Part shown: positions 1 to 64,000 of the stretch, one piece after another | Numbering within the stretch: position 1 is the first letter of the stretch | Layout: each line of letters opens with the position of its first letter | DNA from: a bacterium | Lineage (GTDB): Bacteria > Actinomycetota > Acidimicrobiia > Spongiisociales > Spongiisociaceae | Length of the DNA: 64,000 bases | NCBI GenBank assembly: GCA_028821235.1 | Contig: JAPPGV010000027.1 | Coordinates: forward strand, 6,383 to 70,382 | Direction: 5' to 3' | Position numbers and translations under genes: made by a program | The notes under the pieces: generated by a model | Databases searched by the model: none | Told to the model about the DNA's origin: nothing | Seen by the model: the letters and a program-made list of their open reading frames with translations, nothing else

Positions 1-130
1 CGCGGGGGGGGGGGGGGGGGGGGGGCGCCGGCGCCCCCCCCCCCCCCCGCCCGCCCCCCCCCCCCCCCCCGCCCCCCCCCCCCCCGCCCCCGCCCCCCGC
101 CCCCTCCACCACCCCCCCCCCCCCCGGGGG
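1..130. other. G/C homopolymer low-complexity contig end
   Basis: The first ~130 bases are almost only long runs of G followed by long runs of C, broken by occasional single bases. There is no coding signal. Such runs are typical of sequencing or assembly failure at a contig edge rather than of biology. Normal-looking sequence starts at about base 131. Bases 131-234, before the first gene's stop codon, hold nothing I can identify. Confidence 0.75.
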
Positions 131-234
131 GCCCCGTGACCGGGGGAGGGATTCCCGGTCACGCGCTTCCCGCCGCCGCATTGGCCAGAGGCGGGCGGAG
201 GACCGTTGGGATTCACGCCAGGTAGGCTCCGTTC

Positions 235-879
235 CTAGGCACAGTCCGTGGCATCGCCAGAGCTCGAGCCGCTGTGGTTCGCAGCACAATCGGCGGCGTG
301 GTCGACGCCAGCCGAGTGAGCGTGATCACCTTCCGTATGGGTGTGGTCAGAAGCGTCGCCGCTGCCGTCGCCGGCACAGTCCTCCGCATCGTCGGAACCC
401 GGGCCGCTGTGGTTCGCAGCACAGTCGGCGGCATGATTGGCACCTTGGGCGTGGGCATGATCGCCTTCTGCGTGGGCGTGGGCGTGATCGGTGCCGTCCC
501 CGCTGCCGTCGCCGGCACAGTCCTCCACGGTCTCAGAACCCGAGGCACTGTGATTGGCAGCACAGTCGGCGGCATGATCGATGGTCGTGGGGGTAACCCC
601 TACCTGGCTGCGGGTCGATGGCTGCGCGCCGGAGACGGCGACCACCGGAGCAGTTACCACCTTCCCACCGGCCTCGGCCGACGGGGCGGCATCCGGCACC
701 AGCGCGACCGGAGCAGTCACCACCTGGCCGCCGGCCGGACCCAGCGGCATGAGGGCTACCGCCAGCATCGCCACAGGGACGAGCGTCAAGAACCTTTTCC
801 GTCCCTTGCCGACCCGAGCAGCGCCGGTCCGGCCGGCGGCCCTCGATTGGTCCCAAGTCCGCATTTCTGTAGGGCTCAT
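235..879 (-). CDS. Secreted/anchored His-Asp-Cys-rich repeat protein
   Basis: I recognise no family. The start is the ATG at 879, chosen because GGAGAAGG lies just upstream; this gives 214 residues. A basic N-terminus (residues 17-30) precedes one hydrophobic segment (about 31-49), so the rest is probably exported. Residues 50-88 contain a short VVTAPV duplication. From residue 102 the protein is a tandem repeat: two units of 45-47 residues and a partial third. Each unit has two Cys 15 residues apart, an Asp/Gly-rich stretch and an HAHA or HTHT stretch. The Cys are 106, 121, 153, 168, 198 and 213. This composition suggests metal binding, which is an inference. The gene is last in line after the YceI and two-component genes, behind its own 190-bp upstream region with a 17-bp box shared with the regulator gene. 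Confidence 0.75.
   Translation of the reverse strand: MSPTEMRTWDQSRAAGRTGAARVGKGRKRFLTLVPVAMLAVALMPLGPAGGQVVTAPVALVPDAAPSAEAGGKVVTAPVVAVSGAQPSTRSQVGVTPTTIDHAADCAANHSASGSETVEDCAGDGSGDGTDHAHAHAEGDHAHAQGANHAADCAANHSGPGSDDAEDCAGDGSGDASDHTHTEGDHAHSAGVDHAADCAANHSGSSSGDATDCA
238..576 (-). repeat. Coding tandem repeat, two full units plus a partial one
   Basis: These are in-frame repeats inside the His-rich protein: unit 1 at 436-576, unit 2 at 301-435 and a truncated unit 3 at 238-300. Units begin HAADCAANHS and continue through DCAGDGSGD into a DH.H..EGDHAH stretch. Unit lengths differ by two codons, which suggests copy-number or slippage evolution. Confidence 0.8.
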
Positions 880-936
880 TCCTTCTCCTCTCAGGGGTTG
901 TAGCCAGAAGAGCGCTACCAGTGTCCGGGATGGTTG

Positions 937-953
937 TGAGCAGACCGTTAAGC
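937..953. promoter_or_regulatory. Candidate response-regulator box, copy 1
   Basis: The sequence TGAGCAGACCGTTAAGC lies 58 bp upstream of the His-rich protein start. It matches the box at 4073-4089 upstream of the response regulator at 15 of 17 positions. Two such copies in the promoter regions of the same module suggest a binding site for the adjacent OmpR-type regulator. That role is an inference. Confidence 0.45.
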
Positions 954-1069
954 CCGGATCAGGGTCGCGATAAGGTTTTGCGGGGCGGGGCCGCCCGTCC
1001 GGGGGACCGGCCTGGACCAACGTCGGTGCTGTGGGCGTCGCGCGGACTTGGGCGACTACAGGCCGAAGC

Positions 1070-1963
1070 TCAACGGGTGAAGAAGAGTTGGAACTCCATG
1101 ATGCCGTGGTCTTCGACCGAGATGACGGCGACGGACATCGGAGCGGTCACTCCGAAGTCGCTGAAGATCACCGGAGCCGATCCCACGACCACGATGGTGT
1201 CCCCGGCGAGTTGAGCCTCCAGATCGATCACGCCGCGGTTGGTGACTCCGTTGATGGTGAGGTCTCCTACGGCCGCAGTCGAGAGACTCTCGCCGTCGAG
1301 TATCCGGGCGGGCAACTCCACGGGCTCTACGAGGTTGAATACGGCCAGCGGAAACTCCCCGGTGTTGAGGGCTTCCCGCGCATGGCTGTCACGGTGGCTG
1401 TCGTCGGTGCGCAGAGTGGCCATCGCGACCTCCACCGTCGCGGCCACCAGAGCGCCGCCGCTCAACTCGATGGCACCGGACACCGCGGCGGTGCGACCCA
1501 CCACAGTGGACTCGTCAACACCGCCGGCCAGCACCTCCACCACCCGGTAGCCGGCAAAGCTGACCGGGGCTTCGTCGGTCGGCCCATCGGCGCCTTCGGT
1601 GGTAGCTACGGTCCATACCCCCGCCAATCCGGCCGCCTCGGTGTCCAAAGATCTCGTCTCGATGACGGCTGGCAGGGTGTGATGGCTAGCAGAGGTGGTC
1701 GATGCGGTGGCGGGAGCATCGGGTCCGGCGCTCGATGTCGTTCCGGGGCCTTCGGTGGTCGGCGCGGAGGCCAAACTACGGCCTTCGGGTTCGAACGCCG
1801 ACGAGCCGCCGTTCTCGCCGGCTGCGGTCTCCAGAAGAGCCACAGCCTCCTCGAGGTTGACGGGCTCCGGTCCGTCGGCCCGCAGGCTCCACCATCCGAC
1901 CGCGGCGATGGCCATACACACGATCACGACCGTTGCTCCCCTGATGAACCTGGTGCTCCTCAT
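1070..1963 (-). CDS. YceI-like domain membrane-anchored protein
   Basis: 297 residues. An N-terminal hydrophobic segment (about 9-26) is followed by a Ser/Thr/Ala/Gly-rich linker to about residue 95. The C-terminal ~190 residues resemble the YceI lipocalin-like family: a GVWTV opening, SFAGYRVVE, then VVGRTAAVSGAIEL and a TDDSHRDSHAREAL stretch. YceI proteins bind isoprenoid-type lipids or small amphiphiles in the periplasm or cell envelope; the ligand here is unknown. The gene starts 12 bp after the sensor kinase gene on the same strand, so it is probably cotranscribed with the two-component system. The family call rests on motif resemblance only. Confidence 0.8.
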   Translation of the reverse strand: MRSTRFIRGATVVIVCMAIAAVGWWSLRADGPEPVNLEEAVALLETAAGENGGSSAFEPEGRSLASAPTTEGPGTTSSAGPDAPATASTTSASHHTLPAVIETRSLDTEAAGLAGVWTVATTEGADGPTDEAPVSFAGYRVVEVLAGGVDESTVVGRTAAVSGAIELSGGALVAATVEVAMATLRTDDSHRDSHAREALNTGEFPLAVFNLVEPVELPARILDGESLSTAAVGDLTINGVTNRGVIDLEAQLAGDTIVVVGSAPVIFSDFGVTAPMSVAVISVEDHGIMEFQLFFTR

Positions 1964-1975
1964 CGCGGAGCGGAC

Positions 1976-3349
1976 CTACTGTTCCGTAGCGGGGAGCTGC
2001 ACGGTGATTCGGGTGCCGGTGGGCCGGCGGGCGGACACGCTCACCGTGCCGCCCATGACCTCGGTCAACTCCGCCACGATGGTCAGGCCCAAACCCGAGC
2101 CGGACTCTTCGATTCGGGGCGTGTGTCGCGCCACGTAGAGGCGTTCGAACACGTGGGGCCGGTCCTCGCGGCTGATACCGGGACCGTCGTCGTCCACTGT
2201 GACAACGGCCCAGGCCTTCTGTCCCTCGTTCTCGATCCGAGACTCGACCCGTACCAGGGAATCGGCGAACTTGAGGGCATTCTGAACCAGATTGGCAACG
2301 ACCTGGGCTACCCGCACCGGGTCGCACCAGGCCATGACGGGCTCCTCGCGGATCACCCGCAACTCGAGGCTCCGATCGGCCGCGCCCTGGGAGAATCCGG
2401 CGCACACCTCTTCCACCACCGTGCCCACATCCGCCAGCCGACTCTCCAGTGTGAACTCCCTGGCATCCAGCCGGGCTAGGTCCAGCAGGTCACCCACCAG
2501 CCGCTCCAAGCGGATCGCCTCGGAGACGATGACCTCGGCGGCCTGCGCCCGGTTGTCCGCCGTGCCATCAGAGATGGCCTCTCCGTAGCCCCTAATGGAG
2601 GTGAGCGGTGTGCGCAGGTCATGGGAGATGGACATCAAGAATCGCTGCTCCAGGCTCTGGGAGCGTTCCAGCGAGGCGGCCATCTCGTTGATCGAGGTCG
2701 ACAACTCGCTGATCTCGTCCCTCCGATGCTCCTCCACCGGAACACGGGCGCTGAGGTCGCCGCCCGCGATCAACCGGGTGGCGTCACGGGCCTGGCCGAG
2801 CGGCCTGGCGAGCCGGCGGCCCAGCATCACGGCCACCACCACTCCCAGGGCCAGCGATATGGCCGCCGACACCCCCAACCATCGCATCACCGCTGCCAGG
2901 AACTGATCGGCGGTGTCGGTCAGAACCACGACGATCGTCACCGAGCCCGCTTGTTCCGTGGCCGCCGCCCACGCGGTGGAGCCCTGGATCCCGGTGATCG
3001 ACCCGGTGGCTCCCGAGGCCAGCGGGTGGAGGCCCTCGGCCGGCACGTTCTCGGGCAGGTCGCCGATAAGCTCCCCGCCATCGAGGAGCAGGACGGCCAC
3101 GTCCTTACGATCCAGATTCTCGGCGGCCCGGTTCAGGTGCGAACTCAGGTGGGAACCGAGGTGCGAGTGGTCGTCATCCTCCACGTGGACCGTCGCCATC
3201 AGGCTGGCCAGAACGTCGGCCTCCTGCTCCAGCACCTGCTGGATCGCGTGGCGATCGGTCCGGCGCACCAGGGCAAGGGTCACGATTCCGGCCAGCACCA
3301 GGGCCACAGCGACCGTTCCCACCACCGCGATCGACAGCCGCCGCTGCAC
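1976..3349 (-). CDS. Sensor histidine kinase with His-rich extracellular segment
   Basis: 457 residues from a GTG start with GAGGGGG upstream. Order: TM1 (about 7-28), extracellular region (29-150), TM2 (about 153-177), HAMP (about 178-230), HisKA with ISHDLRTP and phospho-acceptor His243, and HATPase with N353/N357, DDDGPGI at 386-392 and GSGLGL at 417-422. The extracellular part is striking: H55, DDD at 58-60, H61, H63, H67 and H71 make a compact His/Asp cluster just after TM1. Metal sensing is plausible, because the same operon region encodes a His-rich secreted protein. The kinase lies 11 bp after its response regulator gene. Confidence 0.93.
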   Translation of the reverse strand: MQRRLSIAVVGTVAVALVLAGIVTLALVRRTDRHAIQQVLEQEADVLASLMATVHVEDDDHSHLGSHLSSHLNRAAENLDRKDVAVLLLDGGELIGDLPENVPAEGLHPLASGATGSITGIQGSTAWAAATEQAGSVTIVVVLTDTADQFLAAVMRWLGVSAAISLALGVVVAVMLGRRLARPLGQARDATRLIAGGDLSARVPVEEHRRDEISELSTSINEMAASLERSQSLEQRFLMSISHDLRTPLTSIRGYGEAISDGTADNRAQAAEVIVSEAIRLERLVGDLLDLARLDAREFTLESRLADVGTVVEEVCAGFSQGAADRSLELRVIREEPVMAWCDPVRVAQVVANLVQNALKFADSLVRVESRIENEGQKAWAVVTVDDDGPGISREDRPHVFERLYVARHTPRIEESGSGLGLTIVAELTEVMGGTVSVSARRPTGTRITVQLPATEQ

Positions 3350-3360
3350 GTCCGTCCCCC

Positions 3361-4047
<687 letters not shown>

Positions 4048-4072
4048 AGCCACCCATGATCCCACGGGAATA

Positions 4073-4089
4073 TGAGCAGACTGTTAAGG
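4073..4089. promoter_or_regulatory. Candidate response-regulator box, copy 2
   Basis: The sequence TGAGCAGACTGTTAAGG lies immediately upstream of the response regulator gene. It is a 15/17 match to the box at 937-953 in the same orientation, consistent with autoregulation by the encoded OmpR-type protein. Confidence 0.45.
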
Positions 4090-4117
4090 AAGGTGCCTGC
4101 AAGGGAGGTTCCCCGAG

Positions 4118-5356
4118 CTAGCCCTCCCGGCCCTCGAGGTGGTGGGTGATGTTGTAGGTGGCGAGCGTGGGATGCCCGTCCGGGGCCACCGCCACCTGGG
4201 TGACCGAGGTGTTATCCAGGGGACCCAGCGATCCGGCCTTGCCGTAGTCGAATCCCAGGATCGCAGTGGAATAGGCCTTGATCGCCCCGCCGTGTGACGT
4301 GGCCGCCAACCGGCGCCCGGCGTAGGCATCGGTGAGGCTGCTGATGAACCCGGTTACCCGGTCCTGGACCTCACTCCATGTCTCCCCGGTACCGCCCCGC
4401 CGGATGTCCTGCCCGTCATGGGGATAACCGCCGAGCCGGCCCGACGCCTCCAGCTCCTCCCACAGCTCACCCTCCCACTCACCGAAGCTCATCTCCACGA
4501 GTTCGTCCACCAGCACCGGTGGACGCCCGAAGGCCAACTCCGCCGTGGACGCCGCCCTTCTCAGCGTGGAGGAGAAAACCTCGTCGGCTGTCCCGATCCA
4601 TGACGCCAACCGCCGAGCCTGTTCCCGTCCCACGGGATGCAGATCGCTGTCGACCCGTCCCTGGGCCCGCCGTTCCAGGTTGGCCTGGGTGACACCGTGA
4701 CGGATCAGATCGATCACGATGCCGCCACCGTCCCGGGTGAAGTCGGCCCAGTACGACACCGGCCCGAGATGGGCGGCGTCGTTGTAGCGCAGGATGGACG
4801 CCTCCTCGCCGTCCAACGCCAGCTCGCAGAAGGAGGTGTTGGACAGGAACCCGAGGCGGCGGCGCCCTATCGGCAGGCCGAGCAGCCGCCACAGCACCAG
4901 CTCGATCAGGCCGCCGTGGGTGAACACCAGCCCGATCTGCCCCTCCTCGAGCCGGCCCACCAGGGCTGCCAGGGCCGTCCAGCCGCGCTCGGACACCTGG
5001 CGGGGTGACTCACCGGTCTCGCCCATCCGCAGGTCGTAGTCCTCCTGAAGCCGGACCAGATCGTGGCCGTAGTGGGCTTCGACCCACTCGCCGGGCCGGC
5101 CCTCCCAGACACCGATGTCGCCTTCCCGCCACACCGTCTCCACCCGCGGCCGGAAGCCCGCTATCTCGGCGGTGTGAAGGGACCGCTCGAGATCGGAGCT
5201 CTCCACCAGATCGAACCGCCGGCCGGCCAGCCGGTCGGCGGCCAATCCGGCCTGATGGCGGCCCCGGGCGGTCAACGGCGAGGAGGTTGCACCCTGCCAG
5301 ATCTCGCCGGCGTTGGCTTCGGACTCCCCGTGGCGGACCAGCAGCACCCGTTTCAC
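4118..5356 (-). CDS. Tandem-domain histidine phosphatase (phosphoglycerate-mutase superfamily)
   Basis: 412 residues from a GTG start. Two complete histidine phosphatase domains are fused. Domain 1 begins VLLVRHGESEAN at residue 4; domain 2 begins VIDLIRHGVTQANLERRAQG at about residue 213. Each has the RHG phospho-histidine motif, and later His motifs are visible (VFTHGGLIE in domain 1, ATSHGGAIKAY in domain 2). The family covers cofactor-dependent phosphoglycerate mutases and broad-specificity sugar or nucleotide phosphatases; the two-domain form does not fix the substrate. Its stop lies just after the two-component promoter and it starts 22 bp after the pyrophosphatase gene, so the two may be cotranscribed. 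Confidence 0.88.
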   Translation of the reverse strand: MKRVLLVRHGESEANAGEIWQGATSSPLTARGRHQAGLAADRLAGRRFDLVESSDLERSLHTAEIAGFRPRVETVWREGDIGVWEGRPGEWVEAHYGHDLVRLQEDYDLRMGETGESPRQVSERGWTALAALVGRLEEGQIGLVFTHGGLIELVLWRLLGLPIGRRRLGFLSNTSFCELALDGEEASILRYNDAAHLGPVSYWADFTRDGGGIVIDLIRHGVTQANLERRAQGRVDSDLHPVGREQARRLASWIGTADEVFSSTLRRAASTAELAFGRPPVLVDELVEMSFGEWEGELWEELEASGRLGGYPHDGQDIRRGGTGETWSEVQDRVTGFISSLTDAYAGRRLAATSHGGAIKAYSTAILGFDYGKAGSLGPLDNTSVTQVAVAPDGHPTLATYNITHHLEGREG

Positions 5357-5378
5357 GACGGAGGTGGGTGGTAACAGA

Positions 5379-7442
<2,064 letters not shown>

Positions 7443-7475
7443 ACGTCAGACCTCTTGTTCGACTCGGGATGCCGG

Positions 7476-7481
7476 AGTATA
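7476..7481 (-). promoter_or_regulatory. Possible -10 element for the pyrophosphatase gene
   Basis: TATACT on the minus strand, about 34 bp upstream of the hppA start codon, with a plausible AGAGG ribosome site in between. I see no convincing -35 element. Apart from this, the 182-bp gap 7443-7624 holds nothing recognisable. Confidence 0.3.
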
Positions 7482-7624
7482 TGGCCCTCTCGGCAAGCCG
7501 TTGGTCGTGCCGCCGCCGGGGGGCTGCCGAATGCGGAGCAGAACGGCGACACAGCGAAGACTCCTAGGGGATGAGGGCCGCCACCAGGTGACTCGCGGCG
7601 CCGGACGGCGCAACCGGTGACGGC

Positions 7625-8719
7625 TCACAGCGAGCCGAGATAGACAAGGTCTCCGCCCTTCTCCACGCTCCGGTGCGCTGCTACCGCGATCTTGGTGACC
7701 TCGAGACCGTCCCTCCCGGACGGGTACGCGCCCTTCAATGACTCCAGGTCGGCGATGCCGCGTTCGAGCATCGTCACGTTGGTGACGAAGCTCTCGATCG
7801 AGTCGATGGCATATCCCGAATATCGCGAGACACCGGCCTCGGTGCGCTCCTGGTAGAGACCCAGGTTGGGTGTCAGCATCGTGGCGGGCGCACCGGGAGT
7901 GCTGCTCACGAGGCCGCGAGTCCCACGATCCTGACTGTCGACCGTCATCCATCCGTCGGATCCGACCACCTTGATCCCCTGGTTGACGATCGCCTCGTTG
8001 CCGGCGGGCAGGTGCCAGGCGGAATCGACCGTAAAGCTCACGCCACCGGGAAACATGATCTTCGCCTGGATCGAGTCGTACGTGTCGATCCCGATCGACC
8101 TCAGCCGCTGAGCGACCCCGGTGGCGGAGACGGCTACGGCGTCCTGGCCGACCAGCCAGCGGACAAGGTCGAAGTAGTGAACCCCGACGAACCATGCCGG
8201 CGACGAGTTGGACGCCCACGACGGGAGCCAGTCTGTCGGAACTTCGATGCGGTCCTCCATCCAGGCATACCCGTACTGGATGTCGCCGATGCCCCCGGAT
8301 TCCACGATCCGTTTGAGTTCAGCGTGATACAGGTCATGGCGTTTCATGAAGTCCACCTGCAGCAGCACGCCGGATTCATCGGCGGCGGCGACCATCTCCC
8401 TGCATCCGTCGACATTCGTGTCCATCGGCTTCTCGACCAGCACGTGAATTCCCCTCTCGACGCATGCAACGACGATGTCTCGATGGAGGTGATCGGGGGT
8501 GGCGATGGTCACTGCGTCCGGCGAGGTCACGTCGAGCAACTCGTTGAAGTCGGCGAAGACGTCGATGTTGTATTCATCCGCTCGAGCACGGCGTAAATCG
8601 GTGTTGATATCCGCGAGGCCCACATACTCGATGTCGCCGAGCCTGGCCCGTTGGGTCAGCGCCCGAATATGCATCTCGCCGAAGATTCCCCCACCGATCG
8701 TGCCGACTCGGTGTGCCAT
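7625..8719 (-). CDS. Gfo/Idh/MocA-family NAD(P)-dependent oxidoreductase
   Basis: 364 residues. The N-terminal Rossmann domain starts VGTIGGGIFGEMHIRAL. It includes the usual TPDHLH and the VEKPMDTN motif (around 95-100) that carries the conserved Lys of the family. The C-terminal alpha/beta domain includes GVHYFDLVRWLVG, with a likely catalytic His/Asp pair. Family members oxidise or reduce sugars, inositols and related polyols or imines; the substrate is not evident. It is divergent from the binding-protein gene at 8869, with 149 bp between starts, so it could be linked to that importer's substrate. Confidence 0.9.
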   Translation of the reverse strand: MAHRVGTIGGGIFGEMHIRALTQRARLGDIEYVGLADINTDLRRARADEYNIDVFADFNELLDVTSPDAVTIATPDHLHRDIVVACVERGIHVLVEKPMDTNVDGCREMVAAADESGVLLQVDFMKRHDLYHAELKRIVESGGIGDIQYGYAWMEDRIEVPTDWLPSWASNSSPAWFVGVHYFDLVRWLVGQDAVAVSATGVAQRLRSIGIDTYDSIQAKIMFPGGVSFTVDSAWHLPAGNEAIVNQGIKVVGSDGWMTVDSQDRGTRGLVSSTPGAPATMLTPNLGLYQERTEAGVSRYSGYAIDSIESFVTNVTMLERGIADLESLKGAYPSGRDGLEVTKIAVAAHRSVEKGGDLVYLGSL

Positions 8720-8868
8720 CCGGACCCCTCTCTATCGGTGTCGCAACTGCTGCGGCTTCATGGATTTCGCGCCCAAATCTGTCTGTTATTGTCGCCCGGG
8801 CGCCTGATGGCGGACCGGTTCCGCCGGCAGATGCTCAAAGACCGCAAGACTACCGACGAAAGGCAGGC

Positions 8869-10176
8869 ATGACCAGAATCAGACTCCTGGTGCTCGCTCT
8901 CGCCATGGCGCTGGTCGCCGCTGCATGCGGCGATGGCGACAGCGAAGCGACGACCGCGACGACTGCAGCGCCGGCAACCACGACGACGGTTGCAGCGACC
9001 ACCACAACGGCGGCGCAGACCACGACGACGGCGGCGCAGGCCACGACCACCACCGAGGCCATGGAGGAACCTGTGGCCGGCCTTGCTCCGGGGAACTACC
9101 AGTTCGGTTTCACGGCTGTTGTCTCAGGCGCGGTCGCCTTCGCGGGTGTTCCCCATCTCCAGGGACTCCAACTGGCCGAGCGAGAGATCAACGAGACCGG
9201 ATACCTCGGCGAGGGCGTGACCATCGAGTTCCTGGTTGAGGACGCAGGGGGAGATCAGGCGGCCGCCATCGCAATCAACGACGCGTACATCGCCAACGAC
9301 GACGTACTCGCATTGGTCTGCTGTGCCCTGTCGAGTGTCGCCGGCGCCATCCAGCCCAACATCGTGGAGGCCGGCCTCGCCTGGGTGGATCACGCTGCGA
9401 TTGCCCCGACGATCACGGATCCGGACAATGCCTTCAGGTCATTCCCGCTGTCGCAGCCGAGCACGGCTGCGATCGCAGAGGCCGCTGTGGCCGCTTTCGC
9501 TCCTAGCAACGCAGTAGTGGTCGTGACTGCGGACAATGACGGACTCGTGAGCGACCGGGACGCCACGCTTTCTGTTCTCAACAGCTCCGGAGTCGAGGTC
9601 CTGGGCGTGATCGACACCTTCGCTGACGACACGGACATGAGCGGCGCCGCGACCGAGACGATCTCATTGGGCGCCGACGTCATCTTCCTGGCTCAGTTGG
9701 GCAATACCGAGGTGCTCATGGTGCAGGAACTCCGTGATCGCGGTTACGCGGGTCCGATCATCGGGAACCTCGCGATAGCGACGGCGGAGACGTGGGAGCA
9801 GGCCGGGGACACCCTGCTGGGTACCGTGCTGCCAATCGCATTCTTCGCCGGCAAGGACGATCCGATGGTGCAGGACTTCGCAGCCAAGTACCAAGCCGAG
9901 TACGACACCACGCCTGACATCTTTGCCGCGCAGGGTTGGCAGGTCGCGTGGTTCATGGCGCATGCGCTCAAGAACGGGGGCGAAGGCACTCGCGACGCCG
10001 TGTTGGAAGGTGTCCGCCAGATCCAATCCATGGAGACCGTCTTCGGCACCCTCACATGGGATGCCCGCGGCGAGGCCACCATTGACGCATGGACGTTCGT
10101 GCAATGGAGTCCTGATGGCGAGCTCGTCATCTGGGACGGCTCAGCGGACGGGGTGCTCCCGAACATCAACCAGTAG
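8869..10176 (+). CDS. Branched-chain-amino-acid-type ABC substrate-binding lipoprotein
   Basis: 435 residues; the start is the ATG at 8869 just before a lipoprotein signal (RIRLLVLALAMALVAAAC). Cys20 is the likely lipidated residue. It is followed by a Thr/Ala-rich linker to about residue 65, then a LivJ-type periplasmic-binding fold (YQFGFTAVVSGAVAFAG; LVCCALSSVAGA; IDTFADDTDMSGAATE). It captures the ligand for the Liv-type permease encoded downstream. Liv-family importers also take up aromatic and aliphatic carboxylates and amides. The surrounding CoA-ligase and mutase genes make a carboxylate more likely than an amino acid, which is an inference. Confidence 0.92.
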   Translation: MTRIRLLVLALAMALVAAACGDGDSEATTATTAAPATTTTVAATTTTAAQTTTTAAQATTTTEAMEEPVAGLAPGNYQFGFTAVVSGAVAFAGVPHLQGLQLAEREINETGYLGEGVTIEFLVEDAGGDQAAAIAINDAYIANDDVLALVCCALSSVAGAIQPNIVEAGLAWVDHAAIAPTITDPDNAFRSFPLSQPSTAAIAEAAVAAFAPSNAVVVVTADNDGLVSDRDATLSVLNSSGVEVLGVIDTFADDTDMSGAATETISLGADVIFLAQLGNTEVLMVQELRDRGYAGPIIGNLAIATAETWEQAGDTLLGTVLPIAFFAGKDDPMVQDFAAKYQAEYDTTPDIFAAQGWQVAWFMAHALKNGGEGTRDAVLEGVRQIQSMETVFGTLTWDARGEATIDAWTFVQWSPDGELVIWDGSADGVLPNINQ

Positions 10177-10216
10177 GAGCAAAGCGGGCCATTAGGAGTA
10201 CGTTCCTAGACCCGGT

Positions 10217-10253
10217 GATCCGGCGCCGCCACACGCTCGGGCGGCGCCGGATC
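10217..10253 (+). terminator. Strong GC hairpin between binding-protein and permease genes
   Basis: A perfect 14-bp stem (10217-10230 with 10240-10253) with a 9-nt loop sits in the 106-bp gap after the binding-protein stop. There is no U-tract, so it may act as a partial terminator or mRNA 3' stabiliser. That would give more binding protein than membrane components, a common arrangement in ABC operons. Confidence 0.55.
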
Positions 10254-10282
10254 CGGCTTGGGTCAGTAGTGTTTTCCACGAG

Positions 10283-11173
10283 ATGACACTGTTCCTGCAA
10301 CAAACGATCAACGGTCTCGCCGTGGGTTCCTCCTATGCCATCTTCGCCATGGGCTTCGGCTTGGTCTTTGCCACCATGGGAATACTCAATGTCGCTCACG
10401 GGACCTACGCGACATGGGGGGCGATCCTCGCGCTCGCCGCATTCGACAACCTGGGGATACCGCTCGTGCCGGCGCTCGCAATCGGGATGGCCGGCGGTGG
10501 CCTGATCGGCGTCCTCGTGGATCAACTGGGATTCGAGCCGATCCGACGGCGTGGAGGTGGTCTGCTCGGCCCAATCATCACCAGCATCGGCTTCTGGATC
10601 ATCCTCGGTCAGCTCGCGATCATCGCGACCGGCGCCCGGATCAAGACCTTTCCCCGGGAGGCGCTTCCCCGCGGCTTCGTGCGGGTCATTGACCTGGTGA
10701 TCCCGTATCATCAGATAATTACCTTCGTCGTCGCCTTGCTACTACTGCTGATCCTCTACTTGTTCATGATGAGGACGAACCTGGGGGCGCAGATGCGGGC
10801 GGTCGGCTGGGATCCCGACTCGGCCAAGATCTCCGGTGTGAATCCGCGACGTGTGGTGATCGTCATATCCTTCATCGCCGCCGCGACTGCCTCGATTGCC
10901 GGGATCCTGAGTTCGATCTCTACGAACAACGTGAGCTTTACGGTAGGAGAAGGGCTTCTTCTCAAAGGATTCGCGGCCGTGATCATCGGAGGGTTCGGGG
11001 ATCTGAGAGGCGCATACGCCGGCGGAATCCTCATCGGGTTGGCCGAGGTTCTCGGAGCCCAGTACATCAGCAACTCGTTTCGTGACTTCATTACGTTCGG
11101 GCTACTCGTCGTCGTCCTCCTGGCTCGACCCAAGGGCCTGATGGGCGACCGCATCGTAGGCCTCCGGGCCTGA
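10283..11173 (+). CDS. livH: LivH-type ABC transporter permease
   Basis: 296 residues, an all-helical integral membrane protein of the LivH family. It opens with FLQQTINGLAVGSSYAIFAMGFGLVFATMG and has the usual LNVAHGTYATWGA region, then a late GLLLKGFAAVIIGGFGDLRGAYAGG stretch that forms the family's ATPase-coupling loop. It pairs with the LivM half of the next protein to form the channel. Its TGA overlaps the next gene's ATG by one base (ATGA type), so translation is coupled. Confidence 0.93.
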   Translation: MTLFLQQTINGLAVGSSYAIFAMGFGLVFATMGILNVAHGTYATWGAILALAAFDNLGIPLVPALAIGMAGGGLIGVLVDQLGFEPIRRRGGGLLGPIITSIGFWIILGQLAIIATGARIKTFPREALPRGFVRVIDLVIPYHQIITFVVALLLLLILYLFMMRTNLGAQMRAVGWDPDSAKISGVNPRRVVIVISFIAAATASIAGILSSISTNNVSFTVGEGLLLKGFAAVIIGGFGDLRGAYAGGILIGLAEVLGAQYISNSFRDFITFGLLVVVLLARPKGLMGDRIVGLRA

Positions 11174-12960
11174 TGGCGTTCCTGGGCCATTACGCGTCCA
11201 CGGTCGAATTCTCCATCGCGTTCGCGCTCTTCGCGATCGCCACCTACGCAGCGCTTCGAGGCGGCATCCTGAGTCTCGCCGGCACACCGATGGCGGCGGT
11301 CACGGGATTTGTAAGCCTCGCCCTCGTGGAGGACCACAACGTCCCCATCGAACTCGTACTCGTTGCGGGAGTTGTGGTCGGGCTTCTGTCGGGCCTCCTG
11401 GTCAGCATCCCCTTGGCGAGGCTCGATAGCCATTGGGTGGCGCTGGCAACGATCGCTCTCGTGTTGATGGCGCGGGTGGTCGTGCTGAATCTCGACTCCG
11501 TCACGGGCGGTGTGGACGGCGCGCCCATTACCCGGCTGATCGAGCCGTGGCATCTCTTCGCCGCCCTCGGCGCGGTGATGTGGGTCATGTCTCGCCACAG
11601 TAGGTCGCGGCTCGGCCTTGCCGCCGAAGCCGTCCGCAGCCACCCTGAAGTCGCCGCATCCCTCGCAATCGATGTGTACGCCACGCGTCGGTCCTTGTGG
11701 ATGTTGAGTGGCGCGATCGCAGGATTGGCAGGGGTCGTCTACGCGAGCCTCGTGCAATTCCTGTCGCCCGACACGTTCTACGTGAACATTGCCTTCGTGA
11801 TGCTCGCCGCGGTGGTCCTGGGAGGGAACCGCCACTGGTTCGGGGGGATTGTCGGAGCGTTCGTCTTCACGATCCTTCCTGAGATACTCCGCCGTTTCCT
11901 CACCCAGGGCGAGACCATCGTGAACGGCGTGCTCCTGATCCTGATCATGATCTACCTCCCGCGCGGCCTGGTCGATCCCACCCGCAAGGTACGGAGGGAA
12001 CTCAAGAAACAGTCGACCAACATCCACTCCGGCCGTGGTGAGCCGCCAGCCGACGGAGGGCAAGAGGGAGAGGACGAACTGTGGAGTCTCAACCTGACGG
12101 GCCGGACAGCGTCGGAGGTCGACCCGGCGCAGGATCGGCCGACTGCCCTGAGCGTCGAGGGCCTCCGCAAGACATACGGCGGCCTGGTGGCGATCAGCGA
12201 TCTCACCTTCACCGTTCCCGAAGGGTCCGTTTTCGGGATCGTGGGACCGAACGGGGCCGGGAAGTCGACCCTGCTCTCGGTAATGAGCGGGGGAGACGAG
12301 TCGGATCGCGGCACGATCCGGATTCTCGGCCAGGACATGACGGGATGGAAACAGACCGACATCGCCCGCGAGGGAGTGGCCCGTACCTACCAGACCGTGC
12401 AGCTGTTCGAGGACCTGACGGTCGTGGAGAACATAATGGTCGGCTTCGATCGCGAGCGCCGGACCAATTTCTGGGATCCCGTGTTCATGACACCTCGCGA
12501 CCGGCGCGAGCGGGCGGACCTGGCCGAGCGGGCGAGAGCGCTGATGGACCTGGTTGGCGTGATCGGCCAACCCGATCAGTATGCCGCCACCCTGTCCTAC
12601 GCCAACCAGCGCCGGGTCGAGATCGCTCGGGCCCTGGCGATGGAGCCGTCGGTCCTGCTGCTGGACGAGCCGACGGCGGGCATGCACAAGCTCGGCTCGC
12701 AGGCGATCGGTGAGCTGATGCTCAGCCTGACGGACCGGGGCCTCACGGTGGTCGTCATCGAGCACAACCTCGAGCTCGTGCTCAACTACTGCGAACTGGC
12801 GATCGTGATGGACTTCGGCAGGCTGCTGGCAGAAGGCGCGCCGGCCGACTGCCTGTCCGACCCCACGGTGATCGAGGCTTACTTCGGAAGGAAAGCTGAT
12901 GCTGCGCGTATCGAATCTCTCGTCAAGCTACGGCAACATACGGGCAGTCAACAACGTTGA
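11173..12960 (+). CDS. Fused LivM permease-LivG ATPase
   Basis: 595 residues. Residues 1 to ~275 are a LivM-type permease. After a hydrophilic linker (~280-320), residues ~320-580 are a LivG-type ATPase with Walker A GPNGAGKST, signature LSYANQRRVEIARAL, Walker B VLLLDEPTAG and the switch His in VIEHNLELV. Permease-ATPase fusions of this type occur in actinobacteria. The reading frame runs 62 nt into the next gene. A one-base shift near GGAAAGCTGATG would end it at a normal ATGA junction, so the extended tail (RKADAARIESLVKLRQHTGS) may be non-functional. Confidence 0.92.
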   Translation: MAFLGHYASTVEFSIAFALFAIATYAALRGGILSLAGTPMAAVTGFVSLALVEDHNVPIELVLVAGVVVGLLSGLLVSIPLARLDSHWVALATIALVLMARVVVLNLDSVTGGVDGAPITRLIEPWHLFAALGAVMWVMSRHSRSRLGLAAEAVRSHPEVAASLAIDVYATRRSLWMLSGAIAGLAGVVYASLVQFLSPDTFYVNIAFVMLAAVVLGGNRHWFGGIVGAFVFTILPEILRRFLTQGETIVNGVLLILIMIYLPRGLVDPTRKVRRELKKQSTNIHSGRGEPPADGGQEGEDELWSLNLTGRTASEVDPAQDRPTALSVEGLRKTYGGLVAISDLTFTVPEGSVFGIVGPNGAGKSTLLSVMSGGDESDRGTIRILGQDMTGWKQTDIAREGVARTYQTVQLFEDLTVVENIMVGFDRERRTNFWDPVFMTPRDRRERADLAERARALMDLVGVIGQPDQYAATLSYANQRRVEIARALAMEPSVLLLDEPTAGMHKLGSQAIGELMLSLTDRGLTVVVIEHNLELVLNYCELAIVMDFGRLLAEGAPADCLSDPTVIEAYFGRKADAARIESLVKLRQHTGSQQR

Positions 12961-13597
12961 CCTGCAAGTCGACCGGGGGGCGATGGTGTCGCTCATCGGT
13001 TCGAACGGGTCGGGCAAGTCCACGATCCTCAAGACGATCGCGGGCATGCATAGTCCCGACAGCGGGACCGTGAGGTTCGGTGAACGCGACATCACCGGAT
13101 GGCCGACTCACCAGCTCGTCCACCACGGCCTCGCGTTCCTGATGGAGCGACCGACCTCCGTAGTTGCCCCGCTCACCGTGGAGGAGAACCTGGCACTGGG
13201 AGCCGCCGCGAGGCGTTCCAACATCCGTGACATGCTCGCCCGCATCTTCGAACTGTTCCCCCTCCTCAAGGAGCGGCGCACGCAATACGCGGGGACTCTC
13301 AGCGGCGGCGAGCAGCAGATGGTCGCTATCGGTCGGGTCTTGATAACCGACCCGGAGCTGCTGCTCATAGACAGTCCGGCGATCGGGCTCGCTCCGGCCA
13401 TCGTGGACGAGGTCTATGCCTCGATAACCCGGCTGCACGCCGAAGGACTGTCGATCCTCGTCATCGAGCAGAACGCCGAACTCGCCCTGGCCATCTCCGA
13501 CCACACGTACCTGCTCCACAGAGGCTCGATCGCAATCGAGGGTCCGTCGGCGACCCTACGGAACTCGCAGGAGACAATCGACGCATACCTGGCGTGA
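12899..13597 (+). CDS. livF: LivF-type ABC ATPase with altered Walker B
   Basis: 232 residues. Walker A is GSNGSGKST, the signature LSGGEQQMVAIGRVL and the switch His lies in VIEQN context. The Walker B region reads LLLIDSPAIGLAP, so Asp158 is followed by Ser159 instead of the catalytic Glu seen in the family (DEP). With an intact LivG partner, the importer would have one degenerate and one normal ATP site. It starts inside the end of the LivM-LivG gene (62-nt overlap) and is the last gene of the importer operon, convergent with meaB. Confidence 0.92.
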   Translation: MLRVSNLSSSYGNIRAVNNVDLQVDRGAMVSLIGSNGSGKSTILKTIAGMHSPDSGTVRFGERDITGWPTHQLVHHGLAFLMERPTSVVAPLTVEENLALGAAARRSNIRDMLARIFELFPLLKERRTQYAGTLSGGEQQMVAIGRVLITDPELLLIDSPAIGLAPAIVDEVYASITRLHAEGLSILVIEQNAELALAISDHTYLLHRGSIAIEGPSATLRNSQETIDAYLA

Positions 13598-13608
13598 CCG
13601 CAAAGCGG

Positions 13609-13629
13609 CCGGCTCGAGCATGGAGCCGG
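13609..13629. terminator. Small hairpin between convergent livF and meaB
   Basis: Stem CCGGCTC/GAGCCGG (7 bp) with a 7-nt loop in the 77-bp gap between two convergent genes. This is a plausible bidirectional terminator, but there is no U-tract and the stem is short. Confidence 0.35.
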
Positions 13630-13674
13630 ATCCTCTGAGGTCTCCCGCGTGGCCGTCCACGCCGGGCCTCGCGA

Positions 13675-14649
13675 TCACTGTCCTCGCGGTCGGTGCTCTC
13701 CGGTTCGGAATGAGTCGAAGATCTCCGCGGCGGCACTCCACGGATCGGTGGCGCCCGCCACCACAGCCTCCGAATACCGGGCCACCTCCGGCTCCGTCGC
13801 CTGTGCCGCCAGCCTCTCGATCATCCGCGATATCTCCGCCTCGGCCCGTGCCCGACGCCTGGATCGCAGCGCGCCCGACTCAGCCATGCTCTCGTGGTGC
13901 GACCGGATGGCGTCGACCACCTCATCCACCCCCTCACCGGTCTTGGCCACGGTGAGCAGCACCGGTGGTCGCCAGCCGTGGCCAGGGGACATCGACACCA
14001 TGTTCTCCAGCGTTCTCGCCGCTCTGGTCGCTCCGGGGTTGTCGGCCTTGTTCACTACGAAGACATCACCGACTTCCATGAGGCCTGCCTTCTCCGCCTG
14101 GATGTCGTCGCCGAAGCCCGGGGCCACGACCACGACCACGGTGTCGGTACGGTCGATCACCTCTACCTCGGACTGGCCGACGCCGACCGTCTCGAAGATG
14201 ATCGGTCCGTAGCCCTCCGCGTCGAGAAGGACAGCCACCATCTCGGCCGACGCGTTCAACCCGCCGAGCCGGCCACGGGTGGACATCGAACGGATGAACA
14301 CGCCCAGGTCGCCCGCGTGAGATCCCATCCGGACGCGATCCCCCAGGAGAGAGCCACCGGAGTAGGGGCTGGACGGGTCTGTGGCGACGACGGCCACCTT
14401 GCGTCCGTCCCGCCGGTAGGCGCTGAGCAGCCTGTCGGTGAGCGTGCTCTTGCCTGATCCTGGCGGGCCGGTGATCCCGATTCGGAGCGCGCCGGTGGCG
14501 TGGGCGTGGGCGCGCTCGAGCAACTGACCCACTGAATCAGGCTCACGCTCGCAGCGGCTGATCGCCCGTGCGAGCGCTCGTCGATCCCCTCCGAAAAGGG
14601 TTGCGCCTGCTGCCGTTCCGGGGTCCGAGTCCGGCTGAGAGGCTTCCAT
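13675..14649 (-). CDS. meaB: MeaB/ArgK-type GTPase chaperone of B12-dependent mutases
   Basis: 324 residues with a G3E-type GTPase core: P-loop GITGPPGSGKSTL (about 57-69), DPSSPYSGGSLLGDRVRM, ETVGVGQSE and VNKAD. MeaB proteins protect and reload adenosylcobalamin in methylmalonyl-CoA-type mutases. It is divergently oriented from a mutase large-subunit gene, with only 24 bp between the start codons, so the promoters must overlap the coding ends. The context supports the call. Confidence 0.95.
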   Translation of the reverse strand: MEASQPDSDPGTAAGATLFGGDRRALARAISRCEREPDSVGQLLERAHAHATGALRIGITGPPGSGKSTLTDRLLSAYRRDGRKVAVVATDPSSPYSGGSLLGDRVRMGSHAGDLGVFIRSMSTRGRLGGLNASAEMVAVLLDAEGYGPIIFETVGVGQSEVEVIDRTDTVVVVVAPGFGDDIQAEKAGLMEVGDVFVVNKADNPGATRAARTLENMVSMSPGHGWRPPVLLTVAKTGEGVDEVVDAIRSHHESMAESGALRSRRRARAEAEISRMIERLAAQATEPEVARYSEAVVAGATDPWSAAAEIFDSFRTGEHRPRGQ

Positions 14650-14673
14650 GCCCGCGGATTATGCTTCCAAGAA

Positions 14674-16290
14674 GTGAGGAACGAAAGCCCAGAGGACAAG
14701 TCTCCCCACCCACCGCCAGGATTCCCGACCGTAACCCAGTCCGGGATACCACTCGAGTCATGGTACGGACCAGAGGCGCTCGAGGAGATGGAGCCGGCGG
14801 CCGACATCGGTGCGCCCGGCCAGTTCCCGTTCACGAGAGGGATTCGCGAGGGGATGTACCGCGAAGGGCTCTGGGTCATGGGACAGTACTCCGGGTACGC
14901 GACCCCTCGGGAGACGAACGCTCGGATCAAGTCGCTCCTGGCCCAAGGTCAGAAGGGCTTCTCCATCGCTCTCGACCTGCCGACGCAGAACGGCCTCGAC
15001 TCCGACGACCCGCTGGCCAAGGGCGAGGTCGGCAAGGTCGGGGTACCGATCGACTCCCTGGCCGACATGGAAGAGTTGCTCGATGGGATACCACTCCATC
15101 AACTCCACCAGATACGGACGACCGCGAACTCTATAGGCCCGATCGCCGCCTCACTCATCATCGCCGCGTCGGAGAGGATGGGGGGCACGCCCGACAGCTT
15201 CCGAGTGATGTTCCAGAACGACGTGTTGAAGGAGTACGTGGCGCGTGGCACGCAGATCTTCCCACCCCGACGCGGCCTGGAATTCTCGATCGATCTCGTC
15301 GAGTACTGCGCGAGACATCTCCCCCACTGGGAGCCGATCGAATTCTGCGGGTATCACATTCGAGACTCGGGCGCCAATGCCATCCAAGAGGTGGCCATCG
15401 CCGCTGCGAACGGCATCGAGTACATCGAAGCTGCCCTCAGGAGAGGGCTCTCGGTGGACGACTTCGCCCCCAATCTCTTTATGTTCCTCTCCGCCGATCT
15501 CGACATCTTCGAGGAGGTGGCGAAGTATCGAGCGACCCGCCGGATGTGGGCCCATCTCATGCGCGATCGCTACCGGGCTGCAGACCCGGAGAGCCAGGCC
15601 CTCAACATCTTCGTGTACACGCTCGGCGGATCTCTGACGGCGCAGGAGCATATGAACAACCTCTCGAGGGTCGCGTTCGAGGCGCTCGCTGCGGTACTGG
15701 GAGGTGTTCAGACCCTGGCCACGTCGTCGTACGACGAGGCAATCGGCCTTCCCTCGGCGGAAGCCGCCAACCTGTCTCTCCGCGCCCAGCAGATCATCGC
15801 ACTGGAGACCGGCGTCCCCCGTACAGCCGATCCCCTAGGCGGGTCCTATTTCGTGGAGTGGCTGACCGACCAACTCCACCGCAAGATCCTCGAGTACATG
15901 AACCAGATCGCGGATCAGGGCGGAGCGCTCGCGGCTCTGGAAAGCGGCTGGATCGGAGCGGAGATCGAGCGAGAGGCCTATGCGCTCCAGCGCAGCATCG
16001 ACGACGGCACGCGGCCCCGTATCGGTGTGAACCGATTCGCCGGCGGTGCTCCCACACCCACCGCCGCCTTTGCGATCGCGAACGAAGGAGAGGCGATGCA
16101 GGTCGAGAAACTGCGGAGACTGCGCGCCGATCGCAACAGAGCGGATGTGGACGCCGCGCTCGCGGAGGTGAGGGACGCGGCCGCCACGGGCCGTAACACG
16201 ATGCAGTCGATTCTCCAAGCAGTCAAGTCCTACGCCACCGTCGGCGAGATCACCTCCGTGCTGCGGGACGAGTGGGGAACCTACAGGTGA
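14674..16290 (+). CDS. Acyl-CoA mutase large subunit (methylmalonyl-CoA mutase family)
   Basis: 538 residues from a GTG start. This is the TIM-barrel substrate domain of a B12-dependent acyl-CoA mutase without the B12 domain, so a separate small subunit is needed; none is adjacent. QYSGYATP puts Tyr72 where methylmalonyl-CoA mutase has Tyr89, Ala99 matches that family, and GYHIRDSGA keeps the catalytic His (His228). At the position of the carboxylate-binding Arg of methylmalonyl-CoA mutase I read GLEF, so that Arg seems absent. The substrate may therefore not be methylmalonyl-CoA; isobutyryl-, hydroxyisobutyryl- or ethylmalonyl-CoA-type reactions are possible. The next gene, a CoA ligase, overlaps its stop by 4 nt. 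Confidence 0.9.
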   Translation: MRNESPEDKSPHPPPGFPTVTQSGIPLESWYGPEALEEMEPAADIGAPGQFPFTRGIREGMYREGLWVMGQYSGYATPRETNARIKSLLAQGQKGFSIALDLPTQNGLDSDDPLAKGEVGKVGVPIDSLADMEELLDGIPLHQLHQIRTTANSIGPIAASLIIAASERMGGTPDSFRVMFQNDVLKEYVARGTQIFPPRRGLEFSIDLVEYCARHLPHWEPIEFCGYHIRDSGANAIQEVAIAAANGIEYIEAALRRGLSVDDFAPNLFMFLSADLDIFEEVAKYRATRRMWAHLMRDRYRAADPESQALNIFVYTLGGSLTAQEHMNNLSRVAFEALAAVLGGVQTLATSSYDEAIGLPSAEAANLSLRAQQIIALETGVPRTADPLGGSYFVEWLTDQLHRKILEYMNQIADQGGALAALESGWIGAEIEREAYALQRSIDDGTRPRIGVNRFAGGAPTPTAAFAIANEGEAMQVEKLRRLRADRNRADVDAALAEVRDAAATGRNTMQSILQAVKSYATVGEITSVLRDEWGTYR

Positions 16291-17828
16291 GGTCTACGAC
16301 GGCTGACCTCGGTGCCCTGCTGGACCGGTCATTCCGACGGCACGCGTCACGAGTCGCCGTGGAAGACGGAGAGCGAACCGAGACGTTCTCTCAACTCTCC
16401 GACCGGTCAGACCGCCTCGCATCGGCTCTCTTGGAACTGAATCCCGCGGGTAGACCGGTCGCCATTCTCGCCTCCAATCGCATGGAGTACATAGAAGCCG
16501 ACATTGCCCTGGTGAAGGCGGGCCACCCCAAAGTCCCGATCAACATGCGCCTGAGTCAGCCCGAACGCCTTCATCTGGTGAGCGACTCCGGGGCCGCCGT
16601 CCTGATCACCGAAGCTACATCGGCCGAATCTGCCCTGACCCTGGTAGACGAGGCTGAAGCACTCGATACCGTCGTGTCGGTGGGCGGCGGGGGAACCCAT
16701 GACTACGAAGATGTACTCGCAGCTGCGAACCGCCCCCCGGGGCGCACATGGCGACCGGACGACCCGAGCGTGATCCTCTACACCTCCGGTACCACCGGCC
16801 GCCCAAAGGGCGCAACGTCCACCTTTCGAAGTCGGATGGCTGCAACCTGGAACATGCTGCTCGATGAGTTGATCGACGTCAGGCCCGGGGACGGCATGCT
16901 GCACGCGGGGTCGCTGTCACACGGCAGCGGCTCGAAGGTGATCGCGTATGCCCTCAGCGGAGCGCGCAATATCGTGGTTTCCTCCTTTGATCCGGGCCGC
17001 TTCCTGGATGAAGCGCTGCATCGGCGGGCGACCGCCTCGTTCGTCGTGCCCACGATGATCACGGTGCTCACCGAGGAGGCCGAGTCACGGAAAAGACCGG
17101 CGCTCAACCTGCGACACGTCTCGTACGGAGGCTCCCCCATCGATCCGAACACGATCAGACGAGCCGTCGATGTCTTCGGCCCGGTATTCGTGCAGGTGTA
17201 CGGGGCGGCGGAGGCGCCACACCCGCTCACCGTGCTCTCGCGCTCCGATCATGTAGATGCATCCGATCAGCGTCTCGCGTCAGCAGGCAAGGCGACGCGA
17301 TCGGTCGAGCTCCGCCTCGTCCCGACAGGCGCTTCCGGCTCACCGGAGGGTGAGATACAGGCTCGAGCAGAGAGCGTGATGATCGGATACTGGAAGAACG
17401 AGGAGTCGACTCGAGAGGCATTCGTCGACGGGTTCTACCGAACCGGGGACATCGGATACTTTGACGATGAGGGTTACCTGACAATCATCGACCGGCAGAA
17501 GGACATGGTCATCAGCGGCGGGTTGAACGTATACCCTGCGGAAGTCGAGGCGGCGATCGCCAACCACACCGGCGTTCTAGAGTCAGCCGTGATCGGAGTG
17601 CCCGACGAGCGATGGGGAGAACGCGTCGTGGCGTACGTGGTCGCACGGCCCGGGCACACCGTCAGCCCCGGGGAGGTCACTGCAGAGGTGGCCCGCAGGC
17701 TGGCCGGCTACAAGAAGCCGCGAGAGGTGTGGGTTGTGGAGGAGCTGGCGAAGGGCTCGACCGGGAAGATCCTCAAGTCGGTACTCAGGAGTCGGCACTG
17801 GGATCGACAGTCGCGCCAGGTGAACTGA
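16287..17828 (+). CDS. AMP-forming acyl-CoA ligase
   Basis: 513 residues from a GTG that overlaps the mutase stop codon (GTGA). ANL-superfamily motifs are intact: ILYTSGTTGRPKGA, the VYGAAEAPHP region, FYRTGDIGYFDDEGYL, then DRQKDMVISGGLNVYPAEVE and the C-terminal catalytic Lys in GSTGKILKS. It activates a carboxylic acid to its CoA thioester through an acyl-adenylate. Lying just after a mutase large subunit, it probably supplies that pathway's CoA ester. The substrate is unknown. Confidence 0.93.
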   Translation: MRSTTADLGALLDRSFRRHASRVAVEDGERTETFSQLSDRSDRLASALLELNPAGRPVAILASNRMEYIEADIALVKAGHPKVPINMRLSQPERLHLVSDSGAAVLITEATSAESALTLVDEAEALDTVVSVGGGGTHDYEDVLAAANRPPGRTWRPDDPSVILYTSGTTGRPKGATSTFRSRMAATWNMLLDELIDVRPGDGMLHAGSLSHGSGSKVIAYALSGARNIVVSSFDPGRFLDEALHRRATASFVVPTMITVLTEEAESRKRPALNLRHVSYGGSPIDPNTIRRAVDVFGPVFVQVYGAAEAPHPLTVLSRSDHVDASDQRLASAGKATRSVELRLVPTGASGSPEGEIQARAESVMIGYWKNEESTREAFVDGFYRTGDIGYFDDEGYLTIIDRQKDMVISGGLNVYPAEVEAAIANHTGVLESAVIGVPDERWGERVVAYVVARPGHTVSPGEVTAEVARRLAGYKKPREVWVVEELAKGSTGKILKSVLRSRHWDRQSRQVN

Positions 17829-17859
17829 GGTGCCCGTGACAATCCAGGAAGAGGACTGA

Positions 17860-18612
17860 ATGGCTGGACTGGCCGATGCGAGCGGAGACCGGATCACTAT
17901 CCATGGACGCGACCTGGCCGAGGAGTTGATCGGCGGTACCAGCTTCGCTTCGATGCTCTACCTTCTCACGATCGGAGAAATGCCCGAGCGATCCGTGGAA
18001 TCGATGATCGACGCCATGCTGGTGACGGTCGCTGAGCACGGCCTCACTCCATCCGCTATCACGGCGCGTCTCACCTATCGCGGTGCGCCGGACAGCCTCC
18101 AGGGTGCGGTTGCCGCCGGCCTGCTCGGGGCCGGTCCTGCGCTGCTCGGCACGGCGGAGCAGGCTGCCGGGATGCTGGTGCGGTTGGTGAGCGACTCCAC
18201 AGCCGAGACGCGCGAGCAAGTCGTCTCTCAGAGCGTGGCTGCCTGGTTGAAGGAGGGGGCGGTGATCCCCGGCTTCGGCCACCCGATTCACCGAGACGGC
18301 GATGCTCGGGTTGCGGCGCTCAGACGTGTCCAGACCGATCAGGGGCTCCCGGAGGAGCACTTCCTCACCGCGGTCCTGGTGGAGAGTGCCCTGAGCGAGG
18401 CCAAGGGCAGGGCCGTACCGATGAACGCCGCCGGAGCGATCGGCGCCATAGTGTCCGACATGGGGCTGCCGCCGCGGTTCGCCAGGGGCCTTTCGATCGT
18501 CGCTCGCTCGGCGGGCCTCCTCGCACACGTCATGGAGGAGGCGTCCCACCCCATCGCCGACCGGATCTGGAAGGACACCCGTTCAGGGTCGTCCCACGCC
18601 GGTCGACCTTGA
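17860..18612 (+). CDS. Citryl-CoA-lyase-like protein (citrate synthase superfamily)
   Basis: 250 residues, close to a citrate-synthase catalytic core but short. Visible motifs are VAEHGLTPSAITAR, equivalent to the oxaloacetate-binding DHxxNAST region, and PGFGHPIHRDGDARV, which carries the GFGHP His. Where true citrate synthases have the catalytic His of the HGGA motif, this protein has GAGPALLGTAEQA. That is typical of stand-alone citryl-CoA-lyase-type members, which cleave 3-hydroxyacyl-CoA compounds rather than condense. GGAAGAGGA lies upstream of the ATG. In context it could split a 3-hydroxy-dicarboxylyl-CoA made by the neighbouring ligase. Confidence 0.8.
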   Translation: MAGLADASGDRITIHGRDLAEELIGGTSFASMLYLLTIGEMPERSVESMIDAMLVTVAEHGLTPSAITARLTYRGAPDSLQGAVAAGLLGAGPALLGTAEQAAGMLVRLVSDSTAETREQVVSQSVAAWLKEGAVIPGFGHPIHRDGDARVAALRRVQTDQGLPEEHFLTAVLVESALSEAKGRAVPMNAAGAIGAIVSDMGLPPRFARGLSIVARSAGLLAHVMEEASHPIADRIWKDTRSGSSHAGRP

Positions 18613-18747
18613 TCCCGCCGTTGCCGCCGGCCGGGCGATCTGGACATTCTTCAGCACCCTCCTAGCATCCGAAGGCTCCCGACCTGACGAACACAGTGCC
18701 CGCAAAGGTCCATCAGACGTTATGACGACAATCGACTTGAGGATCGC

Positions 18748-19680
18748 ATGACCTCGGCCACGACACGTAGAGAGTGGAGCGTACCCGTAGGACGCCGGAT
18801 CGACGGCGCACCATGGCAGGTCCGATTCGTCGAACTCCGCGGCGCCACGCCGGGACCGGCGACGGCCATAGTCTCAGGGCTGTACGGTGACAAGCCCCTC
18901 GGGTCGATCGCGGTGCATGATCTGGAGAGACACCTGATGCGGGAGCAACTGAAGGGCACGGTTCTCCTGGCGGCAGCCGTGAACCTCCCCGCCCTCCAGG
19001 TGGGCACCCGAGTCTCACCCGACCATCTGTACCTGAACCGGCGCTTTCCGGGGACGCCGACCGGCTTTCTCACCGACCAGGTCGCCCACGCCGTCGCGAC
19101 CGTCGTCTACGAGCACGCGGAGTGCGTCATCGACCTGCACTCGGGGACGCCCGACATGGCATTGTGGTATTCCTACGATGCCGGAGATCTCGAACTCACA
19201 TCCTCCTTCGGCTACCTGCCGGTCGTAGTGGACTTCCGGCCGGGAGGCCAGGTCAGCGCGACAGCCGTAGAGCGCGGCCTCTCAGGCTTCCTTCCCGAGT
19301 TCGGAGGGGCGAGCCTGCCCTCCCCGGCCGCCGGCGTCGAAGGCAGCCTGAACACGCTGCGTTACCGGGGCCACCTAGGCGGTACTCCCACCGGCCCGCC
19401 GCGACTGCCCGTCATCCGCGAACGGCCGCTGTTCCTCGCTTCCACGAGCGGCATACTCCAGAGCGGCGTGTCCACCGACTCGGTCGGCAGTGAGATCCCG
19501 GCGGGTCGCCTCGGATGGATCACCAGCCCCGCCACGGGGGAGGTCTGGGAGGAGTTCGAGATCGACCGTCCCGGCATCCTCCTGATGGCGGTGACCACGC
19601 CGACGATCGTCAACCCCGGCGACTTCGCCTTCATGGTCGGGTTCCCCCATGACGAGGTCGAAGTCCCCGGAGCGCCATGA
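18748..19680 (+). CDS. AstE/aspartoacylase-family (M14-like) protein lacking the first zinc motif
   Basis: 310 residues, resembling succinylglutamate desuccinylase/aspartoacylase deacylases. YLNRRFPG (about 95-102) and VIDLHSG (His131) are conserved. The usual GxHGDE zinc motif reads GLYGDK, so the expected His is Tyr46 and the expected Glu is Lys49. With two of three zinc ligands gone it may be inactive, use a different chemistry, or act as a binding protein. A GAGGA ribosome site precedes the ATG. The 135-bp gap before it shows nothing notable. Confidence 0.75.
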   Translation: MTSATTRREWSVPVGRRIDGAPWQVRFVELRGATPGPATAIVSGLYGDKPLGSIAVHDLERHLMREQLKGTVLLAAAVNLPALQVGTRVSPDHLYLNRRFPGTPTGFLTDQVAHAVATVVYEHAECVIDLHSGTPDMALWYSYDAGDLELTSSFGYLPVVVDFRPGGQVSATAVERGLSGFLPEFGGASLPSPAAGVEGSLNTLRYRGHLGGTPTGPPRLPVIRERPLFLASTSGILQSGVSTDSVGSEIPAGRLGWITSPATGEVWEEFEIDRPGILLMAVTTPTIVNPGDFAFMVGFPHDEVEVPGAP

Positions 19681-19786
19681 CGCCGAGGTGGAATGACCGG
19701 ATCAGAGCCGGCCGGATGCCTGGCCCCGAGGCGCGGCGCCGCAACCCGCACGACCAGGGAGCGGGGTCATAGCCGAGAGATACGAC

Positions 19787-21238
19787 GTGATCATCGTCGG
19801 TGCCGGTGTAGCTGGACTCTCCGCGTCGCTCGCGTCGATCGAGCGCATCGTGGAGCGGGGCACCCACGACGCGCGGATTGCGGTGCTCGAGCGCGCTTCC
19901 CGCGCCGATCGCGGCGGCAACACCCGGTACAGCACTGCCACCTTCCGCATGCGGGACGTCCGAACGATCAACGACGACTTCATCGACAGGCTCCGCGCCA
20001 AGACGGACGCCTCGGAGGACTACATCCAGGTGCTCGCGCGGCAAGCGCCGGAAGCAGTCCTGTGGGCCGAGGGCCACGGACTCGAGTTCGCGCCGGGGCC
20101 GCGGGTCTTCCTCACGTCGAACGACGCCCGGATCCAACCCGAAGGCGCCGGAGCGGCCATTGTCCGGCACTTCTTCTCGCGGGTCGAGGACGCCTCCCAG
20201 GGCCGGTTCTACGGACCGGACAATGACCGGGCACTCGCCGTCGAAGTCCTCTACGAGACGACCGCGGTCCGCCTCCTGGCTGACGGGGAAGGCGCCGTAG
20301 CCGGCGTCGGGGCACGCGATCGGGCAGGGAAGCTCTCGCACTTCCGTGCGCCGGCCGTGATACTCGCCAGTGGAGGCTTCGAGGGGAGCGCCGAGATGAT
20401 GACCCGTTACGTCGGATTCGACCTCCCTACCGTGTCGCGGGGAGGCGCCCACAACCGCGGAGAGGGAATCCAGATGGCGCTTGACGCCGGAGCGAGACCC
20501 ACCGGGCAGTGGAGTCAGTTCCACCCACTTCCCGCCGACCCGCGGACGGCAGGGGCAAGGTCCGGGCTGATGACGTTTGCGGCGGTCATGGAAACCGTGC
20601 CCTACGGCCTCATGGTCAACGATTCAGGGGACCGCTTCATGGACGAGGGCGCCACGTCCATGGATTACCTCTACGACCTGGTCGGACGCGCCGTCCAGCA
20701 ACAGGCGGGCCAGATCGGGTACGCCGTGTTCGACTCGAAGACCATGGATCTGCCGCACTACCGCAAGGCGGTGCTGAGAGACAAGGTACATGAGCCTCAT
20801 CAGGCGGATACGGTCGAGGGGTTGGCGACGCTCATCGGAGTCGACGGCGAGGCGTTGGCTGCGACAGTCGCCTCCTACAACGCCGCCGTCCCTCAGGACG
20901 ACTCGCCGTTCGACGCGATGAGGCTCGACGGACTCTCGACGGATGGCCTGACTCCGCCGAAGTCGAATTGGGCGCGCTCGCTCGACACCCCACCGTTCTA
21001 CTGCTACCCGGTGACCTGCTCGAACGTGTTCACCATGGGAGGCATAGGCACCGATCACACGGCCAGAGTCATCGACGCGGAAGGAAACCCGATCCCCGGC
21101 CTCTACGCTGCCGGTGAGATGACGGGCATCTACCGTGACAAGTACGTGGGCGCGACCTCGGTGCTCCGCGGACTCGTCTTCGGTCGTCTGGCCGGCTACA
21201 ACGCCGTGGACCACTCCTTCGGTCAGGCCGGACCGTGA
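19787..21238 (+). CDS. FAD-dependent dehydrogenase, TcuA/fumarate-reductase flavoprotein type
   Basis: At least 483 residues. FAD-binding IIVGAGVAGLSAS lies at the extreme N-terminus, GGNTRYSTATFRM follows, and the C-terminus has GGIGTDHTARVIDAEGNPIPGLYAAGEMTG with GATSVLRGLVFGRLAG. This is typical of tricarballylate dehydrogenases and ketosteroid-type flavoproteins. The only standard start, GTG 19787, cuts into the first beta strand. An in-frame ATA at 19769, with AGGGAG 7 nt upstream, would add AERYD, the expected N-terminus; no ATG, GTG or TTG lies between the upstream stop (19694) and 19787. It overlaps the next gene by 4 nt. Confidence 0.88.
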   Translation: MIIVGAGVAGLSASLASIERIVERGTHDARIAVLERASRADRGGNTRYSTATFRMRDVRTINDDFIDRLRAKTDASEDYIQVLARQAPEAVLWAEGHGLEFAPGPRVFLTSNDARIQPEGAGAAIVRHFFSRVEDASQGRFYGPDNDRALAVEVLYETTAVRLLADGEGAVAGVGARDRAGKLSHFRAPAVILASGGFEGSAEMMTRYVGFDLPTVSRGGAHNRGEGIQMALDAGARPTGQWSQFHPLPADPRTAGARSGLMTFAAVMETVPYGLMVNDSGDRFMDEGATSMDYLYDLVGRAVQQQAGQIGYAVFDSKTMDLPHYRKAVLRDKVHEPHQADTVEGLATLIGVDGEALAATVASYNAAVPQDDSPFDAMRLDGLSTDGLTPPKSNWARSLDTPPFYCYPVTCSNVFTMGGIGTDHTARVIDAEGNPIPGLYAAGEMTGIYRDKYVGATSVLRGLVFGRLAGYNAVDHSFGQAGP

Positions 21239-22164
21239 CGGCGACCTCCCACGACTCCGGCGGCGTCCCGAGCGAGGGAGAACTCGGTGCCCTGTTCGAG
21301 GAGGTGAAGAACTGGGGGCGCTGGGGCTGGGATGACGAGAAAGGGACGCTGAACCATGTGACGCCGGCCCACACGCTCAGAGCCATTAGCCTCGTTCGCA
21401 CCGGACGGGTCGTCTCCACCGCCTTCGACCTGGACACCGAACGCTCCGCCAAGAACTACTTCCCCACGGTCCACAGGATGTTGTTCAAGGGCTTCGATCG
21501 ACCTGCCACGGCAGTGGACCAGGTGACCATCGTGCCGCACTCGTTCACCGTCACGCACATCGACGCGGTGTCGCACTCCAACTACGGAGGCGTCCTCTAC
21601 AACGGCCGCGCCGCTGAAGCCGTCGTGCAGCGGACCGGCCTGCAGTCCGGCTCCGTCCTGGCCGCCAAGGATGGCATCGTGACTCGAGGCGTGCTGCTCG
21701 ACGTCCCCGCGTCTCTCGGACGAGACTGGTTGGAGCCCGACGAGTACATAACCGAGGCCGACCTGGACGCGGCCGCCGAGTGGGCGGGCCTCGACGTCGG
21801 CGCGGGCGATGTCGTGCTTGTCCGGTCAGGCCTGGGAGCGCGCGAGGCGGCATCCGGCGTGGAGGACATAAATCGACGGGCCGGACTTTCCCCCGCCTGC
21901 GTCCGCTGGCTCCGCAGGCGGGACGTGGCGGTCTACGGAGGAGACTGCTTCGAGCGCCTACCCCTCCCGTACACCGAGCATCCCTGGGCGTTCCATCAGA
22001 TCGCCCAGGCGTCCGTGGGTTTGATCTTGCTGGACAACGTCGATCTAGAGGCTCTTGCGGCTGTGTGTGCCGAGGAATCCAGATGGGAGTTCCTCTACAT
22101 CATCTCTCCTCTCCGACTCCCGGGAGGAACGGGGTCGGCGGTCAACCCGCTGGCCGTGTTCTGA
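21235..22164 (+). CDS. Cyclase-family (kynurenine-formamidase-like) metal hydrolase
   Basis: 309 residues from a GTG overlapping the previous stop. The metal motif reads HSFTVTHIDAVSHSNY (about residues 102-117), matching the family's GTHIDAPxH His/Asp site. Later segments fit the family: RGVLLDVPASLG, then VGAGDVVLVRSGLG and YGGDCFERLPL. Members hydrolyse N-formylkynurenine or open cyclic and amide bonds. The substrate cannot be told. Translational coupling to the FAD dehydrogenase suggests they act in sequence. Confidence 0.85.
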   Translation: MTATSHDSGGVPSEGELGALFEEVKNWGRWGWDDEKGTLNHVTPAHTLRAISLVRTGRVVSTAFDLDTERSAKNYFPTVHRMLFKGFDRPATAVDQVTIVPHSFTVTHIDAVSHSNYGGVLYNGRAAEAVVQRTGLQSGSVLAAKDGIVTRGVLLDVPASLGRDWLEPDEYITEADLDAAAEWAGLDVGAGDVVLVRSGLGAREAASGVEDINRRAGLSPACVRWLRRRDVAVYGGDCFERLPLPYTEHPWAFHQIAQASVGLILLDNVDLEALAAVCAEESRWEFLYIISPLRLPGGTGSAVNPLAVF

Positions 22165-22312
22165 GCGTTTTGGCGGACGATGCAGGCACACCCGAGGCGA
22201 TGATCCCACCGGCGTCCACCCCGCAGCGGTGCTCTGTCGAGCGTTTGTCCAGACGCATTCCCATCAGTGAGATCGGCTACCGTGCGTCACGCCTCACACC
22301 GGAAGTTCCCTC

Positions 22313-23362
22313 ATGAAATTCTCGATCTCCACGACCGTCGTCAGCGTCCGGGATGGAGAGCGCCGGTGGGACCTCGACGGCTACCTGGCGGAGTGCGAAT
22401 CGGCCGACGCGCTCGGTTTCGAGTTTGCGTACAAGGGCGAGCGGCGTGGGCACGGCCCTCACTCCGGGACGCACGGGGTCGTGAACAACGCGCAACTCAT
22501 CGCCCAGTTCGGACTGGCGGAAACGGAGCGGCTCAAGTTCGCAAGCGGTGTGGTGCTCCTCCCCCTCTATCACCCGGTGACCGTGATCCAGGATGCGGCG
22601 ATGATCAACGCCATGTATCCGGGCCGGTACCGGCTCACGGTCGGCGCCGGTTACCTGCAGGACGACTTCGACGTCTATGGATTGGACCTGTCGGAGCGAC
22701 CCCTGAGGATGCGCAGAGGCCTGGAGGCTATCAACGCATTCCGCTCCGGCAAGCCCTTCCGTTTCGCCGAAGACGACCCGTGGCGGGGTTCGGTTCCTCC
22801 TCGCGATCCGGCGATGGGTGATCTCGTTCCGGAGGTCTGGGTCGGGGCCTGGAGCGATGTCGGTGTCAAGATCGCTGCGCTTGGCGATGGCTGGGAGACC
22901 GGTCCGATCAGCTCCACCGCGCACCTCTCACACCTCGCCGGGCTGTACAGGGAGGAGTGCGCGAAGCTGGGAAAGACCCCCCGGATCGCCATCCTCCGTG
23001 AAGCGGCGATCGCCCCCACCGACGAGGCTGCGCGAGGGCTCCTAGGCAAGTACATCCTGGACTACCACCGGATCTACTACCGGCGCGGCAACGCTTACTA
23101 CAAGCCGAAATGGGAGCCCTGGATCGAGGAAGTCGGCTCGGCAGACGACATCACCCTCGACCATGTCCTCCGCAACAGGGCCCTGGTCGGCTCACCGGCC
23201 ACGTGGATAGAGATGCTGGAGGAGTGGAGGGAGATACTCGATCCGGAAGAGATCATCCTCCGCCTCCGTTACTTCCACGGTCCAGGACTCGACACCGCAC
23301 TCGAGGGTCAGCGGATGGTCGCTTCCGAGGTCATGCCCCACTTCGAGGACGGCCGGACCTGA
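22313..23362 (+). CDS. LLM-class F420/FMN-dependent oxidoreductase
   Basis: 349 residues with a luciferase-like TIM-barrel. N-terminal KFSISTTVVSV is followed by LAECESADALGFEFAYKGER, ERLKFASGVVLLPLYHPVTVIQDAAMI and YRLTVGAGYLQDDFDVYGLD, a standard pattern for F420- or FMNH2-dependent monooxygenases and reductases. C-terminal segment LVGSPATWIEMLEEWREILDPEEIILRLRYFHGPG also fits. A GGAAG site precedes the ATG. The 148-bp gap 22165-22312 holds no other feature I can see. Confidence 0.9.
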   Translation: MKFSISTTVVSVRDGERRWDLDGYLAECESADALGFEFAYKGERRGHGPHSGTHGVVNNAQLIAQFGLAETERLKFASGVVLLPLYHPVTVIQDAAMINAMYPGRYRLTVGAGYLQDDFDVYGLDLSERPLRMRRGLEAINAFRSGKPFRFAEDDPWRGSVPPRDPAMGDLVPEVWVGAWSDVGVKIAALGDGWETGPISSTAHLSHLAGLYREECAKLGKTPRIAILREAAIAPTDEAARGLLGKYILDYHRIYYRRGNAYYKPKWEPWIEEVGSADDITLDHVLRNRALVGSPATWIEMLEEWREILDPEEIILRLRYFHGPGLDTALEGQRMVASEVMPHFEDGRT

Positions 23363-23377
23363 TCCGTCCACATAGCG

Positions 23378-24151
23378 TCAGTCAACGGCGCCCGATGATC
23401 TCTTGGTTGGGGGCTCTCCTCCACCGGTGGTTACGGACAGGACCCGGACTGCCAGGTGGAAGGCGGCCTCGGTGACGCCCAGGCCGGTTCCGGCGAGTCG
23501 CTCCAGCGTGTCCACCTCGTCCCCGGCGGCTTCCGCCGCCACCTGATCCTCCCATTCGATCAGCGTCGCCCACGACGACAGCCACGGGTTGGCGTGGTGC
23601 TGGCGTCCGGTACGGTTCAGGAGTCGGGCAGCCAGGAACCCGGACCGACTCGCAGCCCGGGGAAACTCGACATGGCGAACCCAGTCCACCAAGGCATCCC
23701 GGTTCGAGCCCTGTTCCAGGTCGAAGCGGACCGAAGTCACAACCGGGGCATCCACCGCGCCGGACCGGCTACCTTCCGACCACGACCGGTCAGGTACCTC
23801 GACACCGAGCGTGTGGATCTGCCGGTAGACGGTATTCGATCGGTTCGTGACGCCGGCGAGGATCGCCGGGCGTTCCGGGTCCGAGGCCGGCGTTCGCTTC
23901 GTGTTGTAGGGCTCCGAGTAGAAGATCTCCGAGCTGTCGATCTCGTAGACATTGAGGATGAACGGCGAACCGGCCCGGCAATGGTATCCGTGGGCGCTGT
24001 GGAACCCGACCGAGATCAGGTCGGGTGCGTGCTTGTGTTCGTACCAGTCCATGAATGCCGGCAACCCCTCCGGTGCGACATCCATCCGTGCCATGTATAT
24101 GTTCGGAAGCGTGTCGATGATCCCTCCCTCGATGTGCCGCGGACCGGTCAA
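23378..24151 (-). CDS. Duplicated dimeric alpha/beta-barrel protein (EthD/ferredoxin-like fold)
   Basis: 257 residues from a TTG start overlapping the upstream gene's stop (TTGA), so translation is probably coupled. Two similar halves are visible. In the first, NIYMARMDVAPEGLPAFMDWYEHKHAPDL starts near residue 17; in the second, VVTSVRFDLEQGSNRDALVDWVRHVEFPRA starts near residue 137. Each looks like a beta-alpha-beta segment of the ferredoxin-like dimeric-barrel superfamily. No catalytic residue can be assigned. It is the last gene of a minus-strand unit with a crotonase and two acyl-CoA dehydrogenases. Confidence 0.65.
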   Translation of the reverse strand: MTGPRHIEGGIIDTLPNIYMARMDVAPEGLPAFMDWYEHKHAPDLISVGFHSAHGYHCRAGSPFILNVYEIDSSEIFYSEPYNTKRTPASDPERPAILAGVTNRSNTVYRQIHTLGVEVPDRSWSEGSRSGAVDAPVVTSVRFDLEQGSNRDALVDWVRHVEFPRAASRSGFLAARLLNRTGRQHHANPWLSSWATLIEWEDQVAAEAAGDEVDTLERLAGTGLGVTEAAFHLAVRVLSVTTGGGEPPTKRSSGAVD

Positions 24152-24957
24152 TCCGACTCGTCCGAACCGGAGAGACGCCGCCGCCGTTCCGCGAGCGCGG
24201 CCCGTGCGCCCGACGTGTGATGGCTCAGCGAGTGCGAGAGGAAGTGGAAGCCACTGACCGCCTGGTAGCCGGCCTGATCGTCCATCTGCCTGAGCGAGAG
24301 TTTCGACAGCATGAGCGTTTCGGCCGGAATGGCTGCCAGGGATTGGACGACCGACTCGATCCGTTCCTCGATCTCATCGGCTGCCACGACCTCGGAGACC
24401 AGGCCCGCCTCCAGGGCGGTCTGCGCGTCCATTCGCTGGTCGAGCCAGAGGGTTTGCTTGGCCCGCCGCGAACCCACGGCCCAGGCGAATGCCGGAACCT
24501 CGGCGTCGTTGATGCTCATGGCCGGGATGATGGGCGAACCGAAGACGGCGTCCGGCGTCGCGTATACGAAATCCGCGACCGAGATGAACATCAGGCCGGC
24601 CGCGAGGCAGTGGCCATGGGCGAGCACCACCGTAGGCACGGGGAGCTCGCGAAAGCGGTTCACCGGGTCCACGAACAGCCGCTGCTCCCATTGCATCCTG
24701 CCCTCCACCGACTCGACCGCTCGGGCGTAGTCGGCATGCCTCACGATCTCGTTGAGATCATGCCCTGAGCAGAACGACCTTCCCTTGCCTGCGAGCACGA
24801 CGACGCGTACACCGGTGTCCTGGCCGACCAGCTTGAGCGCTTCGTCCAGGGCCTGGAGCATTTCGGTGTTCTGGGCGTTGTGCACTCGGGGTCGGTTGAA
24901 CCAGATCCATCTCGCCGGTCCACGGTCTTCCACCAGCAACGGTGTGTTGTCGTTCAT
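24148..24957 (-). CDS. Enoyl-CoA hydratase/isomerase (crotonase) family protein
   Basis: 269 residues; the start is the ATG at 24957, which has a strong GGAGGAAG site 6 nt upstream. The crotonase fold is clear: VVVLAGKGRSFCSGHDLNEI gives the first oxyanion-hole segment, and VVLAHGHCLAAGLMFISVADFVYATPDAVFGSP the second. Where typical hydratases carry a catalytic Glu just after FGxP, this protein has Ile-Ile, so it may be an isomerase, decarboxylase or hydrolase type. It follows the smaller acyl-CoA dehydrogenase with a 4-nt overlap. Confidence 0.88.
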   Translation of the reverse strand: MNDNTPLLVEDRGPARWIWFNRPRVHNAQNTEMLQALDEALKLVGQDTGVRVVVLAGKGRSFCSGHDLNEIVRHADYARAVESVEGRMQWEQRLFVDPVNRFRELPVPTVVLAHGHCLAAGLMFISVADFVYATPDAVFGSPIIPAMSINDAEVPAFAWAVGSRRAKQTLWLDQRMDAQTALEAGLVSEVVAADEIEERIESVVQSLAAIPAETLMLSKLSLRQMDDQAGYQAVSGFHFLSHSLSHHTSGARAALAERRRRLSGSDESD

Positions 24958-25952
24958 TGGGTCTTCCTCCGTGCGATGATCGACCGGCCGACGAAACGGC
25001 GAAGGCTCTCCGTGCCCCCAAGTTGTTGCTGCAGCGCCAGGCATCGCCGGTAGTACAGGTGGATTCCATACTCCCATGCAAAGCCCATACCGCCGTGAAC
25101 CTGGATGGCGTCCTCCGCCACCTGCCGAGCCACGGATACAGCCGCCGCGCCGAGGCTCGCAGTGAGCTCAGGGCGCGGTTCCTCAAGCCATGCCAGCCGG
25201 CTGACCGCGGAGCGAATGAGTTCGCATCCCGCCCGCATGTCGGCGAGCTTGTGCTGGATCGCCTGGAATGCGGTCAGCGGCCGCCCGAACTGGGACCGTT
25301 GGCGGGCATAGTCCACCGACACTTCCGTGACTCGGTCCGCCACCCCGGAAAGCTCGGCGAGGACGAGGACCCGGGAGCGATCCACTGTGCGCGCATGATC
25401 GGCGCCGGTCAGGACAGTCGAGGCGTAGGGGTCGAAACTGAGCCGGCTGCGGCCCTGCCCGGGGTCCACTCCGGGCTCCGGTTCGACCACACTGTCCGGA
25501 TGGCCGAGGTCGACGACTCGTGACGATCTCTCTCCCACCACCAGCGCAGCGCTCGCTTTCTCCTCGATCCAGACCTCCGCTTGCTCCCCATCCGCGGGAG
25601 CGGAGCCGATTGCAGGGAATCCGCATCCCCAGGGAGCACCGGCCGGCGGTTGGCCGGATAGTCCGTCCATCACCAGTGGGCCCACGAGGGTCATCTTGAG
25701 GCGCGACAGTGTCGGCATCAAACGGCGGCCTCCCACCCAGCCCACCAGGCAGAGTTGGTCGAGGCCGAGTCCCAGGCCTCCCATCTCTTCGGGAACGGCC
25801 AGCTCGGTGAGGCCGACCTCGTCCAGCGTCGTGAGCAGGGTCGAGTCCGGAGTCTCTGAAGCAGCCGCGTCGAGCAGTCGATCGGTCGAAGCATGATCTG
25901 CGAGTAGATGATCCAGCGTGGACGCTACTTCCAGACCCATGGAACCACTCAT
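24954..25952 (-). CDS. Acyl-CoA dehydrogenase, short subunit
   Basis: 332 residues from an ATG overlapping the previous gene's stop (ATGA). ELAVPEEMGGLGLGLDQL marks the N-terminal domain; the C-terminal half has RSQFGRPLTAFQAIQHKLADM and IQVHGGMGFAWEYGIHLYYRRC. The middle beta-domain is reduced compared with a full-length acyl-CoA dehydrogenase. Adjacent, coupled pairs of one long and one short subunit form heteromeric enzymes in actinobacterial side-chain and steroid degradation. I infer the same here. Confidence 0.9.
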   Translation of the reverse strand: MSGSMGLEVASTLDHLLADHASTDRLLDAAASETPDSTLLTTLDEVGLTELAVPEEMGGLGLGLDQLCLVGWVGGRRLMPTLSRLKMTLVGPLVMDGLSGQPPAGAPWGCGFPAIGSAPADGEQAEVWIEEKASAALVVGERSSRVVDLGHPDSVVEPEPGVDPGQGRSRLSFDPYASTVLTGADHARTVDRSRVLVLAELSGVADRVTEVSVDYARQRSQFGRPLTAFQAIQHKLADMRAGCELIRSAVSRLAWLEEPRPELTASLGAAAVSVARQVAEDAIQVHGGMGFAWEYGIHLYYRRCLALQQQLGGTESLRRFVGRSIIARRKTQ

Positions 25953-27109
25953 CGGAGGCCCAGGAGTTGGCGGGCGATCACGTTGCGTTGGATCTCCGAC
26001 GTACCGGAGTAGATGCTGACCGACCGGGACTCCAGGAGGTCGTGAATCCACCCGTCGTCGAGTCCCTCGTCGGACAGATGGTCGAAAGCTGTGGCGAAGA
26101 GGTCCTGGTATACGTCAGCCAGGAAGAGCTTGTCCACCGAACTCGAACCCGGAACCAGCGTTCCGTTCTCCTGGTGACCCAAGGTCCTCAAGACCTGCGC
26201 GTCGAGCAGGTCGAGCTTCGACTCCAGGACCCCCAGCGACGCGACGGCGCCTTCGATCTTGCCGAGCGCATCGAGCCGGTCGACGAGATCGGCGAGCCGG
26301 CGTCGAAGGCCGGTGGTCCGTTCCAGCACGAACAGGCCGCGCTCGTAGGCCATCGCTTCCATGGACACGTCCCAGCCATTACCGAGCCCGCCCAGGACGT
26401 TCTCGAGAGGCACCTCGACCCCGTCGAAGAAGACCTCGCTGAAGTGGGGCTCGCCGAGCATCTGCAACAAGGGCCGGACTGTTACGCCGGGCGATCCCAT
26501 GTCGACGATCAGAACGGAGAGACCGGAGTGTCGCACCCCTTCGGGGTCGGTCCGCACGAGCAGCGCATTCCACTTGGACAGCTCCGCGCGGCTCGTCCAG
26601 ACCTTCTGGCCGTCGACCACGAGCACGTCTCCGGAGACCTGCGCCCTCGTGCGGACCGCCGCTAGGTCCGAACCGGCGTCCGGTTCGGAGAAACCCTGGC
26701 ACCAGATCTCGCTGGCGTCGAGCATGCCGGGGAGAAAACGAGCCTTTTGCGCCGGCGTGCCGCGGCTGAGAATCGTGGGCCCCCAGGTATAGAGAGCGAG
26801 ACGGTTGATGAGTTGCGGCATGCTGGTTGCGGCGAGTTCCTGGCACAGCACGGCCTCCGCGGCCAGACCCATCCCTCCACCGCCGAATTCGGTTGGCCAT
26901 GAGAGCCCGACGAAACCCGCCCGATGGATTTGACGCTGCCATCGAGTTAGTGCCGCCATACGGGCTTCGTATTCGAATGGCTGGGGGCCGGGGTCGTTCT
27001 TCTCGAACCATCGGCGAAGGTCCAGCCTGAGGTCATGTAACTCGCTCTCGACTCTCAAAGTCGGCGGCACGACGTGGCCGGGGACAATGCTGCTGAAGGG
27101 GGCTTGCAT
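25949..27109 (-). CDS. Acyl-CoA dehydrogenase, long subunit
   Basis: 386 residues if started at the ATG at 27109. A TATTAT element lies about 8-13 nt upstream of that ATG and no ribosome site is visible, so the transcript may be leaderless. Family features include the ICQG/WCQGFSEPDAGSDLAAVRTRA stretch, DGQKVWTSRAELSKW, AYERGLFVLERTTG and the C-terminal SVSIYSGTSEIQRNVIARQLLGL. With its coupled short partner it should oxidise an acyl-CoA at C2-C3 using FAD. The operator-like palindrome at 27118-27136 lies immediately upstream. Confidence 0.92.
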   Translation of the reverse strand: MQAPFSSIVPGHVVPPTLRVESELHDLRLDLRRWFEKNDPGPQPFEYEARMAALTRWQRQIHRAGFVGLSWPTEFGGGGMGLAAEAVLCQELAATSMPQLINRLALYTWGPTILSRGTPAQKARFLPGMLDASEIWCQGFSEPDAGSDLAAVRTRAQVSGDVLVVDGQKVWTSRAELSKWNALLVRTDPEGVRHSGLSVLIVDMGSPGVTVRPLLQMLGEPHFSEVFFDGVEVPLENVLGGLGNGWDVSMEAMAYERGLFVLERTTGLRRRLADLVDRLDALGKIEGAVASLGVLESKLDLLDAQVLRTLGHQENGTLVPGSSSVDKLFLADVYQDLFATAFDHLSDEGLDDGWIHDLLESRSVSIYSGTSEIQRNVIARQLLGLR

Positions 27110-27117
27110 TGTCCCAG

Positions 27118-27136
27118 ATAATATCCCATATGTTAT
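27118..27136. promoter_or_regulatory. Operator-like palindrome between divergent genes
   Basis: ATAATAT-CCCAT-ATGTTAT: 7-bp half-sites matching at 6 of 7 positions, with a 5-bp spacer. It sits 9 bp upstream of the long acyl-CoA dehydrogenase start and 50 bp upstream of the SDR start. The half-site differs from the GATATCG family seen after 38 kb. It overlaps the TATTAT -10-like element, consistent with repression. Confidence 0.5.
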
Positions 27137-27186
27137 AACCAGCCCCACTACCAACAACGCGAAGCACGAGGAAAGGTCAACTTGTC

Positions 27187-27888
27187 ATGAGGAGTAATGT
27201 TCGACGTGCCCTCGTCACCGGAGCCGCGCGAGGCGTCGGACACGCAACCTCCCTGTTACTGGCCGACCGGGGTTACGAGGTGGTAGGCGTCGACATCCGC
27301 GCGCAGCGTTCGAACGGAGCCACGGCCACGATCAGCGCCGACCTGAGCGATCCGTCGGAGTGCGACCGGGTAATCGCCGAGGCGGGGCGGATCGACGTCC
27401 TCGTGAACGCTCACGGCTTGCTTGAGCCACGAGCAATCGAGTCCACAACCGTCGAGGACTTCGATCGAGCGGTGAGCGTGAACCTTCGTTCGGTGTTCCT
27501 CCTGTGTCAAGGGAGCGCACCATCCATGGCCGCCGAGGGATGGGGGCGCATCATCAACTTCTCCAGCGTCGTCGCCCGGACCGGGGGGTTCTCGTCCGCG
27601 CCCTACGCCGCGGCGAAGGCCGGCGTCATCGCGCTCACGAAGTCGTTCGCGACGGCGTACTCGGGCAGGGGCGTCACCTGCAATGCCGTCGCGCCCGCAG
27701 CCGTCGACACCGAACTCAATGCGTTTCTCGACGAAGCAGGGCGCCAGAGGATCATCGATCAGGTGCCGGTCGGCCGGTTCTCGACACCCGAGGAATTCGC
27801 CGCGCTCGTCCTGTATCTCGCCGGAGACGACGCCGGATACATCACCGGCGCAACAATCGACATGAACGGCGGATGGGTGATGACGTGA
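27187..27888 (+). CDS. Short-chain dehydrogenase/reductase
   Basis: 233 residues. NAD(P)-binding ALVTGAARGVGHATSL, then VNAHG (the NAG equivalent), the catalytic Ser in INFSSV and YAAAK (Tyr and Lys). The GGW C-terminus is usual for FabG-like enzymes. It is divergent from the acyl-CoA dehydrogenase unit and shares its 77-bp control region. GAGGAAAGG lies 9 nt upstream of the ATG. A role in oxidising a 3-hydroxyacyl-CoA or free alcohol is plausible but not shown. Confidence 0.92.
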   Translation: MRSNVRRALVTGAARGVGHATSLLLADRGYEVVGVDIRAQRSNGATATISADLSDPSECDRVIAEAGRIDVLVNAHGLLEPRAIESTTVEDFDRAVSVNLRSVFLLCQGSAPSMAAEGWGRIINFSSVVARTGGFSSAPYAAAKAGVIALTKSFATAYSGRGVTCNAVAPAAVDTELNAFLDEAGRQRIIDQVPVGRFSTPEEFAALVLYLAGDDAGYITGATIDMNGGWVMT

Positions 27889-27960
27889 CACGAGTCCGGA
27901 AGGCTCTCGTCATGTGCCAACGCCACCGGCATAGCCGGATCGTCCACATCCGCCGGTGCG

Positions 27961-29082
27961 ATGGGTGAGATGGAGAAACGCCCGACCGCAGCCGAACGTG
28001 GGGAGGACCTCGCTCGCCATCTCCATGCCAACCCCGAGACGGGGCTGGCCGAGATCGATGCCTCGGAGCGCTGCGTACGCCTCCTGAGCGAGGGTGGATT
28101 CGACATCCGGCACGGTATAGCCTCGCTCGACACGGCCTTCGTCGCCGAGAAGAAACTCGGCGGGGACGGCCCGACGGTCGGGCTGGTGGTCGAGTACGAC
28201 GCTCTGCCCGAAGTCGGGCACGGTTGCGGGCACAATCTGATCTGTGGCGGGGTCATGGAAGCCGCTCTGGAACTGGCCGACCGTCCCGATCTGCCGGGCA
28301 CTCTCAGGGTGATCGGCACTCCGGCGGAGGAATTGTTCGCCGGCAAGGCGCCCATGCTCGAGGCAGGCGCCTTCGACGGGGTAGACGCGGCATTCACCTA
28401 CCACCCGTCGGACGTGGTCGCTGTCTTCGGCACGCTGAACGGCGCCGCCCTGTTCGACTTGGCCTTTCAGGGACAGGCGTCACACGCGGCCAGCCGCCCG
28501 TGGGACGGCCGGAGTGCTCTCGATGCGGCGACTCTCGCGGCGTACGCTCTCGCGATGGAACGCCAGTATCAACGTGACGGCTGCCGGATCCACGCAAAGG
28601 TGGAGTCCGTGTCCGGTAGCCACAATGTCCTGCCGGACAGGGCGAGCCTCAGGGTGAACGTTCGAGCTCCGAAGGACGATCTGCTCGAAGGCCTCATCGA
28701 GAGCGTGCAACGTATTGCCGAGGGATCGGCCCACACCACCGCGACGGGGGTCACCGTGAGCCTTCTGAGTAAAGCCCGTCCCTATCTGATGCACGAGGGG
28801 CTTGCCCGACTCGCCTGGGATGTTCTGGGAGTCCCCGCCGGCACCACGTACGACATCTCGGGCTCCAGCGATCTCGGTGACGTCAGCCAGGCCATTCCGA
28901 CGGTGTGCGTCACCGAGGTCGGTTGGTCACCCGTGACATGGCACTCGCGCGAGCTGCATGACGCCGCCGGCTCAGAAGGGGCATTCTCCTCGATGCACCG
29001 GGCCGCCGGGGCATTGACGAGGATGGTCGAGCGGTTCGCGGCATCTCCGCACCAATGGTTGGCAGACCCCACGCCGGGTTGA
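27961..29082 (+). CDS. M20-family amidohydrolase/peptidase
   Basis: 373 residues. The metal site is recognisable: YDALPEVGHGCGHNLICGG (about 78-96) matches the M20 HxCGHN motif, GTPAEE carries the general-base Glu, and HAASRPWDGRSALDA is the dimerisation-domain His motif. It resembles the AbgB-type p-aminobenzoyl-glutamate hydrolase branch. It cleaves an amide, N-acyl or small dipeptide bond. ATG 27961 or 27970 could be the start. It follows the SDR by 72 bp on the same strand. Confidence 0.88.
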   Translation: MGEMEKRPTAAERGEDLARHLHANPETGLAEIDASERCVRLLSEGGFDIRHGIASLDTAFVAEKKLGGDGPTVGLVVEYDALPEVGHGCGHNLICGGVMEAALELADRPDLPGTLRVIGTPAEELFAGKAPMLEAGAFDGVDAAFTYHPSDVVAVFGTLNGAALFDLAFQGQASHAASRPWDGRSALDAATLAAYALAMERQYQRDGCRIHAKVESVSGSHNVLPDRASLRVNVRAPKDDLLEGLIESVQRIAEGSAHTTATGVTVSLLSKARPYLMHEGLARLAWDVLGVPAGTTYDISGSSDLGDVSQAIPTVCVTEVGWSPVTWHSRELHDAAGSEGAFSSMHRAAGALTRMVERFAASPHQWLADPTPG

Positions 29083-29109
29083 TGCGGGGAGGATCGGTGG
29101 GCGACGACT

Positions 29110-30756
29110 GTGGGTAGCCAACGCGAGAACGAGCGGGACCGGGCGTGGGTGTCGGCGTCCGGGGTCGAGTTGGAACCGGTCTACGGCCCGCATCATGTCG
29201 CTGACGGGCAGCGCCGCGCCGCCGGGTCCCTACCCGGCGCAGCTCCCTTCCTGCGAGGCGCATACCCCGAGATGTACCGCTCCAGGGACTGGCGGATCTT
29301 CCAGCTCAGTGGATTCGGCAACCCCTCCGACATGAACAAGCGGATCCGGTTCCTGCTGGACGCCGGGGAGACGGGCGTGATCGTCAAGCACGATCGGATG
29401 ACGGACGACCACCTCTATGACGTAGACCACCCGGACATCGTCGAGCGTCGAGAGGACGTCGGCTTGACCGGCACGGTCACCGTCGGGCTCAGGGACTACG
29501 AGACCATCATGGACGGGATTCCGCTCGCGTCCGTCTACGTCAAGCCGGGCGGAGGGGTCCCGCAGAGCGCCCCGTACACCCTGGCGTGCTACTGGTCCAC
29601 GGCCAGCCGTCGTGGGATCCCGCTCGAGAATTTGAGTGGCACCGGCCAGAGCGACTTCTTCCTCACGTACATCGGATGCCCAACCAAAGAGCAGATACCT
29701 CCGGATGCCGCGATGCGGCTCAACCTGGACATCATCGATTGGTGTATGGAGCGGATGCCTCATTGGGTGCCGGTCTCGATTGCCGGATACAACGGAGCGG
29801 ACTCGGGGCTCAACGCTTGGCAGGAGCTCGGGGCCGTCTTCGCCAATGCGGTCGAATACCTGGAGGCGGTGTCCGATCAGGTGGACGGCAAGTTTGACAA
29901 CTTCGCCCGGATGATCGGCGGCGTGAACTTCCGCACCTCCATGGATCTCTTCGAGGACGCGGCGAAGCTGCGAACGGCGAGGAAGATGTGGCATGACCTG
30001 CTGACTAACCGGTACGGCGTGACGGACGAACGGTCTCTTCGCCTCCGCATCCACGTCGTCACGGCCGGCAGCAACATGGCGTACCAGGAGCCACTCAACA
30101 ACATCGTCAGAGGGACGGTGATGGCACTGGCGGCCGCGCTGGGCGGTACCCAGTCGCTGGGAGTCTCGGGCTATGACGAGGCCATGTCCATCCCGTCCGA
30201 CCATGCGCACCTGATGTCGATCCGTATCCAGCAGATCCTCCAGGAGGAGACGAACATCACCGCGGTAGCCGATCCGCTCGGGGGGTCCTTCTACGTCGAA
30301 CACCTCAGCCAGGAGCTCGAGAGGCGGGCTCTCGCGTTCATGGACGAGATCGAGAAGCAGGGGGGTTTTCTCTCGGTGATCGACAGTGGCTGGCTCCTCG
30401 ACCAAGCCGCTACCGGCCAGATGGAGGAAATGGCGGCAATCGAGAGCGGCGGGAAGCGGATCGTCGGCAGCAACGTACACCTCGGACACGAAGAACTCAT
30501 GCCGATAGAGGGTTTCGAGGGCCGCTCCGGTGAGGAGACCTGGGAGAGGGCCATGCAACGCCTTGCCTCGTTGCGGCGGGAGCGGCACGGACGGGAGGCG
30601 GTCCGGAGGCTCAGGGAACTCGAAGCGGCATGCCGGACAACCGAGAATGTCATCCCCCGGGTCATGCAGGCGGTGCAGGCCGACGCGACCATCGGCGAGA
30701 TAGGGGACGTGTTCCGGAGCGCGTTCGGCGTCTGGGAAGTTCCGATGCGGTTCTGA
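29110..30756 (+). CDS. Atypical B12-dependent acyl-CoA mutase large subunit
   Basis: 548 residues from a GTG start. The overall fold matches the methylmalonyl-CoA mutase substrate domain (PFLRGAYPEMY, then QSLGVSGYDEAMSIPSDHA and VADPLGGSFYVE). Active-site positions differ: FQLSGFGNP puts Leu66 at the Tyr89 position, VIVKHDRM puts Lys93 where others have Ala or Asp, and GYNGADSG puts Asn228 where all mutases I know have the catalytic His. Arg in AAMRLN appears retained. It is followed 5 bp later by its B12-binding small subunit. I expect a different substrate or altered chemistry. Confidence 0.88.
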   Translation: MGSQRENERDRAWVSASGVELEPVYGPHHVADGQRRAAGSLPGAAPFLRGAYPEMYRSRDWRIFQLSGFGNPSDMNKRIRFLLDAGETGVIVKHDRMTDDHLYDVDHPDIVERREDVGLTGTVTVGLRDYETIMDGIPLASVYVKPGGGVPQSAPYTLACYWSTASRRGIPLENLSGTGQSDFFLTYIGCPTKEQIPPDAAMRLNLDIIDWCMERMPHWVPVSIAGYNGADSGLNAWQELGAVFANAVEYLEAVSDQVDGKFDNFARMIGGVNFRTSMDLFEDAAKLRTARKMWHDLLTNRYGVTDERSLRLRIHVVTAGSNMAYQEPLNNIVRGTVMALAAALGGTQSLGVSGYDEAMSIPSDHAHLMSIRIQQILQEETNITAVADPLGGSFYVEHLSQELERRALAFMDEIEKQGGFLSVIDSGWLLDQAATGQMEEMAAIESGGKRIVGSNVHLGHEELMPIEGFEGRSGEETWERAMQRLASLRRERHGREAVRRLRELEAACRTTENVIPRVMQAVQADATIGEIGDVFRSAFGVWEVPMRF

Positions 30757-30761
30757 GCGGT

Positions 30762-31148
30762 ATGGCGCACACCAGGATTCTGATCGCAAAGACGAGCCTC
30801 GACGGGCATTGGCGAGGCGTTATGGTCGTCGCCCGAGCATTGAGGGATGCCGGCTTCGATGTGCTGCTCGGTGGAATGCTCCGAGCCGGTGACATCGCTC
30901 AGATGGCCGGCGACGAGGACGTGCAGATCATCGGCCTGAACGTGGGGGGAAGGATCGAAGTGGTCCACCGGATTCTGGACACGCTGGAAGAGGCGGGACT
31001 CGCGGACATCCCGGTCTTGGCAGGAGGAACGATTCCACCACAGGCGATCGACGATCTGGCCTCCCGCGGGGTCTCCGTCCATCCCCCCGGAAGCCCGTTG
31101 ACCGAGATCGTCGATGCGGCCAACCGGCTTGTCGGCAGGGTCGGGTGA
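30762..31148 (+). CDS. B12-binding small subunit of acyl-CoA mutase
   Basis: 128 residues. The cobalamin motif DxHxxG is present as DGHWRG near residue 15, followed by LGGMLRAGDI, IIGLNVGG and PVLAGGTIPP, which form the nucleotide-loop binding pocket. This is the size of the small subunits of split mutases such as isobutyryl- or 2-hydroxyisobutyryl-CoA mutase. It lies directly after the atypical large subunit and overlaps the next ligase by 4 nt. It may also serve the large subunit at 14674, which has no partner nearby. Confidence 0.92.
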   Translation: MAHTRILIAKTSLDGHWRGVMVVARALRDAGFDVLLGGMLRAGDIAQMAGDEDVQIIGLNVGGRIEVVHRILDTLEEAGLADIPVLAGGTIPPQAIDDLASRGVSVHPPGSPLTEIVDAANRLVGRVG

Positions 31149-32731
31149 CCGCGCGGATGCCGGACGGGCCGCATCCCGATTACCTCACCAGCCGCCTGAG
31201 ACGCGCCACGCTCGGTGACGTCCTGGAACGTAGGGCTCTTCGCGACAGAGACAGTCCAGCCGTCGTCGTCCATACAGGTGATCAGCAACGCCTCGACCTC
31301 ACCTATGGCCGGCTGGACGGTCTCGCCAACCGGATGGGTCGCGCTCTCCAGAGGCAGGGTGTCGGGGCTCGAGACGTCGTGGCGGTGATGGCCGGCAACG
31401 GACTCGACCACATCGTGACCTACTACGCCGCTCTCAAGATCGGCGCTGTCTTCACAACCCTCAACCCGAATCTGACCGAGTTCGAGACGGCACGGCAGCT
31501 CGAGAGCGCTCGACCGCGCTTGATCGTCGCGGAGAACCGACTGGCTCAGGTGGTTGCCCGTTCTGTCGAGTCGGTCATCCCCACGAGGACGGCGAGTGAC
31601 AGCATGACTTCCGGGAGCGAACTGGCGGCCATGCTGGAGGAAGAGGAGCCGCTTGCGGGCGATTGGCGCGTCGGCGAGCACGATCTCGCAATGATCATCT
31701 ATACATCAGGAACGGAGACCGAACCGAAGGGCGTTCGCATACCCCATCGGAACTTCCTGATCGCGACATCTCCCGCGTGGACCGGAGAGCGGTATGTCGA
31801 GCCTGACGATCGGTTCCTGCTTCTGGCCCCCATGCACACGATGGCCGGTGTCGGCACCGTCACCAATCTGATCTCGGTGGGCGCCACCGTCGTGCTCGCC
31901 GCGAGTACGCAGGCGGCGCACTGCCTGGAGCTGATCAGGTCGGAGCGGATCACCAACATGTCGCAAACGCCGACCTTCTACGTCCGGCTGACCCAGAACG
32001 GAGATTTCGACCGAGCCGACATCTCTTCCCTCCGGCAAGCTCATACCTATGGCGGTGTTATCCCCGTACACGTCACCGATGCGATGTCATCCCGTGTCCC
32101 GAGGCTGAACTGGGCGACGTACTGGGGGCAAACAGAGTTGAGCCAGCTGGGCGCGATCGGTTACTACGGCAGCCAGACTGAGATTCCCGGGCGCGACCCG
32201 CGCTGGATCGGGCGCGCAGTGCCACAGGTAGAGGTCCGGGTGGTCGACGAGTCCGATCAGCCGACCGAGGTCGGCGAGTTGATCTGCCGTTCTCCCGCCG
32301 TCATGGAGGGCTACCACCGCCGGCCTGACCTGACTGCTGCGGCCACGAGAGGCGGTTGGCTGCGAACCGGCGACATCGTCCGGATCGATCAGGACATGAA
32401 CCTCTTCTTCTATGACCGCAAGAAGGACGTCATCAAGTCCGGCGGATTGAACGTCTCCTCTCTGGAGGTCGAGGGTGTTCTCTCGAGGGTTCCGGGCGTC
32501 CGGGAAGTGGCAGTGGTGGGCACTCCCGACCCGGTGTGGTCGGAAGCCGTCACCGCGTTCATCGTGCGAGAGGACGGCAAACCAACGGATGGGACGGAGT
32601 TGATGGCCGCTGCCAGACGGGAGCTCGCGGCATTCAAGGTGCCGAAGCGTATTCACTACCTACCTGCGCTTCCGCGGGATTCGCAGGGCAAGGTGCTGAA
32701 GAGGCAGCTGCGAGAGCTTGTAGTGGAGTAG
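31145..32731 (+). CDS. AMP-forming acyl-CoA ligase
   Basis: 528 residues from a GTG overlapping the small-subunit stop. ANL motifs: P-loop IIYTSGTETEPKG, where the usual TSGTTG is altered to TSGTET, YWGQTELSQ, LRTGDIVRIDQDMNLFFYDRKKDVIKSGGLN and the terminal catalytic Lys in SQGKVLKRQ. It probably activates the acid used by the mutase encoded just upstream. It is convergent with malate synthase G. Confidence 0.92.
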   Translation: MTARMPDGPHPDYLTSRLRRATLGDVLERRALRDRDSPAVVVHTGDQQRLDLTYGRLDGLANRMGRALQRQGVGARDVVAVMAGNGLDHIVTYYAALKIGAVFTTLNPNLTEFETARQLESARPRLIVAENRLAQVVARSVESVIPTRTASDSMTSGSELAAMLEEEEPLAGDWRVGEHDLAMIIYTSGTETEPKGVRIPHRNFLIATSPAWTGERYVEPDDRFLLLAPMHTMAGVGTVTNLISVGATVVLAASTQAAHCLELIRSERITNMSQTPTFYVRLTQNGDFDRADISSLRQAHTYGGVIPVHVTDAMSSRVPRLNWATYWGQTELSQLGAIGYYGSQTEIPGRDPRWIGRAVPQVEVRVVDESDQPTEVGELICRSPAVMEGYHRRPDLTAAATRGGWLRTGDIVRIDQDMNLFFYDRKKDVIKSGGLNVSSLEVEGVLSRVPGVREVAVVGTPDPVWSEAVTAFIVREDGKPTDGTELMAAARRELAAFKVPKRIHYLPALPRDSQGKVLKRQLRELVVE

Positions 32732-32769
32732 AGACGCGGCGGGGAGGCTCGGGAGACCCGGCCGGTCGC

Positions 32770-34926
32770 TCAGCCGGTGGTCCGCCGGCCCTTCAGCTCG
32801 GAGCGCCGGGCGTGGAGGATGGGTTCGGTGTAGCCCGAGGGCTGTTCCATCCCGAGGAACACCAGGTCGCATGCGGCCGTGAAGGCCGGGCCGTCGAAGG
32901 CCGGCGCCATGGGCCGGTAGCCGGGGTCGCCGGCGTTCTGGCGATCCACCACCACCGCCATCGTCTTCATCGTCTCCATGACTTGGCGGCGGTCCACCAC
33001 CCCGTGGTGAAGCCAGTTGGCGATGTGCTGGGACGAGATGCGGCAGGTGGCCCGGTCCTCCATGAGCCCGATGTCGTTGATGTCGGGAACCTTGGAGCAG
33101 CCGATACCCTGATCGACCCATCGCACCACGTAGCCCAGGATCCCCTGCGCGTTGTTGCGGAGCTCGGCGGTGATCTCCTCGGATGTCCAGTCGGTACTCG
33201 GGGCCAGCGGTATCTCGAGCAGCTCTGCCAGGTCTCGCGGCGGGCGGTCGGCGATCTCGTCCTGGCGGCCGGTCACGTCAACCCGGTGGTAGTGCGTGGC
33301 GTGGAGGGTGGCGGCGGTCGGGGAGGGAACCCACGCGCAGTCGGCGCCGGCCAGCGGATGGCCGACCTTCTCCTCGAGCATTGCCGCCATGAGGTCAGGC
33401 GCAGCCCACATCCCCTTGCCGATCTGTGCCCTGCCCCGCAGACCGCAGGCGATACCCACATCCACGTTCCAGTCCTCGTAGGCCTGGATCCAGCGCTGGG
33501 CCTTCATGAGGGTCTTGGGCACCATCGGCCCGGCTTCCATGGAAGTGTGGATCTCGTCGCCCGTGCGATCGAGGAAGCCGGTGTTGATGAAGACGATCCT
33601 CGAACGGGCGGCCCGGATGCACTCGGCCAGGTTGAGGGTCGTTCGGCGCTCCTCGTCCATCAGGCCGATCTTGACCGTGTCGCGAGGCAGGCCCAGCACG
33701 TCCTCCACATGGTCGAACACGTCGGACGTGAAGCGCGCCTCCGCGGGTCCGTGCATTTTGGGTTTGACGACGTAGCAGGAACCCGTCCGGGAGTTGCGCC
33801 TGCCGGTCTGCGCTCGGAGGTCGTGGCACGCCACCAGCGTGGTGACCATGGCGTCCACCAGACCCTCGTGGGCCTCGTTCCCGTCTCGATCGTGGACGGC
33901 CGGTGTCGTCATCAGGTGGCCCACGTTGCGGGCCAGGAACAGGGAGCGGCCGGGAAGCGTGAAGCCTGACCCGTCGGGCGCGGTATAGGTCCGATCCTGT
34001 GCCAGCCGGCGGGTGAAGGTCCGGCCGTTCTTGGTGACCTCGGCGGTCAGGTCGCCCCTGGTAAGGCCCAGCAGGTTCCGGTAGGCGAGCGCCTTGTCCG
34101 CCCCGTCGACGGCGGCGATGGAGTCCTCGAGGTCGAGGATGGTGGTGACCGCCGCCTCCAGAACGATGTCGGACACCCCCGCCGGATCGTCGGCGCCGAC
34201 GGGACCCTCAGGGTCGATCTCGATGGCGATGTGAAGGCCGTGGTTCCGGAGCAGCACCGCGGTGGGGGCGTCGGTGGATCCCTGGTAACCGGCCAACTGG
34301 TCGGGTCGGGCCAGGCCGGCGGTGACGCCCGATGACAGCCGCACCTGCAACCGGCCGTCCGCCACCGAATACCGGGCGGCGTCGGCATGCGAGCCGTCGG
34401 ACAGCGGGACCACATCGTCCAGGAAGCTCCGGGACCAGGCCACCACCCGGCGACCGCGGGCCGGGTCGTAGCCGCCCGCGGGCGGCGGGTCGCCCAGCGC
34501 ATCGGTGCCGTAGAGAGCGTCGTAGAGGGATCCCCATCGGGCGTTCAAGGCGTTGAGGGCGAACCGGGCGTTCGTGATCGGGACCACCAGTTGGGGGCCG
34601 GCCACCTCGGCCATCTCGGTGTCCACGTCGGATGTGGTGATGGAGAACTCCGGGCCCCTCGGCTCGATATAGCCGATCTCCTCCAGGAAGGCCCGGTAGG
34701 CCTCCCGATCGAAGGCCCCGTCCCGGTTGGCCCGATGCCAACCGTCGATAGCGGCCTGGATTTCGGCGCGCCGGAGGAGGAGGTCCCGGTTGCGGGGACC
34801 GAAGTCGTGGACAAGGTCGGAGAATCCCTTCCAGAAGGCGCCGGGGTCCACGCCGCTGCCCGGGAGCGCCTCCTCGGTGATGAACTGGTACAGCTCGTCA
34901 GCGACTACCAGACCCTCGATGTCCAT
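32770..34926 (-). CDS. glcB: Malate synthase G
   Basis: 718 residues, the length of the G isoform. Characteristic stretches are [73 protein letters not shown] and [21 protein letters not shown]. It condenses glyoxylate with acetyl-CoA to malate in the cytoplasm. GAGGAG precedes the ATG. It is the last gene of a minus-strand unit that begins at the operator 38504-38522 and follows an FMN 2-hydroxyacid dehydrogenase by 27 bp. That suggests the dehydrogenase makes glyoxylate from glycolate. Confidence 0.97.
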
Positions 34927-34953
34927 GGTGTTTCTCCTCGGCGACTCCCGACC

Positions 34954-36168
34954 CTAGGGTCGGCGCCGCACGAGGTCCCGGCCCACCTCGCCAACCGACC
35001 GCACTCCGGCCAGCGCCATGGTAGAGCGCATGGTCTCGGCCAAAAAGTCGAGAACCCAGTCGACCCCCTTCTCCCCGCCGGCGCCCAGCCCGTAGAGGTA
35101 GGCGCGACCCACCATCACCGCCCGGGCGCCCAGGGCGAGTGCCTTCAGGATGTCGGACCCCCGCCTTACTCCGCCGTCGCAGATGATCTCCGCCTCGTCG
35201 CCCACCTCCTGGGCGATCGGCTCGATCAGGCCGATGGGTGTTGGGGAGCCCTCGAGCTGGCGACCACCGTGGTTGGAGACGGCGATGGCATCCACGCCGT
35301 GCTTGACCGCCCGGCGGGCGTCCGCCACGGACTGGATCCCCTTGATGATGATCGGGCCGTCCCAGACCGACCGGAACCACTCGATGTCCGACCACGACAG
35401 GCTGGCGTCGAACTGGTCATGGACCAGGCTGGCCAGGGCGACGGCGGAACTGCCGTCATGGTCTGTGAGGCCCACAACGTTGGAGAAGGTGATCGGTTCG
35501 GCGGTGATGAAACGCCAGGTCCAGGACGGCCTCCGCAACCCGTCGAGGAGCATGTCCAGCCCCAGCTTGGGGGGCAGGGTCATCCCGTTGCGCACGTCCC
35601 GCTCCCGGCGGCCCGGCACCGCCAGGTCGACCGTGATGCACAGTGCTTCGTAGCCGCAGGCGGCCGCCCGCTCGATCATGTTGCGAACCAGCCCGCGGTC
35701 CTTCCAGACGTACACCTGGAACCAGTTGCGACCTCCGGCCCCCGCATCGGCCACCTCCTCGATGGAGCGGGTCCCCAGCGTGGACAGGGAATAGGGGATG
35801 CCACGGCGCGCCGCGGCCCGAGCCACCGGCAGCTCGCCCCCCGGATCGACGATCCGGGTGAAGCCGGTGGGGGCGAGGACCACCGGCATCGGGAGGGGCC
35901 GGCCCAGGAGGGTGGTGGAGGTATCGATGTGCGACACGTCCCGGAGCACGGAGGGAACGAACTCCCACTTGTGGTAGTCCGAGCTGTTACGACGGTAGGT
36001 GATCTCGTCCTCGGCAGCGCCGTCCACGTAGTCGAACACCCCTTGGGGCAGGCGGCGGCGAGCGATGCGGCGAAGGTCGTCTATGTTCGCCGACGACTGC
36101 ATGCGCCGCAGGTCGGGGTCTGGTTCGAAGGCCCGGAAGCGCGCTACGGACCTGATCGTTCTGAACAT
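34954..36168 (-). CDS. FMN-dependent 2-hydroxyacid dehydrogenase/oxidase
   Basis: 404 residues. This is the LldD/glycolate oxidase TIM-barrel: FDYVDGAAEDEITYRRN near residue 43, then LAPTGFTRIVDPGGE, GRNWFQVYVWKD, the catalytic SNHGGRQLEG and ICDGGVRRGSDILKALALGA. It oxidises an L-2-hydroxyacid (lactate, glycolate or mandelate type) to the 2-oxoacid. The start is the ATG at 36168; the frame extends upstream but that part is out of character for the family. It sits next to malate synthase G, which favours glycolate or a similar substrate, an inference. Confidence 0.93.
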   Translation of the reverse strand: MFRTIRSVARFRAFEPDPDLRRMQSSANIDDLRRIARRRLPQGVFDYVDGAAEDEITYRRNSSDYHKWEFVPSVLRDVSHIDTSTTLLGRPLPMPVVLAPTGFTRIVDPGGELPVARAAARRGIPYSLSTLGTRSIEEVADAGAGGRNWFQVYVWKDRGLVRNMIERAAACGYEALCITVDLAVPGRRERDVRNGMTLPPKLGLDMLLDGLRRPSWTWRFITAEPITFSNVVGLTDHDGSSAVALASLVHDQFDASLSWSDIEWFRSVWDGPIIIKGIQSVADARRAVKHGVDAIAVSNHGGRQLEGSPTPIGLIEPIAQEVGDEAEIICDGGVRRGSDILKALALGARAVMVGRAYLYGLGAGGEKGVDWVLDFLAETMRSTMALAGVRSVGEVGRDLVRRRP

Positions 36169-36206
36169 GCCCACGGGATGGAAGGCTAGCGGTCCTTGTG
36201 ATCGCG

Positions 36207-37583
36207 TCAGCCCGGTGAGGCCATCCTCCCTCCGCCCGGAGCGGCCACCACCTCTCCGTGCTCGTAGACCATCCGTCCGCGTAGGAGCGTGGCGTCGATC
36301 GCTCCTACGACCCGGCGCCCGGCGTAGGGGGTCCAGCCGCACTTGCTCAAGACGTGGTCGTCGCTGATCACCCAGGACCGTTCCGGATCGACCAGGACCA
36401 GGTCGGCGTCCCGTCCGACCTCGATGCGGCCCTTCCGGGAAAGGCCGAAGATCTCCGCCGGCCTGGTGCTGGTGAGACGCACCACGTCCTCGAGGGTGAT
36501 GCGACCGGAGCGAGTTGCGTCCAGGAGCAGTGGTCCGTAGAACTCGAGGGAGGGTGTACCGGTGTGCGCCGCCCAGCCATCCTCCCAGCCAGGCTCCTTC
36601 TCCGCGGCAAGGTGTGGGGCGTGATCGGTCGCAACCAGATCGATCGTCCCGTCGCGCATGCCGTCCCACAGGGAGCCTTCATGCTCCGGCGGTACCCAGA
36701 AGGACAGAGCGTAGGAGCCCAGGCGCTCCACGGTGTCCCAGTCGTTGCCGAGGAACACCGCCCACGGGTTTATCTCCGAGGTCACGTCGCGACCCTGTGC
36801 CTTGGCGGCCCGTATCTGGTCGACCATCCCGGCCGTCTGCATGTGCAGCACATGGAGGCGTGCCCCGGTCGCCTGCTGGATGCGGAGCACCACCGCCAGC
36901 GCGGCCTCCCATACGATCCCGTCGTGCTCGGCGTAGGCGCGGGCGTAGGCGCGGTAGTCACGCTCGCCCCGGCTCCAGTAGTCCTGCTCGATGGCATCCA
37001 TGATCGACTGGTCGTGCACATGGACCATCAGGGGAAGGCCGGTCCGCTCCACGAGGGCGAAAATCTCCAGCAAGCGACCGTGGTCATGCACACCAAGGCC
37101 GGGCATGTGGGGGTAGTCACGCCCCGTGTCGGCCACCATGTAGATCTTGAACCCGGCTATGCCCATCCTGGCCAGGGTCGCGATCTGGTCGGGATCGGTG
37201 GCAGCCGCGTTGATGTTCCAGTCCACCGTCGCTGCTTCCCGATAGTGCTCGATCATCGATGCCAGCGTGGCCGCGTCCTTTGGGGGCGGGGACACGTTGG
37301 GCATGGCGAAGGTGGTGGTGACCCCTCCCGCGGCGGCAGCCCGCGTGGCGGTGGTGGCGTCCTCCTTGTGGGTGAACCCGGGGTCGCGGTGGTGGCAGTG
37401 GGTGTCGACCAGCCCGGGCAGGATCATGAGTCCGTCTGCGTCGATAACCCGCCTCGCCGGGATTCCGGAGCCGGGATCCACTATCCCGGAGATGCGCTCG
37501 CCATCCACGAGGACATCCGCCACCTGCCTGCCCCAGGCGTTGACGACCGTTCCTCCCCTGATTGCCAGGTCGTGTCGGGCCAT
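36207..37583 (-). CDS. Dihydroorotase/hydantoinase-like cyclic amidohydrolase
   Basis: 458 residues; the start ATG overlaps the preceding SDR stop (ATGA). The amidohydrolase metal site is visible: DTHCHHRDPGFTHKED (about 57-72), a likely carboxylated Lys in GFKIYMV, His in MVHVHD and LHVLHM, and the final Asp in VATDHAPH. The HxHxRxPG form resembles dihydroorotase and allantoinase. Outside a pyrimidine context it more likely opens a hydantoin or another cyclic imide of the imported compound. No other pyrimidine biosynthesis gene is near. Confidence 0.9.
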   Translation of the reverse strand: MARHDLAIRGGTVVNAWGRQVADVLVDGERISGIVDPGSGIPARRVIDADGLMILPGLVDTHCHHRDPGFTHKEDATTATRAAAAGGVTTTFAMPNVSPPPKDAATLASMIEHYREAATVDWNINAAATDPDQIATLARMGIAGFKIYMVADTGRDYPHMPGLGVHDHGRLLEIFALVERTGLPLMVHVHDQSIMDAIEQDYWSRGERDYRAYARAYAEHDGIVWEAALAVVLRIQQATGARLHVLHMQTAGMVDQIRAAKAQGRDVTSEINPWAVFLGNDWDTVERLGSYALSFWVPPEHEGSLWDGMRDGTIDLVATDHAPHLAAEKEPGWEDGWAAHTGTPSLEFYGPLLLDATRSGRITLEDVVRLTSTRPAEIFGLSRKGRIEVGRDADLVLVDPERSWVISDDHVLSKCGWTPYAGRRVVGAIDATLLRGRMVYEHGEVVAAPGGGRMASPG

Positions 37584-38362
37584 CAGATGATCGACTCCCC
37601 TCCGTCCACCGCGAGAACATGACCCGTGATGTACGAAGAGCGAGGCGAGAGAAGGAACCCCACCGAGTCGGCGATCTCTTCGGGGCGGGCCAGGCGGCGC
37701 AGGGGAACGCCCGCCCTGAACCGTTGCAGGTTTCCGTGGATGCGATCCTCCACGCCCGATTCGATGGGTGAACTCCAGAGGTCGACCATGCCCGTGGCGG
37801 TGGAGCCGGGATTGACGCAGTTGGCCCTGATCCCGCTCTCGGCAAGCTCCAGGGCCAGCACCTTGGTGAAGGCGGCCACGCCGGCCTTGGCGGTGCAGTA
37901 GGCGGCCTGGCCGATCCGGGGGAGCGTGGCCGAAGTCGAACCGATCGTGACTATCGAGCCCTCCCCTCGCTCGAGCATCAGCGCCGCTGCCTTCCGGCTG
38001 GATAGGAAGGTACCGAAGAGATCCACGTCTAGGACCCGCTTCCACCGCTCGTAGGGGAACGACGCCACCGGGGCCGACGTCTGGCGGATACCCGCGCACG
38101 TGACCAGCCCGTAGAGCGGTCCCAACTGGTCCACGACGGTCCGGAACCCGTCCTCCAGTGACTCCGGATCCGTCACATCCGCGCGGATCCCCGCGGTCGT
38201 GACTCCGGTGGATCCGAGACTCTCGGCGGCGTCATGCGCGCGGTCACCGTCGATGTCCAGGATGGCGACCTTCCCGCCTTCCGAGATGATGTGGCGGGCC
38301 ACGGCCATCCCGATACCGCCGGCTCCGCCCGTGACGGCGGTGACCGTGCCGTCCAGCGTCAC
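37583..38362 (-). CDS. Short-chain dehydrogenase/reductase
   Basis: 259 residues from the GTG at 38362, which gives the usual opening (V/M)TLDGTVTAVTGGAGGIG. An ATG at 38488 would add 42 Arg/Pro-rich residues unlike the family and would sit at the edge of the promoter region, so I did not use it. VTCAG, IGSTSAT and YCTAKAG supply the active-site Ser, Tyr and Lys. It is the first gene of the unit SDR, amidohydrolase, FMN dehydrogenase, malate synthase G, downstream of the operator at 38504-38522. Confidence 0.88.
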   Translation of the reverse strand: MTLDGTVTAVTGGAGGIGMAVARHIISEGGKVAILDIDGDRAHDAAESLGSTGVTTAGIRADVTDPESLEDGFRTVVDQLGPLYGLVTCAGIRQTSAPVASFPYERWKRVLDVDLFGTFLSSRKAAALMLERGEGSIVTIGSTSATLPRIGQAAYCTAKAGVAAFTKVLALELAESGIRANCVNPGSTATGMVDLWSSPIESGVEDRIHGNLQRFRAGVPLRRLARPEEIADSVGFLLSPRSSYITGHVLAVDGGESII

Positions 38363-38503
38363 GGCGGTCCCGGCCCGGGTCTGGAACCGCCTGCGGCGGG
38401 CGTATGGCGGAGGCTCATCGTTCCTGTGGATGACCTTGGATCGTGGGCGTTGACGGGCCGCCTCCGGCAAGGTCGACGGCCCCGGCAACTATAGTCCTCT
38501 GTC

Positions 38504-38522
38504 GATATCGGGCCACGATATC
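38504..38522. promoter_or_regulatory. Regulon operator 1 (perfect palindrome)
   Basis: GATATCG-GGCCA-CGATATC, a perfect 7-5-7 inverted repeat. It lies between the divergent SDR unit (minus) and the MmgE/PrpD unit (plus, starting at 38555). A TATAGT sequence at 38490-38495 is a possible -10 element. It is the best copy of the six related sites in this window. Confidence 0.8.
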
Positions 38523-38554
38523 AAGAGTCTGTGCTAGGTGCGTAGGGAGGTCGC

Positions 38555-39871
38555 ATGGACGGCAACGTGCTTGAGGTCCTAACCGACCACGTGCTCGGGC
38601 TCGGCTTCGAGGCGATACCCGATCGGGTGATCCGGCATACCAAGGCCGTCATAAGCCACGACCTAGCCGTAGCGATGCTGGGTTGCGGCACCGGGGAGGC
38701 GCAGAGGGCGGTGGACTTCGCCACGTCCACCGGAAACTCTGGCGCCTCGACCGTGATCGGCCACCGGAAGGGGCTTGCGCCGATCGATACCGCCTTCGCC
38801 AACGCGGTGATCATGCGATCCCTCCGCCAGGAGGACTCGATACTCCCTTCGTTCATCCATCCTGGTCCCATCGTCATCCCTCCGGCTCTGGCCCTCGCCG
38901 AGGAGCGCCGGCTTCCGGGCCGGGAGGTGATCGCGGCTGTTGTCGCCGCCTACAACGTGCTAGGGGCTCTGGCGGGATCCGAGTGGACGTGGGAGCGGTG
39001 TGCCCGAACCCCATCACACGTGTACGGCGCCTTCGGGGCGGCCGCGGTATCGGCCCGGCTCCTCGGCCTGGACACCGACCAGACGCGGAGAGCACTGGCG
39101 TACGCCGGCAACTACGGCGCAATGATCACCCACGGCTTCGAGAACCACCAGTACGGAATCCTGGCGCGCAACGGCATGACCGCCGCCGAGTTCGGCCGGG
39201 CAAGGGCACCCTGCAGAGAGGACGCTCTCGAAGGACCCCACGGTTTCTTCGAGGCCCAGGTGGGTGGAGTGCGGCCGGGCCTGGAGGAGGACCTGGAAGG
39301 GATCGGGTGGCGCTGGGAGATTATGACCGCGGTTCTCAAGCCCTACCCCTGCACGGCCATCAACGTGGTCCCGCTCACGTTGCTCGAGGAACTAGTGCGG
39401 CGGGTAGGGCTCTCCGCCGAAGGGATTGAGCAGCTCACGGTACGGCGGGCGCGGGACTCGTTCCGCGTTCCGGGAATCAACGATCCTGATCCCCGTGCTA
39501 CCGAGTTCGGCCGGATCAGCTCGCTCCGGTTCAACTTGGCGGTGGTGCTGCTGAGCGGTTCGGTGACCCCGCGGTCCCATCAGGACCCGCACCTGGCCCA
39601 GGAGGCCGCCCGGTTGGCGGGCATCATCCGACTCGAACCCACCCCCTCTGGGGACCTGCTCCATCACGAGGTACTGGTCAGCACAGTGGACGGACGCCGG
39701 TTCTGCGTGGCCGGAGGGGCGGAAGTCCTGCCGACGCCCCGACCGACCGGAATCGCCAGGATGCACCAGGCGGGCGACGCGGCGGCGGCCCGGATAGAAC
39801 TGATGGAATCCGAGGTCGATCGTTTGGACTCGGTGGGCAGCATCGGCGGGCTGATGCGGAGCGTAGCGTGA
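38555..39871 (+). CDS. MmgE/PrpD-family protein
   Basis: 438 residues. The family is recognisable from LGLGFEAIPDRVIRHTKAVISHDLAVAMLG, RQEDSILPSFIHPGPIVIPPALALAEE, WTWERCARTPSHVYGAFGAAAVSARLLGLD and YPCTAINVVPL. Members include 2-methylcitrate dehydratase, cis-aconitate decarboxylase and iminodisuccinate epimerase. The conserved Asp (in QEDS) and His (in IHPG) are present. GGGAGG precedes the ATG. It is one of four MmgE/PrpD domains in this regulon and shares no close-paralogue feel with the two others, being more divergent. The substrate is unknown. Confidence 0.92.
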   Translation: MDGNVLEVLTDHVLGLGFEAIPDRVIRHTKAVISHDLAVAMLGCGTGEAQRAVDFATSTGNSGASTVIGHRKGLAPIDTAFANAVIMRSLRQEDSILPSFIHPGPIVIPPALALAEERRLPGREVIAAVVAAYNVLGALAGSEWTWERCARTPSHVYGAFGAAAVSARLLGLDTDQTRRALAYAGNYGAMITHGFENHQYGILARNGMTAAEFGRARAPCREDALEGPHGFFEAQVGGVRPGLEEDLEGIGWRWEIMTAVLKPYPCTAINVVPLTLLEELVRRVGLSAEGIEQLTVRRARDSFRVPGINDPDPRATEFGRISSLRFNLAVVLLSGSVTPRSHQDPHLAQEAARLAGIIRLEPTPSGDLLHHEVLVSTVDGRRFCVAGGAEVLPTPRPTGIARMHQAGDAAAARIELMESEVDRLDSVGSIGGLMRSVA

Positions 39872-39958
39872 CCTCTGGAGCGCTCGGCGCCGGACGTTGT
39901 GGACCGTTAGGGTGGTAGCGTTCCGGGCACCTGAACGCCGATCCGGCGAGGCGTCCCC

Positions 39959-40327
39959 ATGATGGAAGACCTGATCGCGAACGCCTACGAGGTGATTGCC
40001 GACAATCCGATCCTCGACGGTGAGACCTTTCGCGTCACCCACCTCCAGCGAACCGAGAGATCCACCAGCGCGGTGTGCTCGATCGAGGTGGGCGGCGGCC
40101 TGCGTCCCCACATCCACCACCATCACGACGAGATCATCATCTTTCTGGAGGGCGAGGCCGATTTCCGCCTGGGTGACGAGATGCGGCGGGTGAGGGCCGG
40201 TGACGTGGCGGTCGTACCGGCCGGAACCGCCCACGCCACCATGAACGCCGCCACACGGGTGGTCATCGCTGCGGTCTTCGCTCCCAACTTCGATCCCGCG
40301 AACGAGGACCGCGAGTACGTCGACTGA
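39959..40327 (+). CDS. Small cupin-domain protein
   Basis: 122 residues forming a single cupin. Motif 1 is GGGLRPHIHHHHDEIIIFLEGE, with His and Glu metal ligands; motif 2 is RAGDVAVVPAGTAHATMN, with the last His. It is a metal-binding beta-barrel that may be an isomerase, dioxygenase or lyase. It sits 87 bp after the MmgE/PrpD gene and one base before the M20 hydrolase, so it belongs to their operon. ATG 39959 or 39962 could be used. Confidence 0.9.
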   Translation: MMEDLIANAYEVIADNPILDGETFRVTHLQRTERSTSAVCSIEVGGGLRPHIHHHHDEIIIFLEGEADFRLGDEMRRVRAGDVAVVPAGTAHATMNAATRVVIAAVFAPNFDPANEDREYVD

Positions 40328-40328
40328 C

Positions 40329-41534
40329 ATGGCACCCACAGGGCGGCCGGATCCGCCTAGCCATTCCGGACCCGCGCCGGCGCCGACACCGGTCGTGGAC
40401 CGGATGGTGGGGTTGCGGCGGGAGCTGCACCGCCATCCGGAGCTCTCGGAGCGGGAGGAGCGAACGGCCGGAGTCATCTGCTCATTCTTGGAGGATCTCG
40501 GCATTCCTTTCAGGGCGGGGGTGGGCGGACACGGCGTGGTCGCCCGGGTACGCGGTCGCAGCACGGGGCCCGAAGTGGCGCTCCGGGCCGACATCGACGC
40601 CCTTCCCATTCATGAGGAGACCGGACTCCCGTTCGCGTCCGCGGTCGAAGGCGTCATGCATGCCTGCGGCCACGACGGCCACACAGCCATCCTGGCGGGA
40701 GCGGCCGTCCTGTTGAGTGCCGAGCCTCCCCCCTTCCCGGTGCGCCTGCTCTTCCAGCCCGCGGAAGAACGGGGGAGCGGGGCGCGGATGATGATCGACG
40801 ACGGAGCTATCGACGGAGTGTCGGCTGTGTTCGGCGGCCACCTTGACATCAACTACCCGGTCGGCACGCTGGTCGTCACCGAAGGCGCGGTCAATGCAGC
40901 ATCCGACTACTTCACGATCGATATCACAGGCAAGACGGGTCATGCTGCCCGGCCACATGAGGCGGTGGACGCGGTGGTGATCGGAGCATCGCTGGTGAAC
41001 GCGCTCCAGACGGTCGTCTCTCGGGAGGTGGACCCCGCCGACCCGGCGGTGCTGACGGTGGGGAGTTTCAACTCCGGAACGGCCGAGAACATCATCGCCG
41101 GCTCGGCTCGGTTGACAGGGACCATCCGTACCCTGAACCCCGAGGTGCGCCGGCACCTGTGTGACTCGGTGCTTCGGATGGCCGAGGCGGTGGGGCGACT
41201 CCATGGCTGCGGGGTGGATGCCGAGGTGCGAGAGGGGAACCCTCCCGTTGTCAACGGGCCCGCAATGACGGAGCTGGCCCGGCGGGCGGCTTCGGCCCTG
41301 GTCGGAGAGGCCGGAGTGCTGCGGATGCGCACGGTCAACATGGGATCGGAGGATTTCGGACGCTACCTGGAGCGGGTTCCGGGGTGCTACATCCGTTACG
41401 GCGGCCGGATCCCGGGCGGCGATCCGTCGCCGGCCCATTCGAGCCGGTTCGACTTCGATGAGCGGGCCCTCGAGGTGGGAGCACGCTGGCTCGACGCCAT
41501 CGCCCGGTTAGCCGGTGAGGAGTTGGCCCGCTAG
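40329..41534 (+). CDS. M20-family amidohydrolase (IAA-amino acid/hippurate hydrolase type)
   Basis: 401 residues. ELHRHPELSEREERTAG, then LRADIDALPIHEETGLPFAS, VMHACGHDGHTAILAGAA and LLFQPAEERGSGARMMIDDG, with GKTGHAARPHEAVDA in the dimerisation domain, are classic for the ILR1/hippurate hydrolase branch. The Cys of HACGHDGH is a metal ligand in this branch. It should release a carboxylate from an N-acyl amino acid. It is the last gene of the plus-strand unit from 38555 and is convergent with the 2-oxoacid dehydrogenase E2 gene 4 bp away. Confidence 0.95.
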   Translation: MAPTGRPDPPSHSGPAPAPTPVVDRMVGLRRELHRHPELSEREERTAGVICSFLEDLGIPFRAGVGGHGVVARVRGRSTGPEVALRADIDALPIHEETGLPFASAVEGVMHACGHDGHTAILAGAAVLLSAEPPPFPVRLLFQPAEERGSGARMMIDDGAIDGVSAVFGGHLDINYPVGTLVVTEGAVNAASDYFTIDITGKTGHAARPHEAVDAVVIGASLVNALQTVVSREVDPADPAVLTVGSFNSGTAENIIAGSARLTGTIRTLNPEVRRHLCDSVLRMAEAVGRLHGCGVDAEVREGNPPVVNGPAMTELARRAASALVGEAGVLRMRTVNMGSEDFGRYLERVPGCYIRYGGRIPGGDPSPAHSSRFDFDERALEVGARWLDAIARLAGEELAR

Positions 41535-41538
41535 TGGC

Positions 41539-42654
41539 TCAGGCCTCCAGCGCCTCGATGACCGCCGCCATGAAGCGGCGACCCTCGGCGCCGTCGATGA
41601 TGCGGTGATCGTAGGAAAGGCTCAGAGGGAACTGCCGGGCGATCACCACGGTGTCGTCCCTCACCACGGCTCGTGGCTCGGCGCGGCCCACCGAGAGGAT
41701 GGCGGAGGTTCCGTAGGGGATGATCGGGGTTCCGGTACCCCCTCCCACCGCTCCGATGTTCGACACGGTGAAGGTCTGACCCCGCAGTTCGTCGACACCC
41801 AACGTCCGTTCCCTGGCGCCGGAGGCAAGCCTCCGAACCTCGGCGGCCAGCTGTTCTATAGGGAGGGTGTCGGCGTCGCGGACCACCGCTACCAGCAGGC
41901 CTTCAGGTGTGTCGACTGCGAAGCCGATGTCGTAGAACCGTCGTTCGATCACGTCACTGCCGTCCACGACCGCGTTGAAGGAAGGGAACCGGACGAGAAC
42001 CGGGACGAGGCGGGCGATGAGGAGCGCCTCGACCGGCGGCTTGCCCAGCCGTTCCCGGTCCCTCAGGAGTCGGTCCGAGCCGGCGTGCCCGTAGGTGGTC
42101 ACGTGAGGTATCTCCCTCCACGACCGGGAGAGGTTCTCCGAGATGGCCCTGCGGAGGCGGGACATCGGCGCGCGTACCGAGGGGCGTTCGGAAGCTGCTG
42201 CCCGTACGTCCGCTTCGGTGATGCGGCCGAGCGGGCCGGTGCCGGAGACGGCCGACAGGTCGACGCCCAGGTCACCGGCCAGCTTCCGCACCATGGGCAG
42301 GACGAGCGGCCGGCCGGACACGCCGGGTTCCGCCCCTGGGAGGACACCTACGACGGGCGCCGACGCCTCCTCGACCACTGGTGGTGGCGTCTCGGGCTCC
42401 TCCTCCCACCTCTCGCCGGGCTCCCCGATCACGGCGAGCAGGGAGTCGACTTCCACCGTGTCGCCGTCCTCGCCCCCTCGATACAGCAGCACACCCGCGT
42501 ACGGGGAAGGAATATCGACGATTGCCTTGTCCGTCTCCACCTCTACAAGCGGCTCGTCGAGCCCCACGGTCTCTCCGATGGCGACGTGCCAGGATACGAT
42601 CAGGGCCTCTACCAGCCCTTCTCCCACGTCGGGAAGGTGGAATTCGCGTGCCAC
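41539..42654 (-). CDS. 2-oxoacid dehydrogenase E2 (lipoyl acyltransferase)
   Basis: 371 residues from a GTG at 42654 with GGAGGG upstream. A single N-terminal lipoyl domain carries the lipoylated Lys in VETDKAIVD (near residue 42), then an acidic/Pro linker, a peripheral-subunit-binding domain (MVRKLAGDLGVDLSAVSGTGPLGRI) and a catalytic domain ending LSYDHRIIDGAEGRRF, with the active-site His/Asp. It is smaller than many E2 proteins but complete. It lies one base after E1beta. No E3 (dihydrolipoamide dehydrogenase) gene is in the window. Confidence 0.95.
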   Translation of the reverse strand: MAREFHLPDVGEGLVEALIVSWHVAIGETVGLDEPLVEVETDKAIVDIPSPYAGVLLYRGGEDGDTVEVDSLLAVIGEPGERWEEEPETPPPVVEEASAPVVGVLPGAEPGVSGRPLVLPMVRKLAGDLGVDLSAVSGTGPLGRITEADVRAAASERPSVRAPMSRLRRAISENLSRSWREIPHVTTYGHAGSDRLLRDRERLGKPPVEALLIARLVPVLVRFPSFNAVVDGSDVIERRFYDIGFAVDTPEGLLVAVVRDADTLPIEQLAAEVRRLASGARERTLGVDELRGQTFTVSNIGAVGGGTGTPIIPYGTSAILSVGRAEPRAVVRDDTVVIARQFPLSLSYDHRIIDGAEGRRFMAAVIEALEA

Positions 42655-42655
42655 T

Positions 42656-43630
42656 TCAACCCTCCAGCGTTTGCCGGGCTGCCGAGACGATCCGGGCCAC
42701 GGATGGCATGTAATGCCGTTCGGCGAGCCGTAGGGGTACCACCGTATCCCATCCGGTAACCCTCTGGACGGGCGCCCGCAGCGAGTAAAGGGCACGTTCC
42801 TGTATGAGGGCCACGATCTCGGCGCCGTAACCCGCCGTAAGGGGCGCCTCGTGCACGATGACCGCGCGGCCGGTCCTCACCACCGACGCGACGATCGTGT
42901 CCGCGTCGAGTGGCACCAGGGTCCTCAAGTCGATGATCTCTGCGCTCACGCCGTCTTCGGCCAGCCGATCGGCGGCCTCCCTGGTCTCGCGCATCATGGC
43001 GCCGTAGGACACGAGAGACACGTCCGAGCCCGTCCGGTCGACCTCGGCCGAGCCGATTGGCGTCGTGTGCCGGCCACCGGGTACCTCGCCGCGGGCCGCC
43101 CGGTAGAGCCGGATGGGCTCCATGAAGATCACCGGATCCGGGTCGTCGACAGCCGCCAGGAGCAGGCCCTTGGCATTCTCGGGAGTGGAGGCTACGACCA
43201 CCTTCAATCCCGGGATGTGGGCGTAGACGGCCTCGGTGGACTCGCTGTGGTGCTCGGCGGCGCCTATCCCCGCCCCGTACGGAAGCCGGATCACCATGGG
43301 GGCGGTGAACCGGTGCCGGGAACGGTTCCGGATCCTGGCAACGTGGTTGATCACCTGGTCGTAGGCGGGGTAGGAGAACCCCATGAACTGGATCTCGACG
43401 ACCGGGCGCATGCCGGCCACGGCCATCCCGAACGCAGCACCGACTATCCCCGACTCGGCGACCGGGGTGTCGATCACCCTTTCCGTCCCGTGCTTCTCGA
43501 CCAGGCCGTCGGTTATGCGGAAGACGCCGCCGGTGGTCCCGATGTCCTCGCCGATGACGACGACCCGGGGATCCGAGAGGGCGACGTCGAGCGCCGCGTT
43601 GAGTGCCTGCGCCATGGTCATCACGCTCAT
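42656..43630 (-). CDS. 2-oxoacid dehydrogenase E1 beta subunit
   Basis: 324 residues. Typical E1beta stretches: VVVIGEDIGTTGGVFRITDGL, VIDTPVAESGIVGAAFGMAVAG, PVVEIQFMGF, RLPYGAGIGAAEHHSES and LRTLVPLDADTI. With E1alpha it decarboxylates a 2-oxoacid using thiamine diphosphate. Sequence alone does not separate pyruvate from branched-chain specificity, though the split E1 and GAAEHHSES region resemble branched-chain-type complexes. Coupled to E1alpha by ATGA. Confidence 0.95.
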   Translation of the reverse strand: MSVMTMAQALNAALDVALSDPRVVVIGEDIGTTGGVFRITDGLVEKHGTERVIDTPVAESGIVGAAFGMAVAGMRPVVEIQFMGFSYPAYDQVINHVARIRNRSRHRFTAPMVIRLPYGAGIGAAEHHSESTEAVYAHIPGLKVVVASTPENAKGLLLAAVDDPDPVIFMEPIRLYRAARGEVPGGRHTTPIGSAEVDRTGSDVSLVSYGAMMRETREAADRLAEDGVSAEIIDLRTLVPLDADTIVASVVRTGRAVIVHEAPLTAGYGAEIVALIQERALYSLRAPVQRVTGWDTVVPLRLAERHYMPSVARIVSAARQTLEG

Positions 43631-44667
43631 TGCGAATCCCTCTCCGCGAGGGAGCGCTGGATGCGCAGCGGTGCCGTCAGCTCCTGGTAGGTGGCGTCGA
43701 AAATCTCACCGGCGGTGAACGACACGAGGGACTCGGCCTCGGCCACGGCGGCCTCGATCCGGCGCGACGCCCGTTCCTCCAGTTCGGACTGCCACGTTTC
43801 ATCCCAGGCGCCCTGCCCATGGAGCCAGAGGCGAACCCGCTCCAAGGGGTCCTTGGCGCGCCAGGTCGCGACCTCCTCGTCCACCCGGTACCGTCGATGG
43901 TCATCCGCCGTGGTGTGGCCGTGGATCCGGTAGGTGAGCGCCTCTACGAGCGTCGGGCCGTCGCCGCCTCGGGCACGCGCGACCGCCTCGGCCACGACCT
44001 CCTCGACCGCCAGGACGTCATTGCCGTCGACCGCGACCCCTGGGAAGCCGTAGGCGACGGCCTTCTGCGCGATGGTCTCGGACGCCGTCTGTTGCGAGCG
44101 GGGCATGGAGATGGCCCACCCGTTGTTCTGGCAGAGGAATACCGTCGGGGTGCGGTACACCCCGGCGAAGTTCATCGCCTCGTGGAAGTCCCCCTCTGAG
44201 GTAGCGCCATCCCCGAACATCGTCAGGGCGACGGCGTCAGTTCCCTGCAACCGCTCGGCCCAGGCGATGCCCACGGCGTGGATCATGTGCCCACCGACTG
44301 TTATCGAGGGTGGGAGCGCATTGACACCCTCCGGCGGGTGGCCTCCCCTCTCGTCGCCCATCCTGGTGAGAAGCAGGTTCTTCCACGGGTAACCGTGGAA
44401 ATACATGGCCGCCGCGTCCCGATAGCTGGCCACCAACCAGTCCCTGGCCGCCAGCGGGGCTACCGCCCCGACCTGGGTGGCCTCCTGGCCTTCGTAGGGC
44501 GCATAGGTGGCGAGCCGACCCTGGCGCTGGAGCGCCGAAGCCTTATGGTCGTAGAGGCGCGCCTCTACAAGTGCCCCGTATCTGGCCCGGACGGCGTCGA
44601 TGTCGGGCGCCGCCCGGCCGGTATGGACACCCTCGGGTGTGATTACCTGGTGAGGCTTGAGGTGCAT
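43627..44667 (-). CDS. 2-oxoacid dehydrogenase E1 alpha subunit
   Basis: 346 residues. The thiamine diphosphate motif GDGATSEGDFHEAMNFAGVYRTPTVFLCQNNGWA is intact, preceded by YEGQEATQVG and ASYRDAAAMYFHG, and the phosphorylation-loop-like RIHGHTTADDHRRYR follows. It is the first gene of the minus-strand unit E1alpha-E1beta-E2. Operator 2 (44689-44707) lies 22 bp upstream; a TATCGT -10-like element on this strand lies inside that operator. It is divergent from the ferredoxin gene. Confidence 0.95.
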   Translation of the reverse strand: MHLKPHQVITPEGVHTGRAAPDIDAVRARYGALVEARLYDHKASALQRQGRLATYAPYEGQEATQVGAVAPLAARDWLVASYRDAAAMYFHGYPWKNLLLTRMGDERGGHPPEGVNALPPSITVGGHMIHAVGIAWAERLQGTDAVALTMFGDGATSEGDFHEAMNFAGVYRTPTVFLCQNNGWAISMPRSQQTASETIAQKAVAYGFPGVAVDGNDVLAVEEVVAEAVARARGGDGPTLVEALTYRIHGHTTADDHRRYRVDEEVATWRAKDPLERVRLWLHGQGAWDETWQSELEERASRRIEAAVAEAESLVSFTAGEIFDATYQELTAPLRIQRSLAERDSQ

Positions 44668-44688
44668 TGTGCGGAAGGCTACAGTGTC

Positions 44689-44707
44689 GATAACGGATCA
44701 CGATATC
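44689..44707. promoter_or_regulatory. Regulon operator 2
   Basis: GATAACG-GATCA-CGATATC, matching 6 of 7 half-site positions with the same 5-bp spacer as operator 1. It lies between divergent E1alpha (minus) and ferredoxin (plus), 22 bp from the E1alpha start and 72 bp from the ferredoxin start. Confidence 0.75.
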
Positions 44708-44779
44708 GGATGTTGAGACCGTCGGCCGGACGGCCGGTTTGCGCCGAGCCGTTTCCTGCAGCGGTCACCGGAGATTCAA

Positions 44780-45028
44780 ATGGCGGACATCGTAGAGCGC
44801 AAGGTGGGGGATCTGACCCTCCGTATCGATCGAGACCTCTGCGTGGGCTTCGAGCATTGCACCGACGAGTCGCCCGTGGCCTTCGAGCTAGGCGACTACG
44901 ACGTGGTCGAGTTCGCGCATCCCGAGCGCGAAGACAGGTCGCGCCTCATCGTGGCCTCGGAGGCATGTCCGGTGGATGCCCTGTCGGTAATCGACTCCGA
45001 AGGGAACCAACTCGTTCCTCGTGTCTAG
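44780..45028 (+). CDS. Three-cysteine [3Fe-4S]-type ferredoxin
   Basis: 82 residues. Only three Cys are present, in CVGFEHC (Cys21, Cys27) and EACPVDAL (about Cys63). This spacing resembles the single-cluster [3Fe-4S] ferredoxins of actinobacteria that serve P450s and related oxidoreductases. The fold is acidic and small, as expected. GGAGA lies before the ATG. It is divergent from the 2-oxoacid dehydrogenase unit and shares its operator. Its partner could be one of the regulon's oxidoreductases; none is evident. Confidence 0.88.
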   Translation: MADIVERKVGDLTLRIDRDLCVGFEHCTDESPVAFELGDYDVVEFAHPEREDRSRLIVASEACPVDALSVIDSEGNQLVPRV

Positions 45029-45139
45029 TCGCTAGTTACTATTAGTTTGCACTAAGCACTGACCTCTGACGGCGGCTGTATACGGCGACAGCGGGTGCGG
45101 TTGCGTACATTCAGGTGACCGATCCAACCGTGCCGAGAT

Positions 45140-45158
45140 GGTATCGGGCTACGATATC
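45140..45158. promoter_or_regulatory. Regulon operator 3
   Basis: GGTATCG-GGCTA-CGATATC, 6 of 7 half-site match and a 5-bp spacer, 45 bp upstream of the first permease gene. The rest of the 174-bp gap 45029-45202 contains an AT-rich patch near 45029-45055 with no assigned function. Confidence 0.75.
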
Positions 45159-45202
45159 GCCATCCAACGTCGCCACCGAAGAGGCAGCAGAGGAGGGTAG
45201 CT

Positions 45203-46192
45203 ATGTGGGCTTACATCCTGCGGAGAGCCGCCCTCGGGATACTGACCCTGTTCGTCATCTCGATCATCTCGTTCGCGATCATCCAGCTCCCGCCGGGCGA
45301 CTTCGTGTCAACCGCCTTGGCGGAGCTGGCGGAGAGCGGGACCGAGACCGCGGACGAGTTCGCGGCCCAGTTGCGGGCGGAGTACGGGCTGGATCGTCAT
45401 ATCGTGGTCCAGTACGGCATCTGGATGGGCCGGGTGCTGCAGGGAGACCTCGGCACATCGTTCTTCCACCAGAAGCCGGTTCTCGAGGTAATCGGCGACC
45501 GCCTGCCGCTCAGCATGCTGGTGTCGATGTCGGCGCTCGTCTTCACCCTGCTGATCGCCATCCCGATCGGGATCTACTCGGCTGTGCGGCAGTACTCGGT
45601 CGGCGACCACATCGCCACCTTCCTGGGGTTCCTCGGCCTGGCAACACCCAACTTCCTCCTGGCATTGGTGATGCTGTACGCCGGGTTCCTCTGGCTCGAC
45701 GTCTCGCTGGCGGGGTTGTTCTCGGTGGAGTACGCCACCGCGCCGTGGAGCCTCGCCAAGCTCGGGGACCTGCTGGTTCACCTCCCGATCCCGGCGATCG
45801 TCCTGGGGACGGCAGGAGCGGCCCAGCTGATCCGCATCACCCGGGCCAACCTCCTGGACGAGAAGCGCCAGCCCTACGTCACAACCGCCCGGGCCAAGGG
45901 CCTGTCCAACCGTAGGGCGATCGGCAAGTATCCGGTGCGGGTGGCGATGAACCCGGTGGCCAGCTCGGTGGGCCTCCTGTTCCCCAATATCGTCTCCGGC
46001 GCGGTGATCGTGTCGGTGGTGCTGAGCCTCCCCACCATGGGTCCCGTGCTGCTTAGCTCGTTGCTGAGCCAGGACATGTACCTGGCAGGAGCAATCATCC
46101 TCCTGCTGGGCGCGTTCACGGTGCTCGGAGTGTTCCTGTCCGACCTGGCCCTGATGTGGCTCGATCCCAGGATCCGGCATGGCAACCTCTGA
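45203..46192 (+). CDS. Dpp/Opp-type ABC permease B
   Basis: 329 residues. YILRRAALGILTLFVISIISFAIIQLPPGD is the classic DppB/OppB N-terminus. Then AEYGLDRHIVVQYGIWMGRVLQGDLGTSF, and the coupling-helix region near RITRANLLDEKRQPYVTTARAKGLSNR (about 213-240). It forms the channel with the next protein. GGAGGG lies near the ATG. The two overlap by 14 nt. Substrates of this class include peptides, opines, nickel chelates and amino-acid derivatives. Confidence 0.95.
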   Translation: MWAYILRRAALGILTLFVISIISFAIIQLPPGDFVSTALAELAESGTETADEFAAQLRAEYGLDRHIVVQYGIWMGRVLQGDLGTSFFHQKPVLEVIGDRLPLSMLVSMSALVFTLLIAIPIGIYSAVRQYSVGDHIATFLGFLGLATPNFLLALVMLYAGFLWLDVSLAGLFSVEYATAPWSLAKLGDLLVHLPIPAIVLGTAGAAQLIRITRANLLDEKRQPYVTTARAKGLSNRRAIGKYPVRVAMNPVASSVGLLFPNIVSGAVIVSVVLSLPTMGPVLLSSLLSQDMYLAGAIILLLGAFTVLGVFLSDLALMWLDPRIRHGNL

Positions 46193-47345
46193 ACGACCAC
46201 CTCCGCTGCCGGGTGACACCGGCGAGGGGAACGTGGCCGTACTAGTGGAGGAGGACCGGATCTCGGTCGCCCCGCAGTGGAAGCTCATGTGGTGGAGGTT
46301 CCGCAAGCACAAGGTTGCGGTGAGCGCGGGCTTTGTCATTGCCGCCTTCTACCTCGTGGCCCTGCTGGCGAACTTCTTCGCCTACTCCGATCCCGACGAC
46401 TCCCGCCCGGCCCAGTCCTTCATACCCCCCTCGCCCATCCATTGGTTTTCGGAGGACGGTACGTTCGGCCCTTACGTTCACCCGCTGGTGGGCGAGCGCG
46501 ACTTCGAGACCTTCAAGAAGGTGTGGGAAGCCGACGAGACCGTGTCCATTCCCATCCAGCTGTTCGCCCGCGGCTACGAGTACAAGCTCTTGGGCTTGTT
46601 CGACACCGACATCCACCTGATAGGCGTGCCCGAGGCGTACGAATCTGAATCCACCATCTTCCTGCTGGGGACCGACAACTTCGGTCGGGACATCTTCTCC
46701 AGGTTGGTCCTCGCCACCCGGACCTCCCTGACGATCGGGCTGGTCGGCGTCTTCCTGAGCCTCGTCCTGGGGGTCACCCTGGGAGGTATCTCCGGCTACT
46801 ACGGGGGTGTGCCCGACTCGATCATCCAGCGGATCATCGAGATACTTCGCTCCGTCCCCGTCATCCCCCTGTGGCTGGGAATCGCCGCAGCCCTGCCTCT
46901 CACCTGGAGTCCCACCCGCATCTACTTCTCCATCACGATCATCATCTCCCTGATCGGGTGGACCACCCTGGGCCGGGAGGTGCGGGGACGGTTCCTCCAG
47001 CTGCGGCACGAGGACTTCATAATGGCGGCGAGGCTGTGCGGCGCCAGGGACGGGCGCATCATCCGAGTCCACATGGTGCCCCTGCTTACCAGCCACATCA
47101 TCGCCGCCACCACCCTGGCCGTACCCCTCATGATCATCGCGGAGACCTCCCTCAGCTTCCTGGGCCTCGGCCTCCGGCCACCGGCCATCTCCTGGGGTGT
47201 CATGCTCCAGGACGCCCAGAACGTCCAGACGGTCGCCCAGGCGATCTGGATGCTCATACCCGTGGCTCCGGTGATCCTGGCCGTACTGGCCTTCAACTTC
47301 CTGGGCGACGGTGTCCGAGACGCGGCCGACCCCTATGGAGGCTGA
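46179..47345 (+). CDS. Dpp/Opp-type ABC permease C
   Basis: 388 residues, somewhat longer than the usual ~300. A cytoplasmic N-terminus precedes TM1 (about 46-66), then a ~110-residue extracytoplasmic insertion before the standard core (FLLGTDNFGRDIFSRLVLATRTSLTIG; RFLQLRHEDFIMAARLCGARDGRII, coupling helix; PLMIIAETSLSFLGLGLRPPAISWG). The long insertion (about 67-150) is typical of a DppC subgroup that goes with large binding proteins like the one at 49643. Its end overlaps the next gene's ribosome site. Confidence 0.93.
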   Translation: MATSERPPPLPGDTGEGNVAVLVEEDRISVAPQWKLMWWRFRKHKVAVSAGFVIAAFYLVALLANFFAYSDPDDSRPAQSFIPPSPIHWFSEDGTFGPYVHPLVGERDFETFKKVWEADETVSIPIQLFARGYEYKLLGLFDTDIHLIGVPEAYESESTIFLLGTDNFGRDIFSRLVLATRTSLTIGLVGVFLSLVLGVTLGGISGYYGGVPDSIIQRIIEILRSVPVIPLWLGIAAALPLTWSPTRIYFSITIIISLIGWTTLGREVRGRFLQLRHEDFIMAARLCGARDGRIIRVHMVPLLTSHIIAATTLAVPLMIIAETSLSFLGLGLRPPAISWGVMLQDAQNVQTVAQAIWMLIPVAPVILAVLAFNFLGDGVRDAADPYGG

Positions 47346-47346
47346 C

Positions 47347-48384
47347 GTGCGAACCGACCGCTCGCTGCTCTCCGTGCGGAACCTGAAGACCTACTTCATC
47401 GCCGACGAGGGGGTCACCAAAGCGGTCGACGGGGTGAGCTTCGACGTGTCGGCGGGCCGGACGCTGGGGATAGTCGGAGAGAGCGGGTGTGGCAAGAGCG
47501 TCACCGCGCTGTCGATCCTGCGGATAGTGGATGACCCCGGCCGGATCGTCGACGGCGAGATACTCCTCACCCGGAACGACGGGACCCCCGTCGACCTCGT
47601 GAAGCGGCGACCCAACGGAAAGTACATGCGTTCGGTGCGGGGAGGCGAGATCGGGCTCGTCTTCCAGGAACCGATGACATCGTTCAGCCCGGTCCACACC
47701 ATCGGCAACCAGTTGACCGAGGCCATACGCCTCCACGAGCGGCTCAACAAGGCGGAGGCCAGGGAGAGGGCAGCGGACCTTCTCACGATGGTGGGAATCC
47801 CCCGTCCCGCCGCCACCCTGGACCAGTACAGTTGGGAACTCTCCGGCGGCCTTCGCCAGAGGGCCATGATCGCCCACGCGCTGGCGCCCGATCCCAGGCT
47901 GCTGATCGCGGACGAGCCCACCACCGCGCTCGATGTGACCACCCAGGCCCAGATACTCGATCTCATGATGTCCCTGCAGGAGGAACGGTCGATGGCGGTA
48001 ATGCTGATCACGCACGACCTCGGCGTCATCGCCGAGACGGCGGACGATGTGGTGGTGATGTATCTGGGCCGCGAGGTAGAGCAGGGTTCCGTGGAGAACA
48101 TCTTCTACGACCCCCAGCATCCATATACCCGAGCCCTGTTGCGTTCCATCCCGGCCCTGGACGCGGCGCCCAAGGCCAAGCTGCCCGCCATCACCGGATC
48201 CGTGCCCCATCCGTTCGACCGCCCGAGCGGATGCAGCTTCCATCCCCGCTGCTCGGAGGCCATCGAGGGCTTGTGCGCGGTCGAAGAACCCGAGACCTGG
48301 ACGACTGCCCCCGGCCGGGAGGTGGTCTGCCATCTATTCCGCGATCAAGAGACGGCGGTCTCGATCGAAGGACGAGGGTCATGA
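47347..48384 (+). CDS. Dpp/Opp-type ABC ATPase D
   Basis: 345 residues; the GTG at 47347 was chosen because GGAGG sits 5 nt upstream within the end of permease C. Walker [10 protein letters not shown], signature [16 protein letters not shown], Walker [13 protein letters not shown] and the switch His in LITHDLGV are intact. The C-terminus has the oligopeptide ATPase Cys cluster [12 protein letters not shown] 47335 or GTG 47311 would be earlier alternatives. Coupled by ATGA to the next ATPase. Confidence 0.93.
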
Positions 48385-49436
48385 CCGGGCCCGGCGCGGC
48401 CGAGAGCCCCACTCCCGATAACGGGTCCTCGAACATCCTCGAGGTCCGTAACCTCAAGAAGCACTTCCCGATCAGGGTGGGCTTCGCCAACCGGGTCAGG
48501 GGTCACGTCCGGGCCGTCGACGGGATCAGCTTCGACGTCCGCCAGGGCGAGACCCTGGCGCTGGTGGGCGAGAGCGGATCGGGCAAGACCACCGCGGTCC
48601 GCTGCTTGGTCCGGGCGTTGGATCCGACCGCCGGCGAGATCCGCTTCCGTACCGAAACGGGTAAGTGGATCGACCTGAGCGACCTCAGCCGGCGGGAGTT
48701 ACGTCCGCTGCGGCCCCAGATGCAGATGGTCTTCCAGGACCCGCGCTCATCGTTGAATCCCAGGATGACCATGCTCGACATAATCGGCGAACCCCTGCTG
48801 CTCAACGGGATGAACAACCGCAATGACCGCATCGACCGGGTCGAGGAATTGCTCCGCCTGGTTCGCCTGCGCCCCGAGTACATGCGCAGGTTCCCGCATG
48901 CCTTCAGCGGCGGCCAGCGGCAGCGGATCGGCATCGCGCGCGCCCTTGCTCTGAACCCTCGCCTGGTGATAGCCGACGAGCCGGTGTCCGCCCTCGACGT
49001 CTCCGTGCAGGCGCAGACCCTCAACCTGCTGCTCGAGCTCCAGGAGGAACTGGGCCTCACGTACATATTCGTCGCGCACGACCTGAGCGTGGTCAAGCAC
49101 ATCAGCGATCGGGTTGCGGTCATGTACGTCGGCAAGATCGTGGAGATCGGGGAGCGCGACCAGGTGTTCTTCAACCCGAAACATCCCTATACGGCGGCGC
49201 TCCTGAATGCCGTGCCCCGCACGGACCCCCGTGCCAGCCGCACGAGGATCCCGCTGCGCGGCGAGGTGGCGGATCCGGCCGACCCACCCAGCGGGTGCTA
49301 CTTCCATCCCAGGTGCGCCTACGCCATCGAGCGGTGCGGTGCCGAGACCCCTGTGGCAGAGGTGGTGGACGGGGAACGGCGGGTCGAATGCCTGCGAGTC
49401 GCGGAGTTGGAACTACCAGGCGTCACCACCGGCTGA
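48381..49436 (+). CDS. Dpp/Opp-type ABC ATPase F
   Basis: 351 residues. After ~20 non-conserved residues the domain starts [14 protein letters not shown]. Walker [10 protein letters not shown], signature [16 protein letters not shown], Walker [12 protein letters not shown] and the switch His in FVAHDLSVV are present, with SGCYFHPRC at the C-terminus. It is the fourth gene of the operon starting at 45203. The binding protein follows after a 206-bp gap with its own promoter and operator. Confidence 0.95.
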
Positions 49437-49509
49437 ACACACCTTCCGAACCGGCAACCTCACGCATGCCGGGTCTCCGGCGGGGCTTCCAGCAACCCTG
49501 CGAAACCAG

Positions 49510-49539
49510 TTGACACAATGGTTCTTGTGCGGATATCGT
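49510..49539 (+). promoter_or_regulatory. Promoter of the binding-protein gene
   Basis: TTGACA at 49510-49515 and TATCGT at 49534-49539, spaced 18 bp. The operator at 49532-49550 covers the -10 element, the arrangement expected for a repressor. The remaining ~100 nt of leader up to the ATG at 49643 show nothing else certain; a lone GATATC at 49557-49562 is not part of a palindrome. Confidence 0.55.
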
Positions 49540-49550
49540 GAAGCGTTATC
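49532..49550. promoter_or_regulatory. Regulon operator 4
   Basis: GATATCG-TGAAG-CGTTATC: perfect left half-site, 6 of 7 on the right, 5-bp spacer. It overlaps the -10 element of the promoter at 49510-49539, about 93 bp upstream of the binding-protein start codon. Confidence 0.75.
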
Positions 49551-49642
49551 GGGACTTGATATCAACAGCACGAGGCCTGCGGAGAGGGCGGACAACCCGA
49601 CCGATCACAACCTTTGACACGTGGGCGGAGGAGGTTCCGTTG

Positions 49643-51883
49643 ATGGCGGACGATAAGCACCAGGGCGACAAGGGTGTCTCGAGGCGCCGTTTCCTGAAGC
49701 TGGCCGGCGGCAGTGTTGGAGGTGCCATCGTCATCGCCGCTTGCGGCGCGGACGACGAGCCGGCTCAGACCACCGCCGCGCCCACGCAAACCACAGCCGC
49801 CCCGGCGACGACCCAGGCGGCTACCACGGAGACGACCGCCGCGGCCCCTGCGGACGCGCCGACCACGACAGCCGCAGCAAGCGACGCGCCGACCACCACG
49901 GCAGCAGCGGCTGCGGACACGACGACCACGACCCGCGCCATCGAAAGGGGCTTGCCGGCGATCGAGGGTCACATCGTGATCACCGATCCTGCCCAGTACC
50001 CCACCACGTACAACGAGTCGCCGGAGATGGCTGCTCGGGTGGCGGCGGGCGAGCTCCCGCCGGTTGACCAGCGCGTTCCGCGGAATCCCCTGGTGGTCGA
50101 GCCGGTGCATGAGATCGGCACCTACGGCGGGCGCGAGCTGCGCCGCGGGTACATCTCCACGGTCAATGATCGCCAGAACGCCAACCGGTTCAACGGTGGG
50201 CCGGACAACCTGATCTACTGGGACTACGCCCACCGGCAGGTAATCCCCAACATCGCGGCCGGGTTCGAGGTAAATGCCGACGCCACCGTGCTCACGCTCT
50301 ACCTGCGTGAAGGGATGAAGTGGTCCGACGGAGCGCCGTTCACCGCCGAGGACATTGTCTGGTGGCGCCAGCACATGAGCCTGAACTCCAACGTCGCGGC
50401 TCCCCCGGGACAGTTGCGCGTCGGTGGGGAGCAGGTGGCCGTGGAGAAGGTGGACGATTACACGGTCACGTTAACCGCGGTGGCACCCTACCCCCTGTTG
50501 CCGCAGATCATGGCGGGATGGGGTTCCATCAACGGGCAGACCATCACCGGTCAGTTCGGTTACGGGGGCTTCGCGCCTGCCCACTACCTGCAGCAGTTCC
50601 ACGCCGACTTCAATCCTGACGCCGACGCGCTGGCCCAGGATGCCGGCCAGGAGAACTGGGGCGCCTACCTCAAGAACCGGAACACGTGGCAATTCAACCC
50701 CGAGTTGCCGACCGTCACCCCGTGGGTGATGACACGGCCGATCAACGATCCTCCATGGGAGTTCGAGGCCAACCCGTACAGCATCTGGGTGGATACGGCG
50801 GGTAACCAGTTGCCGTACATCCACAAGATCAGCATGGCCGGAGCAGAGGACCGGGAAGTTCTGATCCTCAACTCCGTCGCCGGGGAGTACGACTTCCAGG
50901 ACCGGCACCTCCAGGTGGCGAGCCTCCCGGTGTTGCTCGAGAACCAGGAGCGCAGCGGGTACATGATCCACCGCACTCCCGGCGTGGGGTCGGACTTCGG
51001 GGTGCGTATCAACCTTGCCTACGACGCCGACCCGGTGATCGGTGAGTTGATCCGTACGGCCGACTTCAGGCGAGCCCTGTCGATGGGTATCGACCGGGAC
51101 GAGATCAATGAGGCCATCTTCCTGGGAACGAGCCAGACGACGTCTTCGGCGCCGTCGGAGCAGAGCGTCTACGCCCTGGGTCAGGAGTGGGTCGAGAAGT
51201 GGGCCACGCTCGATGTCGATGCGGCCAACGCGCTGCTCGACGGGATCGGTCTGACCGAGAAGGACGGAGAAGGCTACCGGCTGCGCCCCGACGGCAGCGG
51301 CGACCGGCTCGTGCTGGTCTACGAAGCGCCGGCCAGCTTCGCCGACTTCCCGGCCGCCGGACAGTTGATCCGGGAACACTGGCGCGAGATCGGGATCGAC
51401 CTGAGCGCTGGTCCGGCGGTTACCGGCGGCCTGCTCGTGGAGAAGGCCGAGGCCAACGAGATCATGTTCTCGGGCCACACGGTCTCATCCCCCGATCCGT
51501 TCCGGCAGCAGGACGGGATCATGCCCACCAGGACCAACAACTATCCGGGCTTGATCGGCATCCCCTACGCCAAGTGGCGGGCCACCGACGGCGCCGACGG
51601 CGTGGAGCCACCCGATCAGCTGATGATCAAGGAGGGTTGGGCCCTGCTTGACGCCGGTCTGGTCGAACCGGACGATGCGGAGCGGATCCGGATCGCGAAG
51701 GAGATCTACAAGCTCCATGTCGATCAGGTCTGGTCGATCGGGGTGGTCGGCGACGGCCTGGCAATCTACGGGATGTACTTGGCGAACACCAACCTCGGCA
51801 ACATCCCGGCCCGGATATCCAACACGCTGGACCAGCGGGCGCCATCGAACGCCCTTCCTCCCGCGTTCTACTGGAAGAGCTGA
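49643..51883 (+). CDS. Family-5 extracellular solute-binding lipoprotein (Tat exported)
   Basis: 746 residues; the start is the ATG at 49643, preceded by GGAGGAGG. The N-terminus has a twin-arginine motif (SRRRFLKLAGG, about 13-23), a hydrophobic stretch and a lipobox ending IAAC (about Cys36), then a Thr/Ala-rich linker to about 100. The DppA/OppA-type domain follows (LYLREGMKWSDGAPFTAEDIVWW; FRRALSMGIDRDEINEAIFLG). It is larger than classical DppA (~530). It delivers ligand to the permease encoded upstream but has its own promoter and operator. Confidence 0.94.
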   Translation: MADDKHQGDKGVSRRRFLKLAGGSVGGAIVIAACGADDEPAQTTAAPTQTTAAPATTQAATTETTAAAPADAPTTTAAASDAPTTTAAAAADTTTTTRAIERGLPAIEGHIVITDPAQYPTTYNESPEMAARVAAGELPPVDQRVPRNPLVVEPVHEIGTYGGRELRRGYISTVNDRQNANRFNGGPDNLIYWDYAHRQVIPNIAAGFEVNADATVLTLYLREGMKWSDGAPFTAEDIVWWRQHMSLNSNVAAPPGQLRVGGEQVAVEKVDDYTVTLTAVAPYPLLPQIMAGWGSINGQTITGQFGYGGFAPAHYLQQFHADFNPDADALAQDAGQENWGAYLKNRNTWQFNPELPTVTPWVMTRPINDPPWEFEANPYSIWVDTAGNQLPYIHKISMAGAEDREVLILNSVAGEYDFQDRHLQVASLPVLLENQERSGYMIHRTPGVGSDFGVRINLAYDADPVIGELIRTADFRRALSMGIDRDEINEAIFLGTSQTTSSAPSEQSVYALGQEWVEKWATLDVDAANALLDGIGLTEKDGEGYRLRPDGSGDRLVLVYEAPASFADFPAAGQLIREHWREIGIDLSAGPAVTGGLLVEKAEANEIMFSGHTVSSPDPFRQQDGIMPTRTNNYPGLIGIPYAKWRATDGADGVEPPDQLMIKEGWALLDAGLVEPDDAERIRIAKEIYKLHVDQVWSIGVVGDGLAIYGMYLANTNLGNIPARISNTLDQRAPSNALPPAFYWKS

Positions 51884-51896
51884 TACACAGCGACTG

Positions 51897-51924
51897 CGGA
51901 GGGTGGCGTACGGGCCACCCTCCG
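51897..51924. terminator. Hairpin after the binding-protein gene
   Basis: An 11-bp perfect stem (CGGAGGGTGGC with GCCACCCTCCG) and a 6-nt loop, 13 bp past the binding-protein stop and between two convergent genes. There is no U-tract. It is a likely terminator acting in one or both directions. Confidence 0.65.
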
Positions 51925-51947
51925 TCGCGCCCGGGGCAGCCTCGGAA

Positions 51948-52133
51948 CTAGAAGGGAAGCGGCTGGCGGCGGCGTTCGGCTCGTGCGAACCCGGCTATCC
52001 ACAGCGCAGCCACGAGGATCAGCCCGCTACCGAAGGCCGCCTGTCCCCACGTGCGCCAGATGAGAGCGAAGAAGAGCAGTACGATCCCCAATCCCATCGG
52101 CACCAGCGCTAGCCACTTGACCAGCTTCAGCAT
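51948..52133 (-). CDS. Small two-helix membrane protein
   Basis: 61 residues from ATG 52133 with a G-rich ribosome site about 7 nt upstream. Two hydrophobic helices (about 8-26 and 33-50) are separated by RTWGQAAFG, and the tail is basic (ARAERRRQ). I recognise no family. It is the last gene of the minus-strand unit with the MOSC-like, octopine-dehydrogenase-like and fused MmgE/PrpD genes. Confidence 0.6.
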   Translation of the reverse strand: MLKLVKWLALVPMGLGIVLLFFALIWRTWGQAAFGSGLILVAALWIAGFARAERRRQPLPF

Positions 52134-52164
52134 GCCTGACCCCCCTCTCGGTCGGGTCGGGTTC

Positions 52165-52809
52165 TCACTCTCCGACCGTTCGCAGTAGTAGATCGCCGGT
52201 TCGCACCGTCGCATACTTCGGGATCCGGCTCGCGCCCATGGAGTATCCCCGCATGCCGCCGCCGAGGAACTTCCGGGCCCGTACCACCCGGCGAACCGGC
52301 GTCCCCTTGTCCCTCAGCAGGAACTTGCTGAAAGGTACGCACGAGTCGAGCACATCTGGAGGGTCCAGCTCCACATCGCCACCGGAAGTGCGGATCACGA
52401 ACCCACCCGCCACATCCTGGTGGTGCAACCGCTCCGCCGTGTCGACGATGATGTTCTCCCCTGCCACACCCGGGGGCGCCCACCCGAACTCGCACTCGAT
52501 CAGCTTGTAATGCCCGCTGAACCCGATGCTCAGGATCCGATCGGGGCGATGTGCTCGCGCCTCGGCGGGATGCGCCGAGTGATGGCGGTCGAGAACCCAA
52601 TCGCCGTCCACCTCGGCGATGACGCCGGCCCGGCCCACCTTCAGTTCTCCCACCTTTATGAGTGATGTGGTTCGGTAGACCTGGCCGTCCGGGGTGTCCC
52701 CGATGAGCTTTTCCCTCTGGATCTGGAGAAGCGAGATCAGCCCGACAGGCACGAGCCCAGCCGACGTGTCCGCCGGACTCGGTTGTGACGATTCGCTTAG
52801 CCGGCTCAC
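52165..52809 (-). CDS. MOSC-like domain protein
   Basis: 214 residues. The central region GVAGENIIVDTAERLHHQDVAGGF followed ~25 residues later by DSCVPFSKFLL resembles MOSC domains, in which GEN.. and a conserved Cys bind a molybdenum-cofactor-derived or persulfide sulfur. The single conserved Cys is near residue 158. A partner enzyme for sulfur transfer or reduction of N-hydroxylated compounds would fit the family but is not shown. The start overlaps the octopine-dehydrogenase-family stop by 4 nt. Confidence 0.65.
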   Translation of the reverse strand: MSRLSESSQPSPADTSAGLVPVGLISLLQIQREKLIGDTPDGQVYRTTSLIKVGELKVGRAGVIAEVDGDWVLDRHHSAHPAEARAHRPDRILSIGFSGHYKLIECEFGWAPPGVAGENIIVDTAERLHHQDVAGGFVIRTSGGDVELDPPDVLDSCVPFSKFLLRDKGTPVRRVVRARKFLGGGMRGYSMGASRIPKYATVRTGDLLLRTVGE

Positions 52810-53876
52810 GCCACAGCCTCCAAGATCTCGTCGGGGGTCAGGTTACCGATGCCCATGTCCTCGAGGGAGCGGCCCTCGCTCCGGTAGTCCCTCCCGGTAG
52901 CCGCACCCGCGAGGGTGATGACCGAGTCGATGACGGGAGTGTGAACTCCCACCAGCCGGGCTATCCGCGTCATCGGCACCAGGCCGAGCGGCACGTCCTC
53001 GGTCACGTAGCGTCCGCGCATTCCTCCCGGGACGCCGATGCCCCGCATCACGTTGGAGGCCAGTTGCCGCTCCGTATCCATCGGGTCGGATCCGACGATA
53101 CCGTAGGAGCGCTCCAGCCAGGCGGGATGGCTCCGGAAGGGGATCCCCAACGCGCCGGCGATCTCCATCCTCTCGGCATCAAGGGCCTCCATGGCCCGGA
53201 CCGCCGAGGGCGTCATCCCGTCGGCGTAGAAGTCGAAGTCGCCCCCGTCCATCGGTCCGGCGTTGAGCACCGCCACCACAGGGTGGGCCACCGGGTTTAT
53301 GTTGTCGAAGCTGGTCTCGAGCACGGAGGTGGCCGGCTCGACGTTGGGGAAGACGGGTTGGAGCACCCCGAGGACTTCAGGTGTCCCCGAGGCTCCGAGG
53401 GCCGCCGCGGAAAAGGCCCGCTTGACCCCGCCGATATGGACCGTTCCGGGCTCGACGACCCGGCAGGCATAGGCCAGGGTGTTGGTTTCGGCCAGCCGGA
53501 CGCCGGCCGGAACTCCGAGATCCGACCAGGTCTTTCGCACCTCGAGGGCTCCGCCGAAGCCGCCCGGATGGAGAACCACCGTCTCATCACCTCGCAGCAC
53601 CCCGGCCAGTTCCGAGGCTATGTAGCGGTGGGCGAAGCTGGGGACCGACACGAGTATCAGGTCGGCGCCCGAGACGGCTCTGGCCATGTCGGTGGTGGCC
53701 AGCTCGATGGGACCGGTCTCCTCCACCGCCCCGCCTGCCCGGATCTCGCCCAAGGACGCCAGAGGCTCGACAACCTCCGGGAATCGGTCGTACAGCCTCA
53801 CGGAGTGACCTGCCCGACCGCAGCGCGCAGCGGTGGACTGGCCACCGTTGCCCGCTCCCAGAATCGCTATCCGCAC
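52806..53876 (-). CDS. NAD(P)-dependent octopine/opine dehydrogenase-family enzyme
   Basis: 356 residues. N-terminal Rossmann motif IAILGAGNGGQSTAARC, then LILVSVPSFAH and VLHPGGFGGALEV. The C-terminal domain opens SFDNINPVAHPVVAVLNAGP, which carries the conserved Asn/His pair of the octopine/nopaline dehydrogenase fold. Such enzymes make or break N-(carboxyalkyl)amino acids, linking an amino acid and a 2-oxoacid through a secondary amine. The start overlaps the fused MmgE/PrpD gene by 10 nt. In a catabolic regulon the cleavage direction is more likely, which is an inference. Confidence 0.85.
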   Translation of the reverse strand: MRIAILGAGNGGQSTAARCGRAGHSVRLYDRFPEVVEPLASLGEIRAGGAVEETGPIELATTDMARAVSGADLILVSVPSFAHRYIASELAGVLRGDETVVLHPGGFGGALEVRKTWSDLGVPAGVRLAETNTLAYACRVVEPGTVHIGGVKRAFSAAALGASGTPEVLGVLQPVFPNVEPATSVLETSFDNINPVAHPVVAVLNAGPMDGGDFDFYADGMTPSAVRAMEALDAERMEIAGALGIPFRSHPAWLERSYGIVGSDPMDTERQLASNVMRGIGVPGGMRGRYVTEDVPLGLVPMTRIARLVGVHTPVIDSVITLAGAATGRDYRSEGRSLEDMGIGNLTPDEILEAVA

Positions 53877-56617
53877 AAGTCCACCATCACTTCCAGGAGG
53901 GTCGAAGCGTCTCTCACCGTCTCGAGTGTCCCGACCAGACGGATCGCCTCGTCAACCTTGCTGCGGTTACCGCCGCCTATCGAATCTAGCAACAGGGCCC
54001 GCCTGTCCGGGAGGTGGAGCGGGAGAATGGAGCGATCTCCTTCGAGGCTCTCGGTGTGGCCCGAAGCCGTGGTCACCGTGACCCGGGCGAACCATGGGTC
54101 CCTTCCCGGCTCGTACCGGAGAGCGACACCGTCCGCCGGCTCCGCGCCCTCCAGGGCCCCGTTGGCCCTGTGGTCCTCTTCGCGGGGACCGCCTGCCAAC
54201 ACCTTCGCAAGGGCGCGGCGCAGGGCTGCGGCTTGGGATACTTGGTGTTCTGAGCCTCGGAGGCGGGTTCGGGCGACGTGGTCCCAGCGTCTGCGGGTCT
54301 CGGGCAGCAGCACTTCCACCTCAACCGGCTCCCCGGCATCGCCGGCCAGTCTCGCGCCCAGCCGGGAGGTCAGCTCCACCGGGACAAGATGGTTGGGATC
54401 AAGGTCATGGCGGCTGACCACGGCCCGTTCCAGCCCGAACCTGGTCCCCAGTCCTGACAGCGACCGATCCAGATCTGTCGGAACTGTCCCGAGTGTCGAT
54501 CTGTACAACCCGAACTCTCCCTCGATCATGAGATCGGCCGCCGGGAATCCCGCCTCGGCGAGGATGGCGGCGTACACGCCGTTGCGTGCCAACTGCGCAT
54601 TGATGAGCGCCTCTTCCTCTACGCCCTCGATCAGTCCCATCGTCAGGTGGCAGGCCTGCCCGATGGCATCTGCCGTCCGCTCCTCGTCGAGCCCGAGCAG
54701 GCGGGCCGCTGTGCAGGCCACGGCCACGGGACCGAACACGCAGTCGGCCCGGCGGGCGGTCGCGGCGCCCCAAGCCCAGGTACCGGCCGACAGAGCGAGG
54801 CCGGCGTCGTACCCCACCGCGATCGCCACCAGGAGCTCCTTCCCTGTGATCGCGCGTTCCTCGGTGAGCGCCAGAGCAGCAGGAATGATCAACGCCCCCG
54901 GACGCATCCCTCCGGCCATGCTGTCCTGCCGACCCCTGGTCTGCATGCTCAGCGAGTTGGCGAACACCACGTCGAGCAGGCGGAGAGAAGGCAGCCGGCC
55001 TATGGCCGAGTAGTTGCCCGGTGGCCTGCCCGGGCGGGCGCCGGCGGGAGGCCGATCCGCCAATGCCAACCCGAGGTGGTGGACGAGCAGATCCTTGCCC
55101 CGCTCGATCACAGCCGGCGGGAAGTCCTCGTACCTGGCTCCGGTGACATAAGCGGCGATCCGCTGGGATGCGGTCGAGCCGGGTTCCCGGTCGAGCCCCG
55201 GAGATATCGCCGGGGAGGCAGCAGGCCGCTCGGCGAACCGGTCGAGCGCTGTCCACAGCTCGGAGGCATCGCGGGACTCCTCGAGCCGGTCGACCGAGGT
55301 GACGAAGCCCTCGATCGCGGATGGAGGGGCTGCCGGAAGGAGGTCGGCCAACCACTCCCGGTAGTCCATGGGCGGGGTAGGGGACGGGTCATGACCCTCC
55401 CGGACGTGCTCCTGGCCGTCGGTGGTTACAACCGTGAGGCGGGCCGAGCGCAGGGGTAGCCCCTCCACGAAGTCCATTGACGTCCGGGCGAGCAGGTCCA
55501 CGAAGCCCGCCGGCATGTCCTCGCGGTAACGGGCCGGGTTCAGACGGCCGTCCCACAACCAGGCGGCCACGAGGAATCGGGGAGACGCGTAGCGGGTGAT
55601 GTACAGGCTTTCATCGTCGTCCCGGTAGCGGCGGAAGTTCCGGTCGAAGTCCTCCTCGCGGGGCCGCCGTTCCTCGGGGAGGGCGAGCCGGATCGAGGCC
55701 ACGTCCTCCACGGTCACCCCCGTGCTGCGGACCAGGTCGTCCATCAGCTCCACGGGCACCACGTTGAAGCCACTGCACGCGTAACGCTTGCGGAACGCGT
55801 GCGTAAGCCCGTAGTCGCTCCCCAACGCGTCCATGGCCGCCACAACCTCGCCCGGAACGGCCCCGAGGTAGGTCTCGTACAGCCCGTACGGGCCATCCAG
55901 AACGCTCGGGGTGGAACGGTGTCCGTCCGCGGCCAGGAAGGTCGCCATGACGCCGCTCCGGGTCACATGGGGATACAGGATGCCGGCGAAGGGAGTTCCC
56001 TCGATGAGGCCGACTGCCCCGTTGGCGGCCAGCCCCAGCGCGTGGGCGGTTCTCTGCGGTCCGAGGCCCAGCAGACGGGACGCTACTGCTGCCACACCGA
56101 GCGGGCCCACCACGCAACCGGACCGGCGCGGGGTGCTCACCCCCCAGGTCCAGCCACCCCGTGCGGTGGCAACCAGGACGTCGTAGCCGGCTACCACCGC
56201 GGCCAGAAGGTCCCTGCCACTGACGGTCCGGGTCTCCGGTAGCGCCATGGCCGTGGGGAATACAAGCACCCCCGGATGGGTGCCACCGAGAGCCGCGTCG
56301 TCGAGCGCGTCCGCACCCATGAGGAGGGAGTTGGCGAAGACTGCCTCGAGCAGGCCGTACCGGCCGGGTGTTCCGAGAATGCGGTGCCGCCCTCCCTGAC
56401 CGGAAAGCCTGCGAGCCACAGCGCGGGCTCGCCGGGGACGCGGGTAGTCCACGGCAGCGAGGGCCAGACCGACGTGATGGACGAGGTGGTCCTTGGCCAG
56501 CCCGACGATCTCCGATGGGATCGTCTCGAACGCGAGGCCGGAGACGTGTTCTGCCAGCCGGTGGATCAGGGGAGCGCCGTCCTCTTCGGCCCGCGCATCG
56601 GCTGTCGGTATTGACAT
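53867..56617 (-). CDS. Tandem-fused MmgE/PrpD protein (two domains)
   Basis: 916 residues, twice the family's usual ~450. Domain 1 (about 15-455) and domain 2 (about 479-900) each open with the same helix pattern (DHLVHHVGLALA; DLLVHHLGLALA). Domain 1 keeps the conserved DD..GGTHPG segment with His114. Domain 2 reads QDSMAGGMRPG, so the His is Arg572. Domain 2 may be inactive or have a regulatory role. Operator 5 overlaps the start codon. A TATCGT element lies 7 nt upstream of the ATG, so the mRNA may be leaderless. Confidence 0.9.
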   Translation of the reverse strand: MSIPTADARAEEDGAPLIHRLAEHVSGLAFETIPSEIVGLAKDHLVHHVGLALAAVDYPRPRRARAVARRLSGQGGRHRILGTPGRYGLLEAVFANSLLMGADALDDAALGGTHPGVLVFPTAMALPETRTVSGRDLLAAVVAGYDVLVATARGGWTWGVSTPRRSGCVVGPLGVAAVASRLLGLGPQRTAHALGLAANGAVGLIEGTPFAGILYPHVTRSGVMATFLAADGHRSTPSVLDGPYGLYETYLGAVPGEVVAAMDALGSDYGLTHAFRKRYACSGFNVVPVELMDDLVRSTGVTVEDVASIRLALPEERRPREEDFDRNFRRYRDDDESLYITRYASPRFLVAAWLWDGRLNPARYREDMPAGFVDLLARTSMDFVEGLPLRSARLTVVTTDGQEHVREGHDPSPTPPMDYREWLADLLPAAPPSAIEGFVTSVDRLEESRDASELWTALDRFAERPAASPAISPGLDREPGSTASQRIAAYVTGARYEDFPPAVIERGKDLLVHHLGLALADRPPAGARPGRPPGNYSAIGRLPSLRLLDVVFANSLSMQTRGRQDSMAGGMRPGALIIPAALALTEERAITGKELLVAIAVGYDAGLALSAGTWAWGAATARRADCVFGPVAVACTAARLLGLDEERTADAIGQACHLTMGLIEGVEEEALINAQLARNGVYAAILAEAGFPAADLMIEGEFGLYRSTLGTVPTDLDRSLSGLGTRFGLERAVVSRHDLDPNHLVPVELTSRLGARLAGDAGEPVEVEVLLPETRRRWDHVARTRLRGSEHQVSQAAALRRALAKVLAGGPREEDHRANGALEGAEPADGVALRYEPGRDPWFARVTVTTASGHTESLEGDRSILPLHLPDRRALLLDSIGGGNRSKVDEAIRLVGTLETVRDASTLLEVMVDLCG

Positions 56618-56631
56618 CGGACTACGATATC
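56613..56631. promoter_or_regulatory. Regulon operator 5, overlapping a start codon
   Basis: GACATCG-GACTA-CGATATC. The left half includes the ATG (minus strand, 56615-56617) of the fused MmgE/PrpD gene. The plus-strand MmgE/PrpD gene starts 38 bp away at 56669, and a plus-strand TTGACA (56611-56616) could be its -35 element. The site thus could control both directions. Confidence 0.75.
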
Positions 56632-56668
56632 GGTTACCGAGATCAGGATCAAGGGAGACCGAACCCGC

Positions 56669-58015
56669 ATGACCGACAGCGGCCCGTCGATCAGCGAGCG
56701 GTTGGCTCGCTACATCCGTTCGCTTCGTTTCGAGGACCTGCCAACCGAGATCGTGGAGCGCGTCAAGGATCACCTCGTCCATCACGTCGCCTTAGGGATC
56801 GAGGGCCGCAACAGCGAGTACGGAGGGTACGCACGGAAGACCGCGGCGCGGTTGAGCGAGGCCGGTGGGCGCTTCTCCGCCATCGGCGAGAAACCCTCTC
56901 TCGGGCTGCTCGATGCCGTGTTCGTCAACTGCCTGTACATGCACCAGAGCGGGCAGGACGACTCGGAGTCGGGTGGCACCCATCCCGGCGTGCTCATATA
57001 CCCCACAGCCCTCAACCTGGCGCAGGACCGCACCGTGAGCGGCAGGGAACTCCTCACGGCCTGCGCCATCGGCTACGACGTGGCGGTGGTCCTCAGCGCG
57101 GGGACCTGGGCCTGGACCGCTCCCGCGCCGCGGAGACCCAATGCGATCTTCGGGCCGGTTGCGGTGGCCGCCACCTCCGCCCGGCTGCTGGGCCTCTCCG
57201 AGCCACGAACGGTCAATGCCCTGGGCCTAGCCTGCCACGGCGCGCTGGGCCTGATCGAAGGCACCCGGTTCATCTGGGTGGTGTACCCGTGGGAGTGCCA
57301 GGCCGGGGTGTTCGCAGCAGTACTGGCCGAGTCGGGTTTCCCGGCCGCGCCGAGCATGATCGAAGGAGACTTCGGCCTCTACCAGACCCTCCTCCAGGAG
57401 ATTCCGGCCGAGATCGACGAGAACCTCGCCACCCTGGGATCCCGTTTCCGCATCACAGAAGCCCGGGTCAAGCAATACCGGGCCAGCAACCTGAACGCCG
57501 GCATCCTCGACACCACCAAGCAGGCGTGTGAGGCGATGGACTTGAGGCCGGAGCGTGTCGAGTCGGTCCTGATCGAGCTACCCGAGAGCAGGCGCCTGCG
57601 AGAGAAGCGCATGGAGGAGAACTTCTCCAAGTACACGGATATCGTCTCGCGGATCGGATCCCTGCGCTTCCTAATGGCCCGGCTGATCCGGGACCGCGAA
57701 CTGGACCACCGCGTCTACCTCGACCCCATCTCGGATGACTTGCAGTCCCTGCTCGATTCGATCACCCTGAGCTTCGTCGACGAGGCGGTCCCCAAGTACT
57801 ACGCCCGGGTCACCATACGGACCACCTCCGGCGGGGTCGAGATATTCGAGCACGGCCGCCACGGCGTGCGGTATCCGAAGGTGGACCGGGAGGCATGGAT
57901 GTCGAAGTGCCTGGGCGACGATCCACCGATCGACGTCGAGCGCTTCCTCCGGCTTGTCGACCGACTGGAGACCCTGCCCGATGCGTCCGTCCTGCTCGAC
58001 GCCCTCGAGCACTGA
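56669..58015 (+). CDS. MmgE/PrpD-family protein
   Basis: 448 residues. RLARYIRSLRFEDLPTEIVERVKDHLVHHVALGI closely parallels the openings of both domains of the divergent fused protein. The conserved segment QDDSESGGTHPGVLIYPTAL (His105) is intact, as is FGPVAVAATSARLLGL. It may be a racemase, dehydratase, decarboxylase or epimerase of a carboxylic acid. It is divergent from the fused paralogue over operator 5 and first in a plus-strand unit with a membrane protein, Asp/Glu racemase-like protein and two CHR proteins. Confidence 0.92.
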   Translation: MTDSGPSISERLARYIRSLRFEDLPTEIVERVKDHLVHHVALGIEGRNSEYGGYARKTAARLSEAGGRFSAIGEKPSLGLLDAVFVNCLYMHQSGQDDSESGGTHPGVLIYPTALNLAQDRTVSGRELLTACAIGYDVAVVLSAGTWAWTAPAPRRPNAIFGPVAVAATSARLLGLSEPRTVNALGLACHGALGLIEGTRFIWVVYPWECQAGVFAAVLAESGFPAAPSMIEGDFGLYQTLLQEIPAEIDENLATLGSRFRITEARVKQYRASNLNAGILDTTKQACEAMDLRPERVESVLIELPESRRLREKRMEENFSKYTDIVSRIGSLRFLMARLIRDRELDHRVYLDPISDDLQSLLDSITLSFVDEAVPKYYARVTIRTTSGGVEIFEHGRHGVRYPKVDREAWMSKCLGDDPPIDVERFLRLVDRLETLPDASVLLDALEH

Positions 58016-58079
58016 TCAGGCGGAGCACCGGCGTGGGATGGTCCGCTTGACTCGAACGGAGATCTGAAAGGAGTACCGG

Positions 58080-58505
58080 ATGGATCGACCGGAACTGTTC
58101 ATCGTTCACTGGCTTCACGTGTTCCTGGCCATCTACTGGTTCGGGGCGATCCTGTTCTCGCGCGTGAGCCTCTTTCCTGCGCTGCGCAGGCTGGGGCCCG
58201 AGTCCCTCGAGGAGGTACGCGGCGCCATGAAGGCGGGACACGGCACCAAGATCACCTACACCGCAGCGATCGGAACGGTCACACTCGGATGGATCCGGGG
58301 ATTCATCGACGGAGCGCTGGACGATCTGGGGAGCCTCTACGGGCAGCTCTACCTCACGGCGGGAATCCTCGGCATCCTGATGGTGGTCTACCTGGTCGGC
58401 CCTCTCTACGACAGGCCGGTCCTGAACATCATGTACGTCTGGGCCTTCCCGGTCATGTTCACCATGATGGTCATGATGAGGTTCGCCGGACTCTTCGGAT
58501 GGTGA
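58080..58505 (+). CDS. Four-helix membrane protein (CopD/DUF2269-like)
   Basis: 141 residues with about four membrane segments (8-28, 58-76, 84-104, 112-135). The first helix has His10 and His13 in FIVHWLHVFLAIYWFGAILFSR, which resembles CopD/HemJ-type or DUF2269 membrane proteins, some of which bind haem or copper. The AAAGGAG ribosome site is clear. It follows the MmgE/PrpD gene by 64 bp. I cannot give a function; the family call is tentative. Confidence 0.7.
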   Translation: MDRPELFIVHWLHVFLAIYWFGAILFSRVSLFPALRRLGPESLEEVRGAMKAGHGTKITYTAAIGTVTLGWIRGFIDGALDDLGSLYGQLYLTAGILGILMVVYLVGPLYDRPVLNIMYVWAFPVMFTMMVMMRFAGLFGW

Positions 58506-58518
58506 CCGGCGCTTCCCG

Positions 58519-59280
58519 GTGATGACGACGCATGCCCGGCAGGACTCGACGACCATGACGCAAGGCGGAAGGACCGTCTACGGTCTGGCGCTCGGCGTCA
58601 TCATGCTCGACACCAAGTTCCCCCGGCTCCGGGGCGACGTCGGGAACGCCCGGACCTGGCCCTTCCCCGTCTCCTACCGGATCGTCGAGGGCGCCCTCCC
58701 CGAGCGGATGGCCCAGGCCGATCCCGACCCCGACCTGCTCTCTCCCTTCGTCGAAGCGGCTCGGGCGCTGGAAGCGGAGGGCGCGCGGGCGATATGCACC
58801 AGTTGCGGGTTTCTGGCCGTGAACCAGCCCGAACTTGCCGCCGCGGTGGAAATACCGGTTTTCTCGTCCCCGCTCCTCCAGGTTCCGATGGCGGCCACCG
58901 CCGCGGGAGGCAGGAAGGTCGTGATCCTGACGGCCCGGACCGTGTTAACCGAAGCGCATTACCGGGGCGCCGGCTGGTCATCGGAGGACGTGGCGGTGGT
59001 GCAGATGGCGCCGCCCGAGGACAGCCACTTCTATGCCACCTTCGTGGGCAACTCCCCCGAGGCGGACATCGATCTTCTCGAGCGGGACGTGGCCGACCTG
59101 GCCCGGAGGGTCGTAGCGGAACATCCGGACGCCGGCGCCATCGTCATGGAGTGCGCCAACTTCCCGCCCTTCGGCCAGATGGTGAGAGCGATCACGGGAC
59201 TGCCGGTCTTCGACCTGTACACGATGGGAATGCACGCCTACCTGGTCGGGTCCGGGATCGGCTTCCCGCGCCATCTTTGA
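58519..59280 (+). CDS. Asp/Glu/hydantoin racemase-family protein
   Basis: 253 residues (ATG 58519; later ATGs possible, the conserved part begins near RTVYGLALGVIML). Both catalytic Cys of the family are visible: CTSCGFLAVNQ near residue 95 and VMECANFPPF near residue 213. Members racemise aspartate, glutamate or hydantoins, or isomerise maleate. Next to a DadA-like oxidase and a hydantoinase-like enzyme, an amino-acid or hydantoin racemase role is attractive, but this is an inference. It is 13 bp after the membrane protein gene. Confidence 0.85.
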   Translation: MMTTHARQDSTTMTQGGRTVYGLALGVIMLDTKFPRLRGDVGNARTWPFPVSYRIVEGALPERMAQADPDPDLLSPFVEAARALEAEGARAICTSCGFLAVNQPELAAAVEIPVFSSPLLQVPMAATAAGGRKVVILTARTVLTEAHYRGAGWSSEDVAVVQMAPPEDSHFYATFVGNSPEADIDLLERDVADLARRVVAEHPDAGAIVMECANFPPFGQMVRAITGLPVFDLYTMGMHAYLVGSGIGFPRHL

Positions 59281-59284
59281 CCCG

Positions 59285-59884
59285 GTGAACACACCCACCG
59301 AGAGACCGGACGGACCCGCGCCGCTACGTCTCGGCATCGGCGCCATCGGCGTGATCTTCTTCCGGATGGGGCTGGTGGCGTTCGGAGGGCTCCTTCTGCT
59401 GCTCGTGCTGATCGAACGCGAACTGGTGGACAGACGGCCCGCGCTTACCAAGCGGCAGATCACCGAGGCCGTGACCTACACCCGCTTGCTCCCGGGCTCC
59501 GGGGGCCCTCTCGTGGTCTCCTACCTCGGCTACGTGCTGCGGGGAGTGGGCGGATCGGGCGTCGCCACCCTGATGTACCTCCTCCCCGGGATACTCGTGA
59601 TGACCGGGCTGGCAGTGGGCTTCGTAGCGCTCTCCACCCTTCCGCTGCTGGCCCCTGCCATCGAGGGCCTCCTGGCAGCCGTGGTGGGCATCCAGTCGGT
59701 GTATCTCTACCGCTTCGCCCGGAAGGCGATTGTCGATGCGGTCACCGCCACCATCCTCGTGGCGGGACTGGGAGCGACGTTCCTCCTGGGTGTCAGCGCG
59801 CCCCTCATCGTGCTGCTGGCCGGGGTGGTGGGGGTGTTCCTGTTCACGAAGAGGCTCGGATCCGAGGCTGCGGATGCCGGCTGA
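59285..59884 (+). CDS. Chromate-transporter-family half protein (N-terminal CHR domain)
   Basis: 199 residues from a GTG, about six membrane segments. The CHR signature is FRMGLVAFGGLLLLLVLIERELV followed by TRLLPGSGGPLVVSYLGYVLRG. Single-domain CHR proteins are normally encoded in pairs that form one transporter; the partner is the next gene (11-nt overlap). The known substrate is chromate/sulfate, but in a catabolic regulon another anion may be carried. It follows the racemase-family gene by 4 bp. Confidence 0.88.
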   Translation: MNTPTERPDGPAPLRLGIGAIGVIFFRMGLVAFGGLLLLLVLIERELVDRRPALTKRQITEAVTYTRLLPGSGGPLVVSYLGYVLRGVGGSGVATLMYLLPGILVMTGLAVGFVALSTLPLLAPAIEGLLAAVVGIQSVYLYRFARKAIVDAVTATILVAGLGATFLLGVSAPLIVLLAGVVGVFLFTKRLGSEAADAG

Positions 59885-60437
59885 ACTCTTCGACCTGTTC
59901 TGGCAGTTCATGCTGTTCAGCCTCCTCGCCTTCGGAGGAGGGGGGACGGTGCTGGGGCTGGTCGATCGGGTAGCCGTGGCGGACAAGGGATGGATCACGC
60001 CGGCCGAGTTCTCGGCGGCCGTCGGCTTCACCTTCATCACGCCGGGGCCGATCCTGGTGCTGGCGCCCTTCGTCGGCTACCTGGTGGCGGGTGCGGCAGG
60101 AGCGGTGGTGGCCACCCTGGGCGTGTTCCTGGCCCCTTGGGCACTGGCGATGGGATCGGCCCACCGGCTACGCCGCTACCTCCAGCATCCCCGCCTCAGG
60201 GCCTTCGGCAAGGGCGCCGGGCCGGCCATCGTCGGCCTCTTCAGCCTGGCCGTGCTCACCATCGCCAGGTCCAGCCTCTCCAACCTGGCGCTGGTTGCGG
60301 TGGCGCTGATCGCAGGCACGCTGATGGCCCGAACGAAACTTCACCCGGTAGTCATCCTTGCCGGAGGGGCGTTGACGGGCCTGGTGCTGGGTATCCCCGC
60401 CCTCGAGGGCGCGCTACCCGAGATCCGGATCCCGTAA
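59874..60437 (+). CDS. Chromate-transporter-family half protein (C-terminal CHR domain)
   Basis: 187 residues, start ATG 59874, overlapping the first half by 11 nt. LFDLFWQFMLFSLLAFGGGGTVLGLVDRVAVADKGWITPAEFSAAVGFTFITPGPILVLAPFVGYLVAG is a very typical CHR domain with the TPGP motif. With the previous protein it makes a split ChrA-type transporter. It is the last gene of the plus-strand unit from 56669, convergent with the DadA-like gene. Confidence 0.92.
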   Translation: MPAELFDLFWQFMLFSLLAFGGGGTVLGLVDRVAVADKGWITPAEFSAAVGFTFITPGPILVLAPFVGYLVAGAAGAVVATLGVFLAPWALAMGSAHRLRRYLQHPRLRAFGKGAGPAIVGLFSLAVLTIARSSLSNLALVAVALIAGTLMARTKLHPVVILAGGALTGLVLGIPALEGALPEIRIP

Positions 60438-60476
60438 CCGGATCCGGCCCCCTTATACCGGGCGGGCAGCGGAGTC

Positions 60477-61742
60477 CTACCCCCGTTTGAGGAGGCGGAA
60501 GCGGGTAGGCCGGAAGGGTGCTGGATCCAGGGAGGGGTCCTCGTTCGAGACCATCTGCCCGATGATCTCGCCGGTGATGGCGGCGAGGGTGAACCCGATG
60601 TGGCCGTGGCCGTAGGCAAGGTAGACATTGGTGTGGCGGGGCGCCCGGCCGATGACCGGAAGGGAGTCGGGGTGCGACGGCCGGTAGCTCATCCAACTCT
60701 CCGCCCCGTGGGTCCGCAACTCGGGGAACACCAGCCTGGTGGCGTCGACGAGGCGGTCCGCCCGCCGGAAGTCGGGCGGCGCTTCCAGGCCGGCCAACTC
60801 GTCCGTCCCGGCCAGGCGGAGGCCGCCGGGAAGTGGGGTCATGGCGAAGTGGTGGTCCATCGAGACGATGGGAAAGGGGAGGTCCACACCCGGATCAGGC
60901 AGGTCGACCCCGTAGCCGCGCTCGGTGTCCAGGGGAGTGGTGAAACCGAGCATCCTGGTGAGGTGCTTGGACCAGGCGCCCGCCGCGATCACTACCACGT
61001 CAGCCGCGACCTCCCCGCCGGTCGTCTCCACGACGGTGACCTGATCGTCCGACCGCACGAACCCGGTCGCCTCAGCGGACAGGCGACGACCGCCTTCCGA
61101 GACCATGAGCTCGGTCAAGGCCGCACAGAGCAGCCGGGGGTCGGCCCAAGGGCCTCTGGGAATGTAGACACCGTGCCGGAAGCGGCCCTCCAAGATCGGG
61201 GCCAACCCGGCGACCCCCGCCGCATCCAGGATCCTCATGTCGATGCCCCGCCTCCGCCTGGTCTCGATCGCGAAGGCCGCCTTGGCGAACACTGCGTCGG
61301 TGCCGTAACCCAGCAGGTGCCCTCCGTCAATCACAACCCCTCCGGAAGCGCCGGCCGGCAGCACCTCCTCCCAGGCTCGGAGCGCCTGCTTGACCAGCCC
61401 GGCGATCGCGACCGAAGCCCGCTCGACCTGAGCCGGCCGTCCGGACGCGATGAAGCGCAACAGCCAGGGCAGCATCCGCGGCAGATAGCGCCACCGAATG
61501 GCCAGGGGTGAGTGGGGATCGGTCAACATCGTGGGCACCGAGCGGATGACCCCCGGAGTGGAGGTGGGAAGGCAGTTCCCGACCGAGAACAGCCCGGCGT
61601 TGTGACCCGATGCGCCGTTGCCGGGGGCACCGCGGTCCACGACCGTCACCTCGTAGCCACGCCGGAGCAGGTGCATCGCGCAGCAGAGGCCGACGGTTCC
61701 TCCGCCTACCACGACAGCGCGCGCCTCATGCGCGTACGACAC
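60477..61742 (-). CDS. DadA-like FAD amino-acid dehydrogenase/oxidase
   Basis: 421 residues from GTG 61742, with GGAGG 7 nt upstream. N-terminal AVVVGGGTVGLCCAMHLLRRGYEVTVVDRG binds FAD. VVIAAGAWSKHLTRMLG and the C-terminal GHIGFTLAAITGEIIGQMVS fit the glycine/D-amino-acid oxidase (DAO/DadA) family. It oxidises a D-amino acid, sarcosine- or imino-type secondary amine to the 2-oxoacid and releases amine. Operator 6 lies 13 bp upstream of the start, right at its ribosome site. It is divergent from a CCG iron-sulfur protein that may accept its electrons. Confidence 0.92.
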   Translation of the reverse strand: MSYAHEARAVVVGGGTVGLCCAMHLLRRGYEVTVVDRGAPGNGASGHNAGLFSVGNCLPTSTPGVIRSVPTMLTDPHSPLAIRWRYLPRMLPWLLRFIASGRPAQVERASVAIAGLVKQALRAWEEVLPAGASGGVVIDGGHLLGYGTDAVFAKAAFAIETRRRRGIDMRILDAAGVAGLAPILEGRFRHGVYIPRGPWADPRLLCAALTELMVSEGGRRLSAEATGFVRSDDQVTVVETTGGEVAADVVVIAAGAWSKHLTRMLGFTTPLDTERGYGVDLPDPGVDLPFPIVSMDHHFAMTPLPGGLRLAGTDELAGLEAPPDFRRADRLVDATRLVFPELRTHGAESWMSYRPSHPDSLPVIGRAPRHTNVYLAYGHGHIGFTLAAITGEIIGQMVSNEDPSLDPAPFRPTRFRLLKRG

Positions 61743-61754
61743 CTTCAGACCTCC

Positions 61755-61773
61755 GATATTGGGATGCGATATC
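61755..61773. promoter_or_regulatory. Regulon operator 6
   Basis: GATATTG-GGATG-CGATATC, 6 of 7 half-site match, 5-bp spacer, between divergent DadA-like (start 61742) and CCG-protein (start 61827) genes. A TATCGC element on the minus strand overlaps it and could be the -10 for the DadA-like gene. Confidence 0.75.
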
Positions 61774-61826
61774 GAACTTCGAGCATTATGGTACGCCGGA
61801 CCAGGAGGAGCCAGAGCGGAGGGTCT

Positions 61827-62969
61827 ATGGGGTCCGGGTTCTCCCCCAAGGAGTTCTACGGCGGCATGATGAACAGCCTGGCCATGCAGGTGGCCAGGGA
61901 CGAGGTGGACTGGGTGGATCGCCACAGGACGCCCGATGCTCCGGTGGACACGCTGCTGGCGTTCGGATGCGCCGTCCAGCACACGCCTCATCTGATGCGC
62001 GCCGCGGTGAGGGTCTTCGAGGTGCTGGGGATCGAGCACCAAGCCGTGGTCGGACGCCAGTTCTGCTGCGGGCGTCCTTTGCAGCGAACCGGCAGGGTGA
62101 GGGCGGCGGACAGGGTCGTGGCGACCTCCTATACGCGCTTCGCCTCCTACCGACCGCAGACGATGGTGCAGTGGTGCGGGGCATGCATGATCACCTACAT
62201 CGACGTGGCCAGCCGGCGCATGACTACGCCGTTCGAGGTGATCCACGTCTCCACGTACATGGCCCGCTCGCTGCGAGAGCGAGCAGGCGACATCCCTTGG
62301 AAGAACACGGATCGGCTACCCGTCCTGGTCCACCGCCATGACCAGCCCAAGGTCCCCAACGACCGCGCCTACGAACATGGCGGCCGGCCCGGCCGCGAGT
62401 TGGTCAGCGGCGCCACTATCGACGCGGTCGACGAGATCTTGTCCTACATCCCGGGTGTCGAGAACCTGGGGATCGTCGAACCGCCCTCGACTGGTGCGCC
62501 CTGCGACCTCAAGAAGATCAACGACCGTTTCGTGGGCCTGGGCGATATCAGTTCCGACGCCCATCGGGAGATCCTCCGGGATCTGGGGAAGCAGGCCGAA
62601 CGCACCGGGGCGGAGATCGTCGTCACCCCCTATCACGCCTGCCAGAAGCAGTGGTCCAAGCTGGCCAGCCACAAGCTGGGGGTCCGTCATTGGATGTCCG
62701 TCCTCGCCGACGCGCTCGGTGTGGGAGTCGAGGACCGCTACCAGACCTACTGGCGGCTGGCCGATACCGACGCCATAGTGGAGGCGGCCCACCCGGCTTG
62801 GGGCTCGTGGGGGATCAGCCGCGAGGATGCCTACGACCACGCTCGCACCCACTTCACGGCCGCTTTCTCGGAGAGCATCCACGACTGCGAGTGCGGCGGC
62901 TCCGGCTGCGGCGCCCCCTCGCCCGAGTTGGTCTGGCCCGGTACGACCGAGGTCCGCCAACCGTCCTAG
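61827..62969 (+). CDS. CCG-type (HdrB-like) iron-sulfur protein
   Basis: 380 residues; the start is ATG 61827, with GGAGGG close upstream. A complete CCG motif is present: Cys, 31 residues, CysCys, 35 residues, CysxxCys (FGCAVQ...FCCGRP...WCGACM). This binds the noncubane [4Fe-4S] clusters of heterodisulfide reductase HdrB and relatives. A second, degenerate Cys region follows (APCDLKKIN; PYHACQKQW), and the tail ends in a DCECGGSGCG cluster. Electron transfer for the divergent DadA-like oxidoreductase is a reasonable guess. Another in-frame ATG (61788) is possible. Confidence 0.88.
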   Translation: MGSGFSPKEFYGGMMNSLAMQVARDEVDWVDRHRTPDAPVDTLLAFGCAVQHTPHLMRAAVRVFEVLGIEHQAVVGRQFCCGRPLQRTGRVRAADRVVATSYTRFASYRPQTMVQWCGACMITYIDVASRRMTTPFEVIHVSTYMARSLRERAGDIPWKNTDRLPVLVHRHDQPKVPNDRAYEHGGRPGRELVSGATIDAVDEILSYIPGVENLGIVEPPSTGAPCDLKKINDRFVGLGDISSDAHREILRDLGKQAERTGAEIVVTPYHACQKQWSKLASHKLGVRHWMSVLADALGVGVEDRYQTYWRLADTDAIVEAAHPAWGSWGISREDAYDHARTHFTAAFSESIHDCECGGSGCGAPSPELVWPGTTEVRQPS

Positions 62970-63024
62970 GGGATCCTCCTACAGGCCGATAGCGATCAAG
63001 GATCAGCGGCCGTTCCGGCTTGTG

Positions 63025-64000
63025 TCAGACGAGGTCGAGGACGGGGAGTTCCATACCGGCCTCGAGCGTGGCCGTCCAGGACGTGTCACAGTCCGCTCCG
63101 AGGGCAGCCGCGGCGCCGCCGGTACCGGCGGCGGCCTCGGAGCAGTTCCCCTCGCAGGGGCACCGCTGCACCTGTGACGCGTACTCGGGCATGAAGTGAT
63201 GCTTCACGACGTGACGGGCGTCCTTCTCATCCATCCCCCATGACTCCCAGTGGCGGCGGGTCTGCTGGAGCACCTTCTCGGGATCCCCGAGCTTCCAGAG
63301 AGCCTGGAAGCGATCGGGAATCCTGATCCCCAGTGCTTCGGCCAGCAACGACTGGTAGTGCAGGACCGGCAGACGGTTGGTCCCGAACTTGCACCACTCG
63401 CGGTGGCACATGTGGTGATGGGTCACGATCGCGTCCGCTCCCACCGCGTCCGCCTGGTCCTGGAGGTCCCGGCAGACCTCCAGGTACTGCTCGGGGGTGA
63501 TGTCGTTGAGGACGCTGGGTTCTCCCGGGCCCTTGGTCGCGCAGGGCTGGCCGAGAGCAGGGCTCTCCACGATGCCCACATACTCGATCCCCGGGATCAA
63601 CTCGAGAGTTCGGATAGTCGCCGACTTGGCTGCCTCCTTGGTGGGATGGACCTCGGCGCCCTCCGCGTGCACCATCACCCGCCGGGGTATCGACTTGCGC
63701 CACGGAACGTCATCGCCCATCTCGATCAGCCGGTCGACGAGGTAGTCCGTTATGTGGATCACCTCGAAGGGTGCCTCACCCCGCTCCTCTGCGACGACCC
63801 GCACGTGGTAGTTGAACTCGATCAAGCACGAGCCGCAGCACTGAACGTTGACCTCGGGCTGCCACGAGGCGAACCGGTCGATGGCGCGCGCCGCCATGGT
63901 GTCGCCAACCTGACCTTTCCCGAAACGCTGGAACGGTCGGCCGCAGCAGTACTTGTTGCCGGCTGTCGCCACGAAGTCGACCCCCAGGGCTTCGAATAAA
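63025..64000 (-). CDS. CCG-type (HdrB-like) iron-sulfur protein, 5' end off the window
   Basis: The frame stays open to the right edge, so the N-terminus is missing; an LFEALGVDFVATAGNKYCCGRP stretch at the edge aligns with VFEVLGIEHQAVVGRQFCCGRP of the paralogue at 61827. A GTG at 63972 is therefore an internal Val, not the start. CysCys, 35 residues, CysxxCys is conserved (KYCCGRP; QCCGSC). The C-terminus has the CPCEGNCSEAA cluster. The two proteins probably form a pair, or a heterodimer, in one electron-transfer complex. They are convergent here, 55 bp apart. Confidence 0.88.
   Translation of the reverse strand, partial: LFEALGVDFVATAGNKYCCGRPFQRFGKGQVGDTMAARAIDRFASWQPEVNVQCCGSCLIEFNYHVRVVAEERGEAPFEVIHITDYLVDRLIEMGDDVPWRKSIPRRVMVHAEGAEVHPTKEAAKSATIRTLELIPGIEYVGIVESPALGQPCATKGPGEPSVLNDITPEQYLEVCRDLQDQADAVGADAIVTHHHMCHREWCKFGTNRLPVLHYQSLLAEALGIRIPDRFQALWKLGDPEKVLQQTRRHWESWGMDEKDARHVVKHHFMPEYASQVQRCPCEGNCSEAAAGTGGAAAALGADCDTSWTATLEAGMELPVLDLV

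Follow-up and report, generated by a model that had tools for sequence, protein, structure and literature searches.

In methylmalonyl-CoA mutase (MCM), His244 touches the thioester carbonyl and aids the rearrangement. What, then, would a B12 mutase do with asparagine at this position? The question is raised by a gene from a member of the Acidimicrobiia, located within a stretch of 64,000 nucleotides that we refer to as the window. The initial annotation read this gene as a mutase large subunit with an unusual substrate pocket and proposed that it may catalyze a new acyl-CoA rearrangement. We describe its family membership, active-site residues, and genomic context. Judged by sequence, the gene is no broken copy; it belongs to a real, conserved branch of an established enzyme family. 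This branch apparently lacks an earlier description, and a new acyl-CoA rearrangement is plausible. The literature searched contains no characterized Asn-type mutase, although key enzymology papers lie outside its coverage, such that absence is not proven.

A conserved branch of the B12 mutase family

The gene reads through 548 codons without an internal stop. Its product scores well above the cut-offs of the broad family profiles PF01642 (MM_CoA_mutase; 459.6 bits, cut-off 22.1) and TIGR00641 (397 bits over residues 13-547, cut-off 303.8). It remains below the cut-off of the methylmalonyl-CoA mutase equivalog NF006944 (348.5 bits versus 876) and far under that of the IcmF model (134 bits versus 1500). 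The genome encodes 4 MM_CoA_mutase paralogues, and this one has the lowest PF01642 score. The closest PDB structures are 2-hydroxyisobutyryl-CoA mutase (HCM; 4r3u), with about 32% of aligned residues identical, followed by MCM. HCM and MCM also rank first in a Foldseek search with an AlphaFold2 model of low confidence (12 sequences, mean pLDDT 68); the matches include 1e1c, the H244A mutant of MCM. Residues 43-68 and 318-394 of this model, around the active site, fall mostly below 50, and structure-based pocket analysis was dropped for this reason.

Among 85,000 bacterial and archaeal genomes scanned, 13 loci matched at 57-99% identity, almost all of them from Acidimicrobiia by title or closeness; going by record titles, several look sponge-associated. 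The distribution is patchy: members occur in 15 of 296 genomes and 7 of 148 genera within the class, and in 3 of 396 genomes of a phylum-wide sample, one of them in another class (1 of 66 genomes there). Plasmid records contain no clade member (best match, 35.5% identity), and plasmid-borne spread was rejected. The clade genomes are metagenome assemblies, and the same gene arrangement recurs in several independent ones.

The clade alignment comprises 19 distinct orthologues (53-99% identity), mostly from Acidimicrobiia. They form a monophyletic group (support 100/100) whose stem measures 1.76 changes per column. Close orthologues give dN/dS values of 0.06-0.13 (large subunit) and 0.05-0.10 (its B12-binding partner); purifying selection on the large subunit is strong. 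With dN/dS of about 0.1 and an uninterrupted frame, a pseudogene was dismissed, and since every orthologue has asparagine, so was an isolated mutation or sequencing error.

Table 1. Genes and codons in the window that bear on the mutase and its surroundings
Positions	Strand	Feature	Evidence or remark
18748..19680	+	AstE/AspA-type deacylase	also near distant clade members
22313..23362	+	luciferase-like monooxygenase	also near distant clade members
23378..24151	-	257-aa protein, no Pfam/NCBIfam match	also near distant clade members
24148..25077	-	enoyl-CoA hydratase family protein	family scan; deleted in G213
24954..26051	-	acyl-CoA dehydrogenase, IpdE2-like partner	family scan; deleted in G213
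25949..27157	-	acyl-CoA dehydrogenase, large-subunit-like, divergent gene	co-deleted with the mutase in relative G213
27187..27888	+	short-chain dehydrogenase/reductase (SDR), first gene of probable operon	class read from sequence
27961..29082	+	M20-family amidohydrolase, 27 bp upstream of mutase	TIGR01891, 188 bits, cut-off 153.75
29110..30756	+	large (catalytic TIM-barrel) subunit, adenosylcobalamin-type acyl-CoA mutase, Asn clade	548 aa; family profiles, orthologues, alignment
29305..29307	+	codon of Leu66 (Tyr89 of MCM, Ile in HCM)	L in 19/19 clade rows; Y41/F11/I2 in others
29386..29388	+	codon of Lys93 (position 116 of MCM, Ala; Asp in HCM)	K12/E7 in clade; A52/D2 elsewhere
29791..29793	+	codon of Asn228 (His244 of Propionibacterium MCM)	N in 19/19 clade rows, H in 54/54 His-type rows
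30762..31148	+	small B12-binding subunit	DxHxxG (DGHWRG) and GG intact, SxL loop changed to NV-GG
31145..32731	+	acyl-CoA ligase (AMP-forming)	overlaps B12-subunit gene by 4 bp

A remodeled pocket and an altered B12 subunit

Window residues were mapped by structure-based alignment to Propionibacterium MCM, with the Y89F entry 5req as reference, and compared with 54 His-type rows, that is, aligned mutases outside the Asn clade and outside 2 other non-His lineages. Translation and alignment bear out the 3 residues singled out by the initial annotation, Asn228, Leu66, and Lys93; the first lies in a GYNGADSG motif, and GYHxxEAG with His244 is absent from the product. The annotation had expected the claim to fall if orthologues carried histidine; the family alignment has asparagine in all 19, and Leu66 is equally invariant. 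Of the 3 residues whose conservation it proposed to check, these 2 are fixed and Lys93 is not universal, being glutamate in 7 orthologues. The contrast with the His-type rows at these 3 positions is far beyond chance.

The annotation overlooked further changes (R87F, T85R, K202L, E203T, R207C, E247D, F287N, and the SxL loop of the small subunit). In Propionibacterium numbering, T85R, R87F, K202L, E203T, R207C, E247D, and N236V are fixed in 19/19 orthologues, S114I, Q330V, and S285G are nearly fixed, and position F287 is Asn in 15/19 and Ser in 4/19. The cofactor-side residues Y243, H328, Q361, and E370 are kept, as are T195 and Q197. The asparagine thus sits in a wholesale remodeling of the pocket and is not to be interpreted alone. 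The remodeling includes new fixed arginines (R62, R96, and R275) and extends to residues that contact CoA in MCM: R87, S164, T166, and S285 are replaced across the clade, and R283 is not conserved. CoA binding is therefore not a given.

The small subunit has changed as well. Of the DxHxxG, SxL, and GG motifs that mark the B12 domain of mutases with base-off/His-on cofactor binding, it keeps DxHxxG and GG. Its gene starts 5 bp past the mutase stop, and one with DxHxxG lies directly downstream of the mutase in every clade locus except 2 at contig ends (L010, L022). In all 12 clade B12 subunits aligned, the SxL stretch is replaced by Asn-Val-Gly-Gly with a two-residue deletion (His for Asn in L048). 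This altered loop may change the hold on the cofactor tail, and its occurrence alongside the large-subunit changes indicates that both subunits diverged together.

Two more non-His lineages occur in Actinomycetota, one with Asn (L082/L083; also L105/L106) and one with Gln (L090/L093; also L107/L108) at His244. Like the window clade, L082/L083 and L090/L093 have an amide at this position, have lost Lys202-Glu203, and use a separate B12 subunit; L082/L083 also share the insertion of one residue next to position 207. Unlike the window clade, both keep Arg87, the Asn lineage further keeps Phe89, Ala116, and Gln330, and their B12 subunits have an SG-containing loop (Ser-x-x-Ser-Gly). Lys202-Glu203 is present in 54/54 His-type rows and lost in all 3 non-His lineages, a perfect co-loss with His244 which suggests that the 3 residues function together. 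With every row in the tree, the non-His mutases join with support of 97-99; once L082/L083 are left out, the window clade separates from the Gln lineage. A single origin is thus only a possibility, and the grouping of both lineages with the window clade may reflect long-branch attraction. A further lineage (L092, L100, L101) has Ala for the conserved Tyr243 (GAH for GYH). The window's other mutase (P0002, 14674-16290) does have histidine at residue number 228 (GYHIRDSG), as the initial annotation stated; in it, Arg87 is replaced by Gly and His328 by Phe. This mutase has MeaB upstream (about 13675-14649, minus strand), a CoA ligase downstream, and no adjoining B12-subunit gene.

Genomic context and joint loss

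The initial annotation also described the mutase as paired directly with a small B12 subunit and a CoA ligase; this arrangement is real and recurs across clade loci. A likely operon comprises the SDR (27187), the M20 amidohydrolase (27961), mutase, B12 subunit, and ligase; the acyl-CoA dehydrogenases and hydratase are transcribed in the opposite direction. After the B12 subunit, the ligase is the steadiest neighbor, with a homologue in 10 of 14 clade neighborhoods sampled. MeaB adjoins in 2 clade members; genes for MeaB and a CobA-type adenosyltransferase are present in the genome. Clade members at 57% identity still share the deacylase, the luciferase-like monooxygenase, and the 257-aa protein with the window region. 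Luciferase-like monooxygenases are common in Acidimicrobiia, and we thus give their recurrence little weight.

Other neighbors vary between subclades, such that substrates may differ within the clade. In one subclade (L009 9583-17384; L011, L013, L016, L017), the genes immediately after the mutase pair encode a sulfoacetaldehyde acetyltransferase (792 bits, cut-off 676), an aminotransferase of class III, another type of ligase, a luciferase-like monooxygenase, an OB-fold protein, and a thiolase-like protein; this gene set suggests a link to sulfonate metabolism. Further downstream, a frame resembles acetate kinase by inspection. Another subclade has a nitroreductase. Given these disagreeing contexts, assignment of a substrate from neighbors was abandoned. 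Within the window, a row of minus-strand genes at 32770-38488 (malate synthase G-like, FMN-dependent hydroxyacid dehydrogenase-like, dihydroorotase/allantoinase-like, and SDR) is possibly a glyoxylate-yielding route.

A close relative (G213, locus L118; same genus, about 97% nucleotide identity) carries 3 deletions, corresponding to window positions 18620-23303, 24146-27025, and 29083-32420. It has lost the deacylase, an FAD enzyme, a cyclase, the monooxygenase, the hydratase, both acyl-CoA dehydrogenases, the mutase, its B12 subunit, and most of the ligase, of which a 103-codon remnant marks the loss. The genes between the deletions are spared, including the SDR and the M20 enzyme, and the other mutase is retained. 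Joint loss fits a single pathway and does not prove one.

Proposed reaction and its significance

From the sequence features, conservation, purifying selection, gene pairing, and co-loss, all directly established, we infer activity, a CoA thioester substrate, a role for Asn228, and a pathway. We consider it rather probable that the protein is an active two-subunit adenosylcobalamin-dependent acyl-CoA mutase that acts on a polar substrate, with Asn228 as hydrogen-bond donor. The 2 subunits would generate a 5'-deoxyadenosyl radical, which would take a hydrogen from the CoA thioester made by the adjacent ligase; the thioester carbonyl would move to the neighboring carbon, and the hydrogen would then be returned. 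Asparagine can form a hydrogen bond to the same oxygen as histidine and cannot donate a proton. Asn228 would thus supply the thioester-oxygen hydrogen bond given by His244 in MCM, and the most likely mechanism appears to be the standard radical migration of the carbonyl, with an amide as donor. In this manner, a branched acid, perhaps set free when the M20 or AstE-type hydrolases cleave an amide, would be prepared for the nearby acyl-CoA dehydrogenases and hydratase. The changed pocket (no Arg207 clamp, Leu for Tyr89, Lys/Glu at 116) argues for a substrate other than methylmalonyl-, isobutyryl-, pivalyl-, or 2-hydroxyisobutyryl-CoA; loss of the carboxylate clamp and Lys/Glu at 116 suggest that the acyl group is polar or charged and is held in a novel manner. 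A bolder form of this proposal makes the clade a class of B12 mutase with a mechanism of its own. In this form, which has an amide in place of the general-acid and hydrogen-bonding histidine, a rearrangement of a polar branched acyl-CoA outside the known mutase reactions, and a matching change at the cofactor tail, the proposal seems to us evenly balanced between right and wrong.

An ordinary activity, such as that of 2-hydroxyisobutyryl-CoA, isobutyryl-CoA, or pivalyl-CoA mutase, with a neutral His-to-Asn change, is unlikely. It draws on the shared fold, with HCM and MCM as top PDB matches, and on the gene layout. HcmAB (including Lcm/RcmAB-type relatives) is the closest solved structure; both systems have separate large and B12 subunits, a CoA ligase in the operon, and MeaB nearby (in some clade members). 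The HCM operon is ordered hcl-hcmAB-meaH (PMC7176365), and the window's two-subunit and ligase arrangement matches the HCM locus on a Xanthobacter plasmid (L103). Against this, the clade falls outside the His-type mutases, HCM included, on its long stem, and resembles HCM at only about a third of aligned residues. It has neither the HCM specificity pair (Ile and Asp at 89/116; Ile90 and Asp117 of HCM are Leu and Lys/Glu, and the HCM histidine is Asn) nor the MCM pair (Tyr89 and Arg207), and both equivalog cut-offs are missed widely. Compared with HcmAB, Arg87 and K202/E203 are also lost, and the B12 subunit is without the SxL motif. MCM (Propionibacterium 1req/4req, human MUT) shares the TIM-barrel family (TIGR00641), DxHxxG, Tyr243, Gln197, His328, and Glu370; it differs in that the holders of the substrate carboxylate, Tyr89 and Arg207, are Leu and Cys in the clade, His244 is Asn, and the B12 domain of the window system is a separate chain. 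IcmF, a fused isobutyryl-CoA mutase with pivalyl-CoA/isovaleryl-CoA side activity, has the same mutase fold and reaction type, and its fused G-protein domain is missing from the window protein.

We regard as improbable a homologue that has lost catalysis and serves structure or regulation instead, akin to the beta chain of heterodimeric methylmalonyl-CoA mutase. The missing catalytic histidine, R207, K202/E203, and several CoA contacts agree with such a role, as does the altered SxL loop. Yet no second MM_CoA_mutase chain adjoins, and the protein has its own B12 subunit with intact DxHxxG; the cofactor-side residues are kept, purifying selection is strong, and its fate is shared with the ligase.

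The lost CoA contacts leave room for an adenosylcobalamin mutase that no longer works on CoA thioesters and instead uses a free acid or another carrier. Replacement of R87, S164, T166, and S285, the variable R283, and the new fixed arginines are in line with this reading, to which we assign a similarly low probability; the constant presence of the ligase and the retention of T195, Q197, and Y243 favor CoA thioesters.

An active acyl-CoA mutase with an amide donor is the reading we carry forward; the Asn clade probably acts on a substrate new to this known enzyme family. Known acyl-CoA rearrangements by B12 mutases are very few, and several have opened the degradation of acids beyond beta-oxidation. 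A long-conserved natural lineage without the catalytic histidine would provide a direct test of whether the 1,2-shift relies on proton transfer or a hydrogen bond alone. Rational changes of first-shell residues in Lcm, a B12 mutase in use for synthetic carbon-fixation pathways, gave inactive protein (PMC11599936), which makes a wholesale remodeling of the pocket by nature more notable. The clade would extend the B12-mutase toolbox for such pathways.
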